From contig NZ_AXAC01000013.1 of NCBI RefSeq assembly GCF_000472665.1, positions 1 through 64,000 on the forward strand: DNA of 64,000 nt, read 5' to 3'. The position numbers and the translations under genes were made by a program. This DNA comes from Acetobacterium malicum subsp. dehalogenans DSM 11527. Its GTDB lineage: Bacteria > Bacillota > Clostridia > Eubacteriales > Eubacteriaceae. Every line of letters starts with the position of its first letter. Positions within the stretch are counted from its first letter, which is position 1. Below, one piece after another: positions 1 to 64,000 of the stretch. Under the pieces are notes generated by a model. The model searched no databases, was not told the origin of the DNA, and saw only the letters and a list, made by a program, of their open reading frames with translations.

Positions 1-134
1 AAAAAGATAACCCAGTACCGACAATTGTTACATCATGTTGTACGCATCGGAGCGGACACGGCAAAGCCTGTCCGATTCCGCGGCGAACAACAGATTAACA
101 ATTGGTCGGTACGGTAGCTTAGCGACAACCTCAA
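1..134. repeat. Dispersed palindromic repeat, copy 1
   Basis: The first 134 bases match 22171..22304 with only three differences (near 118, 121 and 122). The element has long imperfect terminal inverted arms (GTACCGACAATTGTTA on the left, the complement with a one-base bulge on the right) and a nested inner hairpin around GGACA/TGTCC, so it can fold as one long cruciform or RNA hairpin. It carries no convincing ORF. It may extend left of the window. A hairpin with a T-run (135-157) follows immediately. MITE-like or REP-like are both possible; the class is not known to me. Confidence 0.85.
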
Positions 135-157
135 AGACGCCGATGCGCCTCTTTTTT
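135..157 (+). terminator. Hairpin plus T-run next to repeat copy 1
   Basis: AGACGC and GCGCCT arms (one mismatch) around a short loop are followed by six T on the plus strand. It would serve a gene lying left of the window. Its position right against the repeat mirrors the arrangement at 22304. Confidence 0.4.
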
Positions 158-169
158 ATGTTTATCAGA

Positions 170-1933
170 TCAGCTCAACAGGTAATTACTACCCTGTTTT
201 TTCTTGCACTTCTTTTTTATTTTTGCCGCTGTTTCTGCCAATTCAAAGATGGTTTTATTGTGATCACTGGCTACTCCAGCAATGGAAACCGAGAGAAAGG
301 GAAAATCCTCCTCCACATCCTTGCGGTCTTTGGAGGTAATATAGCCTTTGTCAATATCTTCTTTGTTATAGTATTTTACCACGGCACCATTAAAAGCATT
401 AATAATATTGATACACAATTGTTCGGTTTTCTTTTTGGGAACAATGGCAATAAAATCATCCCCCCCAATATGACCAATAAAATGTTCGGTTGGGATCCGA
501 GTTTTTAAGATCTCGGCAAACTCCTTTAACACCCGATCCCCATTTTCAAACCCATAAAGATCATTGTAGGCTTTAAAATTATCCAGATCGAAATAGAGAA
601 TTGTTTTTTTATCTTTGGATTTGAGCGCTTTTTCCAGCTGCTGTTCAATCATCAGATTACCAGGAAGTTCGGACAGCGGATTCAGATGCTTGGCATAGAC
701 AAACTCAATTTCAATCAGTTTTTCCATCAGGTCTTTAACCGTCACCGTTCCCTGGAACTGATTTTGCCGGGTCACAACAATGAAGTCATAGATCTTGTCA
801 AAATCCCGTTGCATCGCATTCTTGCCAACAACATCAATGGTTGCCAGACAATCCACATGCATAAAATCCGTCGCCATGATCGTGGCAACCGGTTTATTGG
901 CATAAAGAATATAGCCGTATTGTCCGCTGATTCTTTTATACAAGGCATTTCGGGTGATCACCCCAATTGGAATCTGATCTTCAACCACACAAAACCCCGA
1001 GAGGGTTTCATCCTCTTTAAACATTTCGTGAACCTGTGAAACAAGGATATCTGGTGAGATGGTTTTCTCCAATTTACAAATGGACTCAATGCGATCATCC
1101 AGCACCCGATTATCCAGCAGTTTTCTTTTATTGGCATTCTCTTCCATGACGATTTCAACCACATCCTTCGAGATTGAATTTAGAATTCCATTGGGTTTTT
1201 GAATAAAGTATCCCTGTCCATACTGAACCCCGATGTCAATCAGTGTCAGCAATTCTTCTTTGGTCTCGATCCCTTCGGCAATCAGCGAGGTTTCGGTATA
1301 TTCCGAAAACTCGTTCAGACATCTTACCAGGGATTGTTTGGTCATATCTTTATCAATGTCTCGGATTAATTTCATGTCCAGTTTGATGTAATTGGGATGA
1401 ATATCGGAGATTAAATTTAACCCCGAATAGCCGGCCCCAGCATCATCAATGGCAATCCGATAATCCTGTTCTTTATAATTGTCAATGGTTTTAATAAAGT
1501 CCGCCAGATGATTAATGGCCTCACTCTCAGTAATTTCAAAGATGATTCGTTTGGGATCAATGGCAAATTTCTCCAGATACTCCCGGGTAAAGCCTTTTCT
1601 GAATTGAACGTCCTGCATGATATTGGGATTGACATTTAAAAAAAGTTTAAATTCGCTTTCTATTTTAAAAGCTGCTTCAAAGGCCTTTGAACGGCAAAGA
1701 AATTCCAGCTCCCAGAGTTTATTGAATTTTTGGGCGCATTTAAACAGCATGTCCGGTGTATGGAGCTGCGACTCCTCCGGTCCCCGGCTAAGCGCTTCAT
1801 AACCATGGACACTTCCGTCCAGCAGTGAAACGATGGGCTGAAAAACGGTCTTGATTTTTTTTTGATAAAGTATTTCCAGGAGCTCTCCTCTCAACCGCTC
1901 TTCTTCATTGTTCTGATTGATATCCAAACACAT
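170..1933 (-). CDS. EAL-CBS-GGDEF c-di-GMP signalling protein
   Basis: The protein has an N-terminal EAL phosphodiesterase domain (E46-A47-L48, later IDDAGAGYSG), a pair of CBS domains in the middle (about 275-400) and a C-terminal GGDEF-like domain. The EAL part has the acidic and substrate-loop motifs expected of an active c-di-GMP phosphodiesterase. The GGDEF signature reads GGDDF (about residue 505), so cyclase activity is doubtful and the domain may be a GTP or c-di-GMP sensor. CBS pairs usually bind adenine nucleotides. No membrane segment is seen, so it is probably cytoplasmic. The Shine-Dalgarno sequence GGGGAGG lies one base before the ATG; the TTG at 1927, with a six-base spacing, may be the true start. 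Confidence 0.88.
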   Translation of the reverse strand: MCLDINQNNEEERLRGELLEILYQKKIKTVFQPIVSLLDGSVHGYEALSRGPEESQLHTPDMLFKCAQKFNKLWELEFLCRSKAFEAAFKIESEFKLFLNVNPNIMQDVQFRKGFTREYLEKFAIDPKRIIFEITESEAINHLADFIKTIDNYKEQDYRIAIDDAGAGYSGLNLISDIHPNYIKLDMKLIRDIDKDMTKQSLVRCLNEFSEYTETSLIAEGIETKEELLTLIDIGVQYGQGYFIQKPNGILNSISKDVVEIVMEENANKRKLLDNRVLDDRIESICKLEKTISPDILVSQVHEMFKEDETLSGFCVVEDQIPIGVITRNALYKRISGQYGYILYANKPVATIMATDFMHVDCLATIDVVGKNAMQRDFDKIYDFIVVTRQNQFQGTVTVKDLMEKLIEIEFVYAKHLNPLSELPGNLMIEQQLEKALKSKDKKTILYFDLDNFKAYNDLYGFENGDRVLKEFAEILKTRIPTEHFIGHIGGDDFIAIVPKKKTEQLCINIINAFNGAVVKYYNKEDIDKGYITSKDRKDVEEDFPFLSVSIAGVASDHNKTIFELAETAAKIKKKCKKKQGSNYLLS

Positions 1934-2085
1934 TCCTCCCCGTTGTTGATGTCACAAATTATAACCATGGGAGGCTGTTATTAATATTATCAACGTGTTA
2001 AATTTGCGTTAATTTTCAGCGGATGCGGGTAATTAGTATAGATAAATCCTTTTAGTAGCTTACCACATTTTAGGTCCCCCCAATG

Positions 2086-2114
2086 TTTACAGATAGAATT
2101 TCAGCTGTTATACT
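2086..2114 (+). promoter_or_regulatory. Sigma-A-type promoter of the alcohol dehydrogenase gene
   Basis: TTTACA, a 17-base spacer and TATACT lie about 40 bases upstream of the start codon at 2155, which has GAGAGG as ribosome binding site. Confidence 0.65.
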
Positions 2115-2154
2115 AAAGTAACAGATTTTCACACGAGAATGAGAGGTTATTGTT

Positions 2155-3330
2155 ATGTCTGAAACCCTATTGGAACTAAGGAAATTTGTAATCCCGGAAA
2201 TAATCATCGGTGTCGATGCCCGCTTATTAATTGGTCGTTATATATCTCATTTTAATGCCAAGAAACCGATGATTGTAACCGATAAAGATATTCAGGACTT
2301 TGAATGGTTCCATGAAACCATTAATCTGATCCGCCCCCATGTTGACAAGCTCTTCTTTTTTGATGAAACAACCCCCAATCCCAAGGATATCGAAGCAATG
2401 CTCGGGGCTGATCTTTTTTTATCACTGGGTTGCGACTTGATCATTGCCATTGGCGGCGGCAGTTCCATCGACTGTGCTAAGTGTATCAGCATCGTGGCTT
2501 CAAATGGTGGCAATATTCTGGATTACGAGGGGGTTGATGAAGTAAAAATGCCGGGCCCCCCGCTGATCTGTATTCCCACCACTGCCGGGTCTTCTGCCGA
2601 TGTTTCCCAATTTGCCATCATCAAAGACACCGCCGCCAATATTAAACGGGCGATTATCAGCAAAAAAGTGGTGCCCGATCTGGCCCTCATCGATCCGGTT
2701 CCACTGATGTCGATGGATCCCTATTTAACGGCCTGTACTGCCATGGATGCGCTGACCCATGCCATCGAAGCCTATGTATCCAATACCCATTCGGCCCTTA
2801 CCGACGTACATGCCCTGGAATCGATCCGTCTGATTAATCAAGCCATTGAACAGTCAATAACGCCGCAGCGAAGTATCGAAACGATGTTTCAACTGATGCT
2901 CGGTTCTCTCCAGGCCGGGTTGGCTTTTTCCAATGCCAGCCTCGGCGCCGTCCACGCTATGTCTCACTCGATGGGCGGTCTGCTGGATTTTCCCCATGGC
3001 GAATGCAACAGCATCCTGCTGGAACATATTATCCGCATTAATTTTGAAACGGTTCCCGACCGCTATCGCGATATTGCCAGACAGCTCGGTCTGGTGGTTG
3101 ATAACGTCAGTGATCATCTGTTGCTTGACATGATTATCGACCGGATCGTTTTGATGCGGGAGAACTTAAATATCCCATCCCGTATCAAGGTGGATAATCT
3201 CGAAGAAAGCACAATTGATTATTTAGTGGAAAATGCCCTAAATGATCCCTGTATGGTAACCAACCCCAGGGTTTTGACAAAAGAAGAGGTGAGGATTATT
3301 TATGGACGAGTATTGCAATCCCAAAAATAA
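2155..3330 (+). CDS. Iron-containing alcohol dehydrogenase
   Basis: A 391-residue member of the Fe-dependent (type III) alcohol dehydrogenase family, which interconverts alcohols and aldehydes with NAD(P)H. The dinucleotide loop GGGSSIDCAK is near residue 101. Metal ligands are visible as DALTHAIEAY (Asp and His), a second His in HAMSHSMGG and a third in FPHGECN. Length is typical for the family. Substrate cannot be read from sequence; butanol, 1,3-propanediol and ethanol enzymes all look like this. Its last 29 bases overlap the next gene, so the two are translationally coupled. Confidence 0.9.
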   Translation: MSETLLELRKFVIPEIIIGVDARLLIGRYISHFNAKKPMIVTDKDIQDFEWFHETINLIRPHVDKLFFFDETTPNPKDIEAMLGADLFLSLGCDLIIAIGGGSSIDCAKCISIVASNGGNILDYEGVDEVKMPGPPLICIPTTAGSSADVSQFAIIKDTAANIKRAIISKKVVPDLALIDPVPLMSMDPYLTACTAMDALTHAIEAYVSNTHSALTDVHALESIRLINQAIEQSITPQRSIETMFQLMLGSLQAGLAFSNASLGAVHAMSHSMGGLLDFPHGECNSILLEHIIRINFETVPDRYRDIARQLGLVVDNVSDHLLLDMIIDRIVLMRENLNIPSRIKVDNLEESTIDYLVENALNDPCMVTNPRVLTKEEVRIIYGRVLQSQK

Positions 3331-4798
3331 AAAAGAGATTACCCGGGAATCAATTATTGGTTTGGGTGAAAACTCCTTTAAAAAAAATTACTACTCCGAA
3401 CTGCAAACAAAACTGCTGGATCTGGAACGGATCAACAGCCGCACCAGGGCGTTAATCGCCACCATTCCCGATATTTTGCTGATCAGTAATGGAAAGGGGC
3501 AGATTGCGCCGCTGAACCCTTCGTTAAATGCTGACTCTTATGCGCTGCTGGAGATCATGCGAAATCAGATTCTGATGTCTGATTTAAAGCAGGTCATTGA
3601 ATTGGTTAAGCGCACCAGGGTTTTGTCCGACTATTATTTTTCGATGCCGTTTCAGGAAGCCCTTCATTATTTTGAAGTCCGGGTTCAAATTTCCAGCTTC
3701 GATGAGGTTCTGATCATGATCCGGGACATGACCGAACGGGTAATAATGGAAAAGAAACTACGTGATCTGGTTGAAAAAGATACCCTGACCCATATCAATA
3801 ACCGCCGTTTTTTCGAAGCCGAGTTAGCCCAGCTCAATAATTGGAGCATCGAAAATTTAACGATCCTGCTATTGGACATCGATGGCCTGAAATTTGTCAA
3901 TGACACCCTGGGACACCTAATGGGAGATCAGGTGATTGTCTCTGCCAGCCAGGTCATCAGTCGCTGTTTTCAATCAATGGGAATTGTTTCCCGAGTAGGT
4001 GGTGATGAGTTTGGCGTAATTGTCAGAAATCAGCGACCTGAAACCATCGAAGCCGCTCTGGATAAAATGAATGCCAATCTGAAGTGTTTTAATGAGTTAC
4101 CGGACGCAACCTTTAAGATTTCGCTTTCCTATGGCTATTCCTATCACGCTGCCGGTCTCGTCAATACTGATTTCCTCTTCCAGGAAGCCGACAATAACAT
4201 GTATCAGAACAAGTTGCTCAAAGAATCCAGCACCCGGAACAATCTGGTTAAAACCCTGATGAAAGCGCTGGAAGCCAAGGATTATGTCACCGAAGGCCAT
4301 ACCAGTCGGATGGACACCCTGGCCACTCTTATCGGCCAGGCGCTACGTTTGCCCCAAAATGTGATGGATCGGATTCAGTTGCTGACTAAATTTCATGATA
4401 TCGGTAAGGTCGGGATCCCCGACAGTATCTTGAAAAAACCTGGTGCTTTAACGCCTGATGAGTGGAAAGTAATGAAAACCCATTGTGCCATCGGCGAACG
4501 GATTGCCAATGAATCCTCGGAACTGAAGGAAATTTCCCACCTGATTTTAAAGCATCAGGAGAAATGGGACGGAACCGGCTATCCTTTAGGCCTTGTCGGC
4601 GAAAATATCCCGATTGAGTGTCGGGTCTTAGCGATTGTGGATTCCTATGATGCCATGACCAATGACCGTCCCTACCGGGCTGCACTGTCCCCGGAAACAG
4701 CCATCAATGAGATTATCTGCTGTGCCGGATCCCAATTCGACCCCGGCATGGTAAAAATTTTCTGCAAGGTTATTGAACAACACTTAAGGCCCCAGTAA
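3302..4798 (+). CDS. GGDEF and HD-GYP domain protein
   Basis: A 498-residue soluble protein with an N-terminal PAS-like sensor region (about 40-150), a GGDEF domain with an intact signature (GGDEF near residue 234) and a C-terminal HD-GYP phosphodiesterase domain (HDIGK near 364, HQEKWDGTGYP near 426). It can in principle both make and degrade c-di-GMP. The start codon lies inside the end of the alcohol dehydrogenase gene, preceded by GAGGTGAGG with good spacing. The overlap implies co-expression with the dehydrogenase, which is unusual for a signalling enzyme. No N-terminal membrane segment is evident. Confidence 0.88.
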   Translation: MDEYCNPKNKKEITRESIIGLGENSFKKNYYSELQTKLLDLERINSRTRALIATIPDILLISNGKGQIAPLNPSLNADSYALLEIMRNQILMSDLKQVIELVKRTRVLSDYYFSMPFQEALHYFEVRVQISSFDEVLIMIRDMTERVIMEKKLRDLVEKDTLTHINNRRFFEAELAQLNNWSIENLTILLLDIDGLKFVNDTLGHLMGDQVIVSASQVISRCFQSMGIVSRVGGDEFGVIVRNQRPETIEAALDKMNANLKCFNELPDATFKISLSYGYSYHAAGLVNTDFLFQEADNNMYQNKLLKESSTRNNLVKTLMKALEAKDYVTEGHTSRMDTLATLIGQALRLPQNVMDRIQLLTKFHDIGKVGIPDSILKKPGALTPDEWKVMKTHCAIGERIANESSELKEISHLILKHQEKWDGTGYPLGLVGENIPIECRVLAIVDSYDAMTNDRPYRAALSPETAINEIICCAGSQFDPGMVKIFCKVIEQHLRPQ

Positions 4799-4816
4799 TA
4801 CACCATTACTGAGGCC
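4788..4816. terminator. Hairpin between convergent genes
   Basis: Arms GGCC-C-CAGTAAT and ATTACTG-A-GGCC with a five-base loop overlap the stop codon at 4796-4798. There is no clear T-run, so termination efficiency is uncertain. It sits between two convergent signalling genes. Confidence 0.5.
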
Positions 4817-4832
4817 TCCACGTTTATGTTTT

Positions 4833-6722
4833 TCACCTTTCTCGGGTTATCTTGGTCGTATAGGTATTTTCTTCGGCGATCACCTTTTCCAACGCCTCCA
4901 CCACTTCAGGATCGTAATGGGTCCCCACATTTCGTTTCATTTCATCCAGGGCATCATCAATACTGATGGCTTGTCGATAATCTTTATCTGTTGTCATATC
5001 ATCAAATCGCTCACCGACTGCAATAATTCGGGACAGTTTGGGTGTTTCTTTGCCTTTGAGTCCCTGGGGATACCCGGTGCCATCCCAACGTTCGTGATGT
5101 CCCATCACAATATTGGCCAGATCAATGGTATGATCAAAAGCATTCAAAATCCGATAGCCCACCACCGGGTGCATTTTCATTTCTTTGTAGGTATCATCGA
5201 TCATATATTCATTTTTGCTGGCCACCTCTTTATCCAGAGCAACTTTTCCGATGTCATGGAGGTAGGCGGCTTTTGAAACCTTATTGATTTCGGCTTCAGA
5301 CAGCTTCATTTTTCGGGCAATTTTTTTGCAAATCTCGCTGGTTTTTCTGGCATGTTCGGCTTCTGCCGGGTATTCACCATATAACTTGTCGAGAATTATA
5401 TTAAAGGCGTCTTCTTTCTTTTTGCCCCGATTCAACGTTTTTTTCATATACATATTGTCTTCGGCACTGGCAATAATGACTTCAATATTTTCTTCCGGTT
5501 CATACTTGGTTGCCACGCCCAGAGACACATTTCCCTGGATCGACTTAATTTTTTCTTTGCTGAAATTGTCTTTGATTCGCTCCGATAGTTTTTGGGCATC
5601 TTTTTTTTCAGTTTGTGGCAGCAGAATCGCGAATTCATCTCCTCCCCAGCGGGCGATAATATCATCTGCCCGGCAGACTTTTCTGAATATCTCCGAAACC
5701 TTTTTGATCAATTCATCGCCGGCTTCATGGCCAAAAATATCGTTAGTCAGTTTCAACCCATCCACATCACCAATAATCACTGAAAGCGGCAGATTTCTTT
5801 CGGTATCCAGACGAACCAGTTCTTCTTCGAAAAAACGCCGATTATATAAGCCCGTTAAAGAATCATGGAAGCTGTTGTACTCAATGGCCGCCCGCTTTTC
5901 TTTCTTTTCTGTAACATCTCTGAAGATCACAATTGCCCCGTCAATATGGCCTTCGTCATCGCTAATGGGGGCAACACTTTCTTCCAGATGGTATTTTCGG
6001 CCATCTCTGGCAAGCAGTACTGCCTGACTGTCAAATTCATGCAGGGTGTTATCTTTAAACGCTTCTTCAATGGGATCTGGAACGACCCCGCTATCTTTTT
6101 CATGTTCCAAAACAAAGACCTGGGAATAATGTTTTCCCATCGCTTCTCTGGCCGTCCAGCCGGTCATTTCCTCAGCGGTACTGTTAAGCATCTCAATCTT
6201 ACCCATCGGGTCGACAATCATAACGCCATCGCTAATTGACATCAAGGTTTTTAAATACTTCTCGCGGTTCTTTTCCGACGCCGAGCGGACATAAGCCCCA
6301 ACGCCAAACTTTCCATTGAGCAAATCAACTGGGAATTTGGTGGTTTTGAAAATCTTACCCTTCCACAGCATTTCATCAGTTACAAAGGTTTTTGTCGCCA
6401 ACACCTTTTTATCTGTTTTCCGCTCCTTTATGGCCATCTTTTCGTCCAGAATCTCGAAATCATCCTGCCCGATAATTTCTTCTGAACTGATTCCATAAAA
6501 ATCTTCCATGGCCAAATTTACAAAGATATAGTTAAGCTGATCATCTTTTAGGGATACCGGGATCTCCTCAGACTCGATGAACGTCTGAACCAACTCATTA
6601 AACCGACGTATTTCCCGTTCTTTTTTTCTTTTGCGGCCTCTTTTGAGAATAAAGTACAGCCCCAAACCAAATAAAAAAAGAATAATCAGGATGATCGCAA
6701 TATTCAGTGCTGTTAATTTCAT
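4833..6722 (-). CDS. Membrane-anchored PAS-GGDEF-HD-GYP protein
   Basis: A 629-residue protein with one N-terminal membrane segment (about 5-28) followed by a basic stretch, two PAS domains (about 40-150 and 160-275), a GGDEF domain with the intact signature RWGGDEF, and an HD-GYP domain (HDIGKVALD, then HHERWDGTGYP). It is probably a sensor that makes or hydrolyses c-di-GMP at the inner face of the membrane. It is read convergently to the preceding gene and stands alone. A leader of about 180 bases with several possible stems precedes it. The domain order equals that of the protein at 49149..51602. Confidence 0.88.
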   Translation of the reverse strand: MKLTALNIAIILIILFLFGLGLYFILKRGRKRKKEREIRRFNELVQTFIESEEIPVSLKDDQLNYIFVNLAMEDFYGISSEEIIGQDDFEILDEKMAIKERKTDKKVLATKTFVTDEMLWKGKIFKTTKFPVDLLNGKFGVGAYVRSASEKNREKYLKTLMSISDGVMIVDPMGKIEMLNSTAEEMTGWTAREAMGKHYSQVFVLEHEKDSGVVPDPIEEAFKDNTLHEFDSQAVLLARDGRKYHLEESVAPISDDEGHIDGAIVIFRDVTEKKEKRAAIEYNSFHDSLTGLYNRRFFEEELVRLDTERNLPLSVIIGDVDGLKLTNDIFGHEAGDELIKKVSEIFRKVCRADDIIARWGGDEFAILLPQTEKKDAQKLSERIKDNFSKEKIKSIQGNVSLGVATKYEPEENIEVIIASAEDNMYMKKTLNRGKKKEDAFNIILDKLYGEYPAEAEHARKTSEICKKIARKMKLSEAEINKVSKAAYLHDIGKVALDKEVASKNEYMIDDTYKEMKMHPVVGYRILNAFDHTIDLANIVMGHHERWDGTGYPQGLKGKETPKLSRIIAVGERFDDMTTDKDYRQAISIDDALDEMKRNVGTHYDPEVVEALEKVIAEENTYTTKITRER

Positions 6723-7182
6723 ATTTTTCCTTCTTCAATCACTGGTCGACACTTAACCGGTGTGATCTCTTCCTGTACCTCAGATTTTATGCATAGGTCG
6801 GCGTACCCTGTCTTCCTGCCATCGCTGAAATTAGCCCTGTTCGATACTAACCGGTCTGCGGCTGATCTTTTACCCCATATCGTTTTTACGTTAGTAGTTT
6901 ATTATATCAGTTCCACATTATGATCTGTTTAAAGAAATCTATTTTTCTAAACAACTTTTCGATCCTTCTGTTTTTTCCACTTCTATTTTTGAATTTCAAT
7001 TAGTTCTAGTATGCCATTTTTAGGCATTGATCGTCAATAGATTTAATAAAAATCACGAAACGTGAAAAGTCAGTTCGTTCATCTATTCCTGAGCAATAAT
7101 CCCGGTCAATAAAAATACCAATCGAAAATTGTTTAACAACTCAATTGGCAGATTTTATTTTTATCTTTAATTTTCCTGACTG
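6723..7182 (-). other. Intergenic region with a GC-rich, possibly structured leader
   Basis: On the minus strand a TATAAT lies near 6901. After it comes a 180-base leader, more GC-rich than its surroundings, that contains a seven-base stem TACTAAC/GTTAGTA and the motif GGGTACGCCGACC. I compared it from memory with c-di-GMP-I, c-di-GMP-II and ydaO riboswitches and it does not fit them. The part from 6960 to 7107 is AT-rich and holds nothing I can name. Confidence 0.35.
7108..7143 (-). terminator. Weak hairpin after the kdp operon
   Basis: Arms CCAAT and ATTGG with inner pairs AAATTG/CAA-TT lie 40 bases beyond the kdpE stop and are followed on the minus strand by TTTTTA. It is an imperfect candidate for the operon terminator. 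Confidence 0.35.
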
Positions 7183-7890
7183 TCAATCTTCCAGCTCTTC
7201 CACCATCCGATAGCCGACCCCAACCTGGGTGACGATATACCGGGGTTCCGCCGGATTTTCTTCGATCTTTCGGCGAATGTTGGCCATGTTTACCCGTAAC
7301 GCCTGAATCTCATTGGTATAGGGGCCCCAAACCTCCCTGATAATATAATCGTGGGTCAGCACTTTCCCAATATTTTTTGACAGCAGCACGATAATTTTAT
7401 ATTCAATCGGCGTCAAATGAACGGACTTCTCACCCACCGTCACCACGCGCTTATCGTAATCAATGGCCAGCTCACCAATCTCCAGACGGGTGCTTTCCAT
7501 CGTGTTTTCGCCCCGGTTTTTAGGACTATGCCGGATGCCGGTGCGGATTCTTGCCAGTAACTCAGCGGTACCAAAGGGTTTGGTGATATAGTCATCGGCT
7601 CCCAGATCCAGGGCTTCGACCTTTTCCCGTTCATGTCCTCGGGCCGATACGACGACGACTGGTATCGTTGACCATTCCCGGATGGTTTTCAGCACATCCA
7701 TGCCGTCCATATCCGGCAAACCCAAATCCAGTAAAATCAGATCTGGCGAATAGGATGCTGTCATTGAAATCGCTTCTTTCCCAGTGACTGCCTTGATCAT
7801 TTTATAATCATTTGCTTTTAATATCGCCGCAATGAAGTTGGAAATTCCTGCTTCATCCTCCACAATCAATATGACTGACTTATTATCCAT
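7183..7890 (-). CDS. kdpE: KdpE response regulator
   Basis: OmpR-family response regulator of 235 residues: receiver domain with acidic pocket VEDEAG and phosphorylation site in LILLDLGLPDMDG, then a winged-helix DNA-binding domain. It activates the kdp operon when phosphorylated by KdpD, under potassium limitation or salt stress. An ORF open further upstream (to 8091) is only read-through into kdpD; the ATG at 7890 has GGAGGG seven bases upstream and starts the conserved sequence MDNKSVILIVEDE. It overlaps kdpD by eight bases and closes the operon. Confidence 0.93.
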   Translation of the reverse strand: MDNKSVILIVEDEAGISNFIAAILKANDYKMIKAVTGKEAISMTASYSPDLILLDLGLPDMDGMDVLKTIREWSTIPVVVVSARGHEREKVEALDLGADDYITKPFGTAELLARIRTGIRHSPKNRGENTMESTRLEIGELAIDYDKRVVTVGEKSVHLTPIEYKIIVLLSKNIGKVLTHDYIIREVWGPYTNEIQALRVNMANIRRKIEENPAEPRYIVTQVGVGYRMVEELED

Positions 7891-10594
7891 TTTCCTGGCC
7901 CTCCTGCAATGGTAAGGTGAATCGAAAAACTGCGCCGCCCTGCTCTTTATTTTCCGCTTCCATTTTCCCCTGATGGGCCTTGACGATGGAATTGCAGATG
8001 GACAGACCAATCCCCATTCCCCGGGATGAATCAGAGCTCCGTTTGCCGTCTGGCACATAGGTCTCAAAGAGATAGGGAAAGTCCTGGTCACTGATGCCTT
8101 TCCCCTGATCGCTTACTTCAAAAACTGCCTCATCGCCGAATTTTTTCACTTCAACTGCAATGATCGAATCTTCTGGCGAATATTTGATCCCATTTTCCAG
8201 CAGGTTGATGATCACCTGTTCAATCAGGGTGCCATCCATCGGGACGATCAACAGCGCCTCCGGTACCTTGACTGTAATCTTGCGGCTGGCAAAGCGTTTG
8301 CGAATCCGACTGATCGCTTCAGCCACAATTTCTTCGGCTGCCTCCGGCGTTTTAGTCACATTCATGGGACCCTCATTAATCCGGGTAACTGACAGCAGAT
8401 TTTCCACCATCCGGATCAGCCACTGGGAATCCTCCCGGATATTAATTAATAATGTATCCCGTGTTTCCTGATCCATCGTGCTGGCATTCTCCAGAATCGC
8501 CGAGCTTGCCCCTAAAATTCCAGTCAGCGGGGTTCGCAGATCATGGGATATACCCCGGAGCAGATTGCTTCGCATTTTTTCTTTCTCGGATTCAATCAGC
8601 ATTCGTCTTTGTTCACCGGAAAGATAATGACGCTCCAGAGCCATCTCAACCTGGGACGCGATCATCCTTAAAAACAAGCGGTTGTCCTGATTAAGAACGC
8701 CATTTGCACAGGACAAACCGATAACCCCCAGCACCTTACTGCGAGAGACAATCGGCATGTAAAAAGCTCCTGCCCCCATCAGGGTATCGGTTCCGGCCCC
8801 GGCACATTTCTTATTCATAAAGACCCAATGGGCCACCGCCCGCTCACTTTCTGTCATCAGAAAAGAAGCATCTCCGTCCAGCGATGATTGCAAAAATGTC
8901 TCAGAATCATGATCCTTTGGGTCCTGACTGTAGAAGATCGCCGACCGGCCAAAAATCTTGACCATATAGACATTGATCAACTCAATGGTTTCTTTAAAAT
9001 CTCGGGATGCCAGCAATTTTTTATTGATCTCATATAACACCTCGGTACGGTGTTCCCGTTCCACCGCCAGACGAGCCTGGGTTTTGATCCGGACCGTCAA
9101 GGTACTGGTGATCAAAGACATCAATAACATAATGACAAAGGTAATCGGATAGCCCTCCTGGATGGCTTGTAAGGTGTAATAGGGGATCGTGAAAAAGAAA
9201 TTAAAAACCAGTACCGTCAGGCATGAGGCCAGAATTCCATATAGATAGCCCACCGTTACCCGCGAAATAATCAAAACCGATAAAATATAAACCATAATGA
9301 TATTCTGGTCACTGATGCGCAGAGCTTGAAGCAGTAACGAAATAAAGGTGGCCACCACAATGATCAACAGGGTTTTTAACCCATCCTGCCAGGAAAAGAA
9401 CAGATTCCGACCGATCCGCAACCTGCGATGCTGATATGGTGCTCTGATGCTCTTCCTGGGACTGCCGGGGATAATGTGAATTTCAATGCTGGGCAGCATG
9501 GCAATCAGTTTTTCTTCAAAACTTGCCTTAAAATAACTGATCAGTGATTTTTTATTGCGGCTCTTGCCGATAACAATGTTGGTGATCCCGGTCAACTTGG
9601 CGTATTCAGCAATCACGGTGGCCACATCGCGCCCATTGAGGGTGACGATCTCGGCCCCTAACCGCTCGGCTAAAACCAGATTATCCCGAATTAATTTTTT
9701 TTCCTTATCCGTCATCACATCGCTATCCATATCTTCAACATAAACGGCTGTCCAGGGGGCCCGAAAGGCTTCGGCGGTGCGATTTGTCCAGCGAATGCAA
9801 CGGGCCGATGAGGGTGACGCACTGATACAAACCATCAGCTTAATATTCGCCATTTTTTTAGACAGCCGCGGCTCGTTCTGATTATCACTACTGATCCGAT
9901 TGGCAGCTTTCCGCATCGCTATTTCTCGAAGCAAACGGAGATTTTCTCGGGTGAAGAAATTTTCAAGCGCTTTTTGGGTCCGTTCCGGCCGGTAAATTTT
10001 GCCGCTTTCAAACCGTCGCAGCAATTCATCGGGTTCAATATCAATCAAGCGAATCTTATCGGCCTGATTAAAAACATCATCTGGTATGGTTTCTTTCACA
10101 CCGACCTGGGTGATTCTCTGCACCACATCATTGAGACTCTCCAGATGTTGAACATTGACCGTGGTAAAAACATCAATGCCGGCATTGAGGAGTTCTTCAA
10201 TATCCTGATATCTTTTTTTGTTGCGCATTCCCGGGGCATTGGTGTGGGCCAGTTCGTCCACCAGAATCAATTCTGGCTTCCGTTCCAGGGCGGCATCCAG
10301 ATCAAACTCTTTTAGCTGAAGTTTTCGGTATTCCACCATTTTTGGTGCCAGGGTCGGCAGGCCACTCATGATCTGAATGGTTTCCGGTCGGGTGTGCTCT
10401 TCCACATAACCCACCAGTACATCGACGCCACAGCGCAGCTGCTCCTGGGCGTCATCGAGCATCGCATAGGTTTTTCCAACCCCGGCGGCATACCCGAAAA
10501 AGATTTCCAGACGCCCCTTTTTATTTTGTTCTTTGATAAACAAATCTTCTAATATGTCATCCGGATTCGGACGGGTATCACTAAAATCCATCAC
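7883..10594 (-). CDS. kdpD: KdpD osmosensitive potassium sensor histidine kinase
   Basis: Full-length KdpD (903 residues). In order: KdpD N-terminal domain with the P-loop-like GYAAGVGKT (about 34-42), a universal-stress-protein-like domain (about 250-370), four membrane segments (about 405-500), a GAF domain, HisKA with the phospho-His in RGISHDLRTPLTG (about 680) and an HATPase domain (GMGIGLSIC). It senses potassium and turgor and phosphorylates KdpE. In several firmicutes the N-terminal domain also binds c-di-AMP; whether this one does is not readable by eye. It lies between kdpC (27-base gap) and kdpE (overlap). Confidence 0.95.
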   Translation of the reverse strand: MMDFSDTRPNPDDILEDLFIKEQNKKGRLEIFFGYAAGVGKTYAMLDDAQEQLRCGVDVLVGYVEEHTRPETIQIMSGLPTLAPKMVEYRKLQLKEFDLDAALERKPELILVDELAHTNAPGMRNKKRYQDIEELLNAGIDVFTTVNVQHLESLNDVVQRITQVGVKETIPDDVFNQADKIRLIDIEPDELLRRFESGKIYRPERTQKALENFFTRENLRLLREIAMRKAANRISSDNQNEPRLSKKMANIKLMVCISASPSSARCIRWTNRTAEAFRAPWTAVYVEDMDSDVMTDKEKKLIRDNLVLAERLGAEIVTLNGRDVATVIAEYAKLTGITNIVIGKSRNKKSLISYFKASFEEKLIAMLPSIEIHIIPGSPRKSIRAPYQHRRLRIGRNLFFSWQDGLKTLLIIVVATFISLLLQALRISDQNIIMVYILSVLIISRVTVGYLYGILASCLTVLVFNFFFTIPYYTLQAIQEGYPITFVIMLLMSLITSTLTVRIKTQARLAVEREHRTEVLYEINKKLLASRDFKETIELINVYMVKIFGRSAIFYSQDPKDHDSETFLQSSLDGDASFLMTESERAVAHWVFMNKKCAGAGTDTLMGAGAFYMPIVSRSKVLGVIGLSCANGVLNQDNRLFLRMIASQVEMALERHYLSGEQRRMLIESEKEKMRSNLLRGISHDLRTPLTGILGASSAILENASTMDQETRDTLLINIREDSQWLIRMVENLLSVTRINEGPMNVTKTPEAAEEIVAEAISRIRKRFASRKITVKVPEALLIVPMDGTLIEQVIINLLENGIKYSPEDSIIAVEVKKFGDEAVFEVSDQGKGISDQDFPYLFETYVPDGKRSSDSSRGMGIGLSICNSIVKAHQGKMEAENKEQGGAVFRFTLPLQEGQENG

Positions 10595-10621
10595 TTAATC
10601 CCCCACCTTCATCGCGTTATT

Positions 10622-11209
10622 TTACTGAATGCGTCCATCCAGGGCCAGATTCACCTTTAATACATTGACGCCTGACTCTCCCCAAAGGCCCAGCAGTTTT
10701 CCCGTGGTATAACGGGCAATAATTTCACGGACCGTTTTTGCTGAGATATTTCGCACCCGGGCAATCCGGTCAACCTGATATTCTGCCGCTTCCGGAGAGA
10801 TATTAGGATCAACCCCACTTCCCGAAGCTGTTACCAGATCACTGGGAATCGCCCCGCTATTTTCCGGATCAAGAGCCCGCCACCAGGCCACCCGCTCCTG
10901 TATCAGCGCTTTTTGCTCTTCACTGACCGGCGATAATTGCGATGTTCCCCGGGGTCTGCCGATCAGATATTGGGGCTTAGTAAAAGTTTGACCGATCAGG
11001 GCTGAGCCCACATCGATGGTTGTTCCGTTTTCTTGTGTTACTGTAATGATACTACCATTTGCCTGATTTGGAAATGCAATTTGTGCAATACTTGTTACAA
11101 TAACCGGATAAACTACCCCACAAATCAGGGTGAGCACCACAAAACTAACTAATGCCGGACGTAATTTTGACACCATCGATTCACTTCTATTTTTTTCCAT
11201 CTTCTTCAC
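10622..11209 (-). CDS. kdpC: KdpC, potassium-transporting ATPase subunit C
   Basis: A 195-residue single-span protein (membrane helix about 17-40) that stabilises the KdpFABC complex and helps ATP binding by KdpB. Visible family features are GSALIGQ, the stretch with YLIGRPRGTS, and SGSGVDPNISPEAA towards the C-terminus. It follows kdpB by one base, so translation is coupled. Confidence 0.95.
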   Translation of the reverse strand: MKKMEKNRSESMVSKLRPALVSFVVLTLICGVVYPVIVTSIAQIAFPNQANGSIITVTQENGTTIDVGSALIGQTFTKPQYLIGRPRGTSQLSPVSEEQKALIQERVAWWRALDPENSGAIPSDLVTASGSGVDPNISPEAAEYQVDRIARVRNISAKTVREIIARYTTGKLLGLWGESGVNVLKVNLALDGRIQ

Positions 11210-11210
11210 C

Positions 11211-13277
11211 TCACCCCAGACCCAGGACGGTTAACAGCATGTCCAGTAATTTAATCGCCACGAACGGAGCCACTAAACCACCCAAACCATAAATCAACAG
11301 ATTTCTTTGTAGCAATTTTCCTGCCGCCACTTCCTGATACTTAACCCCCTTTAAAGCCAGCGGAATCAAAGCGATTATAATCAGGGCGTTATAGATTATC
11401 GCCGCCAGGATGGCACTTTTGGCGCTGGTCAGTCCCATTATGTTGAGCCCCATTAATTGCGGATAAATACTGAAAAACAAAACCGGAATGATCGCGAAAT
11501 ATTTAGCCACATCATTGGCGACACTGAAGGTTGTCAGGGCCCCTCTGGTCATCAGTAGCTGTTTTCCGATGCGGACAATGTCAATCAGTTTGGTGGGACT
11601 GGAATCCAGATCCACCATATTCCCGGCTTCTTTGGCGGCCTGGGTTCCGGTATTCATGGCCACCGCCACATCAGCCTGGGCCAGTGCCGGGGCATCATTG
11701 GTTCCGTCGCCGGTCATGGCGACCAGATGTCCCTTGGCCTGATAATCCCGGATCAGGGCCAGTTTAGCCTCGGGGGTTGCTTCGGCCAGAAAATCGTCCA
11801 CTCCCGCCTCAGCCGCAATAGCCGCCGCCGTCATGGGATTGTCGCCGGTAATCATAATTGTTTTAATTCCCATCTTGCGCAAATCTTCAAAGCGCTCCTT
11901 GACGCCATTTTTGACAACATCCTTCAGATAGATCACGCCCAGAACCTGATTGTTTCTGGCCACCACCAGCGGGGTTCCTCCATCATTCGCGACTTTTTTG
12001 ACAATCTCCTGACATTCTTCGGGATAGTCGCCGCCGTTAGCCAAAACGAAGGCTTTCACGGCTTCGGCAGCCCCTTTGCGAATCTGCTGACCCTGAAAAT
12101 CAATCCCGCTCATTCTGGTTTTAGCTGTAAATGGCACAAAACTGGCTCCGAGGGCTTTGATGTCGCGGCCGCGCAGATCAAACCGTTCCTTTGCCAGCAC
12201 CACAATACTCCGCCCTTCCGCCGTTTCATCAGCCAGCGAAGACAATTGCGCCGCATCGGCCAAGGCTTTTTCGGTGACCCCGGTAATCGGGATAAACACA
12301 CTGGCCTGACGATTTCCCAGGGTGATGGTTCCGGTTTTATCCAGCAATAACACATCCACATCACCGGCTGCCTCAATCGCTCTGCCACTCATAGCCAGCA
12401 CATTGGCCTGATTCAGCCGACTCATCCCGGCAATACCAATCGCTGAAAGCAGGGCACCAATGGTTGTCGGAGCCAGACAAACCAACAGCGCGATGACATT
12501 GGTAATCGAAATCCCGGTGCCGGCACCGGCCTGTTTACTGGCAAAATAGGAGAAGGGCAGCAAGGTGGCGCTAACCACCAGAAAAATTATCGTCAGTGCG
12601 ATCAGTAGAATCTGCAAAGCGACTTCATTGGGGGTTTTTTTTCGCGATGCGCCCTCAACCATGGCAATCATTTTATCAAGAAAGCTTTCACCGGCCTCTG
12701 CTGTCACCTGAATCACCAGCCAGTCCGACATCAAGGTGGTCCCTCCGGTAACAGCACTGCGATCCCCTCCTGATTCCCGGATCACCGGTGCCGATTCTCC
12801 GGTGATGGCACTTTCATCCACTGACGCCGCCCCTTCAATGACATCGCCATCAATCGGAATCTGCTCGCCGGACTTGACATAAACGATATCGCCCTTTTTC
12901 AGGCTACTTGATGGAACCTCGGTGTAAACCGCCACATCGGCTGAGGATTTCAGCTTCCGCGCTTTGACATCTTTGCGGGCACTGCGCAAACTGTCGGCCT
13001 GAGCCCGACCACGGCCTTCGGCAATGGCTTCAGCAAAATTCGCAAATAAAACCGTAAACCACAGGATTAAGGCAATCGCCAGGGTATAACCGGCCCCTTC
13101 GTCGTTAATCTGGGCGAAACTCAGGAGATAAAGGGCGGTGGTCATGATGGCACCGACAAAAACCACAAACATCACCGGATTTTTTAACTGCACCCGGGGG
13201 GACAATTTAGTAAAAGATTGCCTGATGGCATCAATCAGAATATTTTTATTCAACTCATTATTTTCCACTATTATCAA
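11211..13277 (-). CDS. kdpB: KdpB, potassium-transporting P-type ATPase catalytic subunit
   Basis: A 688-residue P-type ATPase (class IA) that drives high-affinity K+ uptake through KdpA. Motifs seen: actuator loop TGESAPV, phosphorylation site [10 protein letters not shown], the hinge [15 protein letters not shown], and membrane segments at both ends (about 35-85, 215-275, 580-685). Length is usual. It lies 12 bases after kdpA. Confidence 0.96.
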
Positions 13278-13289
13278 CTCCAGTCGGCC

Positions 13290-14978
13290 TTATATTACGG
13301 CTGTAAAATAATCTGCAATCGGCCCTAAGGCCAATGCCGGCAAAAAACTCAGCGCCCCGATTAACAGCACAATCGCAATCAGCAAACCGATAAACAGGGC
13401 ATTGCTGGTCGAAAGCGTTCCTTCGGTTTTGGCAACCATCTTCTTATTTGCTAAATTTCCGGCCAGGAAAACCACCGCCACCAATGGCACAAACCGCACG
13501 ATCAGCATGATCAAGCCGCCAACCACATTCGTAAACACGGTGTTGGCCGCAAACCCGCCAAAGGCGCTGCCATTATTATTGCCCATTGAGCTAAAAGCAT
13601 ACAGTATTTCTGAAAACCCATGGGGGCCCGAGTTTGTCAACCAGTCACTGGCCTGGGGCATCAACACCGCCAGTGCGGTTCCCAGCAGGGTGAAAACCGG
13701 CGGTACCAGAACAATTAAACAGACCATTTTCATATCAAAGGGTTCGACTTTTTTGCCCAGATATTCGGGTGTCCGTCCGACCATCAGTCCGGCCATAAAA
13801 ACAGTCAGGATCACAAAACCAATCATGCCATACAGACCGCTGCCGACACCGCCAAAAACAACCTCACCGATCTGCATTAAAAACATCAGGACCAAGCCCG
13901 CCAGCGGGGTAAAACTGTCATGCATGGCATTCACCGAGCCATTCGATGCCGCCGTGGTGGCGGTTCCCCACAACGCCGAGGTTCCAACCCCGTGAATGAT
14001 TTCTTTGCCCTCCAGATTACCGGAATCCAGCACACCCGGAACCAGCGGCACCCCGATGGTTTCGCTGATGGTCACAGCCGCCAGTGCGCCGACAAACAGG
14101 ATCAGCATGACCAGATAGATGGCCCGGCCCTGCTTCATGTCGCCCACGGCTTTGCCAAAGGCCACGCAAAGCGATGCCGGAATCAGCAGAATGGATAACA
14201 GCTGTAAAAAGTTGGATAAGGCGGTCGGATTTTCCAGCGGGAACGCCGAGTTCATTCCAAAAAAGCCGCCACCATTGGTGCCCAACTGTTTGATCGCAAT
14301 TTGACTGGCTGCCGGTCCCAGGGGGATGCTTTGGGTGATGCCGGTTTCCAGTGCCACAATTTCGTGGTAGGGACTGATTGTCTGAACACCCCCCTGGGCA
14401 ACCAGCACCAGCGAGAATACCAGCGATAGGGGGATCAGCAGATATAAACTGACTCTGATTAGATCTACCCAAAAACTCCCAATCGTCGTTTTTTTAGTCT
14501 CAATAAACCCTCTGAGCAGGGCAAACAGTACTGCGATTCCAGTCGCTGCCGATAAAAAATTCCACACCCCCAGAGCTAATGCCTGGGTCAGATAGGAGAG
14601 GCTTGACTCCCCCGAATAAGCCTGCCAGTTCGTATTTGACACAAAGCTGGCCGCCGTATTAAAGGCCAGATCCCAGGATGGTGCAGCCAGATTTTCCGGA
14701 TTAAATGGCAGACTGGCTTGGAGCATTTGCAGCCCAAACACAAAGATCAGTCCCAAACCACTGAACACCATCACCGCCAGGACATAGTGTCCGGGACTCA
14801 TCTCATCCTCCTCCCGGATGCCCATTAAACGGTAGATCATTCTTTCAAGTGGCAGCATCAACGGGGACAGAAATGCCCTTTTCCCAGTCATTACCTTAAC
14901 CAGATAGTTACCCAGGGGAATTGAAAGCGCCACCAGAATCACCAGATACAGGCCATCGACTATTATCACCTGGCTCAT
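13290..14978 (-). CDS. kdpA: KdpA, potassium-transporting ATPase channel subunit
   Basis: A 562-residue polytopic membrane protein of the SKT family (related to TrkH and KtrB) that forms the K+ selectivity filter of the Kdp complex. About ten membrane helices are seen; filter-like segments include [48 protein letters not shown] and [14 protein letters not shown]. Start codon overlaps the kdpF stop as ATGA. Confidence 0.96.
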
Positions 14979-15064
14979 AGTTCTTCCCCCTTAAATAATA
15001 CCAACACCAGATAAATCAGAAGCATCAACGCAATCAGCCCTGAAACGACTAATACCACGTTCAT
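14975..15064 (-). CDS. kdpF: KdpF small membrane subunit
   Basis: A 29-residue peptide, [16 protein letters not shown] followed by [13 protein letters not shown], made almost entirely of one hydrophobic helix with a short charged tail. Its stop overlaps the kdpA start as ATGA, exactly the position and size of KdpF in other bacteria. KdpF stabilises the KdpABC complex in the membrane. It starts five bases after the end of the TPR gene. Confidence 0.88.
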
Positions 15065-15069
15065 CGCTA

Positions 15070-15456
15070 TCACTTCCTGTCTTTTTTGCGCAGATGTCCG
15101 ACATGATTCCAATCGTATTCAATGATATATAAATCTTCTTCGCTCTGTTCTGGTGTATCCCCAAAATCAATATGCGCACTTCTGCCCCGCAATTCAAAGG
15201 TAGAAATTCTTTCCAGATTCCGCATTGCTGGTGTATAGGCGGGATCCAGAGCATTGGCAGCCCGATAATGTTTATGAGCCAAATTATCTTCCTTCAATAA
15301 TTCTTCCAAAATACCATACAGGTTATGCACCACTGGGGAATGGGGATTTTCATTCATGGCTTTTTTTATTTGTTCTTCGGCCATAATATAGTCCCCCACT
15401 TTTAAAGCCTTTTTTGCTGAAGCAATATATTCTTCAAAGGCACTCATTCTATTCAT
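15070..15456 (-). CDS. TPR-like protein leading the kdp operon
   Basis: A 128-residue soluble protein whose first 80 residues form two TPR-like helical hairpins (IASAKKALKVGDYIMAEEQ and AHKHYRAANALDPAYTPA); the C-terminus is charged (EQSEEDLYIIEYD, HLRKKDRK). GGAGG lies eight bases before the ATG. It precedes kdpF by five bases, so it is the first gene of the kdp operon and probably interacts with a Kdp component or tunes its expression; that is inference. I do not recognise a characterised homologue. Confidence 0.75.
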   Translation of the reverse strand: MNRMSAFEEYIASAKKALKVGDYIMAEEQIKKAMNENPHSPVVHNLYGILEELLKEDNLAHKHYRAANALDPAYTPAMRNLERISTFELRGRSAHIDFGDTPEQSEEDLYIIEYDWNHVGHLRKKDRK

Positions 15457-15486
15457 CTTCTTTTCCTCCTGAATTCAAATATTCTT

Positions 15487-15503
15487 TGTAATTTAATTAT
15501 ATT
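15487..15503 (-). promoter_or_regulatory. Possible KdpE-like site upstream of the kdp operon
   Basis: On the minus strand AATATA, five bases, ATTACA resembles the E. coli KdpE site TTTATA-N5-TTTACA in nine of twelve positions, 30 bases upstream of the first gene. In such AT-rich DNA the match may be chance. Confidence 0.3.
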
Positions 15504-15540
15504 TATTTTGCAATTAAATTGGCATATTGAATCGTCGTCA

Positions 15541-15720
15541 GAGGATAAAGATTACATTAAGACGTTGGCCTGCTGACCAGAATAACCTTTTGAGAGCGCC
15601 TTCCGGAATTTTTTACCGGCGATTACCGATAATATAGAACGCACTCGTTACACTAGACTCGTCTGATTGTGCCGGGAATGCCTTTGCCGGCGAAAACAAG
15701 CTTTCGCGTCATAGTCACTT
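15541..15720 (-). other. GC-rich leader region upstream of kdp, unassigned
   Basis: A 180-base non-coding stretch, richer in GC than its surroundings, holding small stems on the minus strand (CGAAA/TTTCG, GCCGG/CCGGC, CCGG/CCGG). It does not match the ydaO (c-di-AMP) consensus as far as I can recall it. It could be an RNA leader or a decayed repeat. Confidence 0.3.
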
Positions 15721-15732
15721 ACTGCACTTTAA

Positions 15733-15770
15733 TAAAAAAAACAGGTGTTGTTTCTTAAACAACACCTGTT
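15733..15770 (-). terminator. Strong terminator between kdp and the divergent gene pair
   Basis: A perfect 14-base stem (AACAGGTGTTGTTT at 15740, complement at 15757) with a three-base loop is followed on the minus strand by seven T. It lies about 85 bases downstream of a consensus minus-strand promoter and some 280 bases before the first kdp-operon gene, so it ends a short transcript or attenuates one that continues into the kdp operon. Confidence 0.8.
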
Positions 15771-15785
15771 TTGTATTAAAAATTA

Positions 15786-15814
15786 TTGATTTATTCAATT
15801 TTTCGTGATATTAT
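15786..15814 (+). promoter_or_regulatory. Candidate promoter of the DUF6323/DUF6179-type pair
   Basis: TTGATT, a 17-base spacer and TATTAT lie about 115 bases before the start at 15930. It overlaps the region transcribed by the minus-strand promoter at 15860-15888. Confidence 0.45.
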
Positions 15815-15859
15815 TGATAACATACACGCAATTTACCCATTTTATTATTTTACAAATAA

Positions 15860-15888
15860 ATGATACCATATTTTGTCATTATTGTCAA
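15860..15888 (-). promoter_or_regulatory. Consensus minus-strand promoter feeding a short leader
   Basis: TTGACA, 17 bases, TATCAT on the minus strand. The predicted transcript runs about 110 bases into the terminator at 15733-15770 and, by read-through, towards the kdp operon. It contains a short ORF (MGKLRVCYQ) without a visible ribosome binding site. Confidence 0.6.
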
Positions 15889-15929
15889 TAGGTAGTTTAT
15901 TTTTTTGTGTATGCCAGGGAGGTACCCAT

Positions 15930-16430
15930 ATGTCGTTTGAACTGATGCTGTTTGATAATTTTCTGCTGGAAAAACAGGCCGTTTCGGAAGTGTTGTTATG
16001 CAATAAATTTACCGAAGACTATTCATTGGTATTGTCTGAAGAACAGGCGCTGGAACTGGTGGAAACCCGATCCTATTCACTGAAAAATTTTGGCCGAATC
16101 GAGTTTGGGGGCGGAATCATTGAAAAAGTAATCCGGACCTTTGCCGATACCCCCTATATCTCCCAATACCGCTATGCTGAGTTCTTGAATGAACTGGTTG
16201 AGATCTTTTATTATTTTAAAAATGAAACCCTGGATTTAATGAGCGATGATGATCTCATCAACTATATGAAAAAGTATTTTGATGGAGTCTGTCAGGGTTC
16301 TCTGGATCAACTTAAATTTCGGGAACTGGAGCGGATGGCTAAAAATGTTCGACTGGGACTGGATCCTGATTATAACGATCTTTATGATAGCGAAAAATTG
16401 ATGGAAGCAGAGGATGACGATGAGCAATAG
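15930..16430 (+). CDS. DUF6323-family-like protein
   Basis: A 166-residue acidic soluble protein of unknown function, ending in EAEDDDEQ. From memory it resembles the DUF6323 family, which is usually encoded next to a DUF6179 protein in clostridia; I cannot verify that here. The ATG at 15930 is preceded by GGGAGGT with a five-base spacing and is better than the upstream in-frame codon at 15873. It overlaps the next gene by 11 bases, so the two are a translational pair. No catalytic motif is visible. Confidence 0.7.
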   Translation: MSFELMLFDNFLLEKQAVSEVLLCNKFTEDYSLVLSEEQALELVETRSYSLKNFGRIEFGGGIIEKVIRTFADTPYISQYRYAEFLNELVEIFYYFKNETLDLMSDDDLINYMKKYFDGVCQGSLDQLKFRELERMAKNVRLGLDPDYNDLYDSEKLMEAEDDDEQ

Positions 16431-17784
16431 TATTAAAAAACAGACCAGGATTGATGTCGACAAACTGAGTGGCGAATTTTATTTTCAGTCACTGCTCCAG
16501 GAGGCCTATGTCAAAGGCGCACTGAGCCCCAAAGAATCCGAGCGGGTTCAGCGGGAATGTCTTAAACTGCTGGCTGACTGTACCGAGCGGTTTACCCGGG
16601 GCCAAAGCAGCTCGGTCCGGGTTGAAATCGCCCAGGGAATCATGGCTTCCAACCTCTTTACCATCGGCCTTTACCTTAAATCACTGCCCGATGTGGATGC
16701 CGTCCTCTTCCAGATTGAAAATGAACCGATTGAAAAACTCTATGAATATGGTTTCCAGGTGCTGAAGCGAAAAATAAATGTAGCCCATTATTTTTTTAAC
16801 CAGGTTTGTAAAACCAAGCTCGAAACCGCCAATCATGCCTATAATATCACCATTGGCCAGGGTTTTAAGCCCTTTTTCGAAAGCTATGAAATAAATTTTC
16901 ATGCTCACGAAATCCCCAGTGACATCGACTATCAACTGATCCATCCGGTCACTGATCTGGCCGGGGTTGAGTTCGTCATCAAGTATCTGGAAAACCTGTA
17001 CTATGAAAACTTGTTTTGTTCCTATTTTGATGCCGATATCATTCACGAAGTCATGAGTGGTTATGATCCGTCCTACAAAAATCTCCTTGATAATATCTGT
17101 GCGCAGGTTTTTCAAAACGCGCTGGGTTGCCAATTACTAAGTGCCCCACTGCCCCCGCTGGATTTTAGCCCGGCCGATCTCAATCGCCTCGATAAAAAAT
17201 TACGTAGCCATAACCAATTAGAACTCCAAACACAATTAAAATCAGCAGCCCAGGAGTTGATCACGGATCTGGAACTAACCAATCCGACCCAGAAAAAATA
17301 CCTGCTCGCCAGTCTTCCGCAGATCACCACCACCGTTTATCAGGGACTGGCCACCCACTCTCTCGACAAGGTTTTTGTACCCCGATTCAATCCCAATATC
17401 AAGCCCATTATCCATTACAATATGGGCATTAAAATGGATGACAAGGCTTATCGGGAACTGGTTACGGAATTTTTATCCTGCCGCTTTTTCGAGGATAAGC
17501 TGGCTATCATTAAAGAACAGATTAAAACCCTGGCCGATATGGAAGATCTGCTCATCGCCAGCGAACTGGAGTCTGCCGAAGCAGCCATGATCTTTGCGCT
17601 GCTGGAAGACATTGAGCTGGCCGTGCTGACCACACGTCATCCCCTCCATCCGGCCATTGACGCCATTGATTATTCGGTTTCCGAAGTCCGAATGCAGCAA
17701 AATCTGGACGCTTATCTGCGGGCGCTACCCCGGGAGCGACTGGCCAGGATTCTTGGCATGACCACCACCATTGAGGTGGTCTGA
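16420..17784 (+). CDS. DUF6179-family-like protein
   Basis: A 454-residue, largely helical soluble protein with no membrane segment and no motif I recognise; from memory it looks like DUF6179. The ATG at 16420 has AGAGG nine bases upstream inside the preceding gene; an ATG at 16414 is an alternative. The two-gene unit stands alone between kdp and a convergent flavoprotein gene. Function is unknown; the fixed pairing suggests a complex. Confidence 0.68.
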   Translation: MSNSIKKQTRIDVDKLSGEFYFQSLLQEAYVKGALSPKESERVQRECLKLLADCTERFTRGQSSSVRVEIAQGIMASNLFTIGLYLKSLPDVDAVLFQIENEPIEKLYEYGFQVLKRKINVAHYFFNQVCKTKLETANHAYNITIGQGFKPFFESYEINFHAHEIPSDIDYQLIHPVTDLAGVEFVIKYLENLYYENLFCSYFDADIIHEVMSGYDPSYKNLLDNICAQVFQNALGCQLLSAPLPPLDFSPADLNRLDKKLRSHNQLELQTQLKSAAQELITDLELTNPTQKKYLLASLPQITTTVYQGLATHSLDKVFVPRFNPNIKPIIHYNMGIKMDDKAYRELVTEFLSCRFFEDKLAIIKEQIKTLADMEDLLIASELESAEAAMIFALLEDIELAVLTTRHPLHPAIDAIDYSVSEVRMQQNLDAYLRALPRERLARILGMTTTIEVV

Positions 17785-17786
17785 TT

Positions 17787-18497
17787 TTAAAAAGGTTTCG
17801 TCCTGTTTAACCAGCCATGAGCTGCCCAGTGATTGCGATCGGTGAGATTCCAGTCATTCTTTTTCATCATATTCTTCATCATCACAAACATGATTTTTCT
17901 AAACAAGGGCCCTGCACTGTGTTCAATATTAGCCACCGCTACGGTGGCTTTTTGGGCCAGCTGGGCCATGTCTTTTTCGATTTGACCGCGCTTTTTGTCG
18001 GATATGTCACTCCATTTCATGGCGGCCACTGCCTGCTTACTGGCAAACCGTTTTTTGACCCCCCAGAATTTCAGACTGTTCTGCATCGTTTTGGTGGTAT
18101 GGGAAAGACCCGCTCCGGCCGTGGTGGCAAAACTGATCCCTACCTTATTAAACATTTTGGGATTGGGCCGGTGGCTGAGCCACATAAAGCAGAGATGATC
18201 CAGCAGTGCTTTTAACTGACCGCTAACATCCAACCCGTAAACCGAAGAGGTCAGGATCACCAGGTCAGCCTCTTCCAGGGCGGCTACAATGGGCTGGATC
18301 TGATCGGCATGGGGACAGGTGTCTTCACCCTTGAGAAAGCAGGAAAAACAGCCACTGCAAAAATTAGACATGTCTTTGGGCAGATAAAACTCCCTGACTT
18401 GAGTTTCTTCCAACTGCGAAATCTTTTCTAGTAGCAAATCCTTACAATGCCAGGTGCTGCCATGGCGCATGGTTCCATTGATTACTGTTATCTTCAT
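17787..18497 (-). CDS. Flavodoxin-fold NAD(P)H-dependent oxidoreductase
   Basis: A 236-residue protein of the NADPH-dependent FMN reductase / iron-sulfur flavoprotein superfamily. The FMN phosphate loop is NGTMRHGSTWH near the N-terminus. A cysteine cluster CSGCFSCFLKGEDTC (about 47-61) could be redox-active or bind a cluster, and SSVYGLDVSGQLK fits the flavin site. The C-terminal 50 residues are basic and lack cysteine. Single gene with GAGAGGGA as ribosome binding site, convergent to the preceding pair. Partner and substrate are unknown. Confidence 0.75.
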   Translation of the reverse strand: MKITVINGTMRHGSTWHCKDLLLEKISQLEETQVREFYLPKDMSNFCSGCFSCFLKGEDTCPHADQIQPIVAALEEADLVILTSSVYGLDVSGQLKALLDHLCFMWLSHRPNPKMFNKVGISFATTAGAGLSHTTKTMQNSLKFWGVKKRFASKQAVAAMKWSDISDKKRGQIEKDMAQLAQKATVAVANIEHSAGPLFRKIMFVMMKNMMKKNDWNLTDRNHWAAHGWLNRTKPF

Positions 18498-18607
18498 TTT
18501 TCCATCCCTCTCTCAAAATAACCCCTAGTTTACCTCATTATAGCGAAGGACCGTTAATTTTTCAACGCTTATCCATTAATATTAAATTTATATAAGCCCT
18601 CCACATC

Positions 18608-18624
18608 TTTATACAAACTTTATA
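18608..18624 (+). promoter_or_regulatory. KdpE-like direct repeat upstream of the trk operon
   Basis: TTTATACAAACTTTATA consists of two TTTATA hexamers separated by five bases, close to the E. coli KdpE site TTTATA-N5-TTTACA. A possible -10 (TATGAT) follows at 18630. It suggests that KdpE could also control trk; AT-rich context makes this tentative. Confidence 0.35.
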
Positions 18625-18710
18625 GGATCTATGATAATTTTTTAGTAGGGTAAATAATACCAAAATTATTTCGTTTATCCATCATCTCAGCTTCATATTA
18701 GGAGAAAACT

Positions 18711-19364
18711 ATGTATATCATTATTATTGGCTGCGGCAAGCTAGGCAGCACCTTGGCCAAAGAGTTATCCATCACCGGATACGACGTTTCGGTCATCGAC
18801 CACGACAGCGAAAAACTGAATGTTCTGGGGAGCGGTTTTAATGGTTCCAAATTTAGAGGCATTGAATATGATAGTGATCGCTTGCTGGAAGCTGGCATCA
18901 AACAAGCTGATTTTGTTCTAGCGGTAACTGCTGATGATAACATTAACATTACCGTGTCCCTGATCGCCAAAAAAATCTACCATGTACCCCGCATCATTGC
19001 CCGGGTCGGGGATCCCAGCCGAAAACATATATATGACATGCTGGATATCGAAACCATTTGTCCCACCCAGCTGGGGGTGGAGATCCTTAAACGGAAGATC
19101 TCTGAAAAAAATGTGGAAGTGCTGGCGGTTATTCAACCGGACATTGAAATTATTGAACTGACTGTAAAAAAGCACAAACCTTGTACAGTAAAAAGTATCG
19201 AAGAAAAATATAATTGTATCCTGTCCGGGTTAATGGTGGCCGATCGCTTTGTTTTTCCTGAAAAAGATGCGCTGGTTCCCTATGGTGCGAAAATTATCTG
19301 TACCATCCTCAAGAAAGATAAAGAAAAAATCATTACCTCATTGGCTAAGGAGATATCACGATGA
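18711..19364 (+). CDS. trkA: TrkA-type potassium channel regulatory subunit, first of pair
   Basis: A 217-residue protein with an N-terminal Rossmann RCK domain (GCGKLGS near residue 7, acidic VIDHD about 27-31) and a C-terminal RCK_C domain. It binds NAD(H) or nucleotides at the cytoplasmic face of TrkH and gates potassium flow. TTAGGAG lies seven bases before the ATG. Its stop overlaps the next start by four bases. Two half-size subunits replace the single tandem TrkA of E. coli. Confidence 0.9.
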   Translation: MYIIIIGCGKLGSTLAKELSITGYDVSVIDHDSEKLNVLGSGFNGSKFRGIEYDSDRLLEAGIKQADFVLAVTADDNINITVSLIAKKIYHVPRIIARVGDPSRKHIYDMLDIETICPTQLGVEILKRKISEKNVEVLAVIQPDIEIIELTVKKHKPCTVKSIEEKYNCILSGLMVADRFVFPEKDALVPYGAKIICTILKKDKEKIITSLAKEISR

Positions 19365-20011
19365 AATCAATCATTATCGGGGGCGGAAAGGTCGGCTATT
19401 ATCTGGTCCAGACCCTTAAAAAAAGAGGCTATCACGTCGTCTTAATTGAAAGAAACGGTGCAATTTGTCAAAAAATCGCTGAAGACATTGACATTGAAAT
19501 AATTTGCGGCGACGGTACCGATCTGGAAGTTTTAAAAGACGCCGGCATCCAGGAAGCCGAAATCATTGCCGCCGTCACCGGAACCGATGAAGAAAATTTG
19601 GTGATCTGCGAGATTGCCAAGGTCAGTTTTAACATTAATAAAACCATCGCCCGGATTAATAATCCCAAGAACATTGCCATGTTCAAGGCTCTGGGGGTGG
19701 ATAAGACGGTTTGCAGCACCGAGGTGATTGCCAATCTTATCGAATATGAATTTGACAAAGATAATTTTAAACTGATCCACACCTTTGAGCGCGGCGCTAT
19801 GATTCTCGTCGAAATCATCATCCATGCCGATGACCGCTGGTCCAATCAATTTATCCAGGACATGGATTTGCCGGCCGAATGCGTCATCACTTCGATCCTC
19901 CGGGATGAACAGGTCATTTATCCCCGCGGCGATACGCGGTTTCTGGAAAATGACAAAGTGTTGGTGATTACCAATAAGGCGGCTTTAGCAAAATTAAAAA
20001 AAATTCGATAA
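19361..20011 (+). CDS. trkA: TrkA-type potassium channel regulatory subunit, second of pair
   Basis: A 216-residue RCK protein with GGGKVGYYL at the N-terminus, the acidic strand end LIERNG, and GDGTDLEVLKDAGI, followed by an RCK_C domain. It overlaps the preceding subunit by four bases, and both probably form a hetero-octamer or two rings under TrkH. The sequence is more like canonical TrkA than the first subunit. Confidence 0.9.
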   Translation: MKSIIIGGGKVGYYLVQTLKKRGYHVVLIERNGAICQKIAEDIDIEIICGDGTDLEVLKDAGIQEAEIIAAVTGTDEENLVICEIAKVSFNINKTIARINNPKNIAMFKALGVDKTVCSTEVIANLIEYEFDKDNFKLIHTFERGAMILVEIIIHADDRWSNQFIQDMDLPAECVITSILRDEQVIYPRGDTRFLENDKVLVITNKAALAKLKKIR

Positions 20012-20026
20012 CGGGAAGGAAATCAA

Positions 20027-20128
20027 ATGGAATCACGAAAAAATGAACTGCTGGGGCTGATGATTGAACTGCTGTCGGTATCGGCCTATGTACTGCTGTT
20101 TTTTATTCTAACCCTTGTGATGATTTAG
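20027..20128 (+). CDS. 33-residue membrane peptide between trkA and trkH
   Basis: ATG at 20027 with GGAAGG six bases upstream opens a 33-codon frame ending in TAG at 20126-20128. The peptide begins MESRKNELLGLM and continues as one hydrophobic helix (IELLSVSAYVLLFFIL, TLVMI). It fills the gap between trkA and trkH with seven bases to spare. Size and design resemble KdpF, the small stabilising subunit of the Kdp complex, so a similar role for TrkH is a reasonable guess. No homologue is known to me. Confidence 0.65.
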   Translation: MESRKNELLGLMIELLSVSAYVLLFFILTLVMI

Positions 20129-20135
20129 AATTGCC

Positions 20136-21662
20136 ATGAATACTTTTAACGGACGCTTTTACAGTATCTTAATCATCAGTTACTATACCGGTTTTGTTGT
20201 TCTGGGCATCGCCCTGTTGATGGTTCTCCCCATTTTGACAGCAGTGGGTCTTCAGGAATGGAATCCTTTTTGGGATTTTATCATCACCATGGCGATTTCG
20301 GTTATTCTGGGACTGCTCCTGATTATAATCGGAAAACAGACCCGCCACAACAAAAGCTTTGTCCAGTGGAAACACGGTTTTGTGGTGGCATCACTTTCCT
20401 GGATTATTTTGATGTTTTTGTGTGCTATTCCCTATTTGCTCAGTGGCCATGTCAATTCAATTCTGGATGCCTGTTTTGATGTCATGAGCGGCTTTACTAC
20501 CACGGGCATGGTTTTGACCCAGGATCTGGATCATATCTCGCTCAGTTTAAATCTATGGCGTCATATGCTCACCTTTATTGGCGGTCAGGGGATGATTGTC
20601 CTGGCGTTGACATTCTTATTAAAAGAAACCGGCGGTGCCTACATCTTTTATGTCGGGGAAGCCAAAGATATCGACCTGGTTCCCAATGTCAAGGGAACGG
20701 CTCGGATCATCTGGAAAATCAGCATGGTTTATCTGTTGATCGGAACGGCAGCCTTGTGGATTGACGGCATGACCATCGGACTGAACCCCCTCTCGGCATT
20801 TTTTAATGGCCTGTTTATTTTTGCATCATCCTGGAGCACCGGCGGTTTTGCCCCCTATACCCAGAACATGATGTATTACCATAGCTTTTCTTATGAAAAC
20901 CTGACGATCATCTTTTTTATTCTGGGTTCATTGAATTTTGGCCTGCATTATGCGATTCTTTCCGGGAATAAAAAAGAATTGCTCAAAAACATCGAAACCC
21001 AGAGCTTTTTTATCACCTCCTTTCTGGCCAGCGTTCTGGCCGTCATGTGGCTGGCTCGAACCGGCGTCTATCATGATGCCATCGCGATGTTTCGACGGGT
21101 TGTTTACAATGTCTTGTCCGCCCATACCACCACCGGATTTGGTTCGGTTTATGCCCGCCAATTCGCCCTGGAATGGGGTGACTTCGGGATCCTGATTCTC
21201 GTCATTGTAATGTTGATTGGCGGCTCGGCCTGTTCCACCGCCGGCGGCTTTAAGGGACTGCGGATCGGCATCATCTTTAACAGCATCCTTGCTGATGTAA
21301 AACGCTTGTTGGCTTCAGAACGCAATGTCAAAGTCTTTCGTTTTCACCACATCAAGGATCAGATTCTGGCGGATGGCCTGGTCAAGGCATCGGCCCTGAT
21401 CATCATTTGTTATCTGATCACCTTTGCCATCGGAACGCTGATCGGCACCTTTTATGGCTACCCACTGGCCAGCGCCGCCTTTGAAGCGGCCTCGATTACC
21501 GGCAATGTGGGATTATCCATCGGCATCACCGTCCCGGGTATGCCAGCAGTGATGAAAATCTACTATATTATTGCCATGTATCTGGGTCGACTGGAGTTTC
21601 TTTCCGTTTTCGCCCTCATCGGCTTCATCATCGGAGGCATAAAAAAATGTTGGACAAAATAA
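20136..21662 (+). CDS. trkH: TrkH potassium transporter membrane subunit
   Basis: A 508-residue polytopic protein of the TrkH/KtrB superfamily with four pore repeats. The four filter segments are SGFTTTGMV, SSWSTGGFAP, SAHTTTGFGS and ASITGNVGLS. It carries K+ (possibly with Na+ or H+) across the membrane under TrkA control. No strong Shine-Dalgarno precedes the ATG, so it is probably coupled to the small peptide upstream. Its end overlaps the next gene by 16 bases. Confidence 0.94.
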   Translation: MNTFNGRFYSILIISYYTGFVVLGIALLMVLPILTAVGLQEWNPFWDFIITMAISVILGLLLIIIGKQTRHNKSFVQWKHGFVVASLSWIILMFLCAIPYLLSGHVNSILDACFDVMSGFTTTGMVLTQDLDHISLSLNLWRHMLTFIGGQGMIVLALTFLLKETGGAYIFYVGEAKDIDLVPNVKGTARIIWKISMVYLLIGTAALWIDGMTIGLNPLSAFFNGLFIFASSWSTGGFAPYTQNMMYYHSFSYENLTIIFFILGSLNFGLHYAILSGNKKELLKNIETQSFFITSFLASVLAVMWLARTGVYHDAIAMFRRVVYNVLSAHTTTGFGSVYARQFALEWGDFGILILVIVMLIGGSACSTAGGFKGLRIGIIFNSILADVKRLLASERNVKVFRFHHIKDQILADGLVKASALIIICYLITFAIGTLIGTFYGYPLASAAFEAASITGNVGLSIGITVPGMPAVMKIYYIIAMYLGRLEFLSVFALIGFIIGGIKKCWTK

Positions 21663-22150
21663 TAAAAGCTCTTTTGCTTACGGTGAGCCTGCTTTTCTGC
21701 CTGAATGGAAGCGTATTGGCCGCTGATGTAGTCGACCTGAATCAGCTGGTGGAAAATGCTGAAATAATGGACGGTCAAACCGTCACCGTCAGCGGCGAAG
21801 CCATTGGTGAAGCGATGGAACGGGGCGACCACGCCTGGGTCAATATCAATGACGGTACCAATGCCATGGGTATCTGGATGCCGCTTGACGATATCCAGAG
21901 CATTAAGGTATTTGGTGATTACAAGCATCTTGGCGACCAGCTTCAGGTCACCGGGGTGTTTAACCAGGCCTGTGTTGAACATGGCGGCGATGTCGATGTT
22001 CACAGCGACTCGATCACGGTGGTAGCGGCCGGTTATGCCACCGCCGAATCGGTTCCAGCGCTAAAGATCGTCATTGGTCTCGTGCTGGTGTGTCTGGCTT
22101 CAGTGCTTGGTTTGATCTACCTCAAAGTTATAAAAAAAAGTGATGGCTAA
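21647..22150 (+). CDS. Membrane-anchored OB-fold protein coupled to trkH
   Basis: A 167-residue protein with a signal-like N-terminal helix (about 5-25, ending VLA-AD), an OB-fold-like beta domain (about 30-125, with VTVSGEAIGEA and WVNINDGTNAMGIW) and a C-terminal membrane helix (about 138-160) with a lysine-rich tail. The globular part therefore faces outside. The start lies 16 bases inside trkH. OB-like domains of this sort occur in putative nucleic-acid- or ligand-binding exported proteins; the role beside a potassium channel is unknown. Confidence 0.75.
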   Translation: MLDKIIKALLLTVSLLFCLNGSVLAADVVDLNQLVENAEIMDGQTVTVSGEAIGEAMERGDHAWVNINDGTNAMGIWMPLDDIQSIKVFGDYKHLGDQLQVTGVFNQACVEHGGDVDVHSDSITVVAAGYATAESVPALKIVIGLVLVCLASVLGLIYLKVIKKSDG

Positions 22151-22160
22151 GCCATCACTT
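22139..22160 (+). terminator. trk operon hairpin, first copy
   Basis: Arms AGTGATGGCT and AGCCATCACTT overlap the last codons of the OB-fold gene. The T-run expected after it is missing: only TT and then CAGACTG precede repeat copy 2. The same hairpin occurs again at 22304, with a T-run. Confidence 0.65.
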
Positions 22161-22170
22161 CAGACTGTCA

Positions 22171-22304
22171 AAAAAGATAACCCAGTACCGACAATTGTTA
22201 CATCATGTTGTACGCATCGGAGCGGACACGGCAAAGCCTGTCCGATTCCGCGGCGAACAACAGATTAACAATTGGTCGGTACGGTAGTTTGTCGACAACC
22301 TCAA
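22171..22304. repeat. Dispersed palindromic repeat, copy 2
   Basis: It is 131/134 identical to bases 1..134. Terminal arms at 22185-22200 and 22265-22282 are complementary apart from a one-base bulge, and the inner part GGACACGGCAAAGCCTGTCC folds separately. It lies between two near-identical copies of the trk terminator hairpin, as if it had been inserted there. There is no coding capacity. Confidence 0.88.
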
Positions 22305-22329
22305 GTGATAGCTAAGCCATCACTTTTTT
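22304..22329 (+). terminator. trk operon hairpin, second copy with T-run
   Basis: AGTGATAGCT and AGCCATCACT arms followed by six T. It matches the hairpin at 22139-22160 with one base change and works in the direction of the trk operon; the convergent thioesterase gene ends at 22349. Confidence 0.8.
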
Positions 22330-22348
22330 CATTATTCTTCAGGACATT

Positions 22349-22738
22349 TTAATTTTTGATAAACCCGGTGGCATTGAATTTGGCAATCAGCACCTCATTG
22401 TCCTCATCAAAAATATCCACGTTATAGTTACCAAGACTTCGGCTTGACGAGGTTTCGGTGGCTTTGGCCAACAGATATTTCCCCTTGGCCGGTTTGAAAT
22501 AGTTGATGTTGGCATTAATGCCGACACTAACTTTTCCGCCAGCATTGGCTGCGGCTGCAAAAGCAAAATCCGCCAGGGTGAAAATAGCCCCTCCCTGAAC
22601 AATGCCCAATCCATTCAAATGTTCTTCTTTAATTTTCATTCTAACCTCGGCATAACCGATATCAACCGTTATCAACTCCAAGCCAAGTAATTTGGCAAAT
22701 TGATCATTTTTAACTGTTTTTATCATTTCTGTATTCAT
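22349..22738 (-). CDS. PaaI-family hotdog-fold thioesterase
   Basis: A 129-residue protein of the hotdog-fold acyl-CoA thioesterase family (PaaI/YdiI type). It has the signature HLNGLGIVQGGAIFTLADFAFAAA split over the active-site helix (about 42-65), with Asn and Asp in family positions, and the later strand INYFKPAKGKYL. Members hydrolyse acyl- or aryl-CoA thioesters; the substrate here is unknown. It lies 26 bases after the methyltransferase gene and is probably co-transcribed with it. Confidence 0.88.
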   Translation of the reverse strand: MNTEMIKTVKNDQFAKLLGLELITVDIGYAEVRMKIKEEHLNGLGIVQGGAIFTLADFAFAAAANAGGKVSVGINANINYFKPAKGKYLLAKATETSSSRSLGNYNVDIFDEDNEVLIAKFNATGFIKN

Positions 22739-22764
22739 TTGATCTGCCTTTCCGAAGGTGTTAA

Positions 22765-23337
22765 TTATTTTTTAGAGAAAACGAGACCGTAGAAATTTTC
22801 AGTAAAGGTCATTGTCTCCTGACATTCAAAATCAATTTCCTTTAACATCGCAGTTAGCTCGTTGCTGCTAATCCGATGATCAACAGGTGGTCCCATTTCG
22901 GTTTCCCCTTTTTCCCAATCAATAATGGCCAGCTTGCCTCCGGGTTTGATAATCCGGCTGCTTTCTTCCAGAAATTGATTTTTATCAACAATTTCATGGA
23001 TCACATTAACCATCAAACCAAAACTGACGGACTCATCCGGAATCATCAGATCCAGTTCTTCGGTTTTTACTATTTTTATATTATTTAAACCCGCTGCTTT
23101 GCTGCGAAGTTCAACCTCCGCCAGCATTTCCGGCGAGGTATCCAGCGCATAGGCGCTGTTGTTGCCGATTAACTTAGCAGCCGGAATCGTAAAATAGCCA
23201 ATACCGCTGCCGATATCGGCAAACACATCGTCCGGCTTCAATCCCAGTTTTTCCAGGGTCTCGACCGGTGGCAGGTTTTCCCTGCGCCACTCATTATCCA
23301 GTTTCTTTTTATTATTAGGGTTAAACTTATGTGCCAT
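22765..23337 (-). CDS. Class I SAM-dependent methyltransferase
   Basis: A 190-residue Rossmann-fold methyltransferase with motif I VFADIGSGIGYFT (about 38-50), acidic motif II ALDTSPEM and motif post-I GGKLAIIDWEKGE. It resembles UbiE/Methyltransf_25 members that follow small substrates or metals. Substrate cannot be assigned. It is upstream of the thioesterase on the same strand. Confidence 0.85.
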   Translation of the reverse strand: MAHKFNPNNKKKLDNEWRRENLPPVETLEKLGLKPDDVFADIGSGIGYFTIPAAKLIGNNSAYALDTSPEMLAEVELRSKAAGLNNIKIVKTEELDLMIPDESVSFGLMVNVIHEIVDKNQFLEESSRIIKPGGKLAIIDWEKGETEMGPPVDHRISSNELTAMLKEIDFECQETMTFTENFYGLVFSKK

Positions 23338-23430
23338 ATGTTTCTCCTGTTCGCTGTATTTCCGCTTTTGAATATTTCTAATTTAAACTATTATATCATA
23401 AAGGCAACCTGGATTAACCGCTATTTTTAT

Positions 23431-23463
23431 AAAAACCGGTATCTGTTAAGATAACCGGTTTTT
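23431..23463 (-). terminator. Polyamine operon terminator
   Basis: AAAAACCGGTATCT and AGAT-ACCGGTTTTT form a long stem with a four-base loop over the stop codon of the last polyamine gene. On the minus strand it ends in TTTTT. Confidence 0.8.
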
Positions 23464-24591
23464 AAAATCTTCATATCCAAATTGTTTGACCATCTGAATC
23501 GTTTTTTCCTGGCTGAAGATGGCAATGGCGGGGAGATTCATGCCATTAAAGGTGTTGGTTTTAACCATCGAATAAATGGCCATGTCGCAGAACACCAGGC
23601 GGTCGCCAATTTTTAGCGGCTCATCAAAGACGTAGTCGCCGATAATATCCCCGGCCAGACAGGTCGGCCCACCCAGCCGATAGGCAAAGGGTTTTTCACC
23701 CGGTAAGGCGGCTCCGATAATATTGGGCCGATAGGGCATTTCCAGTACATCCGGCATATGACAGGCAGCGGATGTATCGAGGATGGCATTGTGAATGCCA
23801 TTATCGACGATATCCAGCACCGTCGCCACCAGAAAACCGGTGTTGAGGGCTACGGCTTCGCCGGGTTCAAGATAGACCTTTAGCCCGTAGCTGTCCTGAA
23901 TCCGCTTGATGCAGGTAATCAGTTTTTCGATATCGTAATCATCCCGGGTGATATGGTGGCCACCCCCGAAGTTGAGCCATTTCAGCTGCGGCAGAAATTC
24001 GCCAAAATTTTCTTCCACTGCTTTCAGAGTTTCCTCCAAAGCATCGGCATTTTGCTCGCAGAGGGTATGAAAATGCAGCCCACTGATGCCTTCCAGCAAT
24101 TCTGGTTGGAACTGAGCCCGGGTGACCCCCATCCTTGACCCTGGTGAACAGGGATCATAGATGGCGTGATCCTGGGTGGAACATTCCGGATTAATCCGGA
24201 TCCCGCATTCCCGGCCGGCGGCAATCGCTTTTGCCCCAAATTTCTGCCACTGATTGAAGGAGTTAAAAACGATATGGTCGCAGAGCCCGACGATTTCGTC
24301 AAACTCATCATCGCGATAGGCGGTGGCAAACACATGGGTTTCGCCACCCATTTCCTCATGACCCAGCCGCGCTTCAAAGAGCCCACTGGCCGTGGTGCCG
24401 GCCAGATAGCGACCGATCAGGGGGTAAAGCGAGAACATCGAAAAAGCCTTTTGGGCCAGCAGAATCCGACACCCGGTGGCTTGCTGGACCCGGTCCAGAA
24501 TTTTTAAGTTTTTAATCAGCAGGCTTTCATCGACCAGAAAACAGGGCGTCGGCAATTCCTTGAAAGCGTCCGTTAATTCCATTTCCGCCAT
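23446..24591 (-). CDS. nspC: Carboxynorspermidine/carboxyspermidine decarboxylase
   Basis: A 381-residue PLP enzyme of the alanine-racemase-fold decarboxylase family. It decarboxylates carboxyspermidine to spermidine (or carboxynorspermidine to norspermidine). Visible features: PLP lysine in LLAQKAFSMF (about 45-54), GLHFHTLCEQNADALEE, the glycine-rich LNFGGGHHITRDD, and the C-terminal half GPTCLAGD with the cysteine contributed to the partner active site. It follows the synthase gene by two bases. With it, the operon contains a complete aspartate-semialdehyde route to spermidine. Confidence 0.9.
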   Translation of the reverse strand: MAEMELTDAFKELPTPCFLVDESLLIKNLKILDRVQQATGCRILLAQKAFSMFSLYPLIGRYLAGTTASGLFEARLGHEEMGGETHVFATAYRDDEFDEIVGLCDHIVFNSFNQWQKFGAKAIAAGRECGIRINPECSTQDHAIYDPCSPGSRMGVTRAQFQPELLEGISGLHFHTLCEQNADALEETLKAVEENFGEFLPQLKWLNFGGGHHITRDDYDIEKLITCIKRIQDSYGLKVYLEPGEAVALNTGFLVATVLDIVDNGIHNAILDTSAACHMPDVLEMPYRPNIIGAALPGEKPFAYRLGGPTCLAGDIIGDYVFDEPLKIGDRLVFCDMAIYSMVKTNTFNGMNLPAIAIFSQEKTIQMVKQFGYEDFKNRLS

Positions 24592-24593
24592 GC

Positions 24594-25793
24594 TTAATCA
24601 ACCAGCTCCGGCTCAAAACTTTCCTGCCAGGGCAGTCCCCATTTGTTCAGGGCTTCCATAAAGGGATCGGGATCAAACTCTTCGATATTGTAAACCCCGG
24701 GTTTTTGCCACTGGCCGGTCATTACCAGCATCGCGCCGATCATCGCCGGTACCCCGGTGGTATAGGAGATCGCCTGAGAACCAACTTCTTTGTAGCATTC
24801 TTCGTGATCACAGACATTATAGAGGTAGTAGGTTTTATCCTGGCCATCTTTTTTGCCCTGGAAAATACAACCGATATTGGTTTTTCCTTTGGTGCGGGGG
24901 CCGAGGGTTGAAGGATCTGGTAAGACGGCAGCTAAAAACTGCAGCGGCACAATCATTTTGCCCTCATATTCAATCGGTTCAATCGAGGTCATGCCGACGT
25001 TTTCCAGACATTTCAGGTGGGTCAGATAGCTTTGTCCAAAGGTCATAAAGAAGCGAATCCGTTTAATGCCTTTGATATTTTGACCCAGCGATTCCAGTTC
25101 TTCATGATGGAGCAGATACATATCTTTGGGGCCAATTTCCGGGAAATTATAAACCCGCTTGATTTCCATCGGCTCAGTTTCAATCCACTGACCGTCTTCC
25201 CAATAGCTGCCGTTGGCGGTAACTTCGCGAATATTAATTTCCGGATTGAAGTTGGTGGCAAAGGGATAGCCATGATCGCCGGCGTTGGCATCGAGAATAT
25301 CGATATAATTGATCTCATCAAACTGATGCTTCATCGCATAGGCTGAAAAAACACCGGTCACACCGGGGTCAAAGCCACTGCCCAGCAGCGCTGTAATCCC
25401 GGCTTTTTCAAACCGTTCGCGGTATTCCCACTGCCATTTATATTCAAATTTGGCGGTATCTTCCGGCTCGTAATTGGCAGTATCGACGTAATGGGTTTTG
25501 GTGGCCAGACAGGCGTCCATAATGGTCAGATCCTGATAAGGCAGGGCCAGGTTCAAGACCACATCCGGCTTGACTTCTTCAATCAGCGCAATCAGCTCAT
25601 CGACATTGTCGGCATTGACCTGGGCGGTAGTGATTTTGGTCGCCCCGCCATCCAATTTTGCTTTTAAGGCATCGCACTTGCTTTTGGTTCGGCTGGCAAT
25701 GCAGATTTCGGTAAACACGTCGCTGTTTTGACAGCATTTATGAATGGCCACACTGGCAACACCGCCGCAACCGATAATTAATGCTTTTCCCAT
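24594..25793 (-). CDS. Carboxynorspermidine/carboxyspermidine synthase
   Basis: A 399-residue saccharopine-dehydrogenase-family enzyme that condenses putrescine (or diaminopropane) with aspartate semialdehyde and reduces the imine with NADPH. It has the Rossmann start ALIIGCGGVASVAIHKC, and GSGFDPGVTGVFSAYA about residue 138, typical of this family. GGAGGA lies seven bases upstream. A 127-base gap with a repeat fragment separates it from the agmatinase gene upstream. Confidence 0.9.
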   Translation of the reverse strand: MGKALIIGCGGVASVAIHKCCQNSDVFTEICIASRTKSKCDALKAKLDGGATKITTAQVNADNVDELIALIEEVKPDVVLNLALPYQDLTIMDACLATKTHYVDTANYEPEDTAKFEYKWQWEYRERFEKAGITALLGSGFDPGVTGVFSAYAMKHQFDEINYIDILDANAGDHGYPFATNFNPEINIREVTANGSYWEDGQWIETEPMEIKRVYNFPEIGPKDMYLLHHEELESLGQNIKGIKRIRFFMTFGQSYLTHLKCLENVGMTSIEPIEYEGKMIVPLQFLAAVLPDPSTLGPRTKGKTNIGCIFQGKKDGQDKTYYLYNVCDHEECYKEVGSQAISYTTGVPAMIGAMLVMTGQWQKPGVYNIEEFDPDPFMEALNKWGLPWQESFEPELVD

Positions 25794-25842
25794 AATTTGT
25801 TCCTCCTTAATATTTTCTCTAATACTTTAGGTTATCTCTCAA

Positions 25843-25868
25843 CTACCGTACCGATCAATTGTTAATCT
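25843..25868 (-). repeat. Truncated copy of the palindromic repeat
   Basis: 26 bases match the reverse complement of the right arm of the repeat (22263..22288) with a single mismatch; further on the similarity decays. It lies inside the polyamine operon, between the agmatinase and synthase genes, and is the only sequence of note in that 127-base gap. Confidence 0.65.
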
Positions 25869-25920
25869 ATTGTCGTTACGACGTTTTGATTCTATTGTCA
25901 TTTGTAAATTTCTTACTCGT

Positions 25921-26769
25921 TTAGGCCATCGCCAATAAGAGTTCCCGCAGCACCTTGCAGGCGACGGCGGTGGAAGCGCCGCTCTGGTCATAGACCGGCG
26001 AAAGCTCGTTGATGTCACAGCCGACCAGATTCAGCTGGCTGACGGTTTGGATCGCTTCAAGCAGCTCCATAAAGCTGACACCGCCGGGTTCCGGGGTGCC
26101 GGTGCCGGGGAAAACGGATGGGTCTAACACATCCAGATCCAGGGTGAAATAGACCGGTTTACCCTGGAGTTTTTCGACCACTTCGGCCAGGCCCTTAAAA
26201 TTGAACTTCTGGGTGGTGACGTGATCTTGGCCCCACTGGAACTCACTGCGTTCGCCGGAACGAATCCCGAATTGATAGATCCGGCCATCGCCAATGATAT
26301 CCCAAACCCGGTGCAGCACCGTGGCATGGGACAGGGTAATACCCAGATAGTCATCCCGCAAATCGGCATGGGCGTCAAAATGCACCACATAAAGCTCCGG
26401 ATATTTCCGGGCCACCGCCCGGACGGCACCCAGGGTCACCAGATGCTCGCCGCCGATCATCACCGGCCGCTTATTATCTCTTAATACCCGGGTGGTATAG
26501 CTTTCAATCGCTGCCAGCACCTTTTCGGTATCACCAAAACAAAGTTCCAGATCGCCGCCATCAAAAACGGCCAGATCTTCCAGATCTTTGTCCTGGTAGG
26601 GGCTGTAGGTTTCCAGTCCGTATGATTCCCCCCGCATCGTGCGGCTGGCAAAGCGAGTGCCAGGACGAAAGGAGGTGGTGGAATCAAAGGGCGCGCCAAA
26701 AACGACAATGTCTGATTCCCCGTATTCGTTGTCACAACCTAAAAAGGTCTCAATATTTTTATTCAACAT
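25921..26769 (-). CDS. speB: Agmatinase
   Basis: A 282-residue ureohydrolase that converts agmatine to putrescine and urea. All binuclear manganese motifs are present: GGEHLVTLGA, FDAHADLRDDY and TLDLDVLDPSVFPGTGTPEPGG. It overlaps the end of speE by 11 bases, with GGAGGAG inside speE as ribosome binding site. An alternative substrate is N1-aminopropylagmatine, as in Thermus and some archaea, if SpeE acts on agmatine. Confidence 0.93.
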   Translation of the reverse strand: MLNKNIETFLGCDNEYGESDIVVFGAPFDSTTSFRPGTRFASRTMRGESYGLETYSPYQDKDLEDLAVFDGGDLELCFGDTEKVLAAIESYTTRVLRDNKRPVMIGGEHLVTLGAVRAVARKYPELYVVHFDAHADLRDDYLGITLSHATVLHRVWDIIGDGRIYQFGIRSGERSEFQWGQDHVTTQKFNFKGLAEVVEKLQGKPVYFTLDLDVLDPSVFPGTGTPEPGGVSFMELLEAIQTVSQLNLVGCDINELSPVYDQSGASTAVACKVLRELLLAMA

Positions 26770-27610
26770 CTTTTAACAGCTCCTCCACATAGTTTGGCAA
26801 CGCAAAGGCGCCAACATGCAATTGGGTATTATAGTAGCGGGTTTTAAATCCCTGCGCATTCCACTTCACCGCCTTTAAATCCTCAATCGGATGGTATTTC
26901 TTCGAGGCAAAGCCAAACAGCCAGTGTCCCGAAGGATAGGTGGGAATATGGGCCTGATAGACCCGGCTGATCGGGAAGGACTCGACAATGCGCTTATGAG
27001 CCCGCTGCATCGCCACGGCATCATCCAGATAAAAAGCACTTTCATGTTGATTGACCATGATTCCGTCTTCTTTCAGGGCCTTATAGCAATTGCCATAGAA
27101 TTCTTTGGTAAACAGGCCTTCGCCGGGGCCAAAGGGATCGGTGGAATCGACAATGATCAGATCGTATTCATTTTCACAGCGGCGAATAAATTTCAGGCCA
27201 TCCTGATAATGAACGGTTACCCGCTCATCATTAAAACAGCAGGCGGTCTGGGGCAGATGCTTTTTACAGACTTCCACCACCAGTTCGTCAATTTCGACCA
27301 GATCAATGTGTTCAACCAGCGGATAGCGCACCAGCTCGCGGATGGCACCGCCATCACCACCACCGATAATCAATACTTTTTTGGCCGCCGGATGAACGGC
27401 CATGGGAATATGCACCATCATCTCATGGTAGATAAACTCGTCTTTTTCGGTCAGCATCATAAATCCGTCCAGGGTTAAAAAACGGCCAAATTCTTTGGAA
27501 TCAAAAATATCGATCCGCTGAAATTCACTTTGTCCGCAGTAAAGCTGACGATCCACCTGAATGGAAAATTTGACGCTGGGGGTATGTTTTTCTGAAAACC
27601 ATAATTCCAT
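26759..27610 (-). CDS. speE: Spermidine synthase (aminopropyltransferase)
   Basis: A 283-residue aminopropyltransferase transferring the aminopropyl group of decarboxylated SAM to putrescine. Motifs: GGGDGGAIRELVRYP (about 84-98), acidic DLVEIDELV, and IVDSTDPFGPGEGLF containing the catalytic Asp. Gap of four bases after the arginine decarboxylase gene. Confidence 0.93.
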   Translation of the reverse strand: MELWFSEKHTPSVKFSIQVDRQLYCGQSEFQRIDIFDSKEFGRFLTLDGFMMLTEKDEFIYHEMMVHIPMAVHPAAKKVLIIGGGDGGAIRELVRYPLVEHIDLVEIDELVVEVCKKHLPQTACCFNDERVTVHYQDGLKFIRRCENEYDLIIVDSTDPFGPGEGLFTKEFYGNCYKALKEDGIMVNQHESAFYLDDAVAMQRAHKRIVESFPISRVYQAHIPTYPSGHWLFGFASKKYHPIEDLKAVKWNAQGFKTRYYNTQLHVGAFALPNYVEELLKDVE

Positions 27611-27614
27611 TTAA

Positions 27615-29069
27615 TCAATCCTCCTTCAGCACATTGAGATATTCGATTTCCATGTCTTCGGGGCCGGTTAAAAAGCAGCCCTTGTCTTTGACATATTCGA
27701 TGGAATCAAGAATTTCGGCAGTAATCATTTCGCCGGGAGCCAGGATTGGAATCCCTGGCGGATAGCACATCACAAATTCACTGCAGATCCGGCCGCCGCT
27801 TTTTTCCAGCGGCAAAGCTTCCTTATCGGCATAAAATGCTTCCTGCGGGGCCACTGCCACCGCCGGGTTAATATATTCATATTGCAGCATCCCGGCCTTG
27901 TCTTTTTTATAAATCCGGCGGATTTCAGCCAGCGCCGAGACCAGCCGTTCCAGATTACGTTGGCTGTCGCCCACTGAAATGTAGGCCAAAATATTACCCA
28001 CATCCCCAAATTCCACCTGAATGTCGTATTCGTCCCGGAGAATATTGTAAACTTCAATCCCCGCCAGTCCGACGTTCAGGGTATTAATCGACAGCTTGGT
28101 GGCGTCGAAATCGTAAATGGTATCACCGTTGATCAGTTCTTTGGAATAAGCGTAATAGTCGCCGATCTGATTGATTTCATCCCGGGCGTATTGGGCCATG
28201 GCGGTTACCTTGGCAAAGATTTCCTTGCCGTTCACGGCCAGATTTTTACGGGATATATCGAGACTGGAAAGCAGCAGATACGACCCACTGGTGGTCTGGG
28301 TCAGATTGATGATCTGCCGGACATAACCGGGGTTCATCCCGGCTCCCACCAATAAAAACGAGCTTTGCGTCAGCGATCCGCCGGATTTATGCATGCTGAC
28401 CGAGGCCATGTCGGCACCGGCGGCCATCCCGCTGATCGGCATGTTTTCGCCAAAATAGAAATGGGTGCCATGGGCCTCATCGGCCAGTACCAGCATACCC
28501 GAAGCGTGCGCCATTTCGACGATCGCTTTCAGGTTGGAACAAACCCCATAGTAGGTCGGGTTGTTGACCAGGATCGCTTTGGCATCCGGGTTTTCCTGGA
28601 TCGCTTTGGCTACTGCGGAGAGGGTCATCCCCAATGAAATACCAATTTCATGATTGGTTTCAGGATTCACATAAACCGGGATGGCACCGCCCAGGATCAT
28701 CGCATTGATGACGCTGCGGTGGACATTCCGGGGCAGAATAATCTTCTCCCCTTTTTTACAGGCCGACAGCACCATCGTCTGAACCGCCGAAGTCGTGCCG
28801 TTGACCATAAAAAACGCCTGTTTGGCACCAAAGGCATCCGCCGCTAATTCCTCAGCCTCTTTGATCACCGAAACCGGATGGCAGAGATTATCCAGTGGCT
28901 TCATCGAATTGACATCCAGAGTCATACAACGTTCCCCTAAAAATTCCGTTAATTCGGGATTCCCCTTGCCCCGTTTATGGCCGGGCACATCAAAGGGCAC
29001 CAGCCGATTCCGCTTAAACTCATTGAGTGCCTCCATAATCGGCATTCGTTGTTGATTTAATTTTGGCAC
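27615..29069 (-). CDS. speA: Arginine decarboxylase (Orn/Lys/Arg decarboxylase family)
   Basis: A 484-residue fold-type I PLP decarboxylase like Bacillus SpeA. The cofactor motif is ADEAHGTHFYFGE and the PLP lysine is in SMHKSGGSLTQSS (about 228-240). Arginine is the likely substrate because an agmatinase is in the same operon; lysine or ornithine decarboxylase is the alternative. No N-terminal wing domain is present, as usual for this short class. Confidence 0.9.
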   Translation of the reverse strand: MPKLNQQRMPIMEALNEFKRNRLVPFDVPGHKRGKGNPELTEFLGERCMTLDVNSMKPLDNLCHPVSVIKEAEELAADAFGAKQAFFMVNGTTSAVQTMVLSACKKGEKIILPRNVHRSVINAMILGGAIPVYVNPETNHEIGISLGMTLSAVAKAIQENPDAKAILVNNPTYYGVCSNLKAIVEMAHASGMLVLADEAHGTHFYFGENMPISGMAAGADMASVSMHKSGGSLTQSSFLLVGAGMNPGYVRQIINLTQTTSGSYLLLSSLDISRKNLAVNGKEIFAKVTAMAQYARDEINQIGDYYAYSKELINGDTIYDFDATKLSINTLNVGLAGIEVYNILRDEYDIQVEFGDVGNILAYISVGDSQRNLERLVSALAEIRRIYKKDKAGMLQYEYINPAVAVAPQEAFYADKEALPLEKSGGRICSEFVMCYPPGIPILAPGEMITAEILDSIEYVKDKGCFLTGPEDMEIEYLNVLKED

Positions 29070-29086
29070 GTTTTTTTCCTTCCCAA

Positions 29087-29881
29087 TTAATAGACATTAC
29101 TGCCGCTAAAAATTTCGATCATTTCCCGACGCAGGTTTTCGGTAATCTGTAGCCGGGTTCGCGGCGGCAGCTCATAGGCATCGGTATTGAATAAATAATC
29201 CTGAAGACAGATTTCCTTTAGCAGCATCTTGGTGTGAAACAGATTGGACTGATAAACATTAATATCAATGGCATCATATTCCTTAAGGGTTTTGTCATCG
29301 ATATAATCCTGGATTGAGGTGATTTTATGATCCATAAACAATTTCTTGCCACTGACGTCCCGGGTAAACCCCCGGACCCGATAATCCATGGTAATGATAT
29401 CCGAATCAAAGCTGCCGATCAGGAAATCCAGGGTACTCAGCGGGGTAATTTCGCCACAGGTGGCTACATCAATATCGACCCGAAAGGTGGCAATGGACGT
29501 GTCGGGATGATATTCCGGATAGGTATGAACCGTTACATGGCTTTTGTCCAGATGGGCCACTACCGTATCACCCTGCAAATCCGTCTTCTCCACATTTTCT
29601 TCCCGATATTCCCGCAAAAAAGTTTCTTCGGCAATTAAAAAGGTGACACTGGCCCCCTGAGGATCATAATCCTGCTTGGATACATTTAATACCCGGGCAC
29701 CAATCATCTCCGTGACATGATACAAAATATTGGTCAAGCGATCTGAGTTATACTGCTCATCAATATAGGCAATATAGTCACGTTGCTCCCGCTCGCTCTT
29801 TGCATAGCATACATCATAAATGTTAAAACTTAATGATTTTGTTAGATTGTTAAAACCATTCAACTTTAATTTATTATCCAT
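29087..29881 (-). CDS. speD: S-adenosylmethionine decarboxylase proenzyme
   Basis: Pyruvoyl enzyme of the long bacterial (E. coli-like) class giving the aminopropyl donor for SpeE. Self-cleavage is expected before the serine in [16 protein letters not shown] (about 110-125), and [14 protein letters not shown] at the N-terminus is characteristic. The ATG at 29881 gives 264 residues and has GGGGTGG four bases upstream; an ATG at 29899 adds six residues and lacks a good site. First gene of the six-gene polyamine operon. Confidence 0.94.
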
Positions 29882-29934
29882 AATCCACCCCGTTTCCATT
29901 TTTTCGCATTATAATTATGCTGTTCTAATTTAAT

Positions 29935-29986
29935 AAAACAAAAAACTCAAGTGATCCTTCAGCATTTGCTGTTCATCCACTTGAGT
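29935..29986 (-). terminator. Terminator ending the 415-base RNA before speD
   Basis: Arms ACTCAAGTG (29945-29953) and CACTTGAGT (29978-29986), with an inner CAGC/GCTG pair, are followed on the minus strand by six T, G and four T. It lies 54 bases before the speD start, so it ends an independent RNA or attenuates the polyamine operon. Confidence 0.85.
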
Positions 29987-30352
29987 TTATTTCTACTGAT
30001 TTGTTATTTACACGAGCGCATGACCGCACCGTCTATACATGATTCCAAACGTAGAAATTAGAGTCTATATAGCAAGAACTTACTTTTACTACTCTTATTG
30101 ATTGTTTCACAAGTGTGATGTGCAATAACGCACACGGTTTTAAGTAACCAACTTATAAAATTTGAGCTGACACTCAATCAATAAGGCAACGAAAGTTGCC
30201 AATCGGCATTTGACCTAGCTGTCCGTATGGCATTCAATTTCTTTATCACCGAGTTAAATCTGATAAAGAAATGGTCAAAAGAATTCTTTGCTGCATTCAT
30301 AAACATCGCTTATAAACACGCCAAATAGACATCGATCTATTTCTATCATTCG
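29935..30352 (-). ncRNA. Candidate structured non-coding RNA upstream of the polyamine operon
   Basis: About 415 bases without a convincing ORF, bounded by a consensus-like promoter (30359-30387) and a strong terminator. On the minus strand several stems are clear: TTCTTTATCA/TGATAAAGAA, GGCAAC-TTTC-GTTGCC, ATTGATTG pairing with CAATCAAT about 80 bases later, and GTGTG/CACAC. The size exceeds known polyamine or SAM riboswitches. It is not RNase P, tmRNA or SRP RNA by the signatures I know. Clostridial large RNAs such as the raiA motif are possible, but I cannot confirm identity. Confidence 0.55.
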
Positions 30353-30358
30353 TTTCGA

Positions 30359-30387
30359 ATTGTACTATAAAAGATTGTGAAAATCAA
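30359..30387 (-). promoter_or_regulatory. Promoter of the candidate ncRNA
   Basis: TTGATT, 17 bases, TACAAT on the minus strand. Transcription would begin near 30352. Confidence 0.6.
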
Positions 30388-30444
30388 GAAATATTTGCAA
30401 ATTTAACCCGTTTCTAACATAATCCTTAGCCTATTTAAGGACTT

Positions 30445-33400
30445 TTAAAAATCTCCGGTCACTTCTGAAAAAGATGATCTCAACGTATTCAGGGCGTCCC
30501 GGTAATCAAATTCATGAATCTGTCTTTCCAGTTCCAATCCCGAATCTCCCAAAGTAAATAGCAGCAGATCCTTGTGTACCTCAAATAAATCATAGGCCTC
30601 GGTGTCATTATTTTCAAGCAATCCGGTCAGTTGGCTCAGGATCGTCTCGATTTGGGCCTTGTTTCCCACATCTTTTTGTTGACTTTCAGGGGAATGCCGT
30701 TCTTTCGGTAAGGACTCCGCAAAACCTCCTATTTCTGTAACAAAACTATTGATCTGTTCTTTAAACTGCTCTTTTCCAGATCTGATCCGAACCGCCTGTT
30801 CCAGTTCAGCCGCCAGCTCCTGTATTTTTATAGCCCCCAGATTTCCCGCCACGCCCTTGATGGAATGAACCGTTTGCATGATATTCTGATAGTTTTCGGC
30901 GGTGGTCTGTTTTAAAATATCAATCGCTGCGGTTTCACATTTTTGGCTAAACTGCCGGATCAATCGCAAATAAACGGAGATATCACCACCCAGCATTCTC
31001 AGTCCGGTTTCCACATTCAACCCCTCCACCTGCCGCAGCGCTTTTAAACAGTTCTGTTCTTCCGGTGCCGCAGCTGTATGCCTGATCTGATCATTTTGCA
31101 CGTCACGTTGAAGCGCTTCTTTGTTATCTGACCCGTTTTTTCTCACCGGCAACCACTTGATCAAGCACTTGTATAAAATCTCCGGTTCTACCGGTTTGAC
31201 CAGATGATCATTCATCCCTGCTTCGATACATTTACGCCGATCTTCTTCAAAGGCATTGGCGGTCATCGCTAAAATAGGAACCGCTTCCCAACCCGGCAAG
31301 GCCCTGATCAGGGCAGTTGCCGCCAACCCATCCATGACTGGCATCTGAACATCCATTAAGATCAAGTCAAATTTAGTCTCCGCAACTTTACTAATGGCTT
31401 CCTGCCCATTTTCGGCCACTGCTATCTTAAACTTAAAGGGCTCCAGTAGCTGCCTAACGATTTCCTGATTAATTTGATTGTCTTCAACAATCAGTATTTG
31501 CATCTGTCCATAATCCTTTAATCGCTCCTCCAACGCTTTCAGGGACGACGGTATTTTTGATTCGATGTCATTATTCAGCAATTCCATTAAGGCGTCATTG
31601 AGAGTTGACGGTGTCATCGGTTTAACCAGAATCCGGCTGATGCCTGCTCGCTGGGCCTCTTCATAGGATATCTGGTTCCCATATCCGGTTATCAGATAAA
31701 CCGTCGGCATGGTTTTCAAGTCCAACGATTGAAGCATCAGCGCTGTGTCAATACCATCCTGAACCGGCATTTTCATGTCCATAAATACCAGTCGATAAGG
31801 ATTCATCCGCTGGTCTGCTTGGGTCACTGCCGCCAGTCCTTCTTTTCCCGAACTGACTGCATCACACTCGATTCCAAAATCAGCCAGCATCGTGATCATC
31901 AGTTCCCGGGCTTCCGGCATATCATCGATCACCAGGACCCGAATTTCCTCAGATGACTTGATACTGATCCTATTTTTGGGCATTGCGGTTGATATTTCAA
32001 ATGGCAGTTCAAACCAGAACCGACTTCCTTGACCCAACTCGCTGTCAACCCCTATTTCGCCACCTAAAAAATTGGCCAGACGGGAACTGATCGCCAACCC
32101 TAAACCGGTACCACCATAAAGACGGGTCATCGATTCGTCGGCCTGGACAAAATCCTGGAACAGATTTTTCATCTGTGCTGTTGACATGCCAATTCCGGTA
32201 TCCCACACTTCAAAGCGCAAGCGGATCTGCTTGTGATCCTGTTTAACGATTCGGGCAATGATTTTAATGCTCCCTGTTTCGGTAAACTTCACCGCATTGC
32301 TCATTAAATTAAGTAAAATTTGGCCAAAACGAACCGAATCGCCCCGCAAAACCGTGGGAATATGGTCCACATCGACTAATAAATCGAGATTTTTTTTGGC
32401 CGCTTCATCACCCAAAATATTGCATACCCGGTCGATTTCCCGGGTCGGTTCGAAATCATGGGTATCCATTTGCATTTTTCCGGCTTCAATTTTTGAAAGA
32501 TCCAGCACATCATTAATGATCTGCAACAAGTGATTGGCTGCCTCAGTTAGCTTGTCAATCTGTTCCTCCTGACGCATGGTCAGGGGATCACGCTTGATCA
32601 GGTGGGCAAGTCCGATGATGGCATTCATCGGTGTTCGGATTTCATGACTCATGTTTGATAAAAAGGAGCTCTTGGCCTGATTGGCAGCTTCTGCCTCAAG
32701 CTTCGCCATCTCCAATTCGGTGGTTCTGGAAAAAACCATTTCCTCAAGATGTTTTTGATAGGTCTCCAGCTCTTCCAGATAGTTCATCTTTTCGGTTACA
32801 TCCTGAACCGTTCCCCAGCTGGCGATCGGATTGCCCTCATGATCACACTCAAATTGCGATCGTTCTTCCACCCAGCGTACTTCTTTGCCAGATAAAATAC
32901 GATGAAGTACGGTAAACGACTGACCTTCATTTGCTTTTTCTGCCCAGGTATCAATCATTTTTTTTCGATCATCCGGATAGACAAAATCCATATAGGATTC
33001 AAAAGTTTGCGGCATTCCAATTTCCACCCCAAAAATACGATAGGTTTCATTTGACCAGATCAATTTGTTTGCTTTAATATCGAAATGCCAGTGTCCTGTT
33101 TTCGAAACCTCCTGAGCCCGATTTAAGTACGCTTCATTTTGCCGTAATGCCTGGGTCATCTCAATTCGTTCCCGATTTAATCGATGCTGTTCCGAAATAT
33201 CCCGAATTACCTCAACAAAATTTTCACTTTCGGCCAGCCAGCTCATTCGGCATTCAAAATGATGATTTCCATCCGCATAGGGTAAATCATACTCAAAGGT
33301 CTGCATTTGACCACTCGTTCTGGCCATTGCCATGGCATCGGTAAAAGCATTGTTGATGTCCGGCAGCAATACGCTGTTGATTTTTTTATATAAAAAAACT

Positions 33401-33930
33401 TCCGGTGGGATGTAGAGATCCGATGTTTTTTTGGCCCGGTATTCCAGAATAACGCCCTGGGCATCCGTTAGAAACAAAATATCCGGGACAACCTTAAAAT
33501 ACGCTTCCAGGATTCGATCAATCTTTGAGGCTCGTTCTTCACTTAAATGTAATTCTGTCACATCTTGAACCACACCTTCAATTTGAATAATCTGGCCATT
33601 TTCTGAAATCGGAATACCAATGGTACGAATCCATTTCGTTGTTTTCTTTTCTGTGGTTATCTCCAATTCCATTTCAAAAGACTCTGCTTTTTCAATTGCA
33701 TCCTTCAAGCCTTCCCGATATCGATCGATATCACGACTCTGAAAAAAATGGTTTGGCTCCAGAACTGACGGAATTTCCCCCGGTTCCAAATCAAAAATAT
33801 GAAACATTCCCTGGCTCCATTGGCTTGTCATGGTGGTTATATCAATTCGCCAGCTTCCGACCTTTGTCAATCGGGATCCCAATTCCAATAATTTATTCTG
33901 CTGTACCAACCAAGAATTGTCCTGTTCCAT
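30445..33930 (-). CDS. Hybrid sensor histidine kinase with PAS, two receivers and HPt
   Basis: Very large (1161 residues) soluble multi-domain kinase. In order: three PAS/PAC sensor domains (about 10-370), a short coiled coil, HisKA with phospho-His in MSHEIRTPMNAIIG, HATPase (GTGLGLAIS), two receiver domains with LVFMDMKMPVQDG and LILMDVQMPVMDG, and a C-terminal HPt with HSIKGVAGNLG. This permits an internal phosphorelay. The ATG at 33930 has GGTGAG seven bases upstream; a GTG at 33996 would overlap the upstream gene. It follows the HD-GYP regulator by 32 bases and is the probable partner. No membrane segment, so the signal is probably intracellular. Confidence 0.9.
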   Translation of the reverse strand: MEQDNSWLVQQNKLLELGSRLTKVGSWRIDITTMTSQWSQGMFHIFDLEPGEIPSVLEPNHFFQSRDIDRYREGLKDAIEKAESFEMELEITTEKKTTKWIRTIGIPISENGQIIQIEGVVQDVTELHLSEERASKIDRILEAYFKVVPDILFLTDAQGVILEYRAKKTSDLYIPPEVFLYKKINSVLLPDINNAFTDAMAMARTSGQMQTFEYDLPYADGNHHFECRMSWLAESENFVEVIRDISEQHRLNRERIEMTQALRQNEAYLNRAQEVSKTGHWHFDIKANKLIWSNETYRIFGVEIGMPQTFESYMDFVYPDDRKKMIDTWAEKANEGQSFTVLHRILSGKEVRWVEERSQFECDHEGNPIASWGTVQDVTEKMNYLEELETYQKHLEEMVFSRTTELEMAKLEAEAANQAKSSFLSNMSHEIRTPMNAIIGLAHLIKRDPLTMRQEEQIDKLTEAANHLLQIINDVLDLSKIEAGKMQMDTHDFEPTREIDRVCNILGDEAAKKNLDLLVDVDHIPTVLRGDSVRFGQILLNLMSNAVKFTETGSIKIIARIVKQDHKQIRLRFEVWDTGIGMSTAQMKNLFQDFVQADESMTRLYGGTGLGLAISSRLANFLGGEIGVDSELGQGSRFWFELPFEISTAMPKNRISIKSSEEIRVLVIDDMPEARELMITMLADFGIECDAVSSGKEGLAAVTQADQRMNPYRLVFMDMKMPVQDGIDTALMLQSLDLKTMPTVYLITGYGNQISYEEAQRAGISRILVKPMTPSTLNDALMELLNNDIESKIPSSLKALEERLKDYGQMQILIVEDNQINQEIVRQLLEPFKFKIAVAENGQEAISKVAETKFDLILMDVQMPVMDGLAATALIRALPGWEAVPILAMTANAFEEDRRKCIEAGMNDHLVKPVEPEILYKCLIKWLPVRKNGSDNKEALQRDVQNDQIRHTAAAPEEQNCLKALRQVEGLNVETGLRMLGGDISVYLRLIRQFSQKCETAAIDILKQTTAENYQNIMQTVHSIKGVAGNLGAIKIQELAAELEQAVRIRSGKEQFKEQINSFVTEIGGFAESLPKERHSPESQQKDVGNKAQIETILSQLTGLLENNDTEAYDLFEVHKDLLLFTLGDSGLELERQIHEFDYRDALNTLRSSFSEVTGDF

Positions 33931-33962
33931 TTTATAACTCACCACCCTTCGCTTCCTGGCTT

Positions 33963-35093
33963 TTAATTTTTGTTCGCCGCTGTCCGATCCTGACACAAGA
34001 CCTGTCTGAAAGCCTTAATTTCTGTTTCAAAAGCATCCACTACATCCGGATCAAACTGCAAGCCTTTCTGCTCTAAAATATAGTCCACCACCGCATCCAT
34101 GCTCCAGGCTTTTTTATAGGGCCGCACCGTAGTAAGAGCATCAAATACATCTGCGAGTGCCATAATCCGTGCCGAGATGGGAATTTCATCACCATACAGT
34201 TCTTCCGGATAACCCTTTCCATCCCATCGTTCATGATGATAATTCATAATTCTCTCGGCCTCTTCCAAAAAGTACAACGCCGTAATTTCACCCTGTTCAT
34301 TATCTGTTTTGTTGACGGATAAGGTTTTATTGATGGCCAGACGAATGGCATTCCCGCCAATCTTGCAATGGGTTTTCATTACCTCATATTCTTCATAGTC
34401 GAGCTTTCCCGGCTTTAATAAGATCGCATCGGGAATCCCAATCTTGCCGATATCATGAAGGGGTGCCGCTTTAACAATCCGTTCAATGGTATCATCACCC
34501 AACCGTTTTTTGAATTTCTCATTTTTTTGCAATCGCTCTGCGATAATCCGCACATAATTCTGGGTCCGCAAAACATGATTGGCGGTATCATTGTCCCGGG
34601 TTTCAACCAATTCTGCAAAAACATTCAGGGTTGTATCCTGAATCATCTGGTTTTCTACCATCCGTCGTTTGACTTCAGCTTCCAGCCATTCGTTCTGGTT
34701 TTTAAGCCGGTCGCGGGCTTGTTTCAGTTCCAGATGGGCATTGACTCTGGCCAACACAATCCCCGGCCGAAATGGTTTAGTAATATAGTCAACCGCCCCC
34801 AAATGAAAGCCCTTTTCTTCATCAATTAAACTATCCAGTGCTGAAATATAGATAACCGGAATCCCCAGGTTCGCTGGATCTTTCCGTAATTCTGATAAGG
34901 TTTCATAACCATCCATTCCGGGCATGATAATATCCATCAAAATCAGATCCGGCTTGATTCCCTTTTCAACCGCCTGAAGCAGTTCCGCTCCAGATTTATA
35001 GGCCCGGATTAAAAAAGAAGGACTCAATAACTTTTTTAAGATCATCAAATTGATGGGTTCGTCGTCAACGATTGAGATTTCATGATTTTTCAT
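33963..35093 (-). CDS. Response regulator with HD-GYP output domain
   Basis: A 376-residue RpfG-type protein: receiver domain (phosphorylation site in DLILMDIIMPGMDG), coiled linker and HD-GYP phosphodiesterase domain (HDIGKIGIPDAILLKPG, later HHERWDGKGYPEELYG). It hydrolyses c-di-GMP in response to phosphorylation. The adjacent hybrid kinase with HPt is the obvious donor. All catalytic motifs appear intact. Confidence 0.92.
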   Translation of the reverse strand: MKNHEISIVDDEPINLMILKKLLSPSFLIRAYKSGAELLQAVEKGIKPDLILMDIIMPGMDGYETLSELRKDPANLGIPVIYISALDSLIDEEKGFHLGAVDYITKPFRPGIVLARVNAHLELKQARDRLKNQNEWLEAEVKRRMVENQMIQDTTLNVFAELVETRDNDTANHVLRTQNYVRIIAERLQKNEKFKKRLGDDTIERIVKAAPLHDIGKIGIPDAILLKPGKLDYEEYEVMKTHCKIGGNAIRLAINKTLSVNKTDNEQGEITALYFLEEAERIMNYHHERWDGKGYPEELYGDEIPISARIMALADVFDALTTVRPYKKAWSMDAVVDYILEQKGLQFDPDVVDAFETEIKAFRQVLCQDRTAANKN

Positions 35094-35269
35094 GCTTCCT
35101 GCTCCCTGAAATTAAAAATAAATAACGAGTTGTCGTTAATTCCTACCCTTTTTTGCGGGAATAAAACACGATTCTCAACTGCATTATGCCCGTCTGACCG
35201 AAAAATAAATATCTGCATGCAATCCGCTGAACAAAAATTAAAATTTTTATTCCCAAGCAATTGACCAAC

Positions 35270-35938
35270 TCAGCGGGCTGGCTTCAATATCCGGGCCAGA
35301 TCCTCAAGGTCGGCGGCATGAATGATCGCCAGCACCTCATCGGCCGGCAATAGCCTGGTATCACCATGGGGAATAAGCAGTTGGCCATTTCTGATAATTG
35401 CCACTAAAACACATTCGGTAGGTAGGCCCAGTTCTCTCACCGTCTTACCCACTGCCAGCGATTCCGGGTGAACCTTTTCTTCCACCAATGAAAATTGTCC
35501 CTGGTTCAACTTAAGCAGGGTCATCATATCCCCCACTGACATTTCTTCAGCAACCAGTGTTGCCATCAGCTCGGCCTGGTTTAACGCCACATCCACCCCC
35601 ATTTCCGGAGTGAATAACCAGGCATTCTTGGGATTTTTAATCCGCGCCAGAATTCGCGGCACCTGATATTCCAGGCGGGCAATGGTGGCAGCCACCAGAT
35701 TGATTTCATCAGCCCCAGTCACCACCGCCAGCACATCGGCCGAACGGATCCCGGCCGCTTCCAGAACACTAGGGTCGGTGCCGCTCCCCAACACCAGCAC
35801 CTCTTTGGGCAGATCACAACCCAGCCGTTCCAATTGATGCGTTCGGATTTCAATGAGCTTAACCTGATGGCCGCCGTTTTGCAGCAACGAAGTCAGATAA
35901 CAGCCCACCTTGCCGCCGCCTACGATTATTACTTTCAT
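35270..35938 (-). CDS. TrkA-like RCK protein, second of the ATPase-linked pair
   Basis: A 222-residue RCK_N plus RCK_C protein starting MKVIIVGGGKVGCYL, with acidic LIEIRTHQ and GSGTDPSVLEAAGI. It is separated from its upstream partner by 17 bases. There is no trkH or ktrB gene nearby; instead the operon begins with a P-type ATPase, so its target may be that pump or a Trk/Ktr channel elsewhere. Confidence 0.88.
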   Translation of the reverse strand: MKVIIVGGGKVGCYLTSLLQNGGHQVKLIEIRTHQLERLGCDLPKEVLVLGSGTDPSVLEAAGIRSADVLAVVTGADEINLVAATIARLEYQVPRILARIKNPKNAWLFTPEMGVDVALNQAELMATLVAEEMSVGDMMTLLKLNQGQFSLVEEKVHPESLAVGKTVRELGLPTECVLVAIIRNGQLLIPHGDTRLLPADEVLAIIHAADLEDLARILKPAR

Positions 35939-35955
35939 GATCTGATATCCCCTTT

Positions 35956-36606
35956 CTATCCTAATCCCAGCAGCGATTTAAGACGTTCCCCTGATACCGC
36001 AGCCACTGCTAAATGAACCAGATCGCGGTTTTCAAACACCGTATTAAGCGCCGGTATGATCGAGCGGTTCCCGCGGCTGATCGATACCACGCTGACTTCG
36101 CCAGGAATTGTCAATTCCCCCACCCGTCGCCCGACCAACAAGGCTGGTATCTCAATTTCCATAATATCGACATCGCCATTCCCGATACTCATGGCCACAT
36201 TAACCGGTGCAAAACTCAGCAAATCGGCCACCCGATTTACGCCCCAGGACATTGGATCAAAGACCTGCAGTCCCAGCCGCCGATAAATTTCCGCTTTGCG
36301 GGGTTCATGAAGGGCTGACACGACCCGGGGAACCCCAAATATCTGACTGGCAATCCGGGCGGTGAGGGCATTGGCCTCGTCGTTGGAGGTCACCGCGGCC
36401 AGCGAGTCTGCCCGCTCAATTCCGGCCGAAAGCAATACATCCCGGTCAAATCCTACCCCGGCGATGGTTTTTCCCTTAAAGCCGGCTCCCAAATGTTTAA
36501 AGGTCAATGGGTCCTGATCAATGACGGTGATGTCGTGAGCACTCTGATTCAGTTTAAGAGCTAAACCGGATCCGATTCGCCCACAGCCTATTATAATGGT
36601 TTTCAT
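35956..36606 (-). CDS. TrkA-like RCK protein, first of the ATPase-linked pair
   Basis: A 216-residue RCK protein starting MKTIIIGCGRIGSGLALKL, with acidic VIDQDP and an RCK_C domain. Its ATG directly follows the TAA of the ATPase gene (TAAATG), so translation is tightly coupled to the pump. It corresponds to the first subunit of the trk pair at 18711. Confidence 0.88.
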   Translation of the reverse strand: MKTIIIGCGRIGSGLALKLNQSAHDITVIDQDPLTFKHLGAGFKGKTIAGVGFDRDVLLSAGIERADSLAAVTSNDEANALTARIASQIFGVPRVVSALHEPRKAEIYRRLGLQVFDPMSWGVNRVADLLSFAPVNVAMSIGNGDVDIMEIEIPALLVGRRVGELTIPGEVSVVSISRGNRSIIPALNTVFENRDLVHLAVAAVSGERLKSLLGLG

Positions 36607-39474
36607 TTAGCTATCCCCTTTCTCAATCTCTGTTTTATTATGTTTTTTATCCAAGCGTCGTTTATCCCAATTTCGCAAGAAGGCCTTCCGCAGTTCATCA
36701 ATAAGAATCACCACTGGCACCCACATAAAGAGATAGGCCCATTCAATCAAGCCGATTGGGGCGGTATTAAAGATCTCGTGCAAAAACGGCGTGTAGATCA
36801 GAATACTGAAGACCGTTAGCTCACAGATGATCCCGATTAAGATCATATGGTTGCTGAACAGCCCCACCTTAAACACCGAGGCCCGTTCGGTTCGACAATT
36901 GAAAACAATCCCGATTTGGGTAACCACAATCGCCCCTAACGTCATGGTGGTCGCCATTCGGTAAATCTCGCCCGAGTCAGCCATCGGTATCCCCGGCCAG
37001 CCGTTCTGCCAGTATAGGAAGAAGAAGGCTGACATCGCAATGGCCGACTCCATGATCCCATAAAACAGAAAAGCACGAATGAGTAACGGTCGATTGAGCA
37101 AATGTTCTTGCTGCGATCTTGGCGGACGCTGCATCACCCCTTCTTCTGGCAGTTCAACCCCCAAGGCGATGGCCGGGATCATATCGGTACCCAAATCCAC
37201 CGCCAGAATCTGCATGACCGTCAGCGGCAGCGGGATCTGCCCTTTGGCGAATAAAAACACAATAAAAGGCACCGCCTCGGGGACATTGCTGTTTAAAATA
37301 TAGGTGGCAAACTTACGGATATTGTTGTATACCCCCCGGCCTTCTTCCACCGCATTGACAATCGAGGCGAAATTGTCGTCGGTGAGAATCATATCAGCGG
37401 CTTCCTTGGCCACATCGGTTCCGGAAATCCCCATGGCAATGCCGATGTCAGCCTTTTTAAGGGCCGGTGAATCATTGACGCCATCACCGGTGACCGCCAC
37501 CACATTACCCATCTCCTGGAGGGCGGTGACTACCCGCAGCTTTTGTTCCGGTGCCACCCGGGCAAAGACAATTTCCTCAGTTAGGGCTTTTTTAAGATCC
37601 ACGTCATTAATTTCGTCCAGTTCAACACCAGTGACAATCCGGGGCTGAAGACTATGGATAATGCCGATCCTCCGGGCAATGCTTTCGGCCGTTAAGCCGT
37701 AATCACCGGTGATCATAATAATCTTTATCCCAGCCTGATGGCATTTTTTAACCGCTGCTGCCACTTCCACCCGGGGCGGATCCGCCATCACCGTGAGACC
37801 TAAAAAGGTCATATTGTTTTCAATGTGATCAGGCGTATAGTCGCTGAGACGCTCGGACAAACCCATGTCTTTGGTGAGAATCCGCATCGCTACTGCCAAA
37901 ACCCGAAGTCCTTTGCGGGCATAGTCATCATTGGCCGCCATCACCTGCTTACGGGTATCCTCATCCATCGCCACATCTTCACCGTCTTTGAGATAATGGG
38001 TACACAAATCCAACACCTCTTTGGGTGCCCCCTTGATATAGGCCAGCTTTTCGAGATCTGAGATATCACGGGATACCTGATGAATCGTACTCATCCGCTT
38101 GCGATGGGACTCAAAGGGCAGCTCCCGCAACCGCGGACTGTGCGAAAGCTCCGCGTCCAGATCAATTTTACCCTTCCGGGCGGCCACCACCAGGGCGGCC
38201 TCGGTAGGATCCCCGAGAATATTCCAATGGTTTATTTCCGGGGAGGGCGGCAATAAGCGGGAATTATTGCAGAGGCTGGCGGCCAGCAACAGTTTTCGCA
38301 TATCCTGGTTTTCGGCCAGCGAAATAACGGTCTCACCAGCCATTATTTCCCCCTCCGGGGCATAACCAACCCCGGTTACCGTAATTTGCTGATTGACCAT
38401 CCAGCAGTCACTAACCGTCATTTCATTCTGGGTCAGGGTTCCGGTTTTGTCAGTACAAATCACCGTGGTACAGCCCAAGGTTTCGACCGCTGATAAGCGT
38501 TTGATTAAAGCATTGCGTTTGGCCATCCGCTTGACTCCCATGGCCAGGGATAAGGTCACCGTGGGTAATAATCCTTCGGGGATAAAAGCCACAATCATCC
38601 CCATGGCGAAAATAAAACTTTCGGTAATATTGACATGAGCAAGCAGAACCGCCAGCACAAAAAAGATGACCCCCATGCTGATCGCCATCGCTGAAACCAG
38701 CCGGGTGATCCGTCCCATTTCCAGCTGCAGCGGACTGGGTACTTCCACCATGTTCTGGGTCAGATCGGCAATTTTACCGAATTCGGTATTCATCCCAGTG
38801 GCAAACACCACCGCCTTACAGGCCCCCGAAGCCGCATTGGTTCCGGCAAAAATCAGGTTGGGCTGTTCCGAACGACCCAGGTCAGTCCGATGACCAACAT
38901 CTTTGGTTTTATGGGCCGGATGGGATTCCCCGGTCAGAATCGACTGATCAGCTCTGAAATCATTGTCCTCAACCAGACGGCTATCGGCCGAAATGCGGTC
39001 GCCCTCGGCCAGAATAATCAGATCGCCGGGCACCAGTTCCTCGGCCAGAATTTTGACTTCGGCTCCATCCCGGATCACCCGGGCATAGGTCGGCAGTAGT
39101 TGTCCCAGCGCTTCAATCGCTTTTTCGGCCTGAAACTCCTGCCAGAAACTGAATAATCCATTAATGACATTGACCAGCCAAATGGCAATGGCCAGTTGGG
39201 GCAGCTGGGCTATCAGGGCCACCACGCCGCCAATCCATAAGAGAATGGCCATCAGGTGGGTAAAATTGGCCAGAAATTTCCAGATCAGCGGTTTACCCTT
39301 CTTTTTTTGAATACTGTTCTCACCAAAATGCGCCAATCGTGCTGCCGCTTCCTCAGACGTCAGACCTTCCGCACTTGTTTTCAGCTCGATATAAACATCA
39401 GCAACGAATAAGTTTTCGATGGGTTTTTCTAAGCCTATTCCCAGCGCTTCAACATCTGTCTGCTGCATCATCAA
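36607..39474 (-). CDS. P2C-like (Na,K-ATPase-type) cation-transporting P-type ATPase
   Basis: A 955-residue type II P-type ATPase: N-terminal cation ATPase domain, TGES at 181-184, PEGLLPTVTLSLA with Glu300 in TM4, phosphorylated Asp342 in DKTGTLTQNE, hinge GDGVNDSPALKKAD, and a full C-terminal six-helix part. TM5 reads SNVPEAVPF and TM6 reads LAVDLGTDMIPAI, very like TM5 and TM6 of animal Na,K- and H,K-ATPases (SNIPE, DLGTDM), whose Glu and Asp side chains bind Na+ and K+. I therefore favour monovalent cation transport over Ca2+. It is first in an operon with two TrkA-like proteins. Confidence 0.88.
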   Translation of the reverse strand: MMMQQTDVEALGIGLEKPIENLFVADVYIELKTSAEGLTSEEAAARLAHFGENSIQKKKGKPLIWKFLANFTHLMAILLWIGGVVALIAQLPQLAIAIWLVNVINGLFSFWQEFQAEKAIEALGQLLPTYARVIRDGAEVKILAEELVPGDLIILAEGDRISADSRLVEDNDFRADQSILTGESHPAHKTKDVGHRTDLGRSEQPNLIFAGTNAASGACKAVVFATGMNTEFGKIADLTQNMVEVPSPLQLEMGRITRLVSAMAISMGVIFFVLAVLLAHVNITESFIFAMGMIVAFIPEGLLPTVTLSLAMGVKRMAKRNALIKRLSAVETLGCTTVICTDKTGTLTQNEMTVSDCWMVNQQITVTGVGYAPEGEIMAGETVISLAENQDMRKLLLAASLCNNSRLLPPSPEINHWNILGDPTEAALVVAARKGKIDLDAELSHSPRLRELPFESHRKRMSTIHQVSRDISDLEKLAYIKGAPKEVLDLCTHYLKDGEDVAMDEDTRKQVMAANDDYARKGLRVLAVAMRILTKDMGLSERLSDYTPDHIENNMTFLGLTVMADPPRVEVAAAVKKCHQAGIKIIMITGDYGLTAESIARRIGIIHSLQPRIVTGVELDEINDVDLKKALTEEIVFARVAPEQKLRVVTALQEMGNVVAVTGDGVNDSPALKKADIGIAMGISGTDVAKEAADMILTDDNFASIVNAVEEGRGVYNNIRKFATYILNSNVPEAVPFIVFLFAKGQIPLPLTVMQILAVDLGTDMIPAIALGVELPEEGVMQRPPRSQQEHLLNRPLLIRAFLFYGIMESAIAMSAFFFLYWQNGWPGIPMADSGEIYRMATTMTLGAIVVTQIGIVFNCRTERASVFKVGLFSNHMILIGIICELTVFSILIYTPFLHEIFNTAPIGLIEWAYLFMWVPVVILIDELRKAFLRNWDKRRLDKKHNKTEIEKGDS

Positions 39475-39708
39475 TCACCCTCTTTTTTTCATTTTTGCAC
39501 AATTAAATTTTTTCGCAATTTGCCCAAAGCAAAACTTCGTTCTATTTCAGTATACCCACTATTTTGTCTTACCAATCAATTTTTTATTTTTCCATTCTGA
39601 TCCTGTCATTTTTGTATTTTTTGATACTTATAATGATATCAGAATTGTATTACAATAAGAATGCAAACCACATTGAAGAACTGAAAATCAAATTGAGGAG
39701 ATACTTAA

Positions 39709-40581
39709 ATGAATAATCGCTATGAACTAAACAAAAACCTGGCCCAAATGTTAAAAGGCGGGGTAATTATGGATGTTACCACGGCCGAGCAGGCCCGCAT
39801 TGCCCAGGAAGCCGGTGCCTGTGCGGTGATGGCATTGGAACGGATTCCCGCTGATATCCGCTCGGCCGGCGGGGTTTCGCGGATGAGTGATCCCAAAATG
39901 ATCAAGAGTATTCAAGCCGCGGTTTCCATTCCGGTAATGGCCAAGGTGCGGATCGGTCATTTTGCCGAAGCCCAGATCCTGGAAGCCATCGAAATAGATT
40001 ATATTGATGAGAGCGAGGTGCTGTCGCCAGCCGATGATACCTACCATATCGACAAAACCGGTTTTTCAGTACCCTTTGTCTGCGGCGCCAAAGATCTGGG
40101 TGAAGCCCTGCGACGAATCAGTGAAGGTGCTGCGATGATTCGCACCAAGGGTGAACCGGGTACCGGCGACGTGGTTCAGGCCGTTCGCCATATGCGCCTG
40201 ATCAACCAGCAGATCCGCACGATTCAAAACACCAGAGCAGATGAACTCTACCAGGTGGCCAAGGATCTGCAGGTACCTTACGAGCTGGTTCAGCTGGTCA
40301 ATGAAACCGGCAAACTACCAGTGGTGAACTTTGCTGCCGGCGGCATCGCCACTCCGGCTGATGCGGCTCTGATGATGCAGTTGGGGGCTGAAGGGGTCTT
40401 TGTCGGCTCCGGCATCTTCAAATCCGGCAATCCGGCCAAACGGGCTCAAGCCATTGTTAAAGCGGTGACTAATTACAATGATGCCAAACTGCTGGCTGAA
40501 CTCTCAGAAGATCTGGGCGAAGCCATGGTGGGTATCAACGAGCAGGAAATTGCCTTATTGATGGCCCAACGAGGCATCTAA
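39709..40581 (+). CDS. pdxS: Pyridoxal 5'-phosphate synthase subunit PdxS
   Basis: A 290-residue TIM-barrel synthase making PLP from ribose 5-phosphate, glyceraldehyde 3-phosphate and ammonia supplied by PdxT. The catalytic lysines lie in [10 protein letters not shown] and [10 protein letters not shown]; the phosphate-binding [14 protein letters not shown] is present. GAGGAG lies eight bases upstream. It overlaps pdxT by one base. The product is the cofactor of the decarboxylases encoded nearby. Confidence 0.96.
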
Positions 40582-41177
40582 TGGCGATAACCATTGGTGT
40601 ATTAGCAGTCCAGGGCGCTTTTTCCGAACATATCACCACTTTGAAGCAATTGGGTGTTCACTGCATTGAAATTAGAAAACCCGCAGATCTGGCCAGCCAT
40701 CCCCTTGATGGCCTGGTTCTCCCCGGGGGCGAAAGTACCGTTATCGGCAAGCTCTTGCAGGAGCTGGCGCTCTTTGAACCCCTGAAAGACCTCATTGAAG
40801 CTGACCTGCCGGTGCTGGGCACCTGCGCCGGACTGATTCTGCTGGCGGGCCAGATTGCCGAAGATAACACCATTCATTTTGGCACGATGAATATGGTAGC
40901 CCGCAGAAACGCCTATGGCCGCCAGCTGGGCAGCTTTCAGACGGAGGCTGAATTTGATGCCGGCGGAAAAATCCCGATGGTTTTTATCCGGGCGCCCTAT
41001 ATCGAAAGCGTCGGCGTCGATGTGAACATTCTGGCTCGGGTTGATAATCATATTGTGGCCGCCCGACAGGGAAACATGATAGTGACTTCCTTTCACCCGG
41101 AGCTGACCGCGGATCTGACGGTGCATCAGTATTTTTTAAATTTAGTTCAACAAAAAGCAAAAACCTGTATCGCTTGA
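40581..41177 (+). CDS. pdxT: Pyridoxal 5'-phosphate synthase glutaminase subunit PdxT
   Basis: A 198-residue class I glutaminase (triad Cys in GTCAGLILL, His and Glu in SFHPELT) with GGEST near residue 50. It supplies ammonia to PdxS. The ATG overlaps the pdxS stop (TAATGG). A strong terminator follows at its stop codon. Confidence 0.95.
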   Translation: MAITIGVLAVQGAFSEHITTLKQLGVHCIEIRKPADLASHPLDGLVLPGGESTVIGKLLQELALFEPLKDLIEADLPVLGTCAGLILLAGQIAEDNTIHFGTMNMVARRNAYGRQLGSFQTEAEFDAGGKIPMVFIRAPYIESVGVDVNILARVDNHIVAARQGNMIVTSFHPELTADLTVHQYFLNLVQQKAKTCIA

Positions 41178-41194
41178 TAGCGATACAGGTTTTT
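41159..41194. terminator. Bidirectional terminator after pdxT
   Basis: AAAAACCTGTATCGC and GCGATACAGGTTTTT form a perfect 15-base stem with a six-base loop, serving both pdxST and the convergent methyltransferase operon. Confidence 0.88.
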
Positions 41195-41213
41195 GCGGTA
41201 ATAACTTTAACGA

Positions 41214-42191
41214 TTAAAACAGTTCTTTGCTCATTTCATCAATGCACTCATCGATATAAGCGATAACGCCTTCAAAATTCTCAATTGGCAGACCAGATGT
41301 CTGGCAAGGAATGAAGTATTTGTGGCCATTGGCTTTACAGGTTTCTTCCACCTGTTTTTTTACCACTTCTTTTTCCCAGCCGGGATAATCAACAGTACCG
41401 CTGTGAAGACCGCCCATGAAGGTGATCTTGTCGCCGTATTTTTCAACCAGTTCCGGAATATTATTGGTGTTCATTACCCCTTGCCAGATATCAATGCCCA
41501 CTTCGATCATGTAAGGCACTAAATTAGCCGCATAGGAGTCACTATGGTGGATAATCAATTCCACGCCATTGTCTTTATAGAACTGATAGATTTTTTTGTA
41601 CGATGGCACAAAGAATTCTTCAAACATTTCTGGCGAAATAAAGGAAGAAATCTGGCTGCCCCAGTCATCATGATGTAAAATGGCTTCCGGCTTCAATTTT
41701 TCCATCATCACGGCGGCAAATTCCAATTCATATTCAGTCAGATAGTCAATCAGTTCCTGCATTGCTTCTGGCTCTTCGTAAAGGGCCATCAGGGCGTTTT
41801 CCATGCCCATCAGGTGATGGGTCATTTCGAAGAGACCTGGTGCGAAAAAGGCCGTCGCAAACTTTTCTTTACGGTCAACGGCATTGGCGTGAGCAATCGC
41901 TGGCGCCCAGGCTTCGTCTGAGGTGGCAATGGCTGGTTTTTTGACGGTTTTTTTCCACTCGGTAATATCCTGAATCACCGCCAAGCCATCGTGATGAACC
42001 GGGAACATGCCTAACTGGCCTTCTGGCCATTGCCAGGTAATACCCCAATGATCTTTCCATGTTTGACCATATTTAAATTCTGTACCAGTTGGTACTTCCA
42101 TGATCAGATCAATAAATTCATATTGTTTGACAAAACGATCCGGATTGCCACCCTTCATTGTTTCCAGCAAATTTTCTCTGATTGTTAACAT
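41214..42191 (-). CDS. UroD/MtaA-family methyltransferase I (O-demethylase type)
   Basis: A 325-residue protein of the uroporphyrinogen decarboxylase/MtaA superfamily. In Acetobacterium such proteins (OdmB, VdmB, MtvB) transfer the methyl group of aryl methyl ethers to a corrinoid protein with the help of a zinc ion. Candidate metal ligands are in ILHHDDWGSQ and LIIHHSDSYA. It is the last of three genes: methyltransferase II, corrinoid protein, this enzyme. The methyl donor cannot be told from sequence. Confidence 0.8.
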   Translation of the reverse strand: MLTIRENLLETMKGGNPDRFVKQYEFIDLIMEVPTGTEFKYGQTWKDHWGITWQWPEGQLGMFPVHHDGLAVIQDITEWKKTVKKPAIATSDEAWAPAIAHANAVDRKEKFATAFFAPGLFEMTHHLMGMENALMALYEEPEAMQELIDYLTEYELEFAAVMMEKLKPEAILHHDDWGSQISSFISPEMFEEFFVPSYKKIYQFYKDNGVELIIHHSDSYAANLVPYMIEVGIDIWQGVMNTNNIPELVEKYGDKITFMGGLHSGTVDYPGWEKEVVKKQVEETCKANGHKYFIPCQTSGLPIENFEGVIAYIDECIDEMSKELF

Positions 42192-42245
42192 AACTTCTCC
42201 TTCTTATGCTTTATTTGGGATAATTGTTACTGTTCTTGTAGCGGC

Positions 42246-42881
42246 TTAAGCGCCAATCAGTTCTTTGGCTTTAGCAGCAGCACTACCGGCATCCGGTGCA
42301 TAACCATCGGCGCCGATTTCTGTAGCGTACTCTGGTGTAACCGGAGCCCCACCAACAATGACCTTCATATCCGGATAAGCTGCTTTAATCGTTTGAACGG
42401 CTTCTTTTAACGCTGGCATGGTAGTGGTTAACAGACCAGAACAAGCAACTAATACAACATTATTATTTTCTTTTACCGCTTCTACAAACTTGTCTGCCGG
42501 TACGTCAACGCCCAGGTCAACCATATCAAAGCCAGCGCTTTCAAGCATCATCACAACCAGGTTTTTACCGATATCGTGCAGATCGCCGGCTACAGTTCCC
42601 ATGATACAGGTTCCCAGTGAATTGGCGCCATCGCCGGCCATCACTGGTTTTAACACTTCTACCCCTTTGGACATCGCTTTGGCGGCAATTAACATTTCTG
42701 GAACAAAGATTTCTCCAGATGAGAATTTATCCCCGACCACGCCCATGGAGGCAACCATTGCATCCAGAATATCCTGCGCTTTATCACCGGCATCCAGAGC
42801 TTCCTGAACGGCTGCGGCAACCTTCTTTGATTTACCGGTTTCGACCAATACTTTTACATCTTCAATTTTTGACATTTTCAA
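42246..42881 (-). CDS. Corrinoid methyl-carrier protein
   Basis: A 211-residue cobalamin-binding protein of the MtgC/MtvC type: helical cap domain (about 1-90) and Rossmann B12 domain with DLHDIGKNLV, whose His is the lower cobalt ligand, then VDLGVDVP, ACSGLLTTT and VGGAPVTPEYA. It shuttles methyl groups between methyltransferase I (41214) and II (42957). No activating enzyme (RACE) is encoded beside it, so reactivation must come from elsewhere. Confidence 0.92.
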   Translation of the reverse strand: MKMSKIEDVKVLVETGKSKKVAAAVQEALDAGDKAQDILDAMVASMGVVGDKFSSGEIFVPEMLIAAKAMSKGVEVLKPVMAGDGANSLGTCIMGTVAGDLHDIGKNLVVMMLESAGFDMVDLGVDVPADKFVEAVKENNNVVLVACSGLLTTTMPALKEAVQTIKAAYPDMKVIVGGAPVTPEYATEIGADGYAPDAGSAAAKAKELIGA

Positions 42882-42956
42882 TTTCTCCTTTGATTTTTAT
42901 ACTAATTTTTATTTTAATCACCCGGAACCTGTGTGAGTGCCGGGTTTGGTTGTAAC

Positions 42957-43754
42957 TTATTTTACGAAAATACCTTCCCGGAAAGCACCGATATATTCCA
43001 TGCAGTATTCATCTTCACCCATCATCGCTTCGGTGGCAAACAGCATTCCCATCATATCCTTGTTCAGGGGATCGAGAATAAAGCTGTCCATGCCGGCGCT
43101 CATGGCCAGAACGGCAAAGGCCTGGTTGGCAATCCGGCGGGCTGGTAAATTGAAAGAAATGTTGCTGACGGCACCGGTGACATGAATGGTTGGATATTGC
43201 TTTTTGATTTCCCGAATGACTTCGGTGACCATGGTAATCCCATCTTCCGAGGTGCACAGCATTTCAATCAAGGGATCGATGTGCATGCGGGAGGGGTCAA
43301 TCTTATATTCCTGGCATTTTGCCATTAAGTCAGTGAACACTTCCAGACGATCCTTGGCGGTTTTAGGGATGCCCTTGTCACTGTTTAGCAAAGCCACACA
43401 TTCCCACTTGGTATCGGCCAGTACCTTAAAGGCCACATCGACCTTGTCCCCTTCTAATGACACGGAGTTAAACAGTCCTGGTTTGTTGCAGTATTTCATC
43501 GATTCAATGCAGGTATAAACATTGGGGCTGTCCACTGCAATCGGCACGTCAGTAGCATCCTGAACGATGTCAATCAACCATTTCATCGTTTCCAGTTCGA
43601 TGTCATCGTCCACTGAGGCACAGACGTCGATGAAATTAGCCCCAGCTTCGGCCTGCTTAATCGCCAGGTTCCGGATAAATTCGACATCCTTTGCCGCTAT
43701 CGCTTTCGCGGTTGAGGGAATAGCACCGTTAATTTTTTCGCCAATAATTATCAT
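42957..43754 (-). CDS. Methylcobamide:tetrahydrofolate methyltransferase (II)
   Basis: A 265-residue pterin-binding TIM barrel of the DHPS/AcsE family. It moves the methyl group from the corrinoid protein to tetrahydrofolate, feeding the Wood-Ljungdahl pathway. Motifs: EKINGAIPSTAKAI at the N-terminus, GANFIDVCAS, and VDSPNVYTCIE. First gene of the operon, downstream of the TetR-controlled promoter. Confidence 0.9.
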   Translation of the reverse strand: MIIIGEKINGAIPSTAKAIAAKDVEFIRNLAIKQAEAGANFIDVCASVDDDIELETMKWLIDIVQDATDVPIAVDSPNVYTCIESMKYCNKPGLFNSVSLEGDKVDVAFKVLADTKWECVALLNSDKGIPKTAKDRLEVFTDLMAKCQEYKIDPSRMHIDPLIEMLCTSEDGITMVTEVIREIKKQYPTIHVTGAVSNISFNLPARRIANQAFAVLAMSAGMDSFILDPLNKDMMGMLFATEAMMGEDEYCMEYIGAFREGIFVK

Positions 43755-43947
43755 TTTCTTTCTCCTTTTCGATCTTGTTTATATTTGAAACGATTCTTCG
43801 TTTAAATGCCACTTTTCTCTGATTCTCAATCACCCGATATGATTATCGTTTACAGTCATTAACTGACAACGCTGTCATCATTTTCCGGCTGGCCTGATTA
43901 ATCGCCAGCATTCTTACCCGCACCAGGTTCCCTGAACCGTTATTTAT

Positions 43948-43959
43948 TTTACCGGTAAA
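43948..43959. promoter_or_regulatory. TetR-type operator, promoter-proximal downstream site
   Basis: TTTACCGGTAAA, a perfect 12-base palindrome, lies just downstream of the -10 element of the methyltransferase promoter, where a repressor would block initiation. It shares its core with the site at 44002-44017. Confidence 0.7.
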
Positions 43960-43967
43960 GTAATTGC

Positions 43968-43996
43968 AGTATAGTCCTATTTTTACGAATTGTCAA
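43968..43996 (-). promoter_or_regulatory. Consensus promoter of the methyltransferase operon
   Basis: TTGACA, 17 bases, TATACT on the minus strand, enclosed by two ACCGGT-centred palindromes whose centres are 56 bases apart. Confidence 0.75.
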
Positions 43997-44001
43997 CATA
44001 A

Positions 44002-44017
44002 ATTTTACCGGTAAAAT
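44002..44017. promoter_or_regulatory. TetR-type operator, upstream site
   Basis: ATTTTACCGGTAAAAT, a perfect 16-base palindrome, lies upstream of the -35 of the methyltransferase promoter and 28 bases upstream of the tetR promoter. Probably bound by the TetR protein encoded at 44103. Confidence 0.72.
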
Positions 44018-44044
44018 ATTTTTCTTCAGATCTGATGTTTTGCC

Positions 44045-44073
44045 TTGATATCGAGAAGATTAAACGATACAAT
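44045..44073 (+). promoter_or_regulatory. Promoter of the TetR regulator gene
   Basis: TTGATA, 17 bases, TACAAT, followed 30 bases later by the ATG of the regulator, which has GAGAGACAG as ribosome binding region. Confidence 0.65.
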
Positions 44074-44102
44074 AACAGCATCGAAAACAAAGAGAGACAG
44101 AT

Positions 44103-44762
44103 ATGAAAAATCAGAAAGAAAATATTATCCAGGTTGCCACAAAACTTTTTTACGAACAAGGTTATAAAAATACCTACTTAGATCAAATTGCCACTGATTG
44201 TGAGATTACCAAGCCTTTAATCACCTATTATTTTAAATCAAAATCTAATTTAGCCCGGGAAGTGACCGAAAAATTTCTGGTCGAACATAAGAACAGGGTT
44301 GCTTTTAGACTCTATTTAGAATATTTCAAAGGTCAGCCGGCCGACTTGCAGGTGAGTACCGCAGTGGAAATCCGTTTATATGACATGCTGCATCTATGTG
44401 ATCCCAATGTCATGCGTTTTATTAAAGAACATGCTGATGAAAAGCATGAAGATACCTTTTCCCAAAGCGTTGTTCATCTTTATAAAATCCATGACCGCCG
44501 ATACAAATTAAAACTGAAACGATGTCCTGATGAAATATCGATGATTGCCCGATCTGCCATGGCTTCCTCATTATCGGTAAAATTAGCCTATGCCAATGGC
44601 GAGTTTGACTGTTCTCAGGAAGAATGTCTGGATTACCTGACCAGCCTTCATTTTGTCCTGATGCATATTGATGAAAGCCGAATTGATGAAATCATTGACG
44701 AAAGCAAACGGGTTTTACAATTGATCCCTTTTGAAATCAAGCCTTATTTTCAGGTTATCTAA
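44103..44762 (+). CDS. TetR-family transcriptional regulator
   Basis: A 219-residue TetR-type protein: N-terminal helix-turn-helix (KLFYEQGYKNTYLDQIA, ITKPLITYYFKSK) and a helical ligand-binding domain without recognised motifs. It is divergent to the methyltransferase operon and two matching palindromes lie in the shared 348-base gap, so it most probably represses that operon and responds to its methyl donor or a product. Similar TetR genes accompany methyltransferase clusters in Acetobacterium, as far as I recall. Confidence 0.88.
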   Translation: MKNQKENIIQVATKLFYEQGYKNTYLDQIATDCEITKPLITYYFKSKSNLAREVTEKFLVEHKNRVAFRLYLEYFKGQPADLQVSTAVEIRLYDMLHLCDPNVMRFIKEHADEKHEDTFSQSVVHLYKIHDRRYKLKLKRCPDEISMIARSAMASSLSVKLAYANGEFDCSQEECLDYLTSLHFVLMHIDESRIDEIIDESKRVLQLIPFEIKPYFQVI

Positions 44763-44790
44763 TCTCGTTATTTATATTAGCTGATTACAA

Positions 44791-44838
44791 AAAAGAACTT
44801 AGTCGCACTGTTATGATCAGCGCGGACTAAGTTCTTTT
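44791..44838. terminator. Bidirectional terminator between tetR and the DMT gene
   Basis: AAAAGAACTTAGTC and GACTAAGTTCTTTT form a 14-base stem around a 20-base loop, with T-runs in both directions. Confidence 0.85.
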
Positions 44839-44876
44839 TTCGTATATAGCAATAATCGTTCATCTCAATGTATATG

Positions 44877-45923
44877 TCAATGCATATGCCGATGGTGAAC
44901 GTCCGGCAGATGGCAGTGACTGTGAACCGTATTTTTGTGGGTATGTTCATGACAATGCTCACCGGTAACCGGCGGATGATCCGCATGAAGATGGTGTGCA
45001 TCATCGTGGTTATGACTATGATCGTGGGTCTCCTCAAGATGGATGTGATCATGTTCGTGATTTTCCGATAGCGCCAGCCAGGTCCCCAGAACCATGATGG
45101 CCAAGGCTATTAAAAACGAAAAAGTAATCGGTTCCTTAAGTACCAGCCAGGATATCAGCACTCCCATAAAAGGGGCTGCCGCATAATAGGCACTGGTTCG
45201 GGCGGCTCCCAGTCCCCGCTGGGCTTTGACATAGAAAAAAATACTCAGACCATAGGCCACAAAACCTAAGGACATAGCCAGGCTAATATAAAGCAACGAG
45301 CCGGACAGGTCACCCCAGATCATGGCAATCAGCAAAGCCCCTAGTCCCGATCCAAAGCCTTTCAGGATAACCACCTGCACCGGATCTTTAATCGATAGAT
45401 TCCGGGTGCAGTTATTCTCCAAACCCCAGCAAACACAGGACAGCATCACGAAAACCGCCCCCATCGATAAGTTAATCGCCGCAACATTGCTAACCGTCAG
45501 AATGATACTGGCCAGAGAGATCAATATAATGGCCATCCACATCCGTTTGCCAATCGCTTCTTTAAAAAAAATCATGGCAATCACTGCGGTCGCCGCAATT
45601 TCAAAATTTCCTAATAAGGCCGCGGTACTGGAGTTAGTCAGACTGATCCCCAGCAATAGAAAAATCGGCGCCGCGATATCCAGCAAAATCATCATCATAA
45701 TTGAGGGCATTTCTTTTTGGGTAAGTCTTGCTTCTGTAGTCGCAGTCCGTCGGGTTTTATTTAAAACCGTCAGCACCGTCATCCCCAATCCCGCGCCCAG
45801 ATAAAGCAGCGCCGCCAGAAACAAGGGGTGTATTTCGTTTAGCAGCAGCTTGGAAAAAGGTGCATTAATTCCAAATAGCAGGGCTGCCAAGACTGCATAC
45901 ACGACCGCAGCATTTTTCTTCAT
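44877..45923 (-). CDS. EamA/DMT-family transporter with His-rich tail
   Basis: A 348-residue protein with ten membrane helices in two EamA repeats (about 1-290), followed by a hydrophilic tail in which 23 of the last 60 residues are histidine (for example HDHSHNHDD and HHLHADH). Such tails bind Zn2+, Ni2+ or Co2+. It follows znuB by 54 bases on the same strand, so it is probably in the Zur regulon. DMT proteins export metabolites or amino acids; the tail suggests metal transport or metal-dependent gating. Confidence 0.85.
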   Translation of the reverse strand: MKKNAAVVYAVLAALLFGINAPFSKLLLNEIHPLFLAALLYLGAGLGMTVLTVLNKTRRTATTEARLTQKEMPSIMMMILLDIAAPIFLLLGISLTNSSTAALLGNFEIAATAVIAMIFFKEAIGKRMWMAIILISLASIILTVSNVAAINLSMGAVFVMLSCVCWGLENNCTRNLSIKDPVQVVILKGFGSGLGALLIAMIWGDLSGSLLYISLAMSLGFVAYGLSIFFYVKAQRGLGAARTSAYYAAAPFMGVLISWLVLKEPITFSFLIALAIMVLGTWLALSENHEHDHIHLEETHDHSHNHDDAHHLHADHPPVTGEHCHEHTHKNTVHSHCHLPDVHHRHMH

Positions 45924-45977
45924 AAATGATTGAACCTCCGCTTCTGAGTTTTCTGTTGTTATTTTACGACAAGCTAG

Positions 45978-46802
45978 CTAAGCTATCGCTTTCTTAACCA
46001 GTCCGATCGCCGAAAAGATGACAAACATCAATAAATTGATCACCACCACGCTGGCACCGGTGGGAAAAGAGAAAATAAAGGACAGGATAATACCAGCTAC
46101 AAAGCAGCATACCGACAAAATAGCCGAACTGATCACCACCTGTTTAAAGGTTTTAAACAAACGCATTGACGTCAGGGCCGGAAAGATAATCAGACTGGAA
46201 ATCAGCAACGCGCCCATCATCCGCATCCCCACCACAATGGTCAGCGCCGTTAACAGGGCAATCAGGGTATTGTAGCGGCCAGCATTGGTACCGGTTGCCC
46301 GGGTAAAACTTTCGTCGAAGGTAACGGCAAAAATCTTGTTGTAAAACAACACATACAACAGGATAACCACTACCGAAACCCCGACACTGAGCAACACGTC
46401 GCTTTCACTCATCGCCAGAATGCTACCAAACATATAATTACTGGTATCGGCATTCATTCCCGATGTGTAGGAAATGATAATCACCCCGATGGCCAGCGAA
46501 CTGCTGGAAATCAGGGCAATGGCGGCATCGCCTTTAATCCGGCTGTTTTCGCTGATCCGCAACAACACAAAAGCGGCTACCGCCACCACCGGAATGGCCA
46601 CTTCCAGCGGTGACAGGTTTAATGCCATGGCCAGGGCCAGGGCCCCAAAGCCGACATGGGACAAGCCGTCGCCGATCATCGAGTAGCGCTTTAACACCAG
46701 ACTCACCCCCAAAAGGGCCGCACACAGCGACACCAGAACCCCAACGATGAGGGCCCTGACCACAAAGGCGTAAGATAATAGCTCAGTCAGCAATTCAATC
46801 AT
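45978..46802 (-). CDS. znuB: Zinc ABC transporter permease ZnuB
   Basis: A 274-residue permease of the ABC-3 family with about eight membrane helices; typical stretches are MIGDGLSHVGFGALALA and LLISSLIIFPALTS. It overlaps znuC by eight bases. Zn2+ is preferred over Mn2+ because a Zur-type regulator heads the operon. Confidence 0.92.
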   Translation of the reverse strand: MIELLTELLSYAFVVRALIVGVLVSLCAALLGVSLVLKRYSMIGDGLSHVGFGALALAMALNLSPLEVAIPVVAVAAFVLLRISENSRIKGDAAIALISSSSLAIGVIIISYTSGMNADTSNYMFGSILAMSESDVLLSVGVSVVVILLYVLFYNKIFAVTFDESFTRATGTNAGRYNTLIALLTALTIVVGMRMMGALLISSLIIFPALTSMRLFKTFKQVVISSAILSVCCFVAGIILSFIFSFPTGASVVVINLLMFVIFSAIGLVKKAIA

Positions 46803-47502
46803 TTTTACGCGCCCCCATCATCTGCTGACACATTTCCGTTTTTAGGTAGTCTGCGGTTGACCCGAAGAAGGCCGTTGCGGTTTTCATATGAAGAATTTTG
46901 TTGCCGTATTGGATGGCGCTATCCAAATCATGGGAGACCATCAATACGGTGATCCCCTGGCTTTGATTGAGTTCCGCGACCAGTTGGTACAACTCAGCCG
47001 TCATCATTGGATCCAATCCGGCCACTGGCTCATCCAGCAGCAGCAATTTTTCGGTGGCACAAAGGGCCCGGGCTAACAGCACCCGCTGCTGCTGGCCGCC
47101 CGATAAATCACGATAGGATTTTTTTCTGATATCGGTGATATTCAACTGCTCCATCTTAGCCGCGGCCCGTTCCTTTTCCAAGCGCGAGTAGAAGGGCAAC
47201 AGTCCCCGGCGATTGAGGCAGCCGGAGATCACCACCTCGCTAACGCTGGCTGGAAAGTCCCGTTGAATCACCGTCTGTTGCGGTAGATAACCAATTTCAT
47301 TTGGGGCGAGACCGTCAAAGGTAATGCTGCCCTCCTGAGGTTTAATCAGTCCCAATAGACCTTTGACCAGGGTACTTTTCCCCGAACCGTTTTCGCCCAC
47401 CACACACAGATAGTCGCCCTGCTCCAGATCAAAGCTGACGTTGTTTACGGCCCGTTGCCCATCATATCCGATGGTGACCCCTTCACAGGAAATTAATTTC
47501 AT
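46795..47502 (-). CDS. znuC: Zinc ABC transporter ATP-binding protein ZnuC
   Basis: A 235-residue ABC ATPase: Walker A GENGSGKSTL (about 36-45), Q-loop PQQTVIQRD, signature LSGGQQQRVLLARAL, Walker B LLLLDEPVAGLD, and switch His in MVSHDLD. Overlaps znuA by four bases. Confidence 0.94.
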   Translation of the reverse strand: MKLISCEGVTIGYDGQRAVNNVSFDLEQGDYLCVVGENGSGKSTLVKGLLGLIKPQEGSITFDGLAPNEIGYLPQQTVIQRDFPASVSEVVISGCLNRRGLLPFYSRLEKERAAAKMEQLNITDIRKKSYRDLSGGQQQRVLLARALCATEKLLLLDEPVAGLDPMMTAELYQLVAELNQSQGITVLMVSHDLDSAIQYGNKILHMKTATAFFGSTADYLKTEMCQQMMGARKND

Positions 47503-48497
47503 TGGTTGGTCAGCCCCTTTCGCAGATTTTCGGCATTTTGCTGCATAATTGAAACGTAGGTTGCCCCAGCCTCAAAATCGTCTTTTGTGACATTATGAGC
47601 CGAATGAAGTTGCAGCTGCTGGGCTCCGGTTTGTTCACTGATGGCCCTGGCAATATTGTGATTGCTGAGCTCGATATAGTAGACATATTTAATGTTCTGC
47701 TCCTTGATGGTATTCATCAGATAGGCCAAAGTTCCCGCACTGGCCTCGGTATCGGTACTACAACCAGGAAATGCCGCTTGATATTCCAGACCGAATTCAT
47801 CGACAAAATATCGGAACGGAAAGCGATCGCCAAAGACCAGCAACTTATTGGTGGAGGCTGCCACAATCCCGGCGATTTCATCATCCACAGCCTGGATCTG
47901 CGCTGTATAAGCGGCGGCATTTTTGGTATAGGTAGCGGCGTTTTTGGTATCCACTTCGGCCAATGCGGCGGCGATTTCATTGACCATCAAGATGGCATTT
48001 TTAGGTGCTGTCCAGATATGTTCGTCATACTCAATTTCGGCCTCGGCTGGTTTGGCTTCTTTTTGAATCGTTTCTGTGTCCCCTTCCTCTTCTTCAGCCT
48101 CCATCCCTTCTACGATTTCCTCTGCCACCGGCTTAACCGCATCCATCAGACGAATAATTTTCTTATCACTGGTATCCATGGACTCCAGAATCGTGCTGAC
48201 CCAGGCATCGTTTTCGCCGCCAATGTAGATAAACACATCGGCATCCTGAATTTTGATAATATCAGCCGGGGAGGGATCATAGGAATGAACTTCGGCGGCT
48301 GGTTTTACCAGCATCGTCAACTCGGCCTGATCCCCGGCAATGGCTCTGGCAAAATCAAAAACCGGAAAAATAGTCGTAACAATACTAATTTTTCCGGAGC
48401 TATCGGCGTTTTTGGCCGCCGTATTTTTGGTACAACCGGTTACGCCCACTGCCAAAATCAGCAGCGCCACTAAAACAACACCTATCTTTTTCATCAC
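47499..48497 (-). CDS. znuA: Zinc ABC transporter substrate-binding lipoprotein ZnuA
   Basis: A 332-residue cluster A-I metal-binding protein with a lipoprotein signal (LAVGVTGCTKN). Metal ligands: His in AAEVHSYDPSPADI, His in EYDEHIWTAPKNA, and the later FGDRFPFRYFVDEFG region. The flexible loop between them (about 130-162) is rich in Glu rather than in His, which is unusual for a ZnuA. It overlaps the regulator gene by four bases. Confidence 0.92.
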   Translation of the reverse strand: MMKKIGVVLVALLILAVGVTGCTKNTAAKNADSSGKISIVTTIFPVFDFARAIAGDQAELTMLVKPAAEVHSYDPSPADIIKIQDADVFIYIGGENDAWVSTILESMDTSDKKIIRLMDAVKPVAEEIVEGMEAEEEEGDTETIQKEAKPAEAEIEYDEHIWTAPKNAILMVNEIAAALAEVDTKNAATYTKNAAAYTAQIQAVDDEIAGIVAASTNKLLVFGDRFPFRYFVDEFGLEYQAAFPGCSTDTEASAGTLAYLMNTIKEQNIKYVYYIELSNHNIARAISEQTGAQQLQLHSAHNVTKDDFEAGATYVSIMQQNAENLRKGLTNQ

Positions 48498-48931
48498 AAG
48501 GCCTCCTGATTGTTTTTTTCATGAGCTGAACAACTTTTACATAATCCATAAAAAACTGTTTTGAATGTATTGATGTCAAAGGCGTGGTGGTTCAATACAT
48601 GGGTGTAAAGATCCTTCATATAACCACAGTCCAGATGAATCAGGGTTCCGCAATTCTCGCATTTCAGATGAAAATGCTCATGGCAATGGGCTTCTTCGCC
48701 AATATACTGAAAACAGGCACTGGTTACCCCATCGATGATGTACTTTTGCAGCTCACCCTGCTCCACCAGCTTATCAAGATGTCGATAAATGGTGGTTACT
48801 CCCACTGGCGTGCCCTGCTTTTCTAAAAATTCAGCAATCATATTGACGGTAATATGCTGATTTTTTTTGGCTATTAAATATTTCAGGATCGTATCCTGTT
48901 GCTTTGTTTTATAGTAAGACGGTTTTCCCAT
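48494..48931 (-). CDS. zur: Fur-family regulator, probably Zur
   Basis: A 145-residue Fur-type repressor with winged helix (TVNMIAEFLEKQGTPVGVTTIYRHLDKL), HEHFHLKCENCG and two CxxC zinc sites (CENC, CKSC). It heads the znu operon, so zinc is the likely co-repressor and the operon is autoregulated through the two boxes upstream. Confidence 0.9.
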   Translation of the reverse strand: MGKPSYYKTKQQDTILKYLIAKKNQHITVNMIAEFLEKQGTPVGVTTIYRHLDKLVEQGELQKYIIDGVTSACFQYIGEEAHCHEHFHLKCENCGTLIHLDCGYMKDLYTHVLNHHAFDINTFKTVFYGLCKSCSAHEKNNQEAL

Positions 48932-48954
48932 TTTATCCCCCGCTTAAATGAATT

Positions 48955-48969
48955 TGAAAATCATTTTCA
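48955..48969. promoter_or_regulatory. Zur/Fur box 1
   Basis: TGAAAATCATTTTCA, a perfect 7-1-7 inverted repeat, overlaps the -10 region of the zur-znu promoter. Confidence 0.82.
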
Positions 48970-48997
48970 TATTACCTCAAAAATACTGATCTGTCAA
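48969..48997 (-). promoter_or_regulatory. Consensus promoter of the zur-znu operon
   Basis: TTGACA, 17 bases, TAATAT on the minus strand, between and partly overlapping two identical 7-1-7 boxes. Confidence 0.75.
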
Positions 48998-49004
48998 AGT
49001 AATT

Positions 49005-49019
49005 TGAAAATCATTTTCA
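49005..49019. promoter_or_regulatory. Zur/Fur box 2
   Basis: Identical to box 1 (23 bases of identity including flanks), exactly 50 bases away, upstream of the -35. Confidence 0.82.
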
Positions 49020-49148
49020 TATTGCTCTTTTTTTTTATTTATGTTTTTTTCTTGCAAATCGGGATATAATAACCATAGTTTATCGTTTCTTAAAATGTGG
49101 ACCGCAATTTTTTTCAGGTTATTAATTGTCACCTTATGAGAGGCACCC

Positions 49149-51602
49149 ATGAATATCGATCTCGCTACGATAGCCCTGATATTAGTCCTTTCCAGTATTT
49201 TTCAGGCTATTTTTATACTCCTGCTTTCGTCTAAATATCCCGGTGTTGATCACTTTGGAGTCAGCTGCTCCTTTTATGCCCTGGGGTTTCTTTTTGTTAT
49301 GCTTCAAGGTAACAATTTCAATGATCTGTTCACCGTTGTTATCGGTAATGCACTCTTGCTACTGGCGCTGATTTTTCAGTATATGGGCCTGGTTCGTTTT
49401 TTAGAGCTGCCCGAAAACAGATGGTTTCCGCCGATTATTTTCGGATTTTGCCTCTTCGCTCTGATCTATTTTCAGTTTATTTTCGACTCGATTTCGGCAC
49501 GAATTTTCGCGATTAATCTGTCGATTGGTCTGATTTCTCTGTTGAGTGCCCAAACCCTGAATAACCATAAAAACGCCCTGATACCACGACAAATCCAGTT
49601 GCTTTTCTTATTATTCGCCACAACCGGAGTTTTTGCTGTTGTGAGAGCTGTACACGGATTATTTTCGCCACCGCTCGACAATGCCCTGTCGCCATCACTT
49701 TTTCAGATTATTTCTTTTACCGGAGCCTTTATCGCCAATATTATTGTCACCTTTACCTTTATTATAATGGTCAATGAACGGGTCAGTTCGGAGATCCGCT
49801 CAGCCAAAGAACAATTTGAACAAATCTTTAATCTCAGTCCCGATGCCAGCCTGATCACAACCTTACCGGACGGCAAAATTGTGAATTTCAACCTCGGCTT
49901 TCTCAATTTTACCGGCTTCAGCCAGGAAGACGTTCAGAATAAGAGCGTATTGGACCTTAATCTTTATGAAAACCCCGCCGATCGGGAAAAACTTCTCGAG
50001 GAGATCACTGCCAACCAGTCGATTGATGATTTTGAATTGAATTTCAGAAATAAAGATAGGGAAATCCGAATTTGTGCCATGTCTGCCAAAATCATCCAAA
50101 TGAATAACACCCCCCATATCATCAGTATTATCAATGACATTACCGACCGGAAAAACGCCGAGGCCGCCCTGATCAAAAGTGAAGAAAAGTACCGCTTTCT
50201 GACTGAATTCGCCTCTGATGTGATTTGGCTTTTTAATCTTAGCCAGAATAAATTCACCTACATGAGTCCCGCTATTTTTCAGTTGAGAGGCCTTACCCCC
50301 GAGGAAGCTATCGCCGAAAATCTGGAGGTCTCGATGACAGGCGAATCACTTCAACGGGTCCGGGCGGAGCTGAAAAAAAATGTCAACGCCTTTATCGCCA
50401 ACCCTGATGCCCCTAATACCTATCTGATTGAAATACAGCAACCCTGCCAAGATGGACGGCTTATCTGGGTTGAGGTTTCCACCAAATACCGCTATCATGT
50501 CAGCGGTGATATTGAACTGGTTGGCGTCAGCCGTAACATTGACAAAAGAAAACAGGCCGAAGAAGCGGTTCTTTACCTAAGCTACCACGATCAATTAACG
50601 GGGCTTTACAACCGCCGTTTCTACGAAGAAGAACTACTTCGTCTCGATACCCCGCGAAACCTGCCGATTGCTTTGATTATGGCTGATGTTAATGGACTTA
50701 AGCTGATTAATGATGCCTACGGCCACCAAATGGGCGACAAAGTCTTAAAGGAGTTTGCTGAAATTTTGAAAAAAGAGTGCCGTCATGATGAAATCGCTTC
50801 CCGGGTTGGTGGCGATGAGTTTGTGGTTTTGTTCTCGCACACGGATCAGCAAAGTGTCGAGAGTATTGTAAAGCGACTCAATGTTGCCGTTTCCCAGGTT
50901 CAAATTGACCACACTATTTTATCGGTTTCGATGGGTTTTGCCCTCAAAGAAGATCCTCATGACGATCTGAACGATGTTTTTAAACGAGCCGAAGATGCCA
51001 TGTATCAGCATAAATTGATCATCAGCCCCAGCATCAAACGGGCCACCATTGACTTGATTGTCAATTCCATTTACGAACGTAACCACCAGGAGGTCATTCA
51101 TTCCCAAGCGGTCAGCGAATACTGTCAGGCCCTGGCCCGGACTCTCGACTTTGACACTGAAGCCATCAACCAGCTTGGTCTGGCCGGTTTGCGCCATGAT
51201 ATTGGCGAAATTGCCATTGATGAAGCGATTTTAACCAAGTCTGAAAAACTCAGCGAAAGCGAATGGGCAGAGATCAAACGTCATCCCGAAATCGGCTACC
51301 ATATTCTCCGCTCCGTCAATGAACTGGCTGAAATTGCCAAATTTGTCCTTGAACACCATGAGCGCTGGGACGGGCAAGGCTATCCTAAAGGGCTCAAAGC
51401 TGATGAAATATCCCTGCAGGGTCGGATTATTGCCATTGCCGATGCCTATTGTACGATGACCACCGAGCGCCCCTATTGTCGGGCTCTGACCGAAGCCGAA
51501 GCGATTAAAGAAATCAAAAAATGCGCCGGCCTTCAATTTGATGAAAATCTGGCCCGCCTCTTTGTCGAGAAAGTGCTGCAGCAAGAATGGCCACCATCTT
51601 AA
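49149..51602 (+). CDS. Membrane sensor with PAS, GGDEF and HD-GYP domains
   Basis: An 817-residue protein: seven or so membrane helices (about 5-205) forming an integral sensor, two PAS domains (about 218-335 and 340-465), a GGDEF domain with intact RVGGDEF, and HD-GYP (RHDIGEIAIDEA, then HHERWDGQGYPKGL). It can combine diguanylate cyclase and phosphodiesterase activity. GAGGCACCC lies before the ATG. The gene stands alone, divergent to zur, and ends in a strong hairpin. Confidence 0.9.
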   Translation: MNIDLATIALILVLSSIFQAIFILLLSSKYPGVDHFGVSCSFYALGFLFVMLQGNNFNDLFTVVIGNALLLLALIFQYMGLVRFLELPENRWFPPIIFGFCLFALIYFQFIFDSISARIFAINLSIGLISLLSAQTLNNHKNALIPRQIQLLFLLFATTGVFAVVRAVHGLFSPPLDNALSPSLFQIISFTGAFIANIIVTFTFIIMVNERVSSEIRSAKEQFEQIFNLSPDASLITTLPDGKIVNFNLGFLNFTGFSQEDVQNKSVLDLNLYENPADREKLLEEITANQSIDDFELNFRNKDREIRICAMSAKIIQMNNTPHIISIINDITDRKNAEAALIKSEEKYRFLTEFASDVIWLFNLSQNKFTYMSPAIFQLRGLTPEEAIAENLEVSMTGESLQRVRAELKKNVNAFIANPDAPNTYLIEIQQPCQDGRLIWVEVSTKYRYHVSGDIELVGVSRNIDKRKQAEEAVLYLSYHDQLTGLYNRRFYEEELLRLDTPRNLPIALIMADVNGLKLINDAYGHQMGDKVLKEFAEILKKECRHDEIASRVGGDEFVVLFSHTDQQSVESIVKRLNVAVSQVQIDHTILSVSMGFALKEDPHDDLNDVFKRAEDAMYQHKLIISPSIKRATIDLIVNSIYERNHQEVIHSQAVSEYCQALARTLDFDTEAINQLGLAGLRHDIGEIAIDEAILTKSEKLSESEWAEIKRHPEIGYHILRSVNELAEIAKFVLEHHERWDGQGYPKGLKADEISLQGRIIAIADAYCTMTTERPYCRALTEAEAIKEIKKCAGLQFDENLARLFVEKVLQQEWPPS

Positions 51603-51657
51603 AAGCCAATTGATTACCCAATGGTTAAAACACCTGGTTAGGAATCAATTGGCTTTT
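51601..51657. terminator. Terminator between GGDEF gene and thiD
   Basis: AAAAGCCAATTGATT and AATCAATTGGCTTTT form a perfect 15-base stem with an inner ACC/GGT pair in the loop. It serves both convergent transcripts. Confidence 0.85.
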
Positions 51658-51712
51658 CTGATCTGACTGACGACTTGGCTTGCGCCTCGCCTTTTCTTAC
51701 TTTCGGTTTTGC

Positions 51713-52516
51713 TTATCTCCGGGTCACCTGAAAACCATGATCCAGGGGCCCGCTGCCATGGCCCAGATCCAAATTGGCGGCCAATGCTCCGGACACGTAA
51801 TCCTTGGCCTTTTTCACCGCCGCTTTCATTTCAGCACCGGCGGCCAGATTGCAGGCAATCGCCGCGGACAGGGTACAGCCGGTGCCATGGGTGTTGGGAT
51901 TATCAATTTTCACACCGGGAAACCAGACTTCTTCGCTGCCTGTGTGATTTTGAATCAGCAGAAAATCATCGGCACTTTCAAACAGATGGCCGCCCTTGAT
52001 CAGAATACTGCCAGCATAGGTTGCCGCGATTTTTTTAGCGGCTCTGACCATATCCAACCGGGAATGAATGCCAAATCCACACAGACATTCAGCCTCCGGA
52101 ATATTGGGGGTAATCAGGTCGGCCAGGGGCATCAACTCTGTTTTTAAACTTTCGATGCTATCATCACTCAACAGTCGGCCGCCGCTGGTGGCTACCATCA
52201 CTGGATCCAGGACAATGTTGCTGGCCTGGTGCTGTTTTAGTTGATTGGCAATACTTGCAATAATCGCAGCGTTGTAAACCATGCCGATTTTAACGGCGTC
52301 GGGAAAAATATCGGTAAAGACGCAATCCAGCTGATTTTTCACAAAGTCAGGCATAACTTCAGAAATTCCGTAAACTCCAGTGGTATTTTGCGCCGTTAAC
52401 ACAGTGATCACCGTCATTGCATAACTGCCATGGGCCATAATCGTTTTTATATCGGCCTGGATACCGGCTCCGCCGCTGCAATCCGACCCGGCTATTGATA
52501 AGACCTTTTTCATCAT
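51713..52516 (-). CDS. thiD: Hydroxymethylpyrimidine/phosphomethylpyrimidine kinase
   Basis: A 267-residue ribokinase-fold enzyme that phosphorylates HMP twice for thiamine synthesis. Motifs: AGSDCSGGAGIQADIKT at the N-terminus and NTHGTGCTLSAAIA near the C-terminus. Overlaps the HAD gene by four bases; last gene of the operon. Confidence 0.94.
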   Translation of the reverse strand: MMKKVLSIAGSDCSGGAGIQADIKTIMAHGSYAMTVITVLTAQNTTGVYGISEVMPDFVKNQLDCVFTDIFPDAVKIGMVYNAAIIASIANQLKQHQASNIVLDPVMVATSGGRLLSDDSIESLKTELMPLADLITPNIPEAECLCGFGIHSRLDMVRAAKKIAATYAGSILIKGGHLFESADDFLLIQNHTGSEEVWFPGVKIDNPNTHGTGCTLSAAIACNLAAGAEMKAAVKKAKDYVSGALAANLDLGHGSGPLDHGFQVTRR

Positions 52517-53166
52517 AACAACTCCTTAAAGCTCATAATCGCACAGTCTGAACTATTCTTGATCGCTTCCCAATCATTCTTAGAGGCTTCATCAAAGACG
52601 CCGACAATATGACAGCCCGTTTCTCTGGCCGCCTTGATGCAATACAGGGAATCTTCAAAAATGGTAATCCGCTGGGCCGGCAGTTCCAGCTGTGCCACCG
52701 CCTGATGATAAATCTCCGGCTGACTTTTAGGCAGACCGGTCATCCCGGAAGTCAGAATAAAGTCAAAATGATCCAACAGGCCAAAGCGGCGCAAGACCAA
52801 TTCGGTCAGGGTCTTGTGGGTGGCGGTTAAAATACCCATTCTGATGCCCTGGTTTAAATAGTGATCCAGTGTCTCTTTAACATAGGGTTTTAGGACAATA
52901 TGTCTGGCATAATTTTCCCGGATCATGCCGTTAATTTCATCACCGACCTGTGCTTCCGTCATGGCGACCCCGTAAAACTCGATAAAATAGCGGGCCGATT
53001 CAGCAAAACTCATGGTTTTAATAGTCTCATTAAGATCATTCGGGGGAACAATCCCGTGTTTTTTTAAAAAATCACTGCCGATATTTTCCCAGGCCGGCAT
53101 CGAATCAATCAGGGTGCCGTCGAGATCAAAGATCATCCCTTCCACATTCGTAATTGCCTGGTTCAT
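52513..53166 (-). CDS. HAD-family phosphatase within the thiamine operon
   Basis: A 217-residue HAD hydrolase of the beta-phosphoglucomutase subfamily: nucleophile DLDGTLIDSMPAW (about 14-26), helical cap, GILTATHKT and EDSLYCIKAA. It overlaps thiE and thiD by four bases each, so it belongs to the thiamine unit. A thiamine phosphate phosphatase or a repair enzyme for phosphorylated intermediates is plausible but unproven. Confidence 0.82.
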   Translation of the reverse strand: MNQAITNVEGMIFDLDGTLIDSMPAWENIGSDFLKKHGIVPPNDLNETIKTMSFAESARYFIEFYGVAMTEAQVGDEINGMIRENYARHIVLKPYVKETLDHYLNQGIRMGILTATHKTLTELVLRRFGLLDHFDFILTSGMTGLPKSQPEIYHQAVAQLELPAQRITIFEDSLYCIKAARETGCHIVGVFDEASKNDWEAIKNSSDCAIMSFKELL

Positions 53167-53801
53167 GATCGTGTCATCGCCTCGGATAAAGATCTCAGTT
53201 CCTGGGTCGCACTGATGATATCCGCTTTCGCAAAGATGGCCGATACCAGGGCCACCCCATCCACCCCGGTTCCTGTTAAGGTGTGAATATTCGTTTCATT
53301 AAGCCCGCCGATGGCCACCACCGGAATTGAGACCGCCTGACAGATGGCCGCAATCGTTTCAAACGCCACTACCTCGGCATCCATTTTGGTGGCGGTGGCA
53401 TAGATGGCCCCCACCCCGATATAGTCGGCGCCGTCGGCTTCAGCTTTTAAGGCCAGTTCCACCGTATCCGCCGAAACGCCGATAATTTTATCGCCAATCC
53501 GCTTTCGCAATTCCCCCGCATCGATATCGTCCTGACCGACATGAACCCCATCGGCGTCCACCGCCAGGGCCACTTCGACGTCATCATTAATGACAAAGGG
53601 GATTTTGTAGGCATCGGTTAATTTTTTGATCGCCTGGGCTTCCTTGACAAAGTCATCAAAATCAAACTCCTTTTCCCGCAGCTGGATAAAGGTCGCGCCC
53701 CCTTTTAAGGTGTCTTCAACCTGATCGGCCAGGCTCCGGTCGCCCAGCCAGGTTCGATCAGTCACCGCATAGAGCAGCATCGTATTTTTATCGAGTTTCA
53801 A
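53163..53801 (-). CDS. thiE: Thiamine phosphate synthase
   Basis: A 212-residue TIM barrel joining HMP pyrophosphate with thiazole phosphate. Motifs: QLREKEFDFDDF, DGVHVGQDDID, and GVGAIYATATKMDAE. Overlaps thiM by 14 bases. Confidence 0.94.
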   Translation of the reverse strand: MKLDKNTMLLYAVTDRTWLGDRSLADQVEDTLKGGATFIQLREKEFDFDDFVKEAQAIKKLTDAYKIPFVINDDVEVALAVDADGVHVGQDDIDAGELRKRIGDKIIGVSADTVELALKAEADGADYIGVGAIYATATKMDAEVVAFETIAAICQAVSIPVVAIGGLNETNIHTLTGTGVDGVALVSAIFAKADIISATQELRSLSEAMTRS

Positions 53802-54612
53802 CCTTCATCCCTCCTTCCAATGTTTGGCTATCCATCCGACTCATGGCATCGATGAGATAGGTGCGAAAAGATGCCGTGCCGGCCTCATGAGCCTGAACCT
53901 TGGCAAAGGCCAGCTCCCCGCACAAACCCAGACAACTAACTGCGGCAGCGGTCGCCAGCAGCAATTCATCGGGATTGGCCCCGCAATAACTACCAATGAC
54001 CGTGGTCAGCATGCAGCCGGTGCCGGTAATCCGGGACATCATTGGATGACCGTTACGAATCACCAGGGCTTTGTGGCGATCGGCGACAATGTCGATGGCG
54101 CCGGTGATCGCAATGACAGCCCCGGTTTTGGCGCTGAGGGCTTTGGCAAAGACAACCATCTGATCGAGATTTTCTTCGTTCACTGCATCGCTGATATCAG
54201 CATCGACCCCTTTGGTGGTACCGCTGCCCTGATCGATGGTTTTAATTTCCGAGACATTGCCGCGGATCACGCTGAACTGAACTTCCTTTAACAGCTTAAA
54301 CACCGTGTTCGTCCGTAGCGTCGAGGCACCAGCGCCGACCGGATCGAGAATCACCGGCCGGCCGAGACTGTTGGCTTTTTTCCCGGCCTTAATCATCGCA
54401 GCCACCGTCCGCTCGTTAAGGGTGCCGATATTAATCACCAGGGCGTTGCAGATGGCAATAATTTCTTCCACCTCATTGATATCGTCAGCCATAATCGGTG
54501 CCCCACCACAGGCCAGCACGATGTTGGCGCAGTCGTTCACGGTTACATAGTTGGTGATGGAATGGACCAGCGGCGGCTGGTTACTGATAGTTGTTAAGAT
54601 TTTTTCGAACAT
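53788..54612 (-). CDS. thiM: Hydroxyethylthiazole kinase
   Basis: A 274-residue kinase that phosphorylates the thiazole alcohol (salvage). Motifs: HSITNYVTVNDCAN, DPVGAGASTLRT, and the phosphate loop SRITGTGCMLTT. The ATG at 54612 has GGGAGAG four bases upstream, so an upstream in-frame ATG at 54642 is unlikely. Overlaps cytX by 19 bases. Confidence 0.94.
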   Translation of the reverse strand: MFEKILTTISNQPPLVHSITNYVTVNDCANIVLACGGAPIMADDINEVEEIIAICNALVINIGTLNERTVAAMIKAGKKANSLGRPVILDPVGAGASTLRTNTVFKLLKEVQFSVIRGNVSEIKTIDQGSGTTKGVDADISDAVNEENLDQMVVFAKALSAKTGAVIAITGAIDIVADRHKALVIRNGHPMMSRITGTGCMLTTVIGSYCGANPDELLLATAAAVSCLGLCGELAFAKVQAHEAGTASFRTYLIDAMSRMDSQTLEGGMKVETR

Positions 54613-55796
54613 AATACTCTCCCTTTTTCTACTAATATGCACAAGATGGCAATCAGAACCATTGCCGGCAGGGTGACTCCAATGGGAAAGTCAAATCCCA
54701 TCAGGTATCGATAAATCAATACGCCGGCGATCCAGATTATGGCATTTTTTAGATCAATTAACTTATTTTCATCGGGACTGACCTGCTTAAAGATAAAATA
54801 TTCCGTCAATAGAATCGCAAACAGCGGCACAAACACCGACCCAATCAAATATAAAAAATCCTGATATTGCTCAATCGGGGTGATCATCGCTAGGATAACG
54901 CCGATCGCACAGGTTGCCAGAACCACGGTTTTTTCTTTGACCTTTGAGGTTATGTTGATAAAGCTGATTCCGGCCGAATAAACATCCAGAAAGGCCGTTG
55001 TGACGGTGGAAAAAAGAATGATAATCAGAGCCACTACCCCAAGCCCCATGGCCGTCAATAAGACAAAAATATCTGTGGTACCCACATAAAGGGCGGCACC
55101 CAAACCGATGATATACATCCAGCAGCTGCCGATAAAGTAGCTAACCGAACTAACCATGACACCTGACTTTTTCCGCTCTGAAAACCGGGTATAATCAGCA
55201 ATCAGCGGCAACCATGATATCGGCATGATCGCACTAAGCTCGACCGCACCCCCAAATGTCATCGTTCCTTCAACTGCCGAGCTGCTGGCCGCCCCACCGA
55301 AAATCTGAAAACTCAAGATAATGGAACCAACGAAAAGCAGCCCCACTGCGACAAAATTGAGTTTTTCGATATTTTTAAATCCGGCCAGGACCCACCCAGT
55401 GATAACAACGCCAATGATAAGGCACCAGAGCATTGTGTTTTGGTAGTTAAAGACATTGAGGGTAACCCCGTCGATGGCTTTTGCCGCGGTAATTACCATC
55501 ACTGCCGTCCACCCAATCAGCTGGAGGATATTCATGACCGAAAAAAAGTAAGATCCGTATTTCCCAAAGGAAATCCGGGACGACTCAATCGACGCCAGTT
55601 TACTTTGTGACCCAATGACCCCGGCCAGAAAAAGAATCATGGTTCCAATGATGTGGCCAATGATAATGGCCATCATCCCATCCTTCAGACCCAATGGTGC
55701 AATCAGTGTTCCTGTCATGACTTCGGCAATGGAAATAGCCGCTCCAAACCATAACAGACTCAGACTCCGGTTTGACAGTTTGTTTTCATTTTGCAT
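54594..55796 (-). CDS. cytX: Putative hydroxymethylpyrimidine transporter CytX
   Basis: A 400-residue NCS1-family transporter with about twelve membrane helices. Its place behind a TPP riboswitch and before thiM identifies it as a pyrimidine-precursor importer of the CytX type. The ATG at 55796 is preceded by AAAGGA; an upstream in-frame start at 55868 would extend it by 24 polar residues and is less likely. Since no thiC or thiG is present, the operon is a salvage unit. Confidence 0.88.
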   Translation of the reverse strand: MQNENKLSNRSLSLLWFGAAISIAEVMTGTLIAPLGLKDGMMAIIIGHIIGTMILFLAGVIGSQSKLASIESSRISFGKYGSYFFSVMNILQLIGWTAVMVITAAKAIDGVTLNVFNYQNTMLWCLIIGVVITGWVLAGFKNIEKLNFVAVGLLFVGSIILSFQIFGGAASSSAVEGTMTFGGAVELSAIMPISWLPLIADYTRFSERKKSGVMVSSVSYFIGSCWMYIIGLGAALYVGTTDIFVLLTAMGLGVVALIIILFSTVTTAFLDVYSAGISFINITSKVKEKTVVLATCAIGVILAMITPIEQYQDFLYLIGSVFVPLFAILLTEYFIFKQVSPDENKLIDLKNAIIWIAGVLIYRYLMGFDFPIGVTLPAMVLIAILCILVEKGRVLCSKKS

Positions 55797-55895
55797 AGTA
55801 TATTCCTTTCGTTTTAAGACTGCACCGATTACATTAAAACGTTTGAGGAATAAATCCGTATACTGCATATTTCTGCATTATGCCAATTTTTTATA

Positions 55896-55922
55896 CAAAA
55901 AAACTGTGCACGAATGCACAGT
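55896..55922 (-). terminator. Terminator of the TPP riboswitch
   Basis: ACTGTGCA and TGCACAGT around a four-base loop, then seven T on the minus strand, directly after the TPP aptamer. It is the expression platform that stops transcription when TPP is bound. Confidence 0.85.
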
Positions 55923-55928
55923 AGATTG

Positions 55929-56024
55929 ACATGGGTTTCCTACGCCGGCATTATCCGTATCAGGTGCATGGGTCGAAGCAGCGATTTACTTCCTCTCAGC
56001 CTATATGCATAAGCTCCCCAACTC
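55929..56024 (-). promoter_or_regulatory. TPP riboswitch (THI box)
   Basis: On the minus strand the conserved order is present: GGGGAGCTTATG, GGCTGAGAGGAAG, ACCCATGCACCTGAT, ACGGATAATGCCGGCGTAGG. This is a full TPP aptamer. It controls cytX-thiM-thiE-HAD-thiD by termination. Confidence 0.96.
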
Positions 56025-56038
56025 TTTAATTGTGATAA

Positions 56039-56067
56039 AGATTATCATACCGTCTGATTTTTGTCAA
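56039..56067 (-). promoter_or_regulatory. Promoter of the thiamine operon
   Basis: TTGACA, 17 bases, TAATCT on the minus strand, a few bases upstream of the TPP aptamer. Confidence 0.72.
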
Positions 56068-56220
56068 CGGTGTTATGGACTGAAATGCCTTATTGAATTG
56101 GCCCCGGTGCAATCTTAATTTAACTTAAACTTAACCTCTTTCAAAGTTTCGCTAAAGGTTCAGGGCCTAAGATAAAGACAAGAGATAAACATCTCCTCTT
56201 TTTCTTTTCATTCCTAATAT

Positions 56221-56260
56221 AAAAAAACAGCGCGGTCATCCGGACCGGCTGTTTTTTTTT
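56221..56260. terminator. Terminator of the rnf operon
   Basis: ACAGC-G-CGGTC and GACCG-GCTGT with a five-base loop and T-runs on both strands. It lies 30 bases after the rnfB stop. Nothing else was found between it and the thiamine promoter. Confidence 0.85.
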
Positions 56261-56289
56261 ATGCTTGCGTTAGGTTAAAGATTAAAATT

Positions 56290-57111
56290 TCACACTGTTC
56301 TTAAATCATAGATCGCTCCAGTCGGACACTTTTCCAGACAGGTTGGCTTCGCGCATTTTTCCATGCATATTTTCGGATCAACCACCGCCAGATTGTTTTC
56401 AATCGTGATGGCGTCAAACAAACAGCTTTTACTACACAATCCGCAACCCAGACAATCCACCGAACACAGTTTACGGGCAACGACGCCCTTGTCCCGGGAA
56501 TTACAGAGCACCGCCACCGGGGTACCAATGGGGGTCATATGAATAATCGCCTTGGGGCAAACGGTGGCACACTTACCGCAACCGGTACATTTTTTTTCAT
56601 CCACCAACGGCAGATGATCCTCGCCCATGACCATCGCCCCAAAGGGACAGCTATGGACACAGGTTCCAAAACCAACGCAACCATATTCACAGCCCTTAGG
56701 CCCACCCTGAATCAGGCTGGCAGCAATACAATCTTCCACGCCAGCGTAATTATATTTCTTAATCGCATGGGTAATGGTATTTTTACACCGCACCTGGGCA
56801 ATTCGTGGTTCAATTTCCGGCGCCGATTTTCCAGTTAACTCGGCCACCAGATCAGCCACCGGTTTTTTCCCGGGGATACATAAATTAGGGGCTACCTCCG
56901 GGTTTAAGACCACGGCCTCGGCATAGGCAAGACAACCGGCATAACCGCAGCTGCCACACTGCCCCTTAGGCAGAATATCATCGACAATGTGAATCAGCGG
57001 ATTCACCTCAATTGAGAATTTTTTGTCGGCAAATGCCAGAATCAGACCAAATACCAACCCGATTACGGTCATCACAACGACAACCATTATTGCTGTTTCC
57101 ATCTCTGTCAC
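56290..57111 (-). CDS. rnfB: Rnf complex subunit B
   Basis: A 273-residue iron-sulfur subunit: N-terminal membrane helix (about 7-28), a 4Fe-4S domain (CGSCGYAGCLAYAE), a cysteine-rich middle, then ferredoxin-type motifs CTGCGKCATVCP, CLGCGLCSKSC and a final CMEKCAKPTCLEKCP. It takes electrons from reduced ferredoxin. It is shorter than the A. woodii subunit as I remember it (about 330). Last gene of the operon. Confidence 0.95.
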   Translation of the reverse strand: MTEMETAIMVVVVMTVIGLVFGLILAFADKKFSIEVNPLIHIVDDILPKGQCGSCGYAGCLAYAEAVVLNPEVAPNLCIPGKKPVADLVAELTGKSAPEIEPRIAQVRCKNTITHAIKKYNYAGVEDCIAASLIQGGPKGCEYGCVGFGTCVHSCPFGAMVMGEDHLPLVDEKKCTGCGKCATVCPKAIIHMTPIGTPVAVLCNSRDKGVVARKLCSVDCLGCGLCSKSCLFDAITIENNLAVVDPKICMEKCAKPTCLEKCPTGAIYDLRTV

Positions 57112-57115
57112 TCCT

Positions 57116-57694
57116 CTACAATGTTATCATGCCTGAAAAACCAGTGAAGGCCAGGGCCAGCATCCCTGCTAAGATAAAAGCGATGCCTAGTCCTTCCAAC
57201 GGTTTGGGGACATCGGCCAGGCGCAGTTTTTCTCGCAGACTGGCCATTAAAATAATCGCCAGGGCAAAACCCAGACCGGAACCCACCGCATAAACCACAC
57301 TTTTTAAGAACGAAAAGCTGGATTCCGCATTCAGCAACGGTACCGCCAGAACAACACAGTTGGTGGCAATCAGCAGCAGATAAATGCCCCACATGTTATA
57401 AAGGGCCGGGGCCTGTTTTTTGATAATCATTTCCAGCAACTGAACAAAGCTGGCAATTAACAAGACAAACACTGCCGTTGTCATAAAGGTCAGATTCAAC
57501 GGGACCAAGACAAAATTGTAAACCACCCAGGCCAGCATTGAACTCAGGGTCATCACCGAAGTAACCGCCATCCCCATGCCAATCGACGCATTCAGGTTTT
57601 TTGACACCCCAAAAAAGATGCATAGTCCCAGGAATTTTGTTAAGACGAAATTGTTAACAATCACCGCACTGATAAATAAAGTAAAATATTCCAT
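57116..57694 (-). CDS. rnfA: Rnf complex subunit A
   Basis: A 192-residue integral membrane subunit with six helices, paralogous to RnfE. Family stretch near the N-terminus: IVNNFVLTKFLGLCIFFGVS, containing the conserved cysteine that with RnfE holds an intramembrane 2Fe-2S cluster in the known structures. It abuts rnfE by a one-base overlap. Confidence 0.95.
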   Translation of the reverse strand: MEYFTLFISAVIVNNFVLTKFLGLCIFFGVSKNLNASIGMGMAVTSVMTLSSMLAWVVYNFVLVPLNLTFMTTAVFVLLIASFVQLLEMIIKKQAPALYNMWGIYLLLIATNCVVLAVPLLNAESSFSFLKSVVYAVGSGLGFALAIILMASLREKLRLADVPKPLEGLGIAFILAGMLALAFTGFSGMITL

Positions 57695-58317
57695 TATGCA
57701 TCACCCTTTTTTGCTTCCACTTTTTCCATATATTCGGTCAGCATTTTAAAGCCGCCAACCAGATAGCCGATTAAGATAAAACCGCCGGCTGGCAAGATCA
57801 TAATTAACGCCGGATCATACCAGTCGCCAATAACCGGGATCCCGAAAATCGATCCGGCTCCCAGCAATTCCCGAATACAGCCAATCAGCAACAACGCCAG
57901 GGTAAAGCCGGTCCCCATTCCCAGGCCATCGAAAAATGAGGGTATCACGGAGTTCTTAGACGCAAACACCTCGGCCCGAGCGAGAATAATGGCGAACACC
58001 ACAATTAACGCCAGGTAGATTCCCAGTGCCTTGTAAAGCTCCGGCGCAAAAGCCTGGAGCAACAGCTGCACCAGGGTTACGATGGTGGCAATCGAGGTAA
58101 TATAAACCGGCACCCGGACCTTGGGGTTGACCAGTTTCCGGGTCAGTGAGACCACCACATTATTGGCGGTTATCACAAACATCACTGAAAGCCCCATTGT
58201 TAAGGCGGTAATCGCCGAGGCGGTAACTGCCAGCGCCGGACACAGACTGAGTGCCAGTACAAAAATAGGGTTTTCCACAATCACGCCTTTTTTAAAGATA
58301 TCCCATAAATTCTTCAT
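57694..58317 (-). CDS. rnfE: Rnf complex subunit E
   Basis: A 207-residue membrane subunit with six helices; NPIFVLALSLCPALAVT carries the conserved cysteine. It pairs with RnfA in the ion-translocating membrane core. Confidence 0.95.
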   Translation of the reverse strand: MKNLWDIFKKGVIVENPIFVLALSLCPALAVTASAITALTMGLSVMFVITANNVVVSLTRKLVNPKVRVPVYITSIATIVTLVQLLLQAFAPELYKALGIYLALIVVFAIILARAEVFASKNSVIPSFFDGLGMGTGFTLALLLIGCIRELLGAGSIFGIPVIGDWYDPALIMILPAGGFILIGYLVGGFKMLTEYMEKVEAKKGDA

Positions 58318-58318
58318 C

Positions 58319-58885
58319 TTAGTTCTGTGCCTCCAAATATTCCATAACCGCTGTTTCGGCTGCCTTCACCCCGGCCGTAACGGCTCGCGACGAAATGGTG
58401 GCCCCGGTGATGGCCTGGATATTCTCCGTATTGGCCGGATCTTTAGTCACGACCATGGCCTCCGCCGTTTTACCGTGGAATTGCTCTTTAAACTCATCTT
58501 TAGCCACGCTGTCGCCAAGCCCCGGGGTTTCATTGGCCGACAAGATTTGATAGTCAATTTCCTGACCCTCTGGCGATATCGCCACCAGCATTTTGATGGT
58601 GCCACCATAACCCTTGGTGTCCTCCGGGATGACATAGGCGATCACTGCACCGTTTTTGTTGGCAATAAACCAGTCAGTTTTTCCCTCTACCGGGATAAAT
58701 TTGTCCGAATCAGCCACCAGCTCCTGCATCATTTCAGTTTTGGTATTTTCAGCATTCTGCCGGGTAATCGGAGCGGTGAAAAAATAGGTCACGGCAATAA
58801 TCGACCCAGAGATAAAACAGGCGATGGCCAAATTGATGGCAATCTGAAAAATGGAATAGTGCTTAGTTCCGTGTTCTTCTGTCAT
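58319..58885 (-). CDS. rnfG: Rnf complex subunit G
   Basis: A 188-residue subunit with one N-terminal helix and an FMN-binding domain facing outside. The covalent FMN threonine is in AITGATISSRAV near residue 165. Overlaps rnfD by four bases. Confidence 0.95.
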   Translation of the reverse strand: MTEEHGTKHYSIFQIAINLAIACFISGSIIAVTYFFTAPITRQNAENTKTEMMQELVADSDKFIPVEGKTDWFIANKNGAVIAYVIPEDTKGYGGTIKMLVAISPEGQEIDYQILSANETPGLGDSVAKDEFKEQFHGKTAEAMVVTKDPANTENIQAITGATISSRAVTAGVKAAETAVMEYLEAQN

Positions 58886-59880
58886 TTTGCTTCCCCCCTC
58901 AGACCAAATCGGACTGGCTGAACAAATCGGTCAATCAATGGTGTGATACTGTTCATCAATAAAATCGAATAGCAAACCCCTTCCGGATAGCCGCCCTTTA
59001 AGCGAATCAGGACTGTGAGAATCCCCGCCCCTAAAGCAAAAATCACCTGACCTTTAATGGTAATCGGAATGGTGACCATATCGGTGGCCATAAAAAAGGC
59101 GCCAATGATCAGTCCCCCGGCCATCATATGAAAAAGCGGATCGCCGGTAAAGAGTCCGGCCGGACCAAAGACCCAGGTCAGGATCCCCACCGTGCCAACC
59201 ATCACCACCGGCACCTGCCAGTTAATATATTTTTTATAGATTAAAAAACACCCGCCCAGCAGCAGCAATACCGTCGATGTTTCACCGATGCTCCCGTTTC
59301 TGGTGCCCAGGAATAAGGCCTGATACATGTCCGGGGCGGAACCAAAAGTTTCGATCAGTTTTTGATAACCCTGCTGTTTTAGAATATTAAGGGGCGTCGC
59401 TGTTGACACCACATCCACCCCAGTGGTCATTTTACTCCACGTTGTCATCGCCACCGGCCAGGATATCATTAAGGCCGCCCGCCCGATATGGGCCGGATTA
59501 AAAATATTAAAGCCTAAGCCGCCCATGGCGTGTTTAGCGATGACAATAGCAATAAATGAACCCACGGCCGGCATATAAAAGGGAATTGTCGGCGGCAGAC
59601 ACATCGCCAGCAGCAGTCCGGTTAAACATGCGCTGCCGTCACGAATGGTAATGGCTTTTTTTCTGATTTTCTGGGTCAGGTATTCAAATAAAACCGCCGA
59701 GCCCATTCCAATTAACAGTACCATCAGAACCCGATAACCAAAATTAAAGGCGCCAAATAAGGCCGCCGGCGTCAGAGCGATGATCACCGTCCACATTATT
59801 TTGGAAATGGATTCGTTATCACGAATATGGGGTGACATCGAAACATTAAATATTTTGTCATTCATTGTTGTATCAACCAT
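58882..59880 (-). CDS. rnfD: Rnf complex subunit D
   Basis: A 332-residue membrane subunit of the NqrB/RnfD family with about nine helices. The FMN-attachment threonine is in VSTATPLNIL (about 160). GGLGFNIFNPAHIGRA is characteristic. It follows rnfC by five bases. Confidence 0.95.
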   Translation of the reverse strand: MVDTTMNDKIFNVSMSPHIRDNESISKIMWTVIIALTPAALFGAFNFGYRVLMVLLIGMGSAVLFEYLTQKIRKKAITIRDGSACLTGLLLAMCLPPTIPFYMPAVGSFIAIVIAKHAMGGLGFNIFNPAHIGRAALMISWPVAMTTWSKMTTGVDVVSTATPLNILKQQGYQKLIETFGSAPDMYQALFLGTRNGSIGETSTVLLLLGGCFLIYKKYINWQVPVVMVGTVGILTWVFGPAGLFTGDPLFHMMAGGLIIGAFFMATDMVTIPITIKGQVIFALGAGILTVLIRLKGGYPEGVCYSILLMNSITPLIDRFVQPVRFGLRGEAK

Positions 59881-59885
59881 GATGC

Positions 59886-61214
59886 TTAACCTCGATTCTC
59901 TTTCAATTTTGCAGCCGCATTCTGGGCTTTGCTAAATTTAACATATTGGACAATGTTGCGCTTGGCTGGACAGGCAAATACACAGCTGCCACATTCGGCG
60001 CAATCGAAAAGCCCGTAATCTTCCCGGGCCTCTTCATAAAGCCCCCGCTCGCTTAAAATGCTGAGCATACTCGGGTTTAAACCCATCGGACAAGCGTTGA
60101 CACATCGCCCACAACGAATACATGAGGCTTCCTTACCCGTATTGGCTTCCCCTTTTGCAATCGCCAGAATGCCGGATACGCCCTTAATAATGGGAATATC
60201 AATATTCGGTTCGGCCATCCCCATCATCGGTCCGCCCATGATTATTTTTTCCGGGCGGGTTAAAAATCCGTCACAAAAATCAATGGCTTCGCGAAAAGAA
60301 GTACCGATACGCACCCTGATGTTTTTCGGCGCTTTGATACTGCCACCACTAACCGTCGTTACCCGCTGGATCAACGGAATGCCCCGGGTTACGGCATCAC
60401 AGATGGCCGCCACGGTACCGACATTCTGAACCACCACGCCCACATCCATGGGCAGTCCGCCGGAAGGAATAATTCTTCCCGAAACAGCATTAATCAGCAT
60501 TTTTTCAGCCCCCTGGGGATATTTTGTCGGCAGTGCCACCACATCTACCGGCAAACCCGCAAAGGCGGTGGTCATTTCTTCGATCGCATCTTTTTTATTA
60601 TCTTCAATTCCTATCAGACATTTTTCGACCCCCAAAACTTTCATGGCAATTCTTACCCCGGCGACAATCCGGGGACCTTCTTCCAGCATCATCCGATGAT
60701 CGGCCGTTAAATAGGGTTCGCATTCGGCGGCATTCAGCACCAGGAGATCGACATGCTTGTCTTTTTGAACGGTTGATTTAACATGGGTTGGAAACGTGGC
60801 GCCCCCCATCCCGACGATTCCAGCATCACTGATTATTTTCAGTAATTGTGCGGCTTCCAGCTCTTCCCAATTACGCGTCAACGGGAGCCCTTCCAGCCAT
60901 TCGTCTTTGCCATCACTGCTGATGACAACGGCCTCGCATTTGCCAAAGATGGGATGGGGATGACTACCCACATCGATAACCTGTCCGGATATGGATGCAT
61001 GAACATTGCTCGAGACAAAGCCATCCGCTTCACCAATTACCTGACCTTTTTTGACCAGATCACCCTTTTTGACGATCGGGATACTGGCGGCGCCAATATG
61101 CTGTCTCATCGGAATCACCGCAACCTCGGGTAACGGCGCTGTTTCGATTGGTTTTCCCGCAGTATAGAATTTACTGTCTTTGGGATGAACCCCACCACGA
61201 AATGATTTAATCAT
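59886..61214 (-). CDS. rnfC: Rnf complex subunit C
   Basis: A 442-residue peripheral subunit that passes electrons to NAD+. It contains an NADH/FMN-binding part (GIVGMGGATFPTHVKS about 128-143), an SLBB-like domain, and two 4Fe-4S motifs at the C-terminus (CIRCGRCVNACP and CAECGSCVFACP). In Acetobacterium woodii the complex couples ferredoxin:NAD+ oxidoreduction to Na+ export. Confidence 0.95.
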   Translation of the reverse strand: MIKSFRGGVHPKDSKFYTAGKPIETAPLPEVAVIPMRQHIGAASIPIVKKGDLVKKGQVIGEADGFVSSNVHASISGQVIDVGSHPHPIFGKCEAVVISSDGKDEWLEGLPLTRNWEELEAAQLLKIISDAGIVGMGGATFPTHVKSTVQKDKHVDLLVLNAAECEPYLTADHRMMLEEGPRIVAGVRIAMKVLGVEKCLIGIEDNKKDAIEEMTTAFAGLPVDVVALPTKYPQGAEKMLINAVSGRIIPSGGLPMDVGVVVQNVGTVAAICDAVTRGIPLIQRVTTVSGGSIKAPKNIRVRIGTSFREAIDFCDGFLTRPEKIIMGGPMMGMAEPNIDIPIIKGVSGILAIAKGEANTGKEASCIRCGRCVNACPMGLNPSMLSILSERGLYEEAREDYGLFDCAECGSCVFACPAKRNIVQYVKFSKAQNAAAKLKENRG

Positions 61215-61280
61215 TTGTATACCTCTTTTTTCCTTTGTTAATTTAATTAAGTTATTGTTGATTTGTTAGGCCCGGCCTAA

Positions 61281-61697
61281 CTAATTCAGGATTTTGGTGA
61301 TCACCGGTAGTAGCTGATCATTTTTCTTCACCGCCCGATCATAGCGTTTCATATAGACTACTGCGATGGCAAAGAACAATATTCCACCACCGATCTGACC
61401 GGCCAGAACATGTTGTCCCAGATTATTCCCCAGGATGCCACCGCTGATGGCTCCCACCATTAACGCCAGCAGTGGCAGGATGTAAACCACAAAAGCTGCC
61501 ATCAACATGTTCGCTTCCTGGATTTCGAAAGCTACCCGTTGACCAACTTTGGCACGAATCGGGTTTTGAACCGCAACAACCATGGCGTTATCGCCTGGGC
61601 AAACCCCACAATTTTCGCAATCACCATGACGGCTGGCCTTGACTTTTGCCTTATTTTCGCTGGTTTCGATGACAATTCCGGTCTCTTCTCTGCGCAT
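61281..61697 (-). CDS. RseC/MucC-like protein leading the rnf operon
   Basis: A 138-residue SoxR-reducing-system RseC-type protein: N-terminal soluble part with a cysteine cluster (CENCGVCPGD) and two membrane helices (about 67-86 and 95-112). It lies 66 bases upstream of rnfC on the same strand and is the first gene of the unit. In enterobacteria RseC works together with the Rnf-like Rsx complex, which supports a maturation or electron-transfer role here. Confidence 0.85.
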   Translation of the reverse strand: MRREETGIVIETSENKAKVKASRHGDCENCGVCPGDNAMVVAVQNPIRAKVGQRVAFEIQEANMLMAAFVVYILPLLALMVGAISGGILGNNLGQHVLAGQIGGGILFFAIAVVYMKRYDRAVKKNDQLLPVITKILN

Positions 61698-61891
61698 TTC
61701 GTTTCACTCCCACATTCTACTCGATTTATTATGTATGTCCGCCAGTTCATTGCATTTACTTCTCTCAATCAGCAATTAAATTTAACTTTATATTGTTGTT
61801 CCGGTCAGGGCATCGGCCTTTTTTGTCAACTTTCTTCTTATTAGATAAGGCGTTCTTATTTTGTCTTTTTGGGGGCCTCAAATCGAACTTA

Positions 61892-61919
61892 ATTATACAT
61901 TCAAAAAATTGAATTACAA
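61892..61919 (-). promoter_or_regulatory. Candidate promoter of the rseC-rnf operon
   Basis: TTGTAA, 16 bases, TATAAT on the minus strand about 195 bases before the RseC-like gene. Confidence 0.45.
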
Positions 61920-62435
61920 GAGGAAATATGGAATTTATCCGAGGTTGTGTTTCACCCTTTCACACCGCTATACCAGAGTAATAATTCACCCTTTCTTGAC
62001 GACTTTACGAAAATTCATTAAAACGTTTACTTAAAGTTAAAAGCCGAACCAGATTTTCTTAGCTCAGGTTTTTTGGCTTATTTCTGAGATAGTATAAATA
62101 TTAACAATCGATAATCTCAACCGCTCTTTAGCATTGCAACTTAGCGAATTTTTACCCTCAAAGTTTAACCAGGTTAACTGAATAGAAAAATTTCACGTAG
62201 CTTTCCAGCCTTTTAATCAAACTTCGCTACTTATTTAACAATGTTTAGTATAAAATTCAATAATTAGACCCTTTTTTTACCAAAGCTCTCTTTCATTCTT
62301 AAGCTTCCATTGTCATAATATAATTACTGTGATCTGATCACGGACTTAAAAATGAGCTTTTGTTACAATAAAAAAAACCTTAATTGATTTATTTTATTAA
62401 GGTTGCTCTGATCCTGATCCTAAAAAGGAGGCTGT
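61920..62435. other. AT-rich non-coding gap between rnf and ccdA
   Basis: No ORF is supported. Visible items are a perfect 13-base palindrome GTGATCTGATCAC at 62329-62341, a likely operator site in the ccdA upstream region, and a hairpin AACCTTAAT/ATTAAGGTT at 62373-62402 whose T-run faces the minus strand. The remainder shows nothing I can name. Confidence 0.45.
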
Positions 62436-63107
62436 ATGGATTATTTTATCGCATTTCTGGAAGGCATTATCACCTTTATCTCACCCTGTCTCTTACCGAT
62501 GCTGCCCATTTATATCTCCTATTTTGCCGGTCAAACCCCGGGTGACAATAATCGTACCGTTATCATTAATGCCCTGGGCTTTGTTCTCGGCTTTACAGTG
62601 ATCTTTGTTTTGCTTGGCGCCTTTGCCGGCAGTATCGGCAGCATCTTGATGGCGTACAGTACCATTGTCAATGTGATCGGCGGCATTATTATCATCATTT
62701 TTGGCTTGAATTTTATGGATGTGCTGAATATCCCTTTTCTTAATACCAACCGTCAGATGAACCTCGATCATTCGCATTCCGGTTTCTTTTCGGCATTGCT
62801 TTTTGGCATCGTCTTTTCCATCGGCTGGACACCCTGTGTTGGCGCTTTTCTGGGCTCGGCCCTGATGATGGCGGCCTCCAGCGGTGATACGCTCAAGGGT
62901 ATTTTGATGCTGTTATCATTTTCCCTTGGCCTGGGCATTCCCTTTGTGGTTTCGGCCATTTTAATTGATCGGATGAAATCCACCTTTGATTTTATCAAGC
63001 GGAATTATCTGATCATCAATCGGATCTCCGGGGGGCTGCTGGTTGTCATCGGTCTGCTGATGGCCACCGGACTGTTGGGCTATTTTCTATCACTTTTAAC
63101 TTTTTAA
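62436..63107 (+). CDS. ccdA: CcdA-type thiol:disulfide transmembrane protein
   Basis: A 223-residue, six-helix DsbD/CcdA-family protein that carries reducing equivalents across the membrane. The two redox cysteines lie in ISPCLLPMLP (about 17-26) and GWTPCVGAFLG (about 130-140). AAAGGAGG precedes the ATG. It is followed by a TlpA-like thioredoxin, its natural partner. Confidence 0.92.
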   Translation: MDYFIAFLEGIITFISPCLLPMLPIYISYFAGQTPGDNNRTVIINALGFVLGFTVIFVLLGAFAGSIGSILMAYSTIVNVIGGIIIIIFGLNFMDVLNIPFLNTNRQMNLDHSHSGFFSALLFGIVFSIGWTPCVGAFLGSALMMAASSGDTLKGILMLLSFSLGLGIPFVVSAILIDRMKSTFDFIKRNYLIINRISGGLLVVIGLLMATGLLGYFLSLLTF

Positions 63108-63117
63108 GGAGTATCTC

Positions 63118-63690
63118 ATGACTAAACAATTTAAAACTATTCTCGCTATCGTCGTCTTTGTGGCCTTTCTGGCCATCATTTATTGGGGCTACAGTACCTT
63201 GTCGCAAAGCTTTAATCCGCAAGCTCCGGCCACAAATAGTAGCGACTCAGCGTCTACTGAAGAACTCCAGACGGCTCCCGATTTCACCGTCTTTGATCAA
63301 GATGGTAAGCCGGTCAAGCTGTCTGATTTTGCCGGGAAACCGGTGGTCCTGAACTTCTGGGCCTCCTGGTGTCCCCCCTGTAAAAGCGAAATGCCCCATT
63401 TCAACACCGTCTATCAGGATCAAAAAGATGAGGTTGTCTTTCTGATGATTGATCAGACTGATGGGCAACGGGAAACAAAAGAAAAGGGCCTGCAATACGT
63501 CACCGCTCAGGGCTTCGACTTCCCCGTTTATTTTGATACCGAACTGGAAGCCAGCACCGCCTATGGCATTTCATCGATTCCCACCACCTTGTTTATTAAC
63601 CCCGCGGGTAAAATTGTCAACGGCTATCGTGGCGCTATTGATGAAGCCACCCTGCGGTCCGGCATCGCAGCAATCAAAAAAAACGATTGA
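63118..63690 (+). CDS. TlpA-like thioredoxin-family protein
   Basis: A 190-residue exported thiol-disulfide oxidoreductase with an N-terminal membrane anchor (about 7-25), a Ser/Thr-rich linker and a thioredoxin fold with active site WASWCPPCKSEMP. It receives electrons from CcdA and reduces extracytoplasmic disulfides. Confidence 0.92.
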   Translation: MTKQFKTILAIVVFVAFLAIIYWGYSTLSQSFNPQAPATNSSDSASTEELQTAPDFTVFDQDGKPVKLSDFAGKPVVLNFWASWCPPCKSEMPHFNTVYQDQKDEVVFLMIDQTDGQRETKEKGLQYVTAQGFDFPVYFDTELEASTAYGISSIPTTLFINPAGKIVNGYRGAIDEATLRSGIAAIKKND

Positions 63691-63711
63691 TAATCACATC
63701 AATCGTTTTTT
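63678..63711. terminator. Bidirectional terminator after the TlpA gene
   Basis: AAAAAACGATTGA and TCAATCGTTTTTT form a 13-base stem over the stop codon, with an eight-base loop. Confidence 0.85.
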
Positions 63712-63716
63712 TGTGC

Positions 63717-64000
63717 TTAAATATAATCCGAGAAATAAATTTTCTCATTGGCGATGACACTCTCCAGAATGGCAACCGTTTTTTTGCTGGCCTCCAGCCG
63801 TTCGATTTGCTGGAGGTAGGTGGGCCGCTTATAACCAAGTAGCATACAGGTTAAAATCCCGATTTCCAGTTTGACCCGGTTTTCTGAAGGTTCATCAACT
63901 AAAACTGGGGCCTGACCGGGACTGAACTTGACCGTGAAACTGCGATTATTCCACTCCAGCACGGTGTCAACAATGTCAAAGGTCACCGACTCATTGATTT
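63717..64000 (-). CDS. GNAT acetyltransferase of the Eis type, C-terminal fragment
   Basis: Only the C-terminal end of a longer gene is in the window; the frame stays open to the right edge (a GTG at 63986 is not needed as start). The sequence FTVKFSPGQ, then ILTCMLLGYKRP and the end NEKIYFSDYI resemble the SCP2-like C-terminal domain of Eis-family GNAT acetyltransferases, which end in a conserved aromatic carboxylate. Substrate unknown. Confidence 0.6.
   Translation of the reverse strand, partial: INESVTFDIVDTVLEWNNRSFTVKFSPGQAPVLVDEPSENRVKLEIGILTCMLLGYKRPTYLQQIERLEASKKTVAILESVIANEKIYFSDYI

Follow-up and report, generated by a model that had tools for sequence, protein, structure and literature searches.

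A conserved operon of a P2C-lineage ATPase and two RCK proteins suggests an ion pump under cytosolic control

Introduction

Why would a bacterial relative of the animal sodium pump be encoded together with two RCK proteins, whose known role is mainly to regulate channels and secondary transporters? The question is raised by a locus in a 64,000-nucleotide stretch of DNA (positions 1 to 64,000 of contig NZ_AXAC01000013.1, hereafter the window) from Acetobacterium malicum subsp. dehalogenans DSM 11527. An initial annotation, made from the sequence alone, read there a Na,K-ATPase-like P2C pump translated with two TrkA-like subunits, and offered two explanations: that the RCK subunits regulate the pump directly, or that the unit balances the pump with a distant channel. 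No description of RCK proteins with a P2C pump was found in the titles and abstract openings of the open-licence literature searched, and neither TrkA nor RCK occurs in the available portion of a 2023 review of archaeal pumps (PMC10654040), where the function of the methanogen P2C pumps is given as untested and as an open question for archaea.

Results and Discussion

The three-gene unit

The features of the unit are as follows.

36607..39471, minus strand: P-type ATPase of the P2C lineage, 954 aa; heads the unit and starts with the ATG at 39471
35956..36606, minus strand: RCK1, 216 aa, TrkA_N and TrkA_C, resembles the first half of TrkA; its start abuts the pump stop
35270..35938, minus strand: RCK2, 222 aa, TrkA_N and TrkA_C, resembles the second half of TrkA
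38566..38580, minus strand: TM4 motif PEGLL, pump residues 298-302
37276..37293, minus strand: TM5 motif NSNVPE, pump residues 727-732
37180..37197, minus strand: TM6 motif DLGTDM, pump residues 759-764
36604..36609, minus strand: TAA/ATG junction of the pump stop and the RCK1 start

The ATG at 39471, which lies behind GAGGGTG, is preferable as the pump start to the TTG just upstream at 39474. As initially described, the pump stop abuts the start of RCK1 with zero gap (TAAATG) and a second RCK gene is next, starting 17 nt past the RCK1 stop. The pump contains the Pfam domains E1-E2 ATPase and Cation_ATPase N and C, and both RCK proteins exceed the Pfam cut-offs for TrkA_N and TrkA_C. The unit is taken to be three genes long because a divergent gene pair, presumably pdxST, lies upstream and a response-regulator-like gene lies downstream. 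Reading of its ORFs revealed no beta or FXYD gene. The claim that the operon holds no channel gene also stands, since TrkH is absent from the three-gene unit, although the window does contain a TrkH elsewhere (20136-21662), accompanied by a split RCK pair of its own, as well as a separate kdp operon. An Rfam scan of 14 loci returned one tRNA and nothing else, and promoter- and terminator-like sites were little above shuffled sequence.

Identity and cation sites of the ATPase

The three membrane motifs on which the P2C assignment was first based all occur in the pump translation and can be aligned with the corresponding segments of human alpha-3 (TM4 PEGLL, TM5 YILNSNVPE, and TM6 DLGTDM in the window pump versus PEGLL, YTLTSNIPE, and DLGTDM). 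The type-specific type-II NCBIfam models give an unclear picture: the pump scores 649.4 bits with the Na,K model TIGR01106 (curated cut-off 946.1) and slightly more, 660.4 bits, with the PMR1-type Ca2+ model, and none of these models reaches its cut-off or names the Na,K type. The pump is therefore filed as a prokaryotic P2C branch and not as a Na,K-ATPase. The unclear scores are settled by the pump trees, a first one of 71 rows and a wider one of 57 rows (quick IQ-TREE runs in which alpha-3 and LMCA1 sit on long branches), where a branch with a support of 100 (starred) splits P2A and LMCA1 from all P2C rows including alpha-3. Judged by these trees, the pump groups with the Na,K-ATPase alpha subunit and apart from the P2A Ca2+ pumps, which bears out its initial description; placement among the Ca2+ pumps was not found. 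The AlphaFold model (mean pLDDT 76.8, pTM 0.65) gave Na,K-ATPase as the first Foldseek match with the lowest E-values, although TM-scores fail to distinguish it from SERCA.

Ligand positions are given below in the animal Na,K-ATPase numbering as we take it to be. In the alignment, the window pump keeps the positions E327, S775, N776, E779, D804, D808, Q923, and E954, among them all five site I/II ligands (E327, N776, E779, D804, and D808), and departs from the animal enzyme at T774 (N) and D926 (I). Within group A, E327, N776, D804, and D808 are present in 79/79 rows and E779 in 78/79. The position of D926, which belongs to site III and to the binding of three Na+, is occupied by D in 0/79 group A rows, by E in 3 of them, and by N in 22/22 animal-like archaeal P2C rows. 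Replacement of this residue makes a 3Na:2K stoichiometry doubtful. The available portion of PMC10654040 states that methanogen pumps conserve every site residue; the archaeal rows used here disagree with it at the D926 position, and may represent other sequences.

The conserved ligands point to a pump that would handle Na+ and K+, most likely moving Na+ out and K+ in. It is possible but doubtful that the pump, under the same RCK control, instead moves another ion (solely Na+ or H+, K+ with its direction reversed, or a divalent cation in some members). Such a reading draws on the replaced D926 and T774, on the NCBIfam scores, which lie below every type-specific cut-off and marginally favor the PMR1-type Ca2+ model, and on two sub-groups that differ at the sites: group B (4 rows; HLTPE and DLGTE) replaces N776 by L and D808 by E, and group C (PEGLP, SHNMGE, and DLGSD) keeps the five site I/II ligands and has H for S775. 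It is opposed by the E, S-N..E, and D...D that the window pump has in common with Na,K-ATPase, whereas 19/19 P2A rows carry the P2A signature (N at the first TM6 ligand within N..TD, with PEGLP in TM4) where the window pump has D and PEGLL. It is likewise opposed by the grouping with alpha-3 against P2A described above, and by the PDB sequence matches, among which Na,K-ATPase alpha-3 ranks first with 553 bits and the best Ca2+ pump reaches 500 bits.

Distribution of the operon

In an even phylum sample of 398 genomes, of which the best 30 loci were examined with flanks of about 1.5 kb, 11 genomes (including that of the window strain) carry a P2C orthologue at 47-64% identity, and RCK1 and RCK2 follow directly downstream in 10 of these 11. 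The remaining 19 loci are P2A control pumps, and none has the RCK pair beside it. A scan of named genomes, limited to the best 80 loci, found RCK1 after the pump in 76/80 and RCK2 in 75/80, a rate that is biased upward because these loci are the closest to the window's pump; in one of them the contig stops within RCK1, and four loci (L121, L125, L128, and L131) have neither RCK. Among the same best 80 loci, RCK1 is present in Bacillota (24/26), Actinomycetota (20/20), Chloroflexota (13/13), Thermodesulfobacteriota (9/9), Methanobacteriota (4/6), Bipolaricaulota (2/2), Myxococcota (2/2), and unlabelled genomes (2/2), which makes seven phyla by database labels, with both Myxococcota rows titled just 'Deltaproteobacteria'. 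Among the best 30 Chloroflexota loci (400 genomes, flanks of about 1.5 kb), both RCK genes are present in 25, one in 1, and none in 4. Two loci of the collection duplicate others: L171 coincides with L069, and L235 with L062. Within the genus of the window strain, one further genome (G1003) carries RCK1 next to the pump, and another (G915) has just a Trk-linked RCK at the threshold used.

Archaea contain both kinds of pump. Among the best 30 loci of 392 genomes of the archaeal phylum, 6 have the RCK pair and a pump at 57-62% identity, whereas 0/22 animal-like archaeal P2C pumps (44-50% identity) have an RCK gene in their 1.5 kb flanks; two further loci without RCK, one with a broken ORF (L178) and one that is not P2C (L194), were set aside. 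A Streptomyces plasmid record is annotated as ATPase-TrkA-TrkA with overlaps of 4 nt, and no RCK gene lies beside three cyanobacterial plasmid P2C pumps or one Lactiplantibacillus plasmid pump. The median gap between the pump stop and the RCK1 start is 4 nt, with 29/86 at a -4 overlap (starts estimated by alignment), and no ORF fusing pump and RCK was found among 91 RCK-lineage loci.

Chance adjacency was rejected on the contrast between 75/80 of the best named-genome loci and the 0/19 P2A controls and 0/22 animal-like archaeal P2C pumps. Likewise, the synteny survey gave no sign that the gene order is lost outside this strain, given 10/11 in the phylum sample and 25/30 of the best Chloroflexota loci. 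The trio of pump, RCK1, and RCK2 is confirmed as real and as an operon conserved within one P2C lineage. Not every such pump needs the pair, because some relatives keep the pump without it (L030, L121, L125, L128, L131, L201, and 4/30 of the best Chloroflexota loci).

Lineages of the pump and the RCK pair

In the wider pump tree (57 rows), 12 archaeal pumps without RCK form one group with alpha-3 (support 97, starred), and the other (94) comprises all RCK-linked pumps together with five relatives that have no pair. These five are scattered, requiring at least four changes on starred branches, and the pattern reads as repeated loss if the pair was ancestral there, by a method that is blind to gain versus loss. 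Sequence features that follow the presence of RCK include P204, an A-domain loop (187-204, after TGES), and R601 of the P-domain; the loop and R601 are candidate RCK contacts, suggestive only and confounded by phylogeny and longer branches. E350 is changed in 4/5 pair-less relatives, yet it is E in three cyanobacterial rows. Three conserved columns are changed in at least four of the five pair-less relatives, whereas 40 random draws of divergent RCK-linked rows gave 0-2 such columns, a contrast exposed to the same confounding.

The RCK tree (71 rows, quick method) resolves RCK1 and RCK2 as two clades (98, starred, and 86). Each clade also holds one member of the TrkH-linked pair of the same window and one member of a pair linked to a KimA-like transporter (476 bits to KimA), which indicates that the pair is an older two-gene module shared by TrkH, a KimA-like transporter, and P2C pumps. 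The fused TrkA and the single KtrA of the same genome fall outside both clades on long branches. Since related pairs are found next to TrkH or to a KimA-like transporter, and also at loci where no transporter is recognised, the module is not specific to pumps. In a reciprocal test on 391 genomes of the class, in which 30 of the 40 listed RCK1 matches were examined as loci, the six loci with the top RCK1-profile scores (at least 232) are all adjacent to the pump; the other 24 RCK1-like loci (200 and below) comprise 9 beside TrkH and 15 without a recognised partner in the short flanks. Distance correlations over 29 loci, uncorrected for organism phylogeny, are 0.71 for pump and RCK1, 0.69 for pump and RCK2, and 0.80 for RCK1 and RCK2.

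Potassium transporters in genomes with the operon

TrkH and KtrB were sought in 55 pump-bearing genomes picked for spread, of which five lack the RCK pair and 10 have completeness figures. No TrkH/KtrB match was obtained in 25/55, two of which (G379 and G439) are without the pair, so that trkH, whose absence was to be surveyed, is unmatched in 23/50 trio-bearing genomes; many of the TrkH-less genomes are metagenome-assembled or drafts of untold completeness, and three (G085, G120, and G365) are 100% complete. G085 and G120 consist of one contig each. The 2-TM K+ channel domain Ion_trans_2 is absent in 14 of the 24 TrkH-less genomes searched, 13 of them with the trio. In six genomes (G085, G120, G365, G399, G423, and G424), neither TrkH nor Ion_trans_2 gave a match and the pump's pair provides the sole RCK-N matches at E < 1e-5. 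Near the pump, no TrkH/KtrB match was found in the flanks of 91 loci (1.5 kb for 11, up to 8 kb for 80). The genome of the window strain has three TrkH, each adjoining its own RCK gene or genes, and seven strong RCK-N matches, of which the pump's two remain once those beside TrkH are assigned; there are also two weak matches. A role of the unit as K+ arm for some neighbouring Trk system was rejected on these three grounds: the existing RCK partner of each TrkH, the flanks without TrkH, and the 23/50 trio-bearing genomes in which TrkH is unmatched.

Other K+ transporters are present. Among the 25 TrkH-less genomes, Kup matches at full strength in 17, Kdp in 11, and one or the other in 23, with just a weak Kup-like match in the remaining two (G400 and G401). 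KimA-like proteins were also among the transporters found in TrkH-less genomes. The pump as sole K+ importer of these genomes was rejected, since 25/25 have a Kup or Kdp match of some strength.

It is unlikely, by our estimate, that the RCK pair serves one of these other K+ transporters in trans (TrkH, Kup, a KimA-like transporter, Kdp, or an antiporter), with the operon only co-producing two arms of K+/Na+ homeostasis and the pair making no contact with the pump. Kup or Kdp could be served in this way, and their matches in the TrkH-less genomes, the three TrkH of the window's genome, the related RCK pairs that accompany KimA-like transporters, and the usual clients of RCK proteins all lend it some weight. 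Against it, each TrkH of that genome already has its own RCK, thirteen trio-bearing genomes match neither TrkH nor Ion_trans_2, and the pair tracks the pump across phyla, with identical groupings of Actinomycetota with Bacillota rows in the trees of pump, RCK1, and RCK2, whereas the set of other K+ transporters differs between genomes. Of the two explanations initially offered, direct regulation of the pump is favored over balance with a distant channel because TrkH/KtrB is unmatched in 23/50 trio-bearing genomes and Ion_trans_2 is unmatched as well in 13 of them; the distant-channel version is weakened to that extent, with Kup, Kdp, or KimA-like transporters present as possible counterparts, and physical contact and regulation are what we infer for the favored one.

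Ligand site and assembly of the RCK subunits

RCK1 best matches the first half of TrkA and RCK2 the second, and both match PDB 3l4b, which, according to the available part of its description (PMC4380455), is a crystal of a 4+4 ring of two separate Thermotoga RCK proteins from overlapping genes with AMP bound. Homology to these proteins (TM1088A/B) suggests that RCK1 and RCK2 may likewise assemble as a ring. The glycines of the GxGxxG motif are each kept in 85/86 RCK1 and in 82-84 of 85 RCK2 sequences, and the acid of beta-2 is D in 80/86 RCK1 and E or D in 84/85 RCK2. Because both proteins keep the Rossmann glycines and this acid, binding of a nucleotide or NAD(H) is likely. The c-di-AMP RCK_C signature, as given in the available part of PMC10117811, matches 0/171 RCK1 and RCK2 sequences and likewise 0/7 comparison RCKs, in a scan with no positive control. 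It is highly improbable that these proteins are metabolic NAD- or nucleotide-binding regulators unrelated to transport in a merely historical operon, as weak Rossmann-domain matches to NAD-binding families might imply, given the TrkA_C domain in both, the TrkA/Ktr-type proteins that are their best PDB matches, and a gene order kept over several phyla, often with 4-nt overlaps.

A proposed RCK-regulated ion pump

Our preferred reading, which we hold to be reasonably probable, is that the three genes encode one regulated ion pump and that the RCK pair regulates the pump directly. The ATPase would spend ATP to move alkali cations, with Na+ export and K+ import the most likely directions, and RCK1 and RCK2 would form a cytosolic two-subunit ring equivalent to a split TrkA. 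Through its Rossmann folds, this ring would bind an adenine nucleotide or NAD(H) and alter the activity of the pump with the energy or ion state of the cell, as the TrkA ring does for TrkH. Control would probably take the form of a brake when ATP is low, sparing ATP. Ring assembly, contact with the pump, the ligand, the direction of control, and the ions moved are putative elements of this scheme. At the level of the family, the balance tips slightly toward a P2C pump lineage of several bacterial phyla and some methanogens, sister to the archaeal and animal pump, in which a dedicated ring of two RCK subunits exerts control through a cassette shared with TrkH and KimA.

Relation to known systems and implications

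Several known systems resemble the trio in part. The animal Na+,K+-ATPase alpha subunit belongs to the same P2C clade and has the site I/II ligands, Q923, and E954 in common with the window pump, which differs from it in lying on a separate branch, in the replaced D926, and in having two RCK genes in its unit instead of beta or FXYD. Archaeal methanogen P2C pumps, as presented in the available portion of PMC10654040, have P2C motifs in common with the window pump; among the animal-like archaeal P2C pumps surveyed here, by contrast, the twelve included in the tree group with human alpha-3 and 0/22 have RCK in their 1.5 kb flanks. The Thermotoga TM1088A/TM1088B ring is likewise built from a pair of distinct RCK subunits, whose genes overlap, and the 3l4b chains match RCK1 and RCK2; however, in the accessible part of PMC4380455 its partner is the channel-forming TrkH TM1089, whereas in the window a P-type ATPase adjoins the pair, and TM1088A is an N domain only, whereas RCK1 has both lobes. 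KdpFABC is likewise a P-type ATPase of K+ homeostasis with extra subunits, but KdpB is of another P-type class and its partner is the channel-like KdpA. Serine phosphorylation is implicated in the inhibition of KdpFABC (PMC7535926, PMC9651954, as available in part).

Taken with these comparisons, the analysis suggests that the trio may be a controlled ion pump of a kind for which no description was found. If so, RCK gating rings would extend beyond channels and secondary transporters to ATP-driven pumps, and one branch of the P2C pumps would possess a cytosolic nucleotide-binding control unit where the animal and archaeal branch is without one. The conserved RCK pair thus offers a lead on what the prokaryotic relatives of the sodium pump sense and how they are switched.

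Other potassium transport genes and partners of RCK pairs

With the kdp operon included, the window carries three units, namely Kdp, a split Trk system and the pump-RCK unit. The first two are as follows:

7183-14978, minus strand: kdp operon, with KdpA, KdpB, KdpC, KdpD-like and KdpE-like products recognized from their translations
18711-21662, plus strand: split Trk system, in the order RCKa-RCKb-TrkH

The assignment of KdpA is additionally backed by a Pfam match. In the RCK tree, one of the two Trk-associated proteins (RCKa and RCKb) falls in the clade of the pump's RCK1 and the other in that of its RCK2. Elsewhere in the window, a run of genes on the minus strand (41214-43754), which we take to encode corrinoid methyltransferase components, adjoins pdxST-like genes.

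RCK pairs also occur beside other partners in the loci gathered from other genomes:

L163 (Flexilinea), 2769-6103: KimA-like K+ transporter, then an RCK pair
L165 (Chloroflexi RBG_16_57_11), 1488-7483: a second P2C-like pump, an RCK pair and a KimA-like gene, consecutive

At L164 (3402-4759), no recognized transporter was seen adjoining the RCK pair. P2C-type pumps lacking RCK genes are found on plasmids of Lactiplantibacillus plantarum and cyanobacteria (L201-L204).

Variation in the cation sites

At the position of D926 (the site III Na+ aspartate of animal Na,K-ATPase), the alignment shows asparagine in all 22 rows of animal-like P2C pumps from the methanogen phylum (L175-L198), which conflicts with the conservation of all site residues stated for methanogen pumps in PMC10654040. 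Amongst the aligned RCK-linked rows, the only acidic residues at this position are the glutamates of three Atopobiaceae pumps (L097, L101 and L108). Sub-groups of RCK-linked pumps (L026-L033, L253-L258) have altered cation sites (HLTPE/DLGTE; SHNMGE/DLGSD together with PEGLP), and these sequence changes suggest that such pumps may handle other ions.
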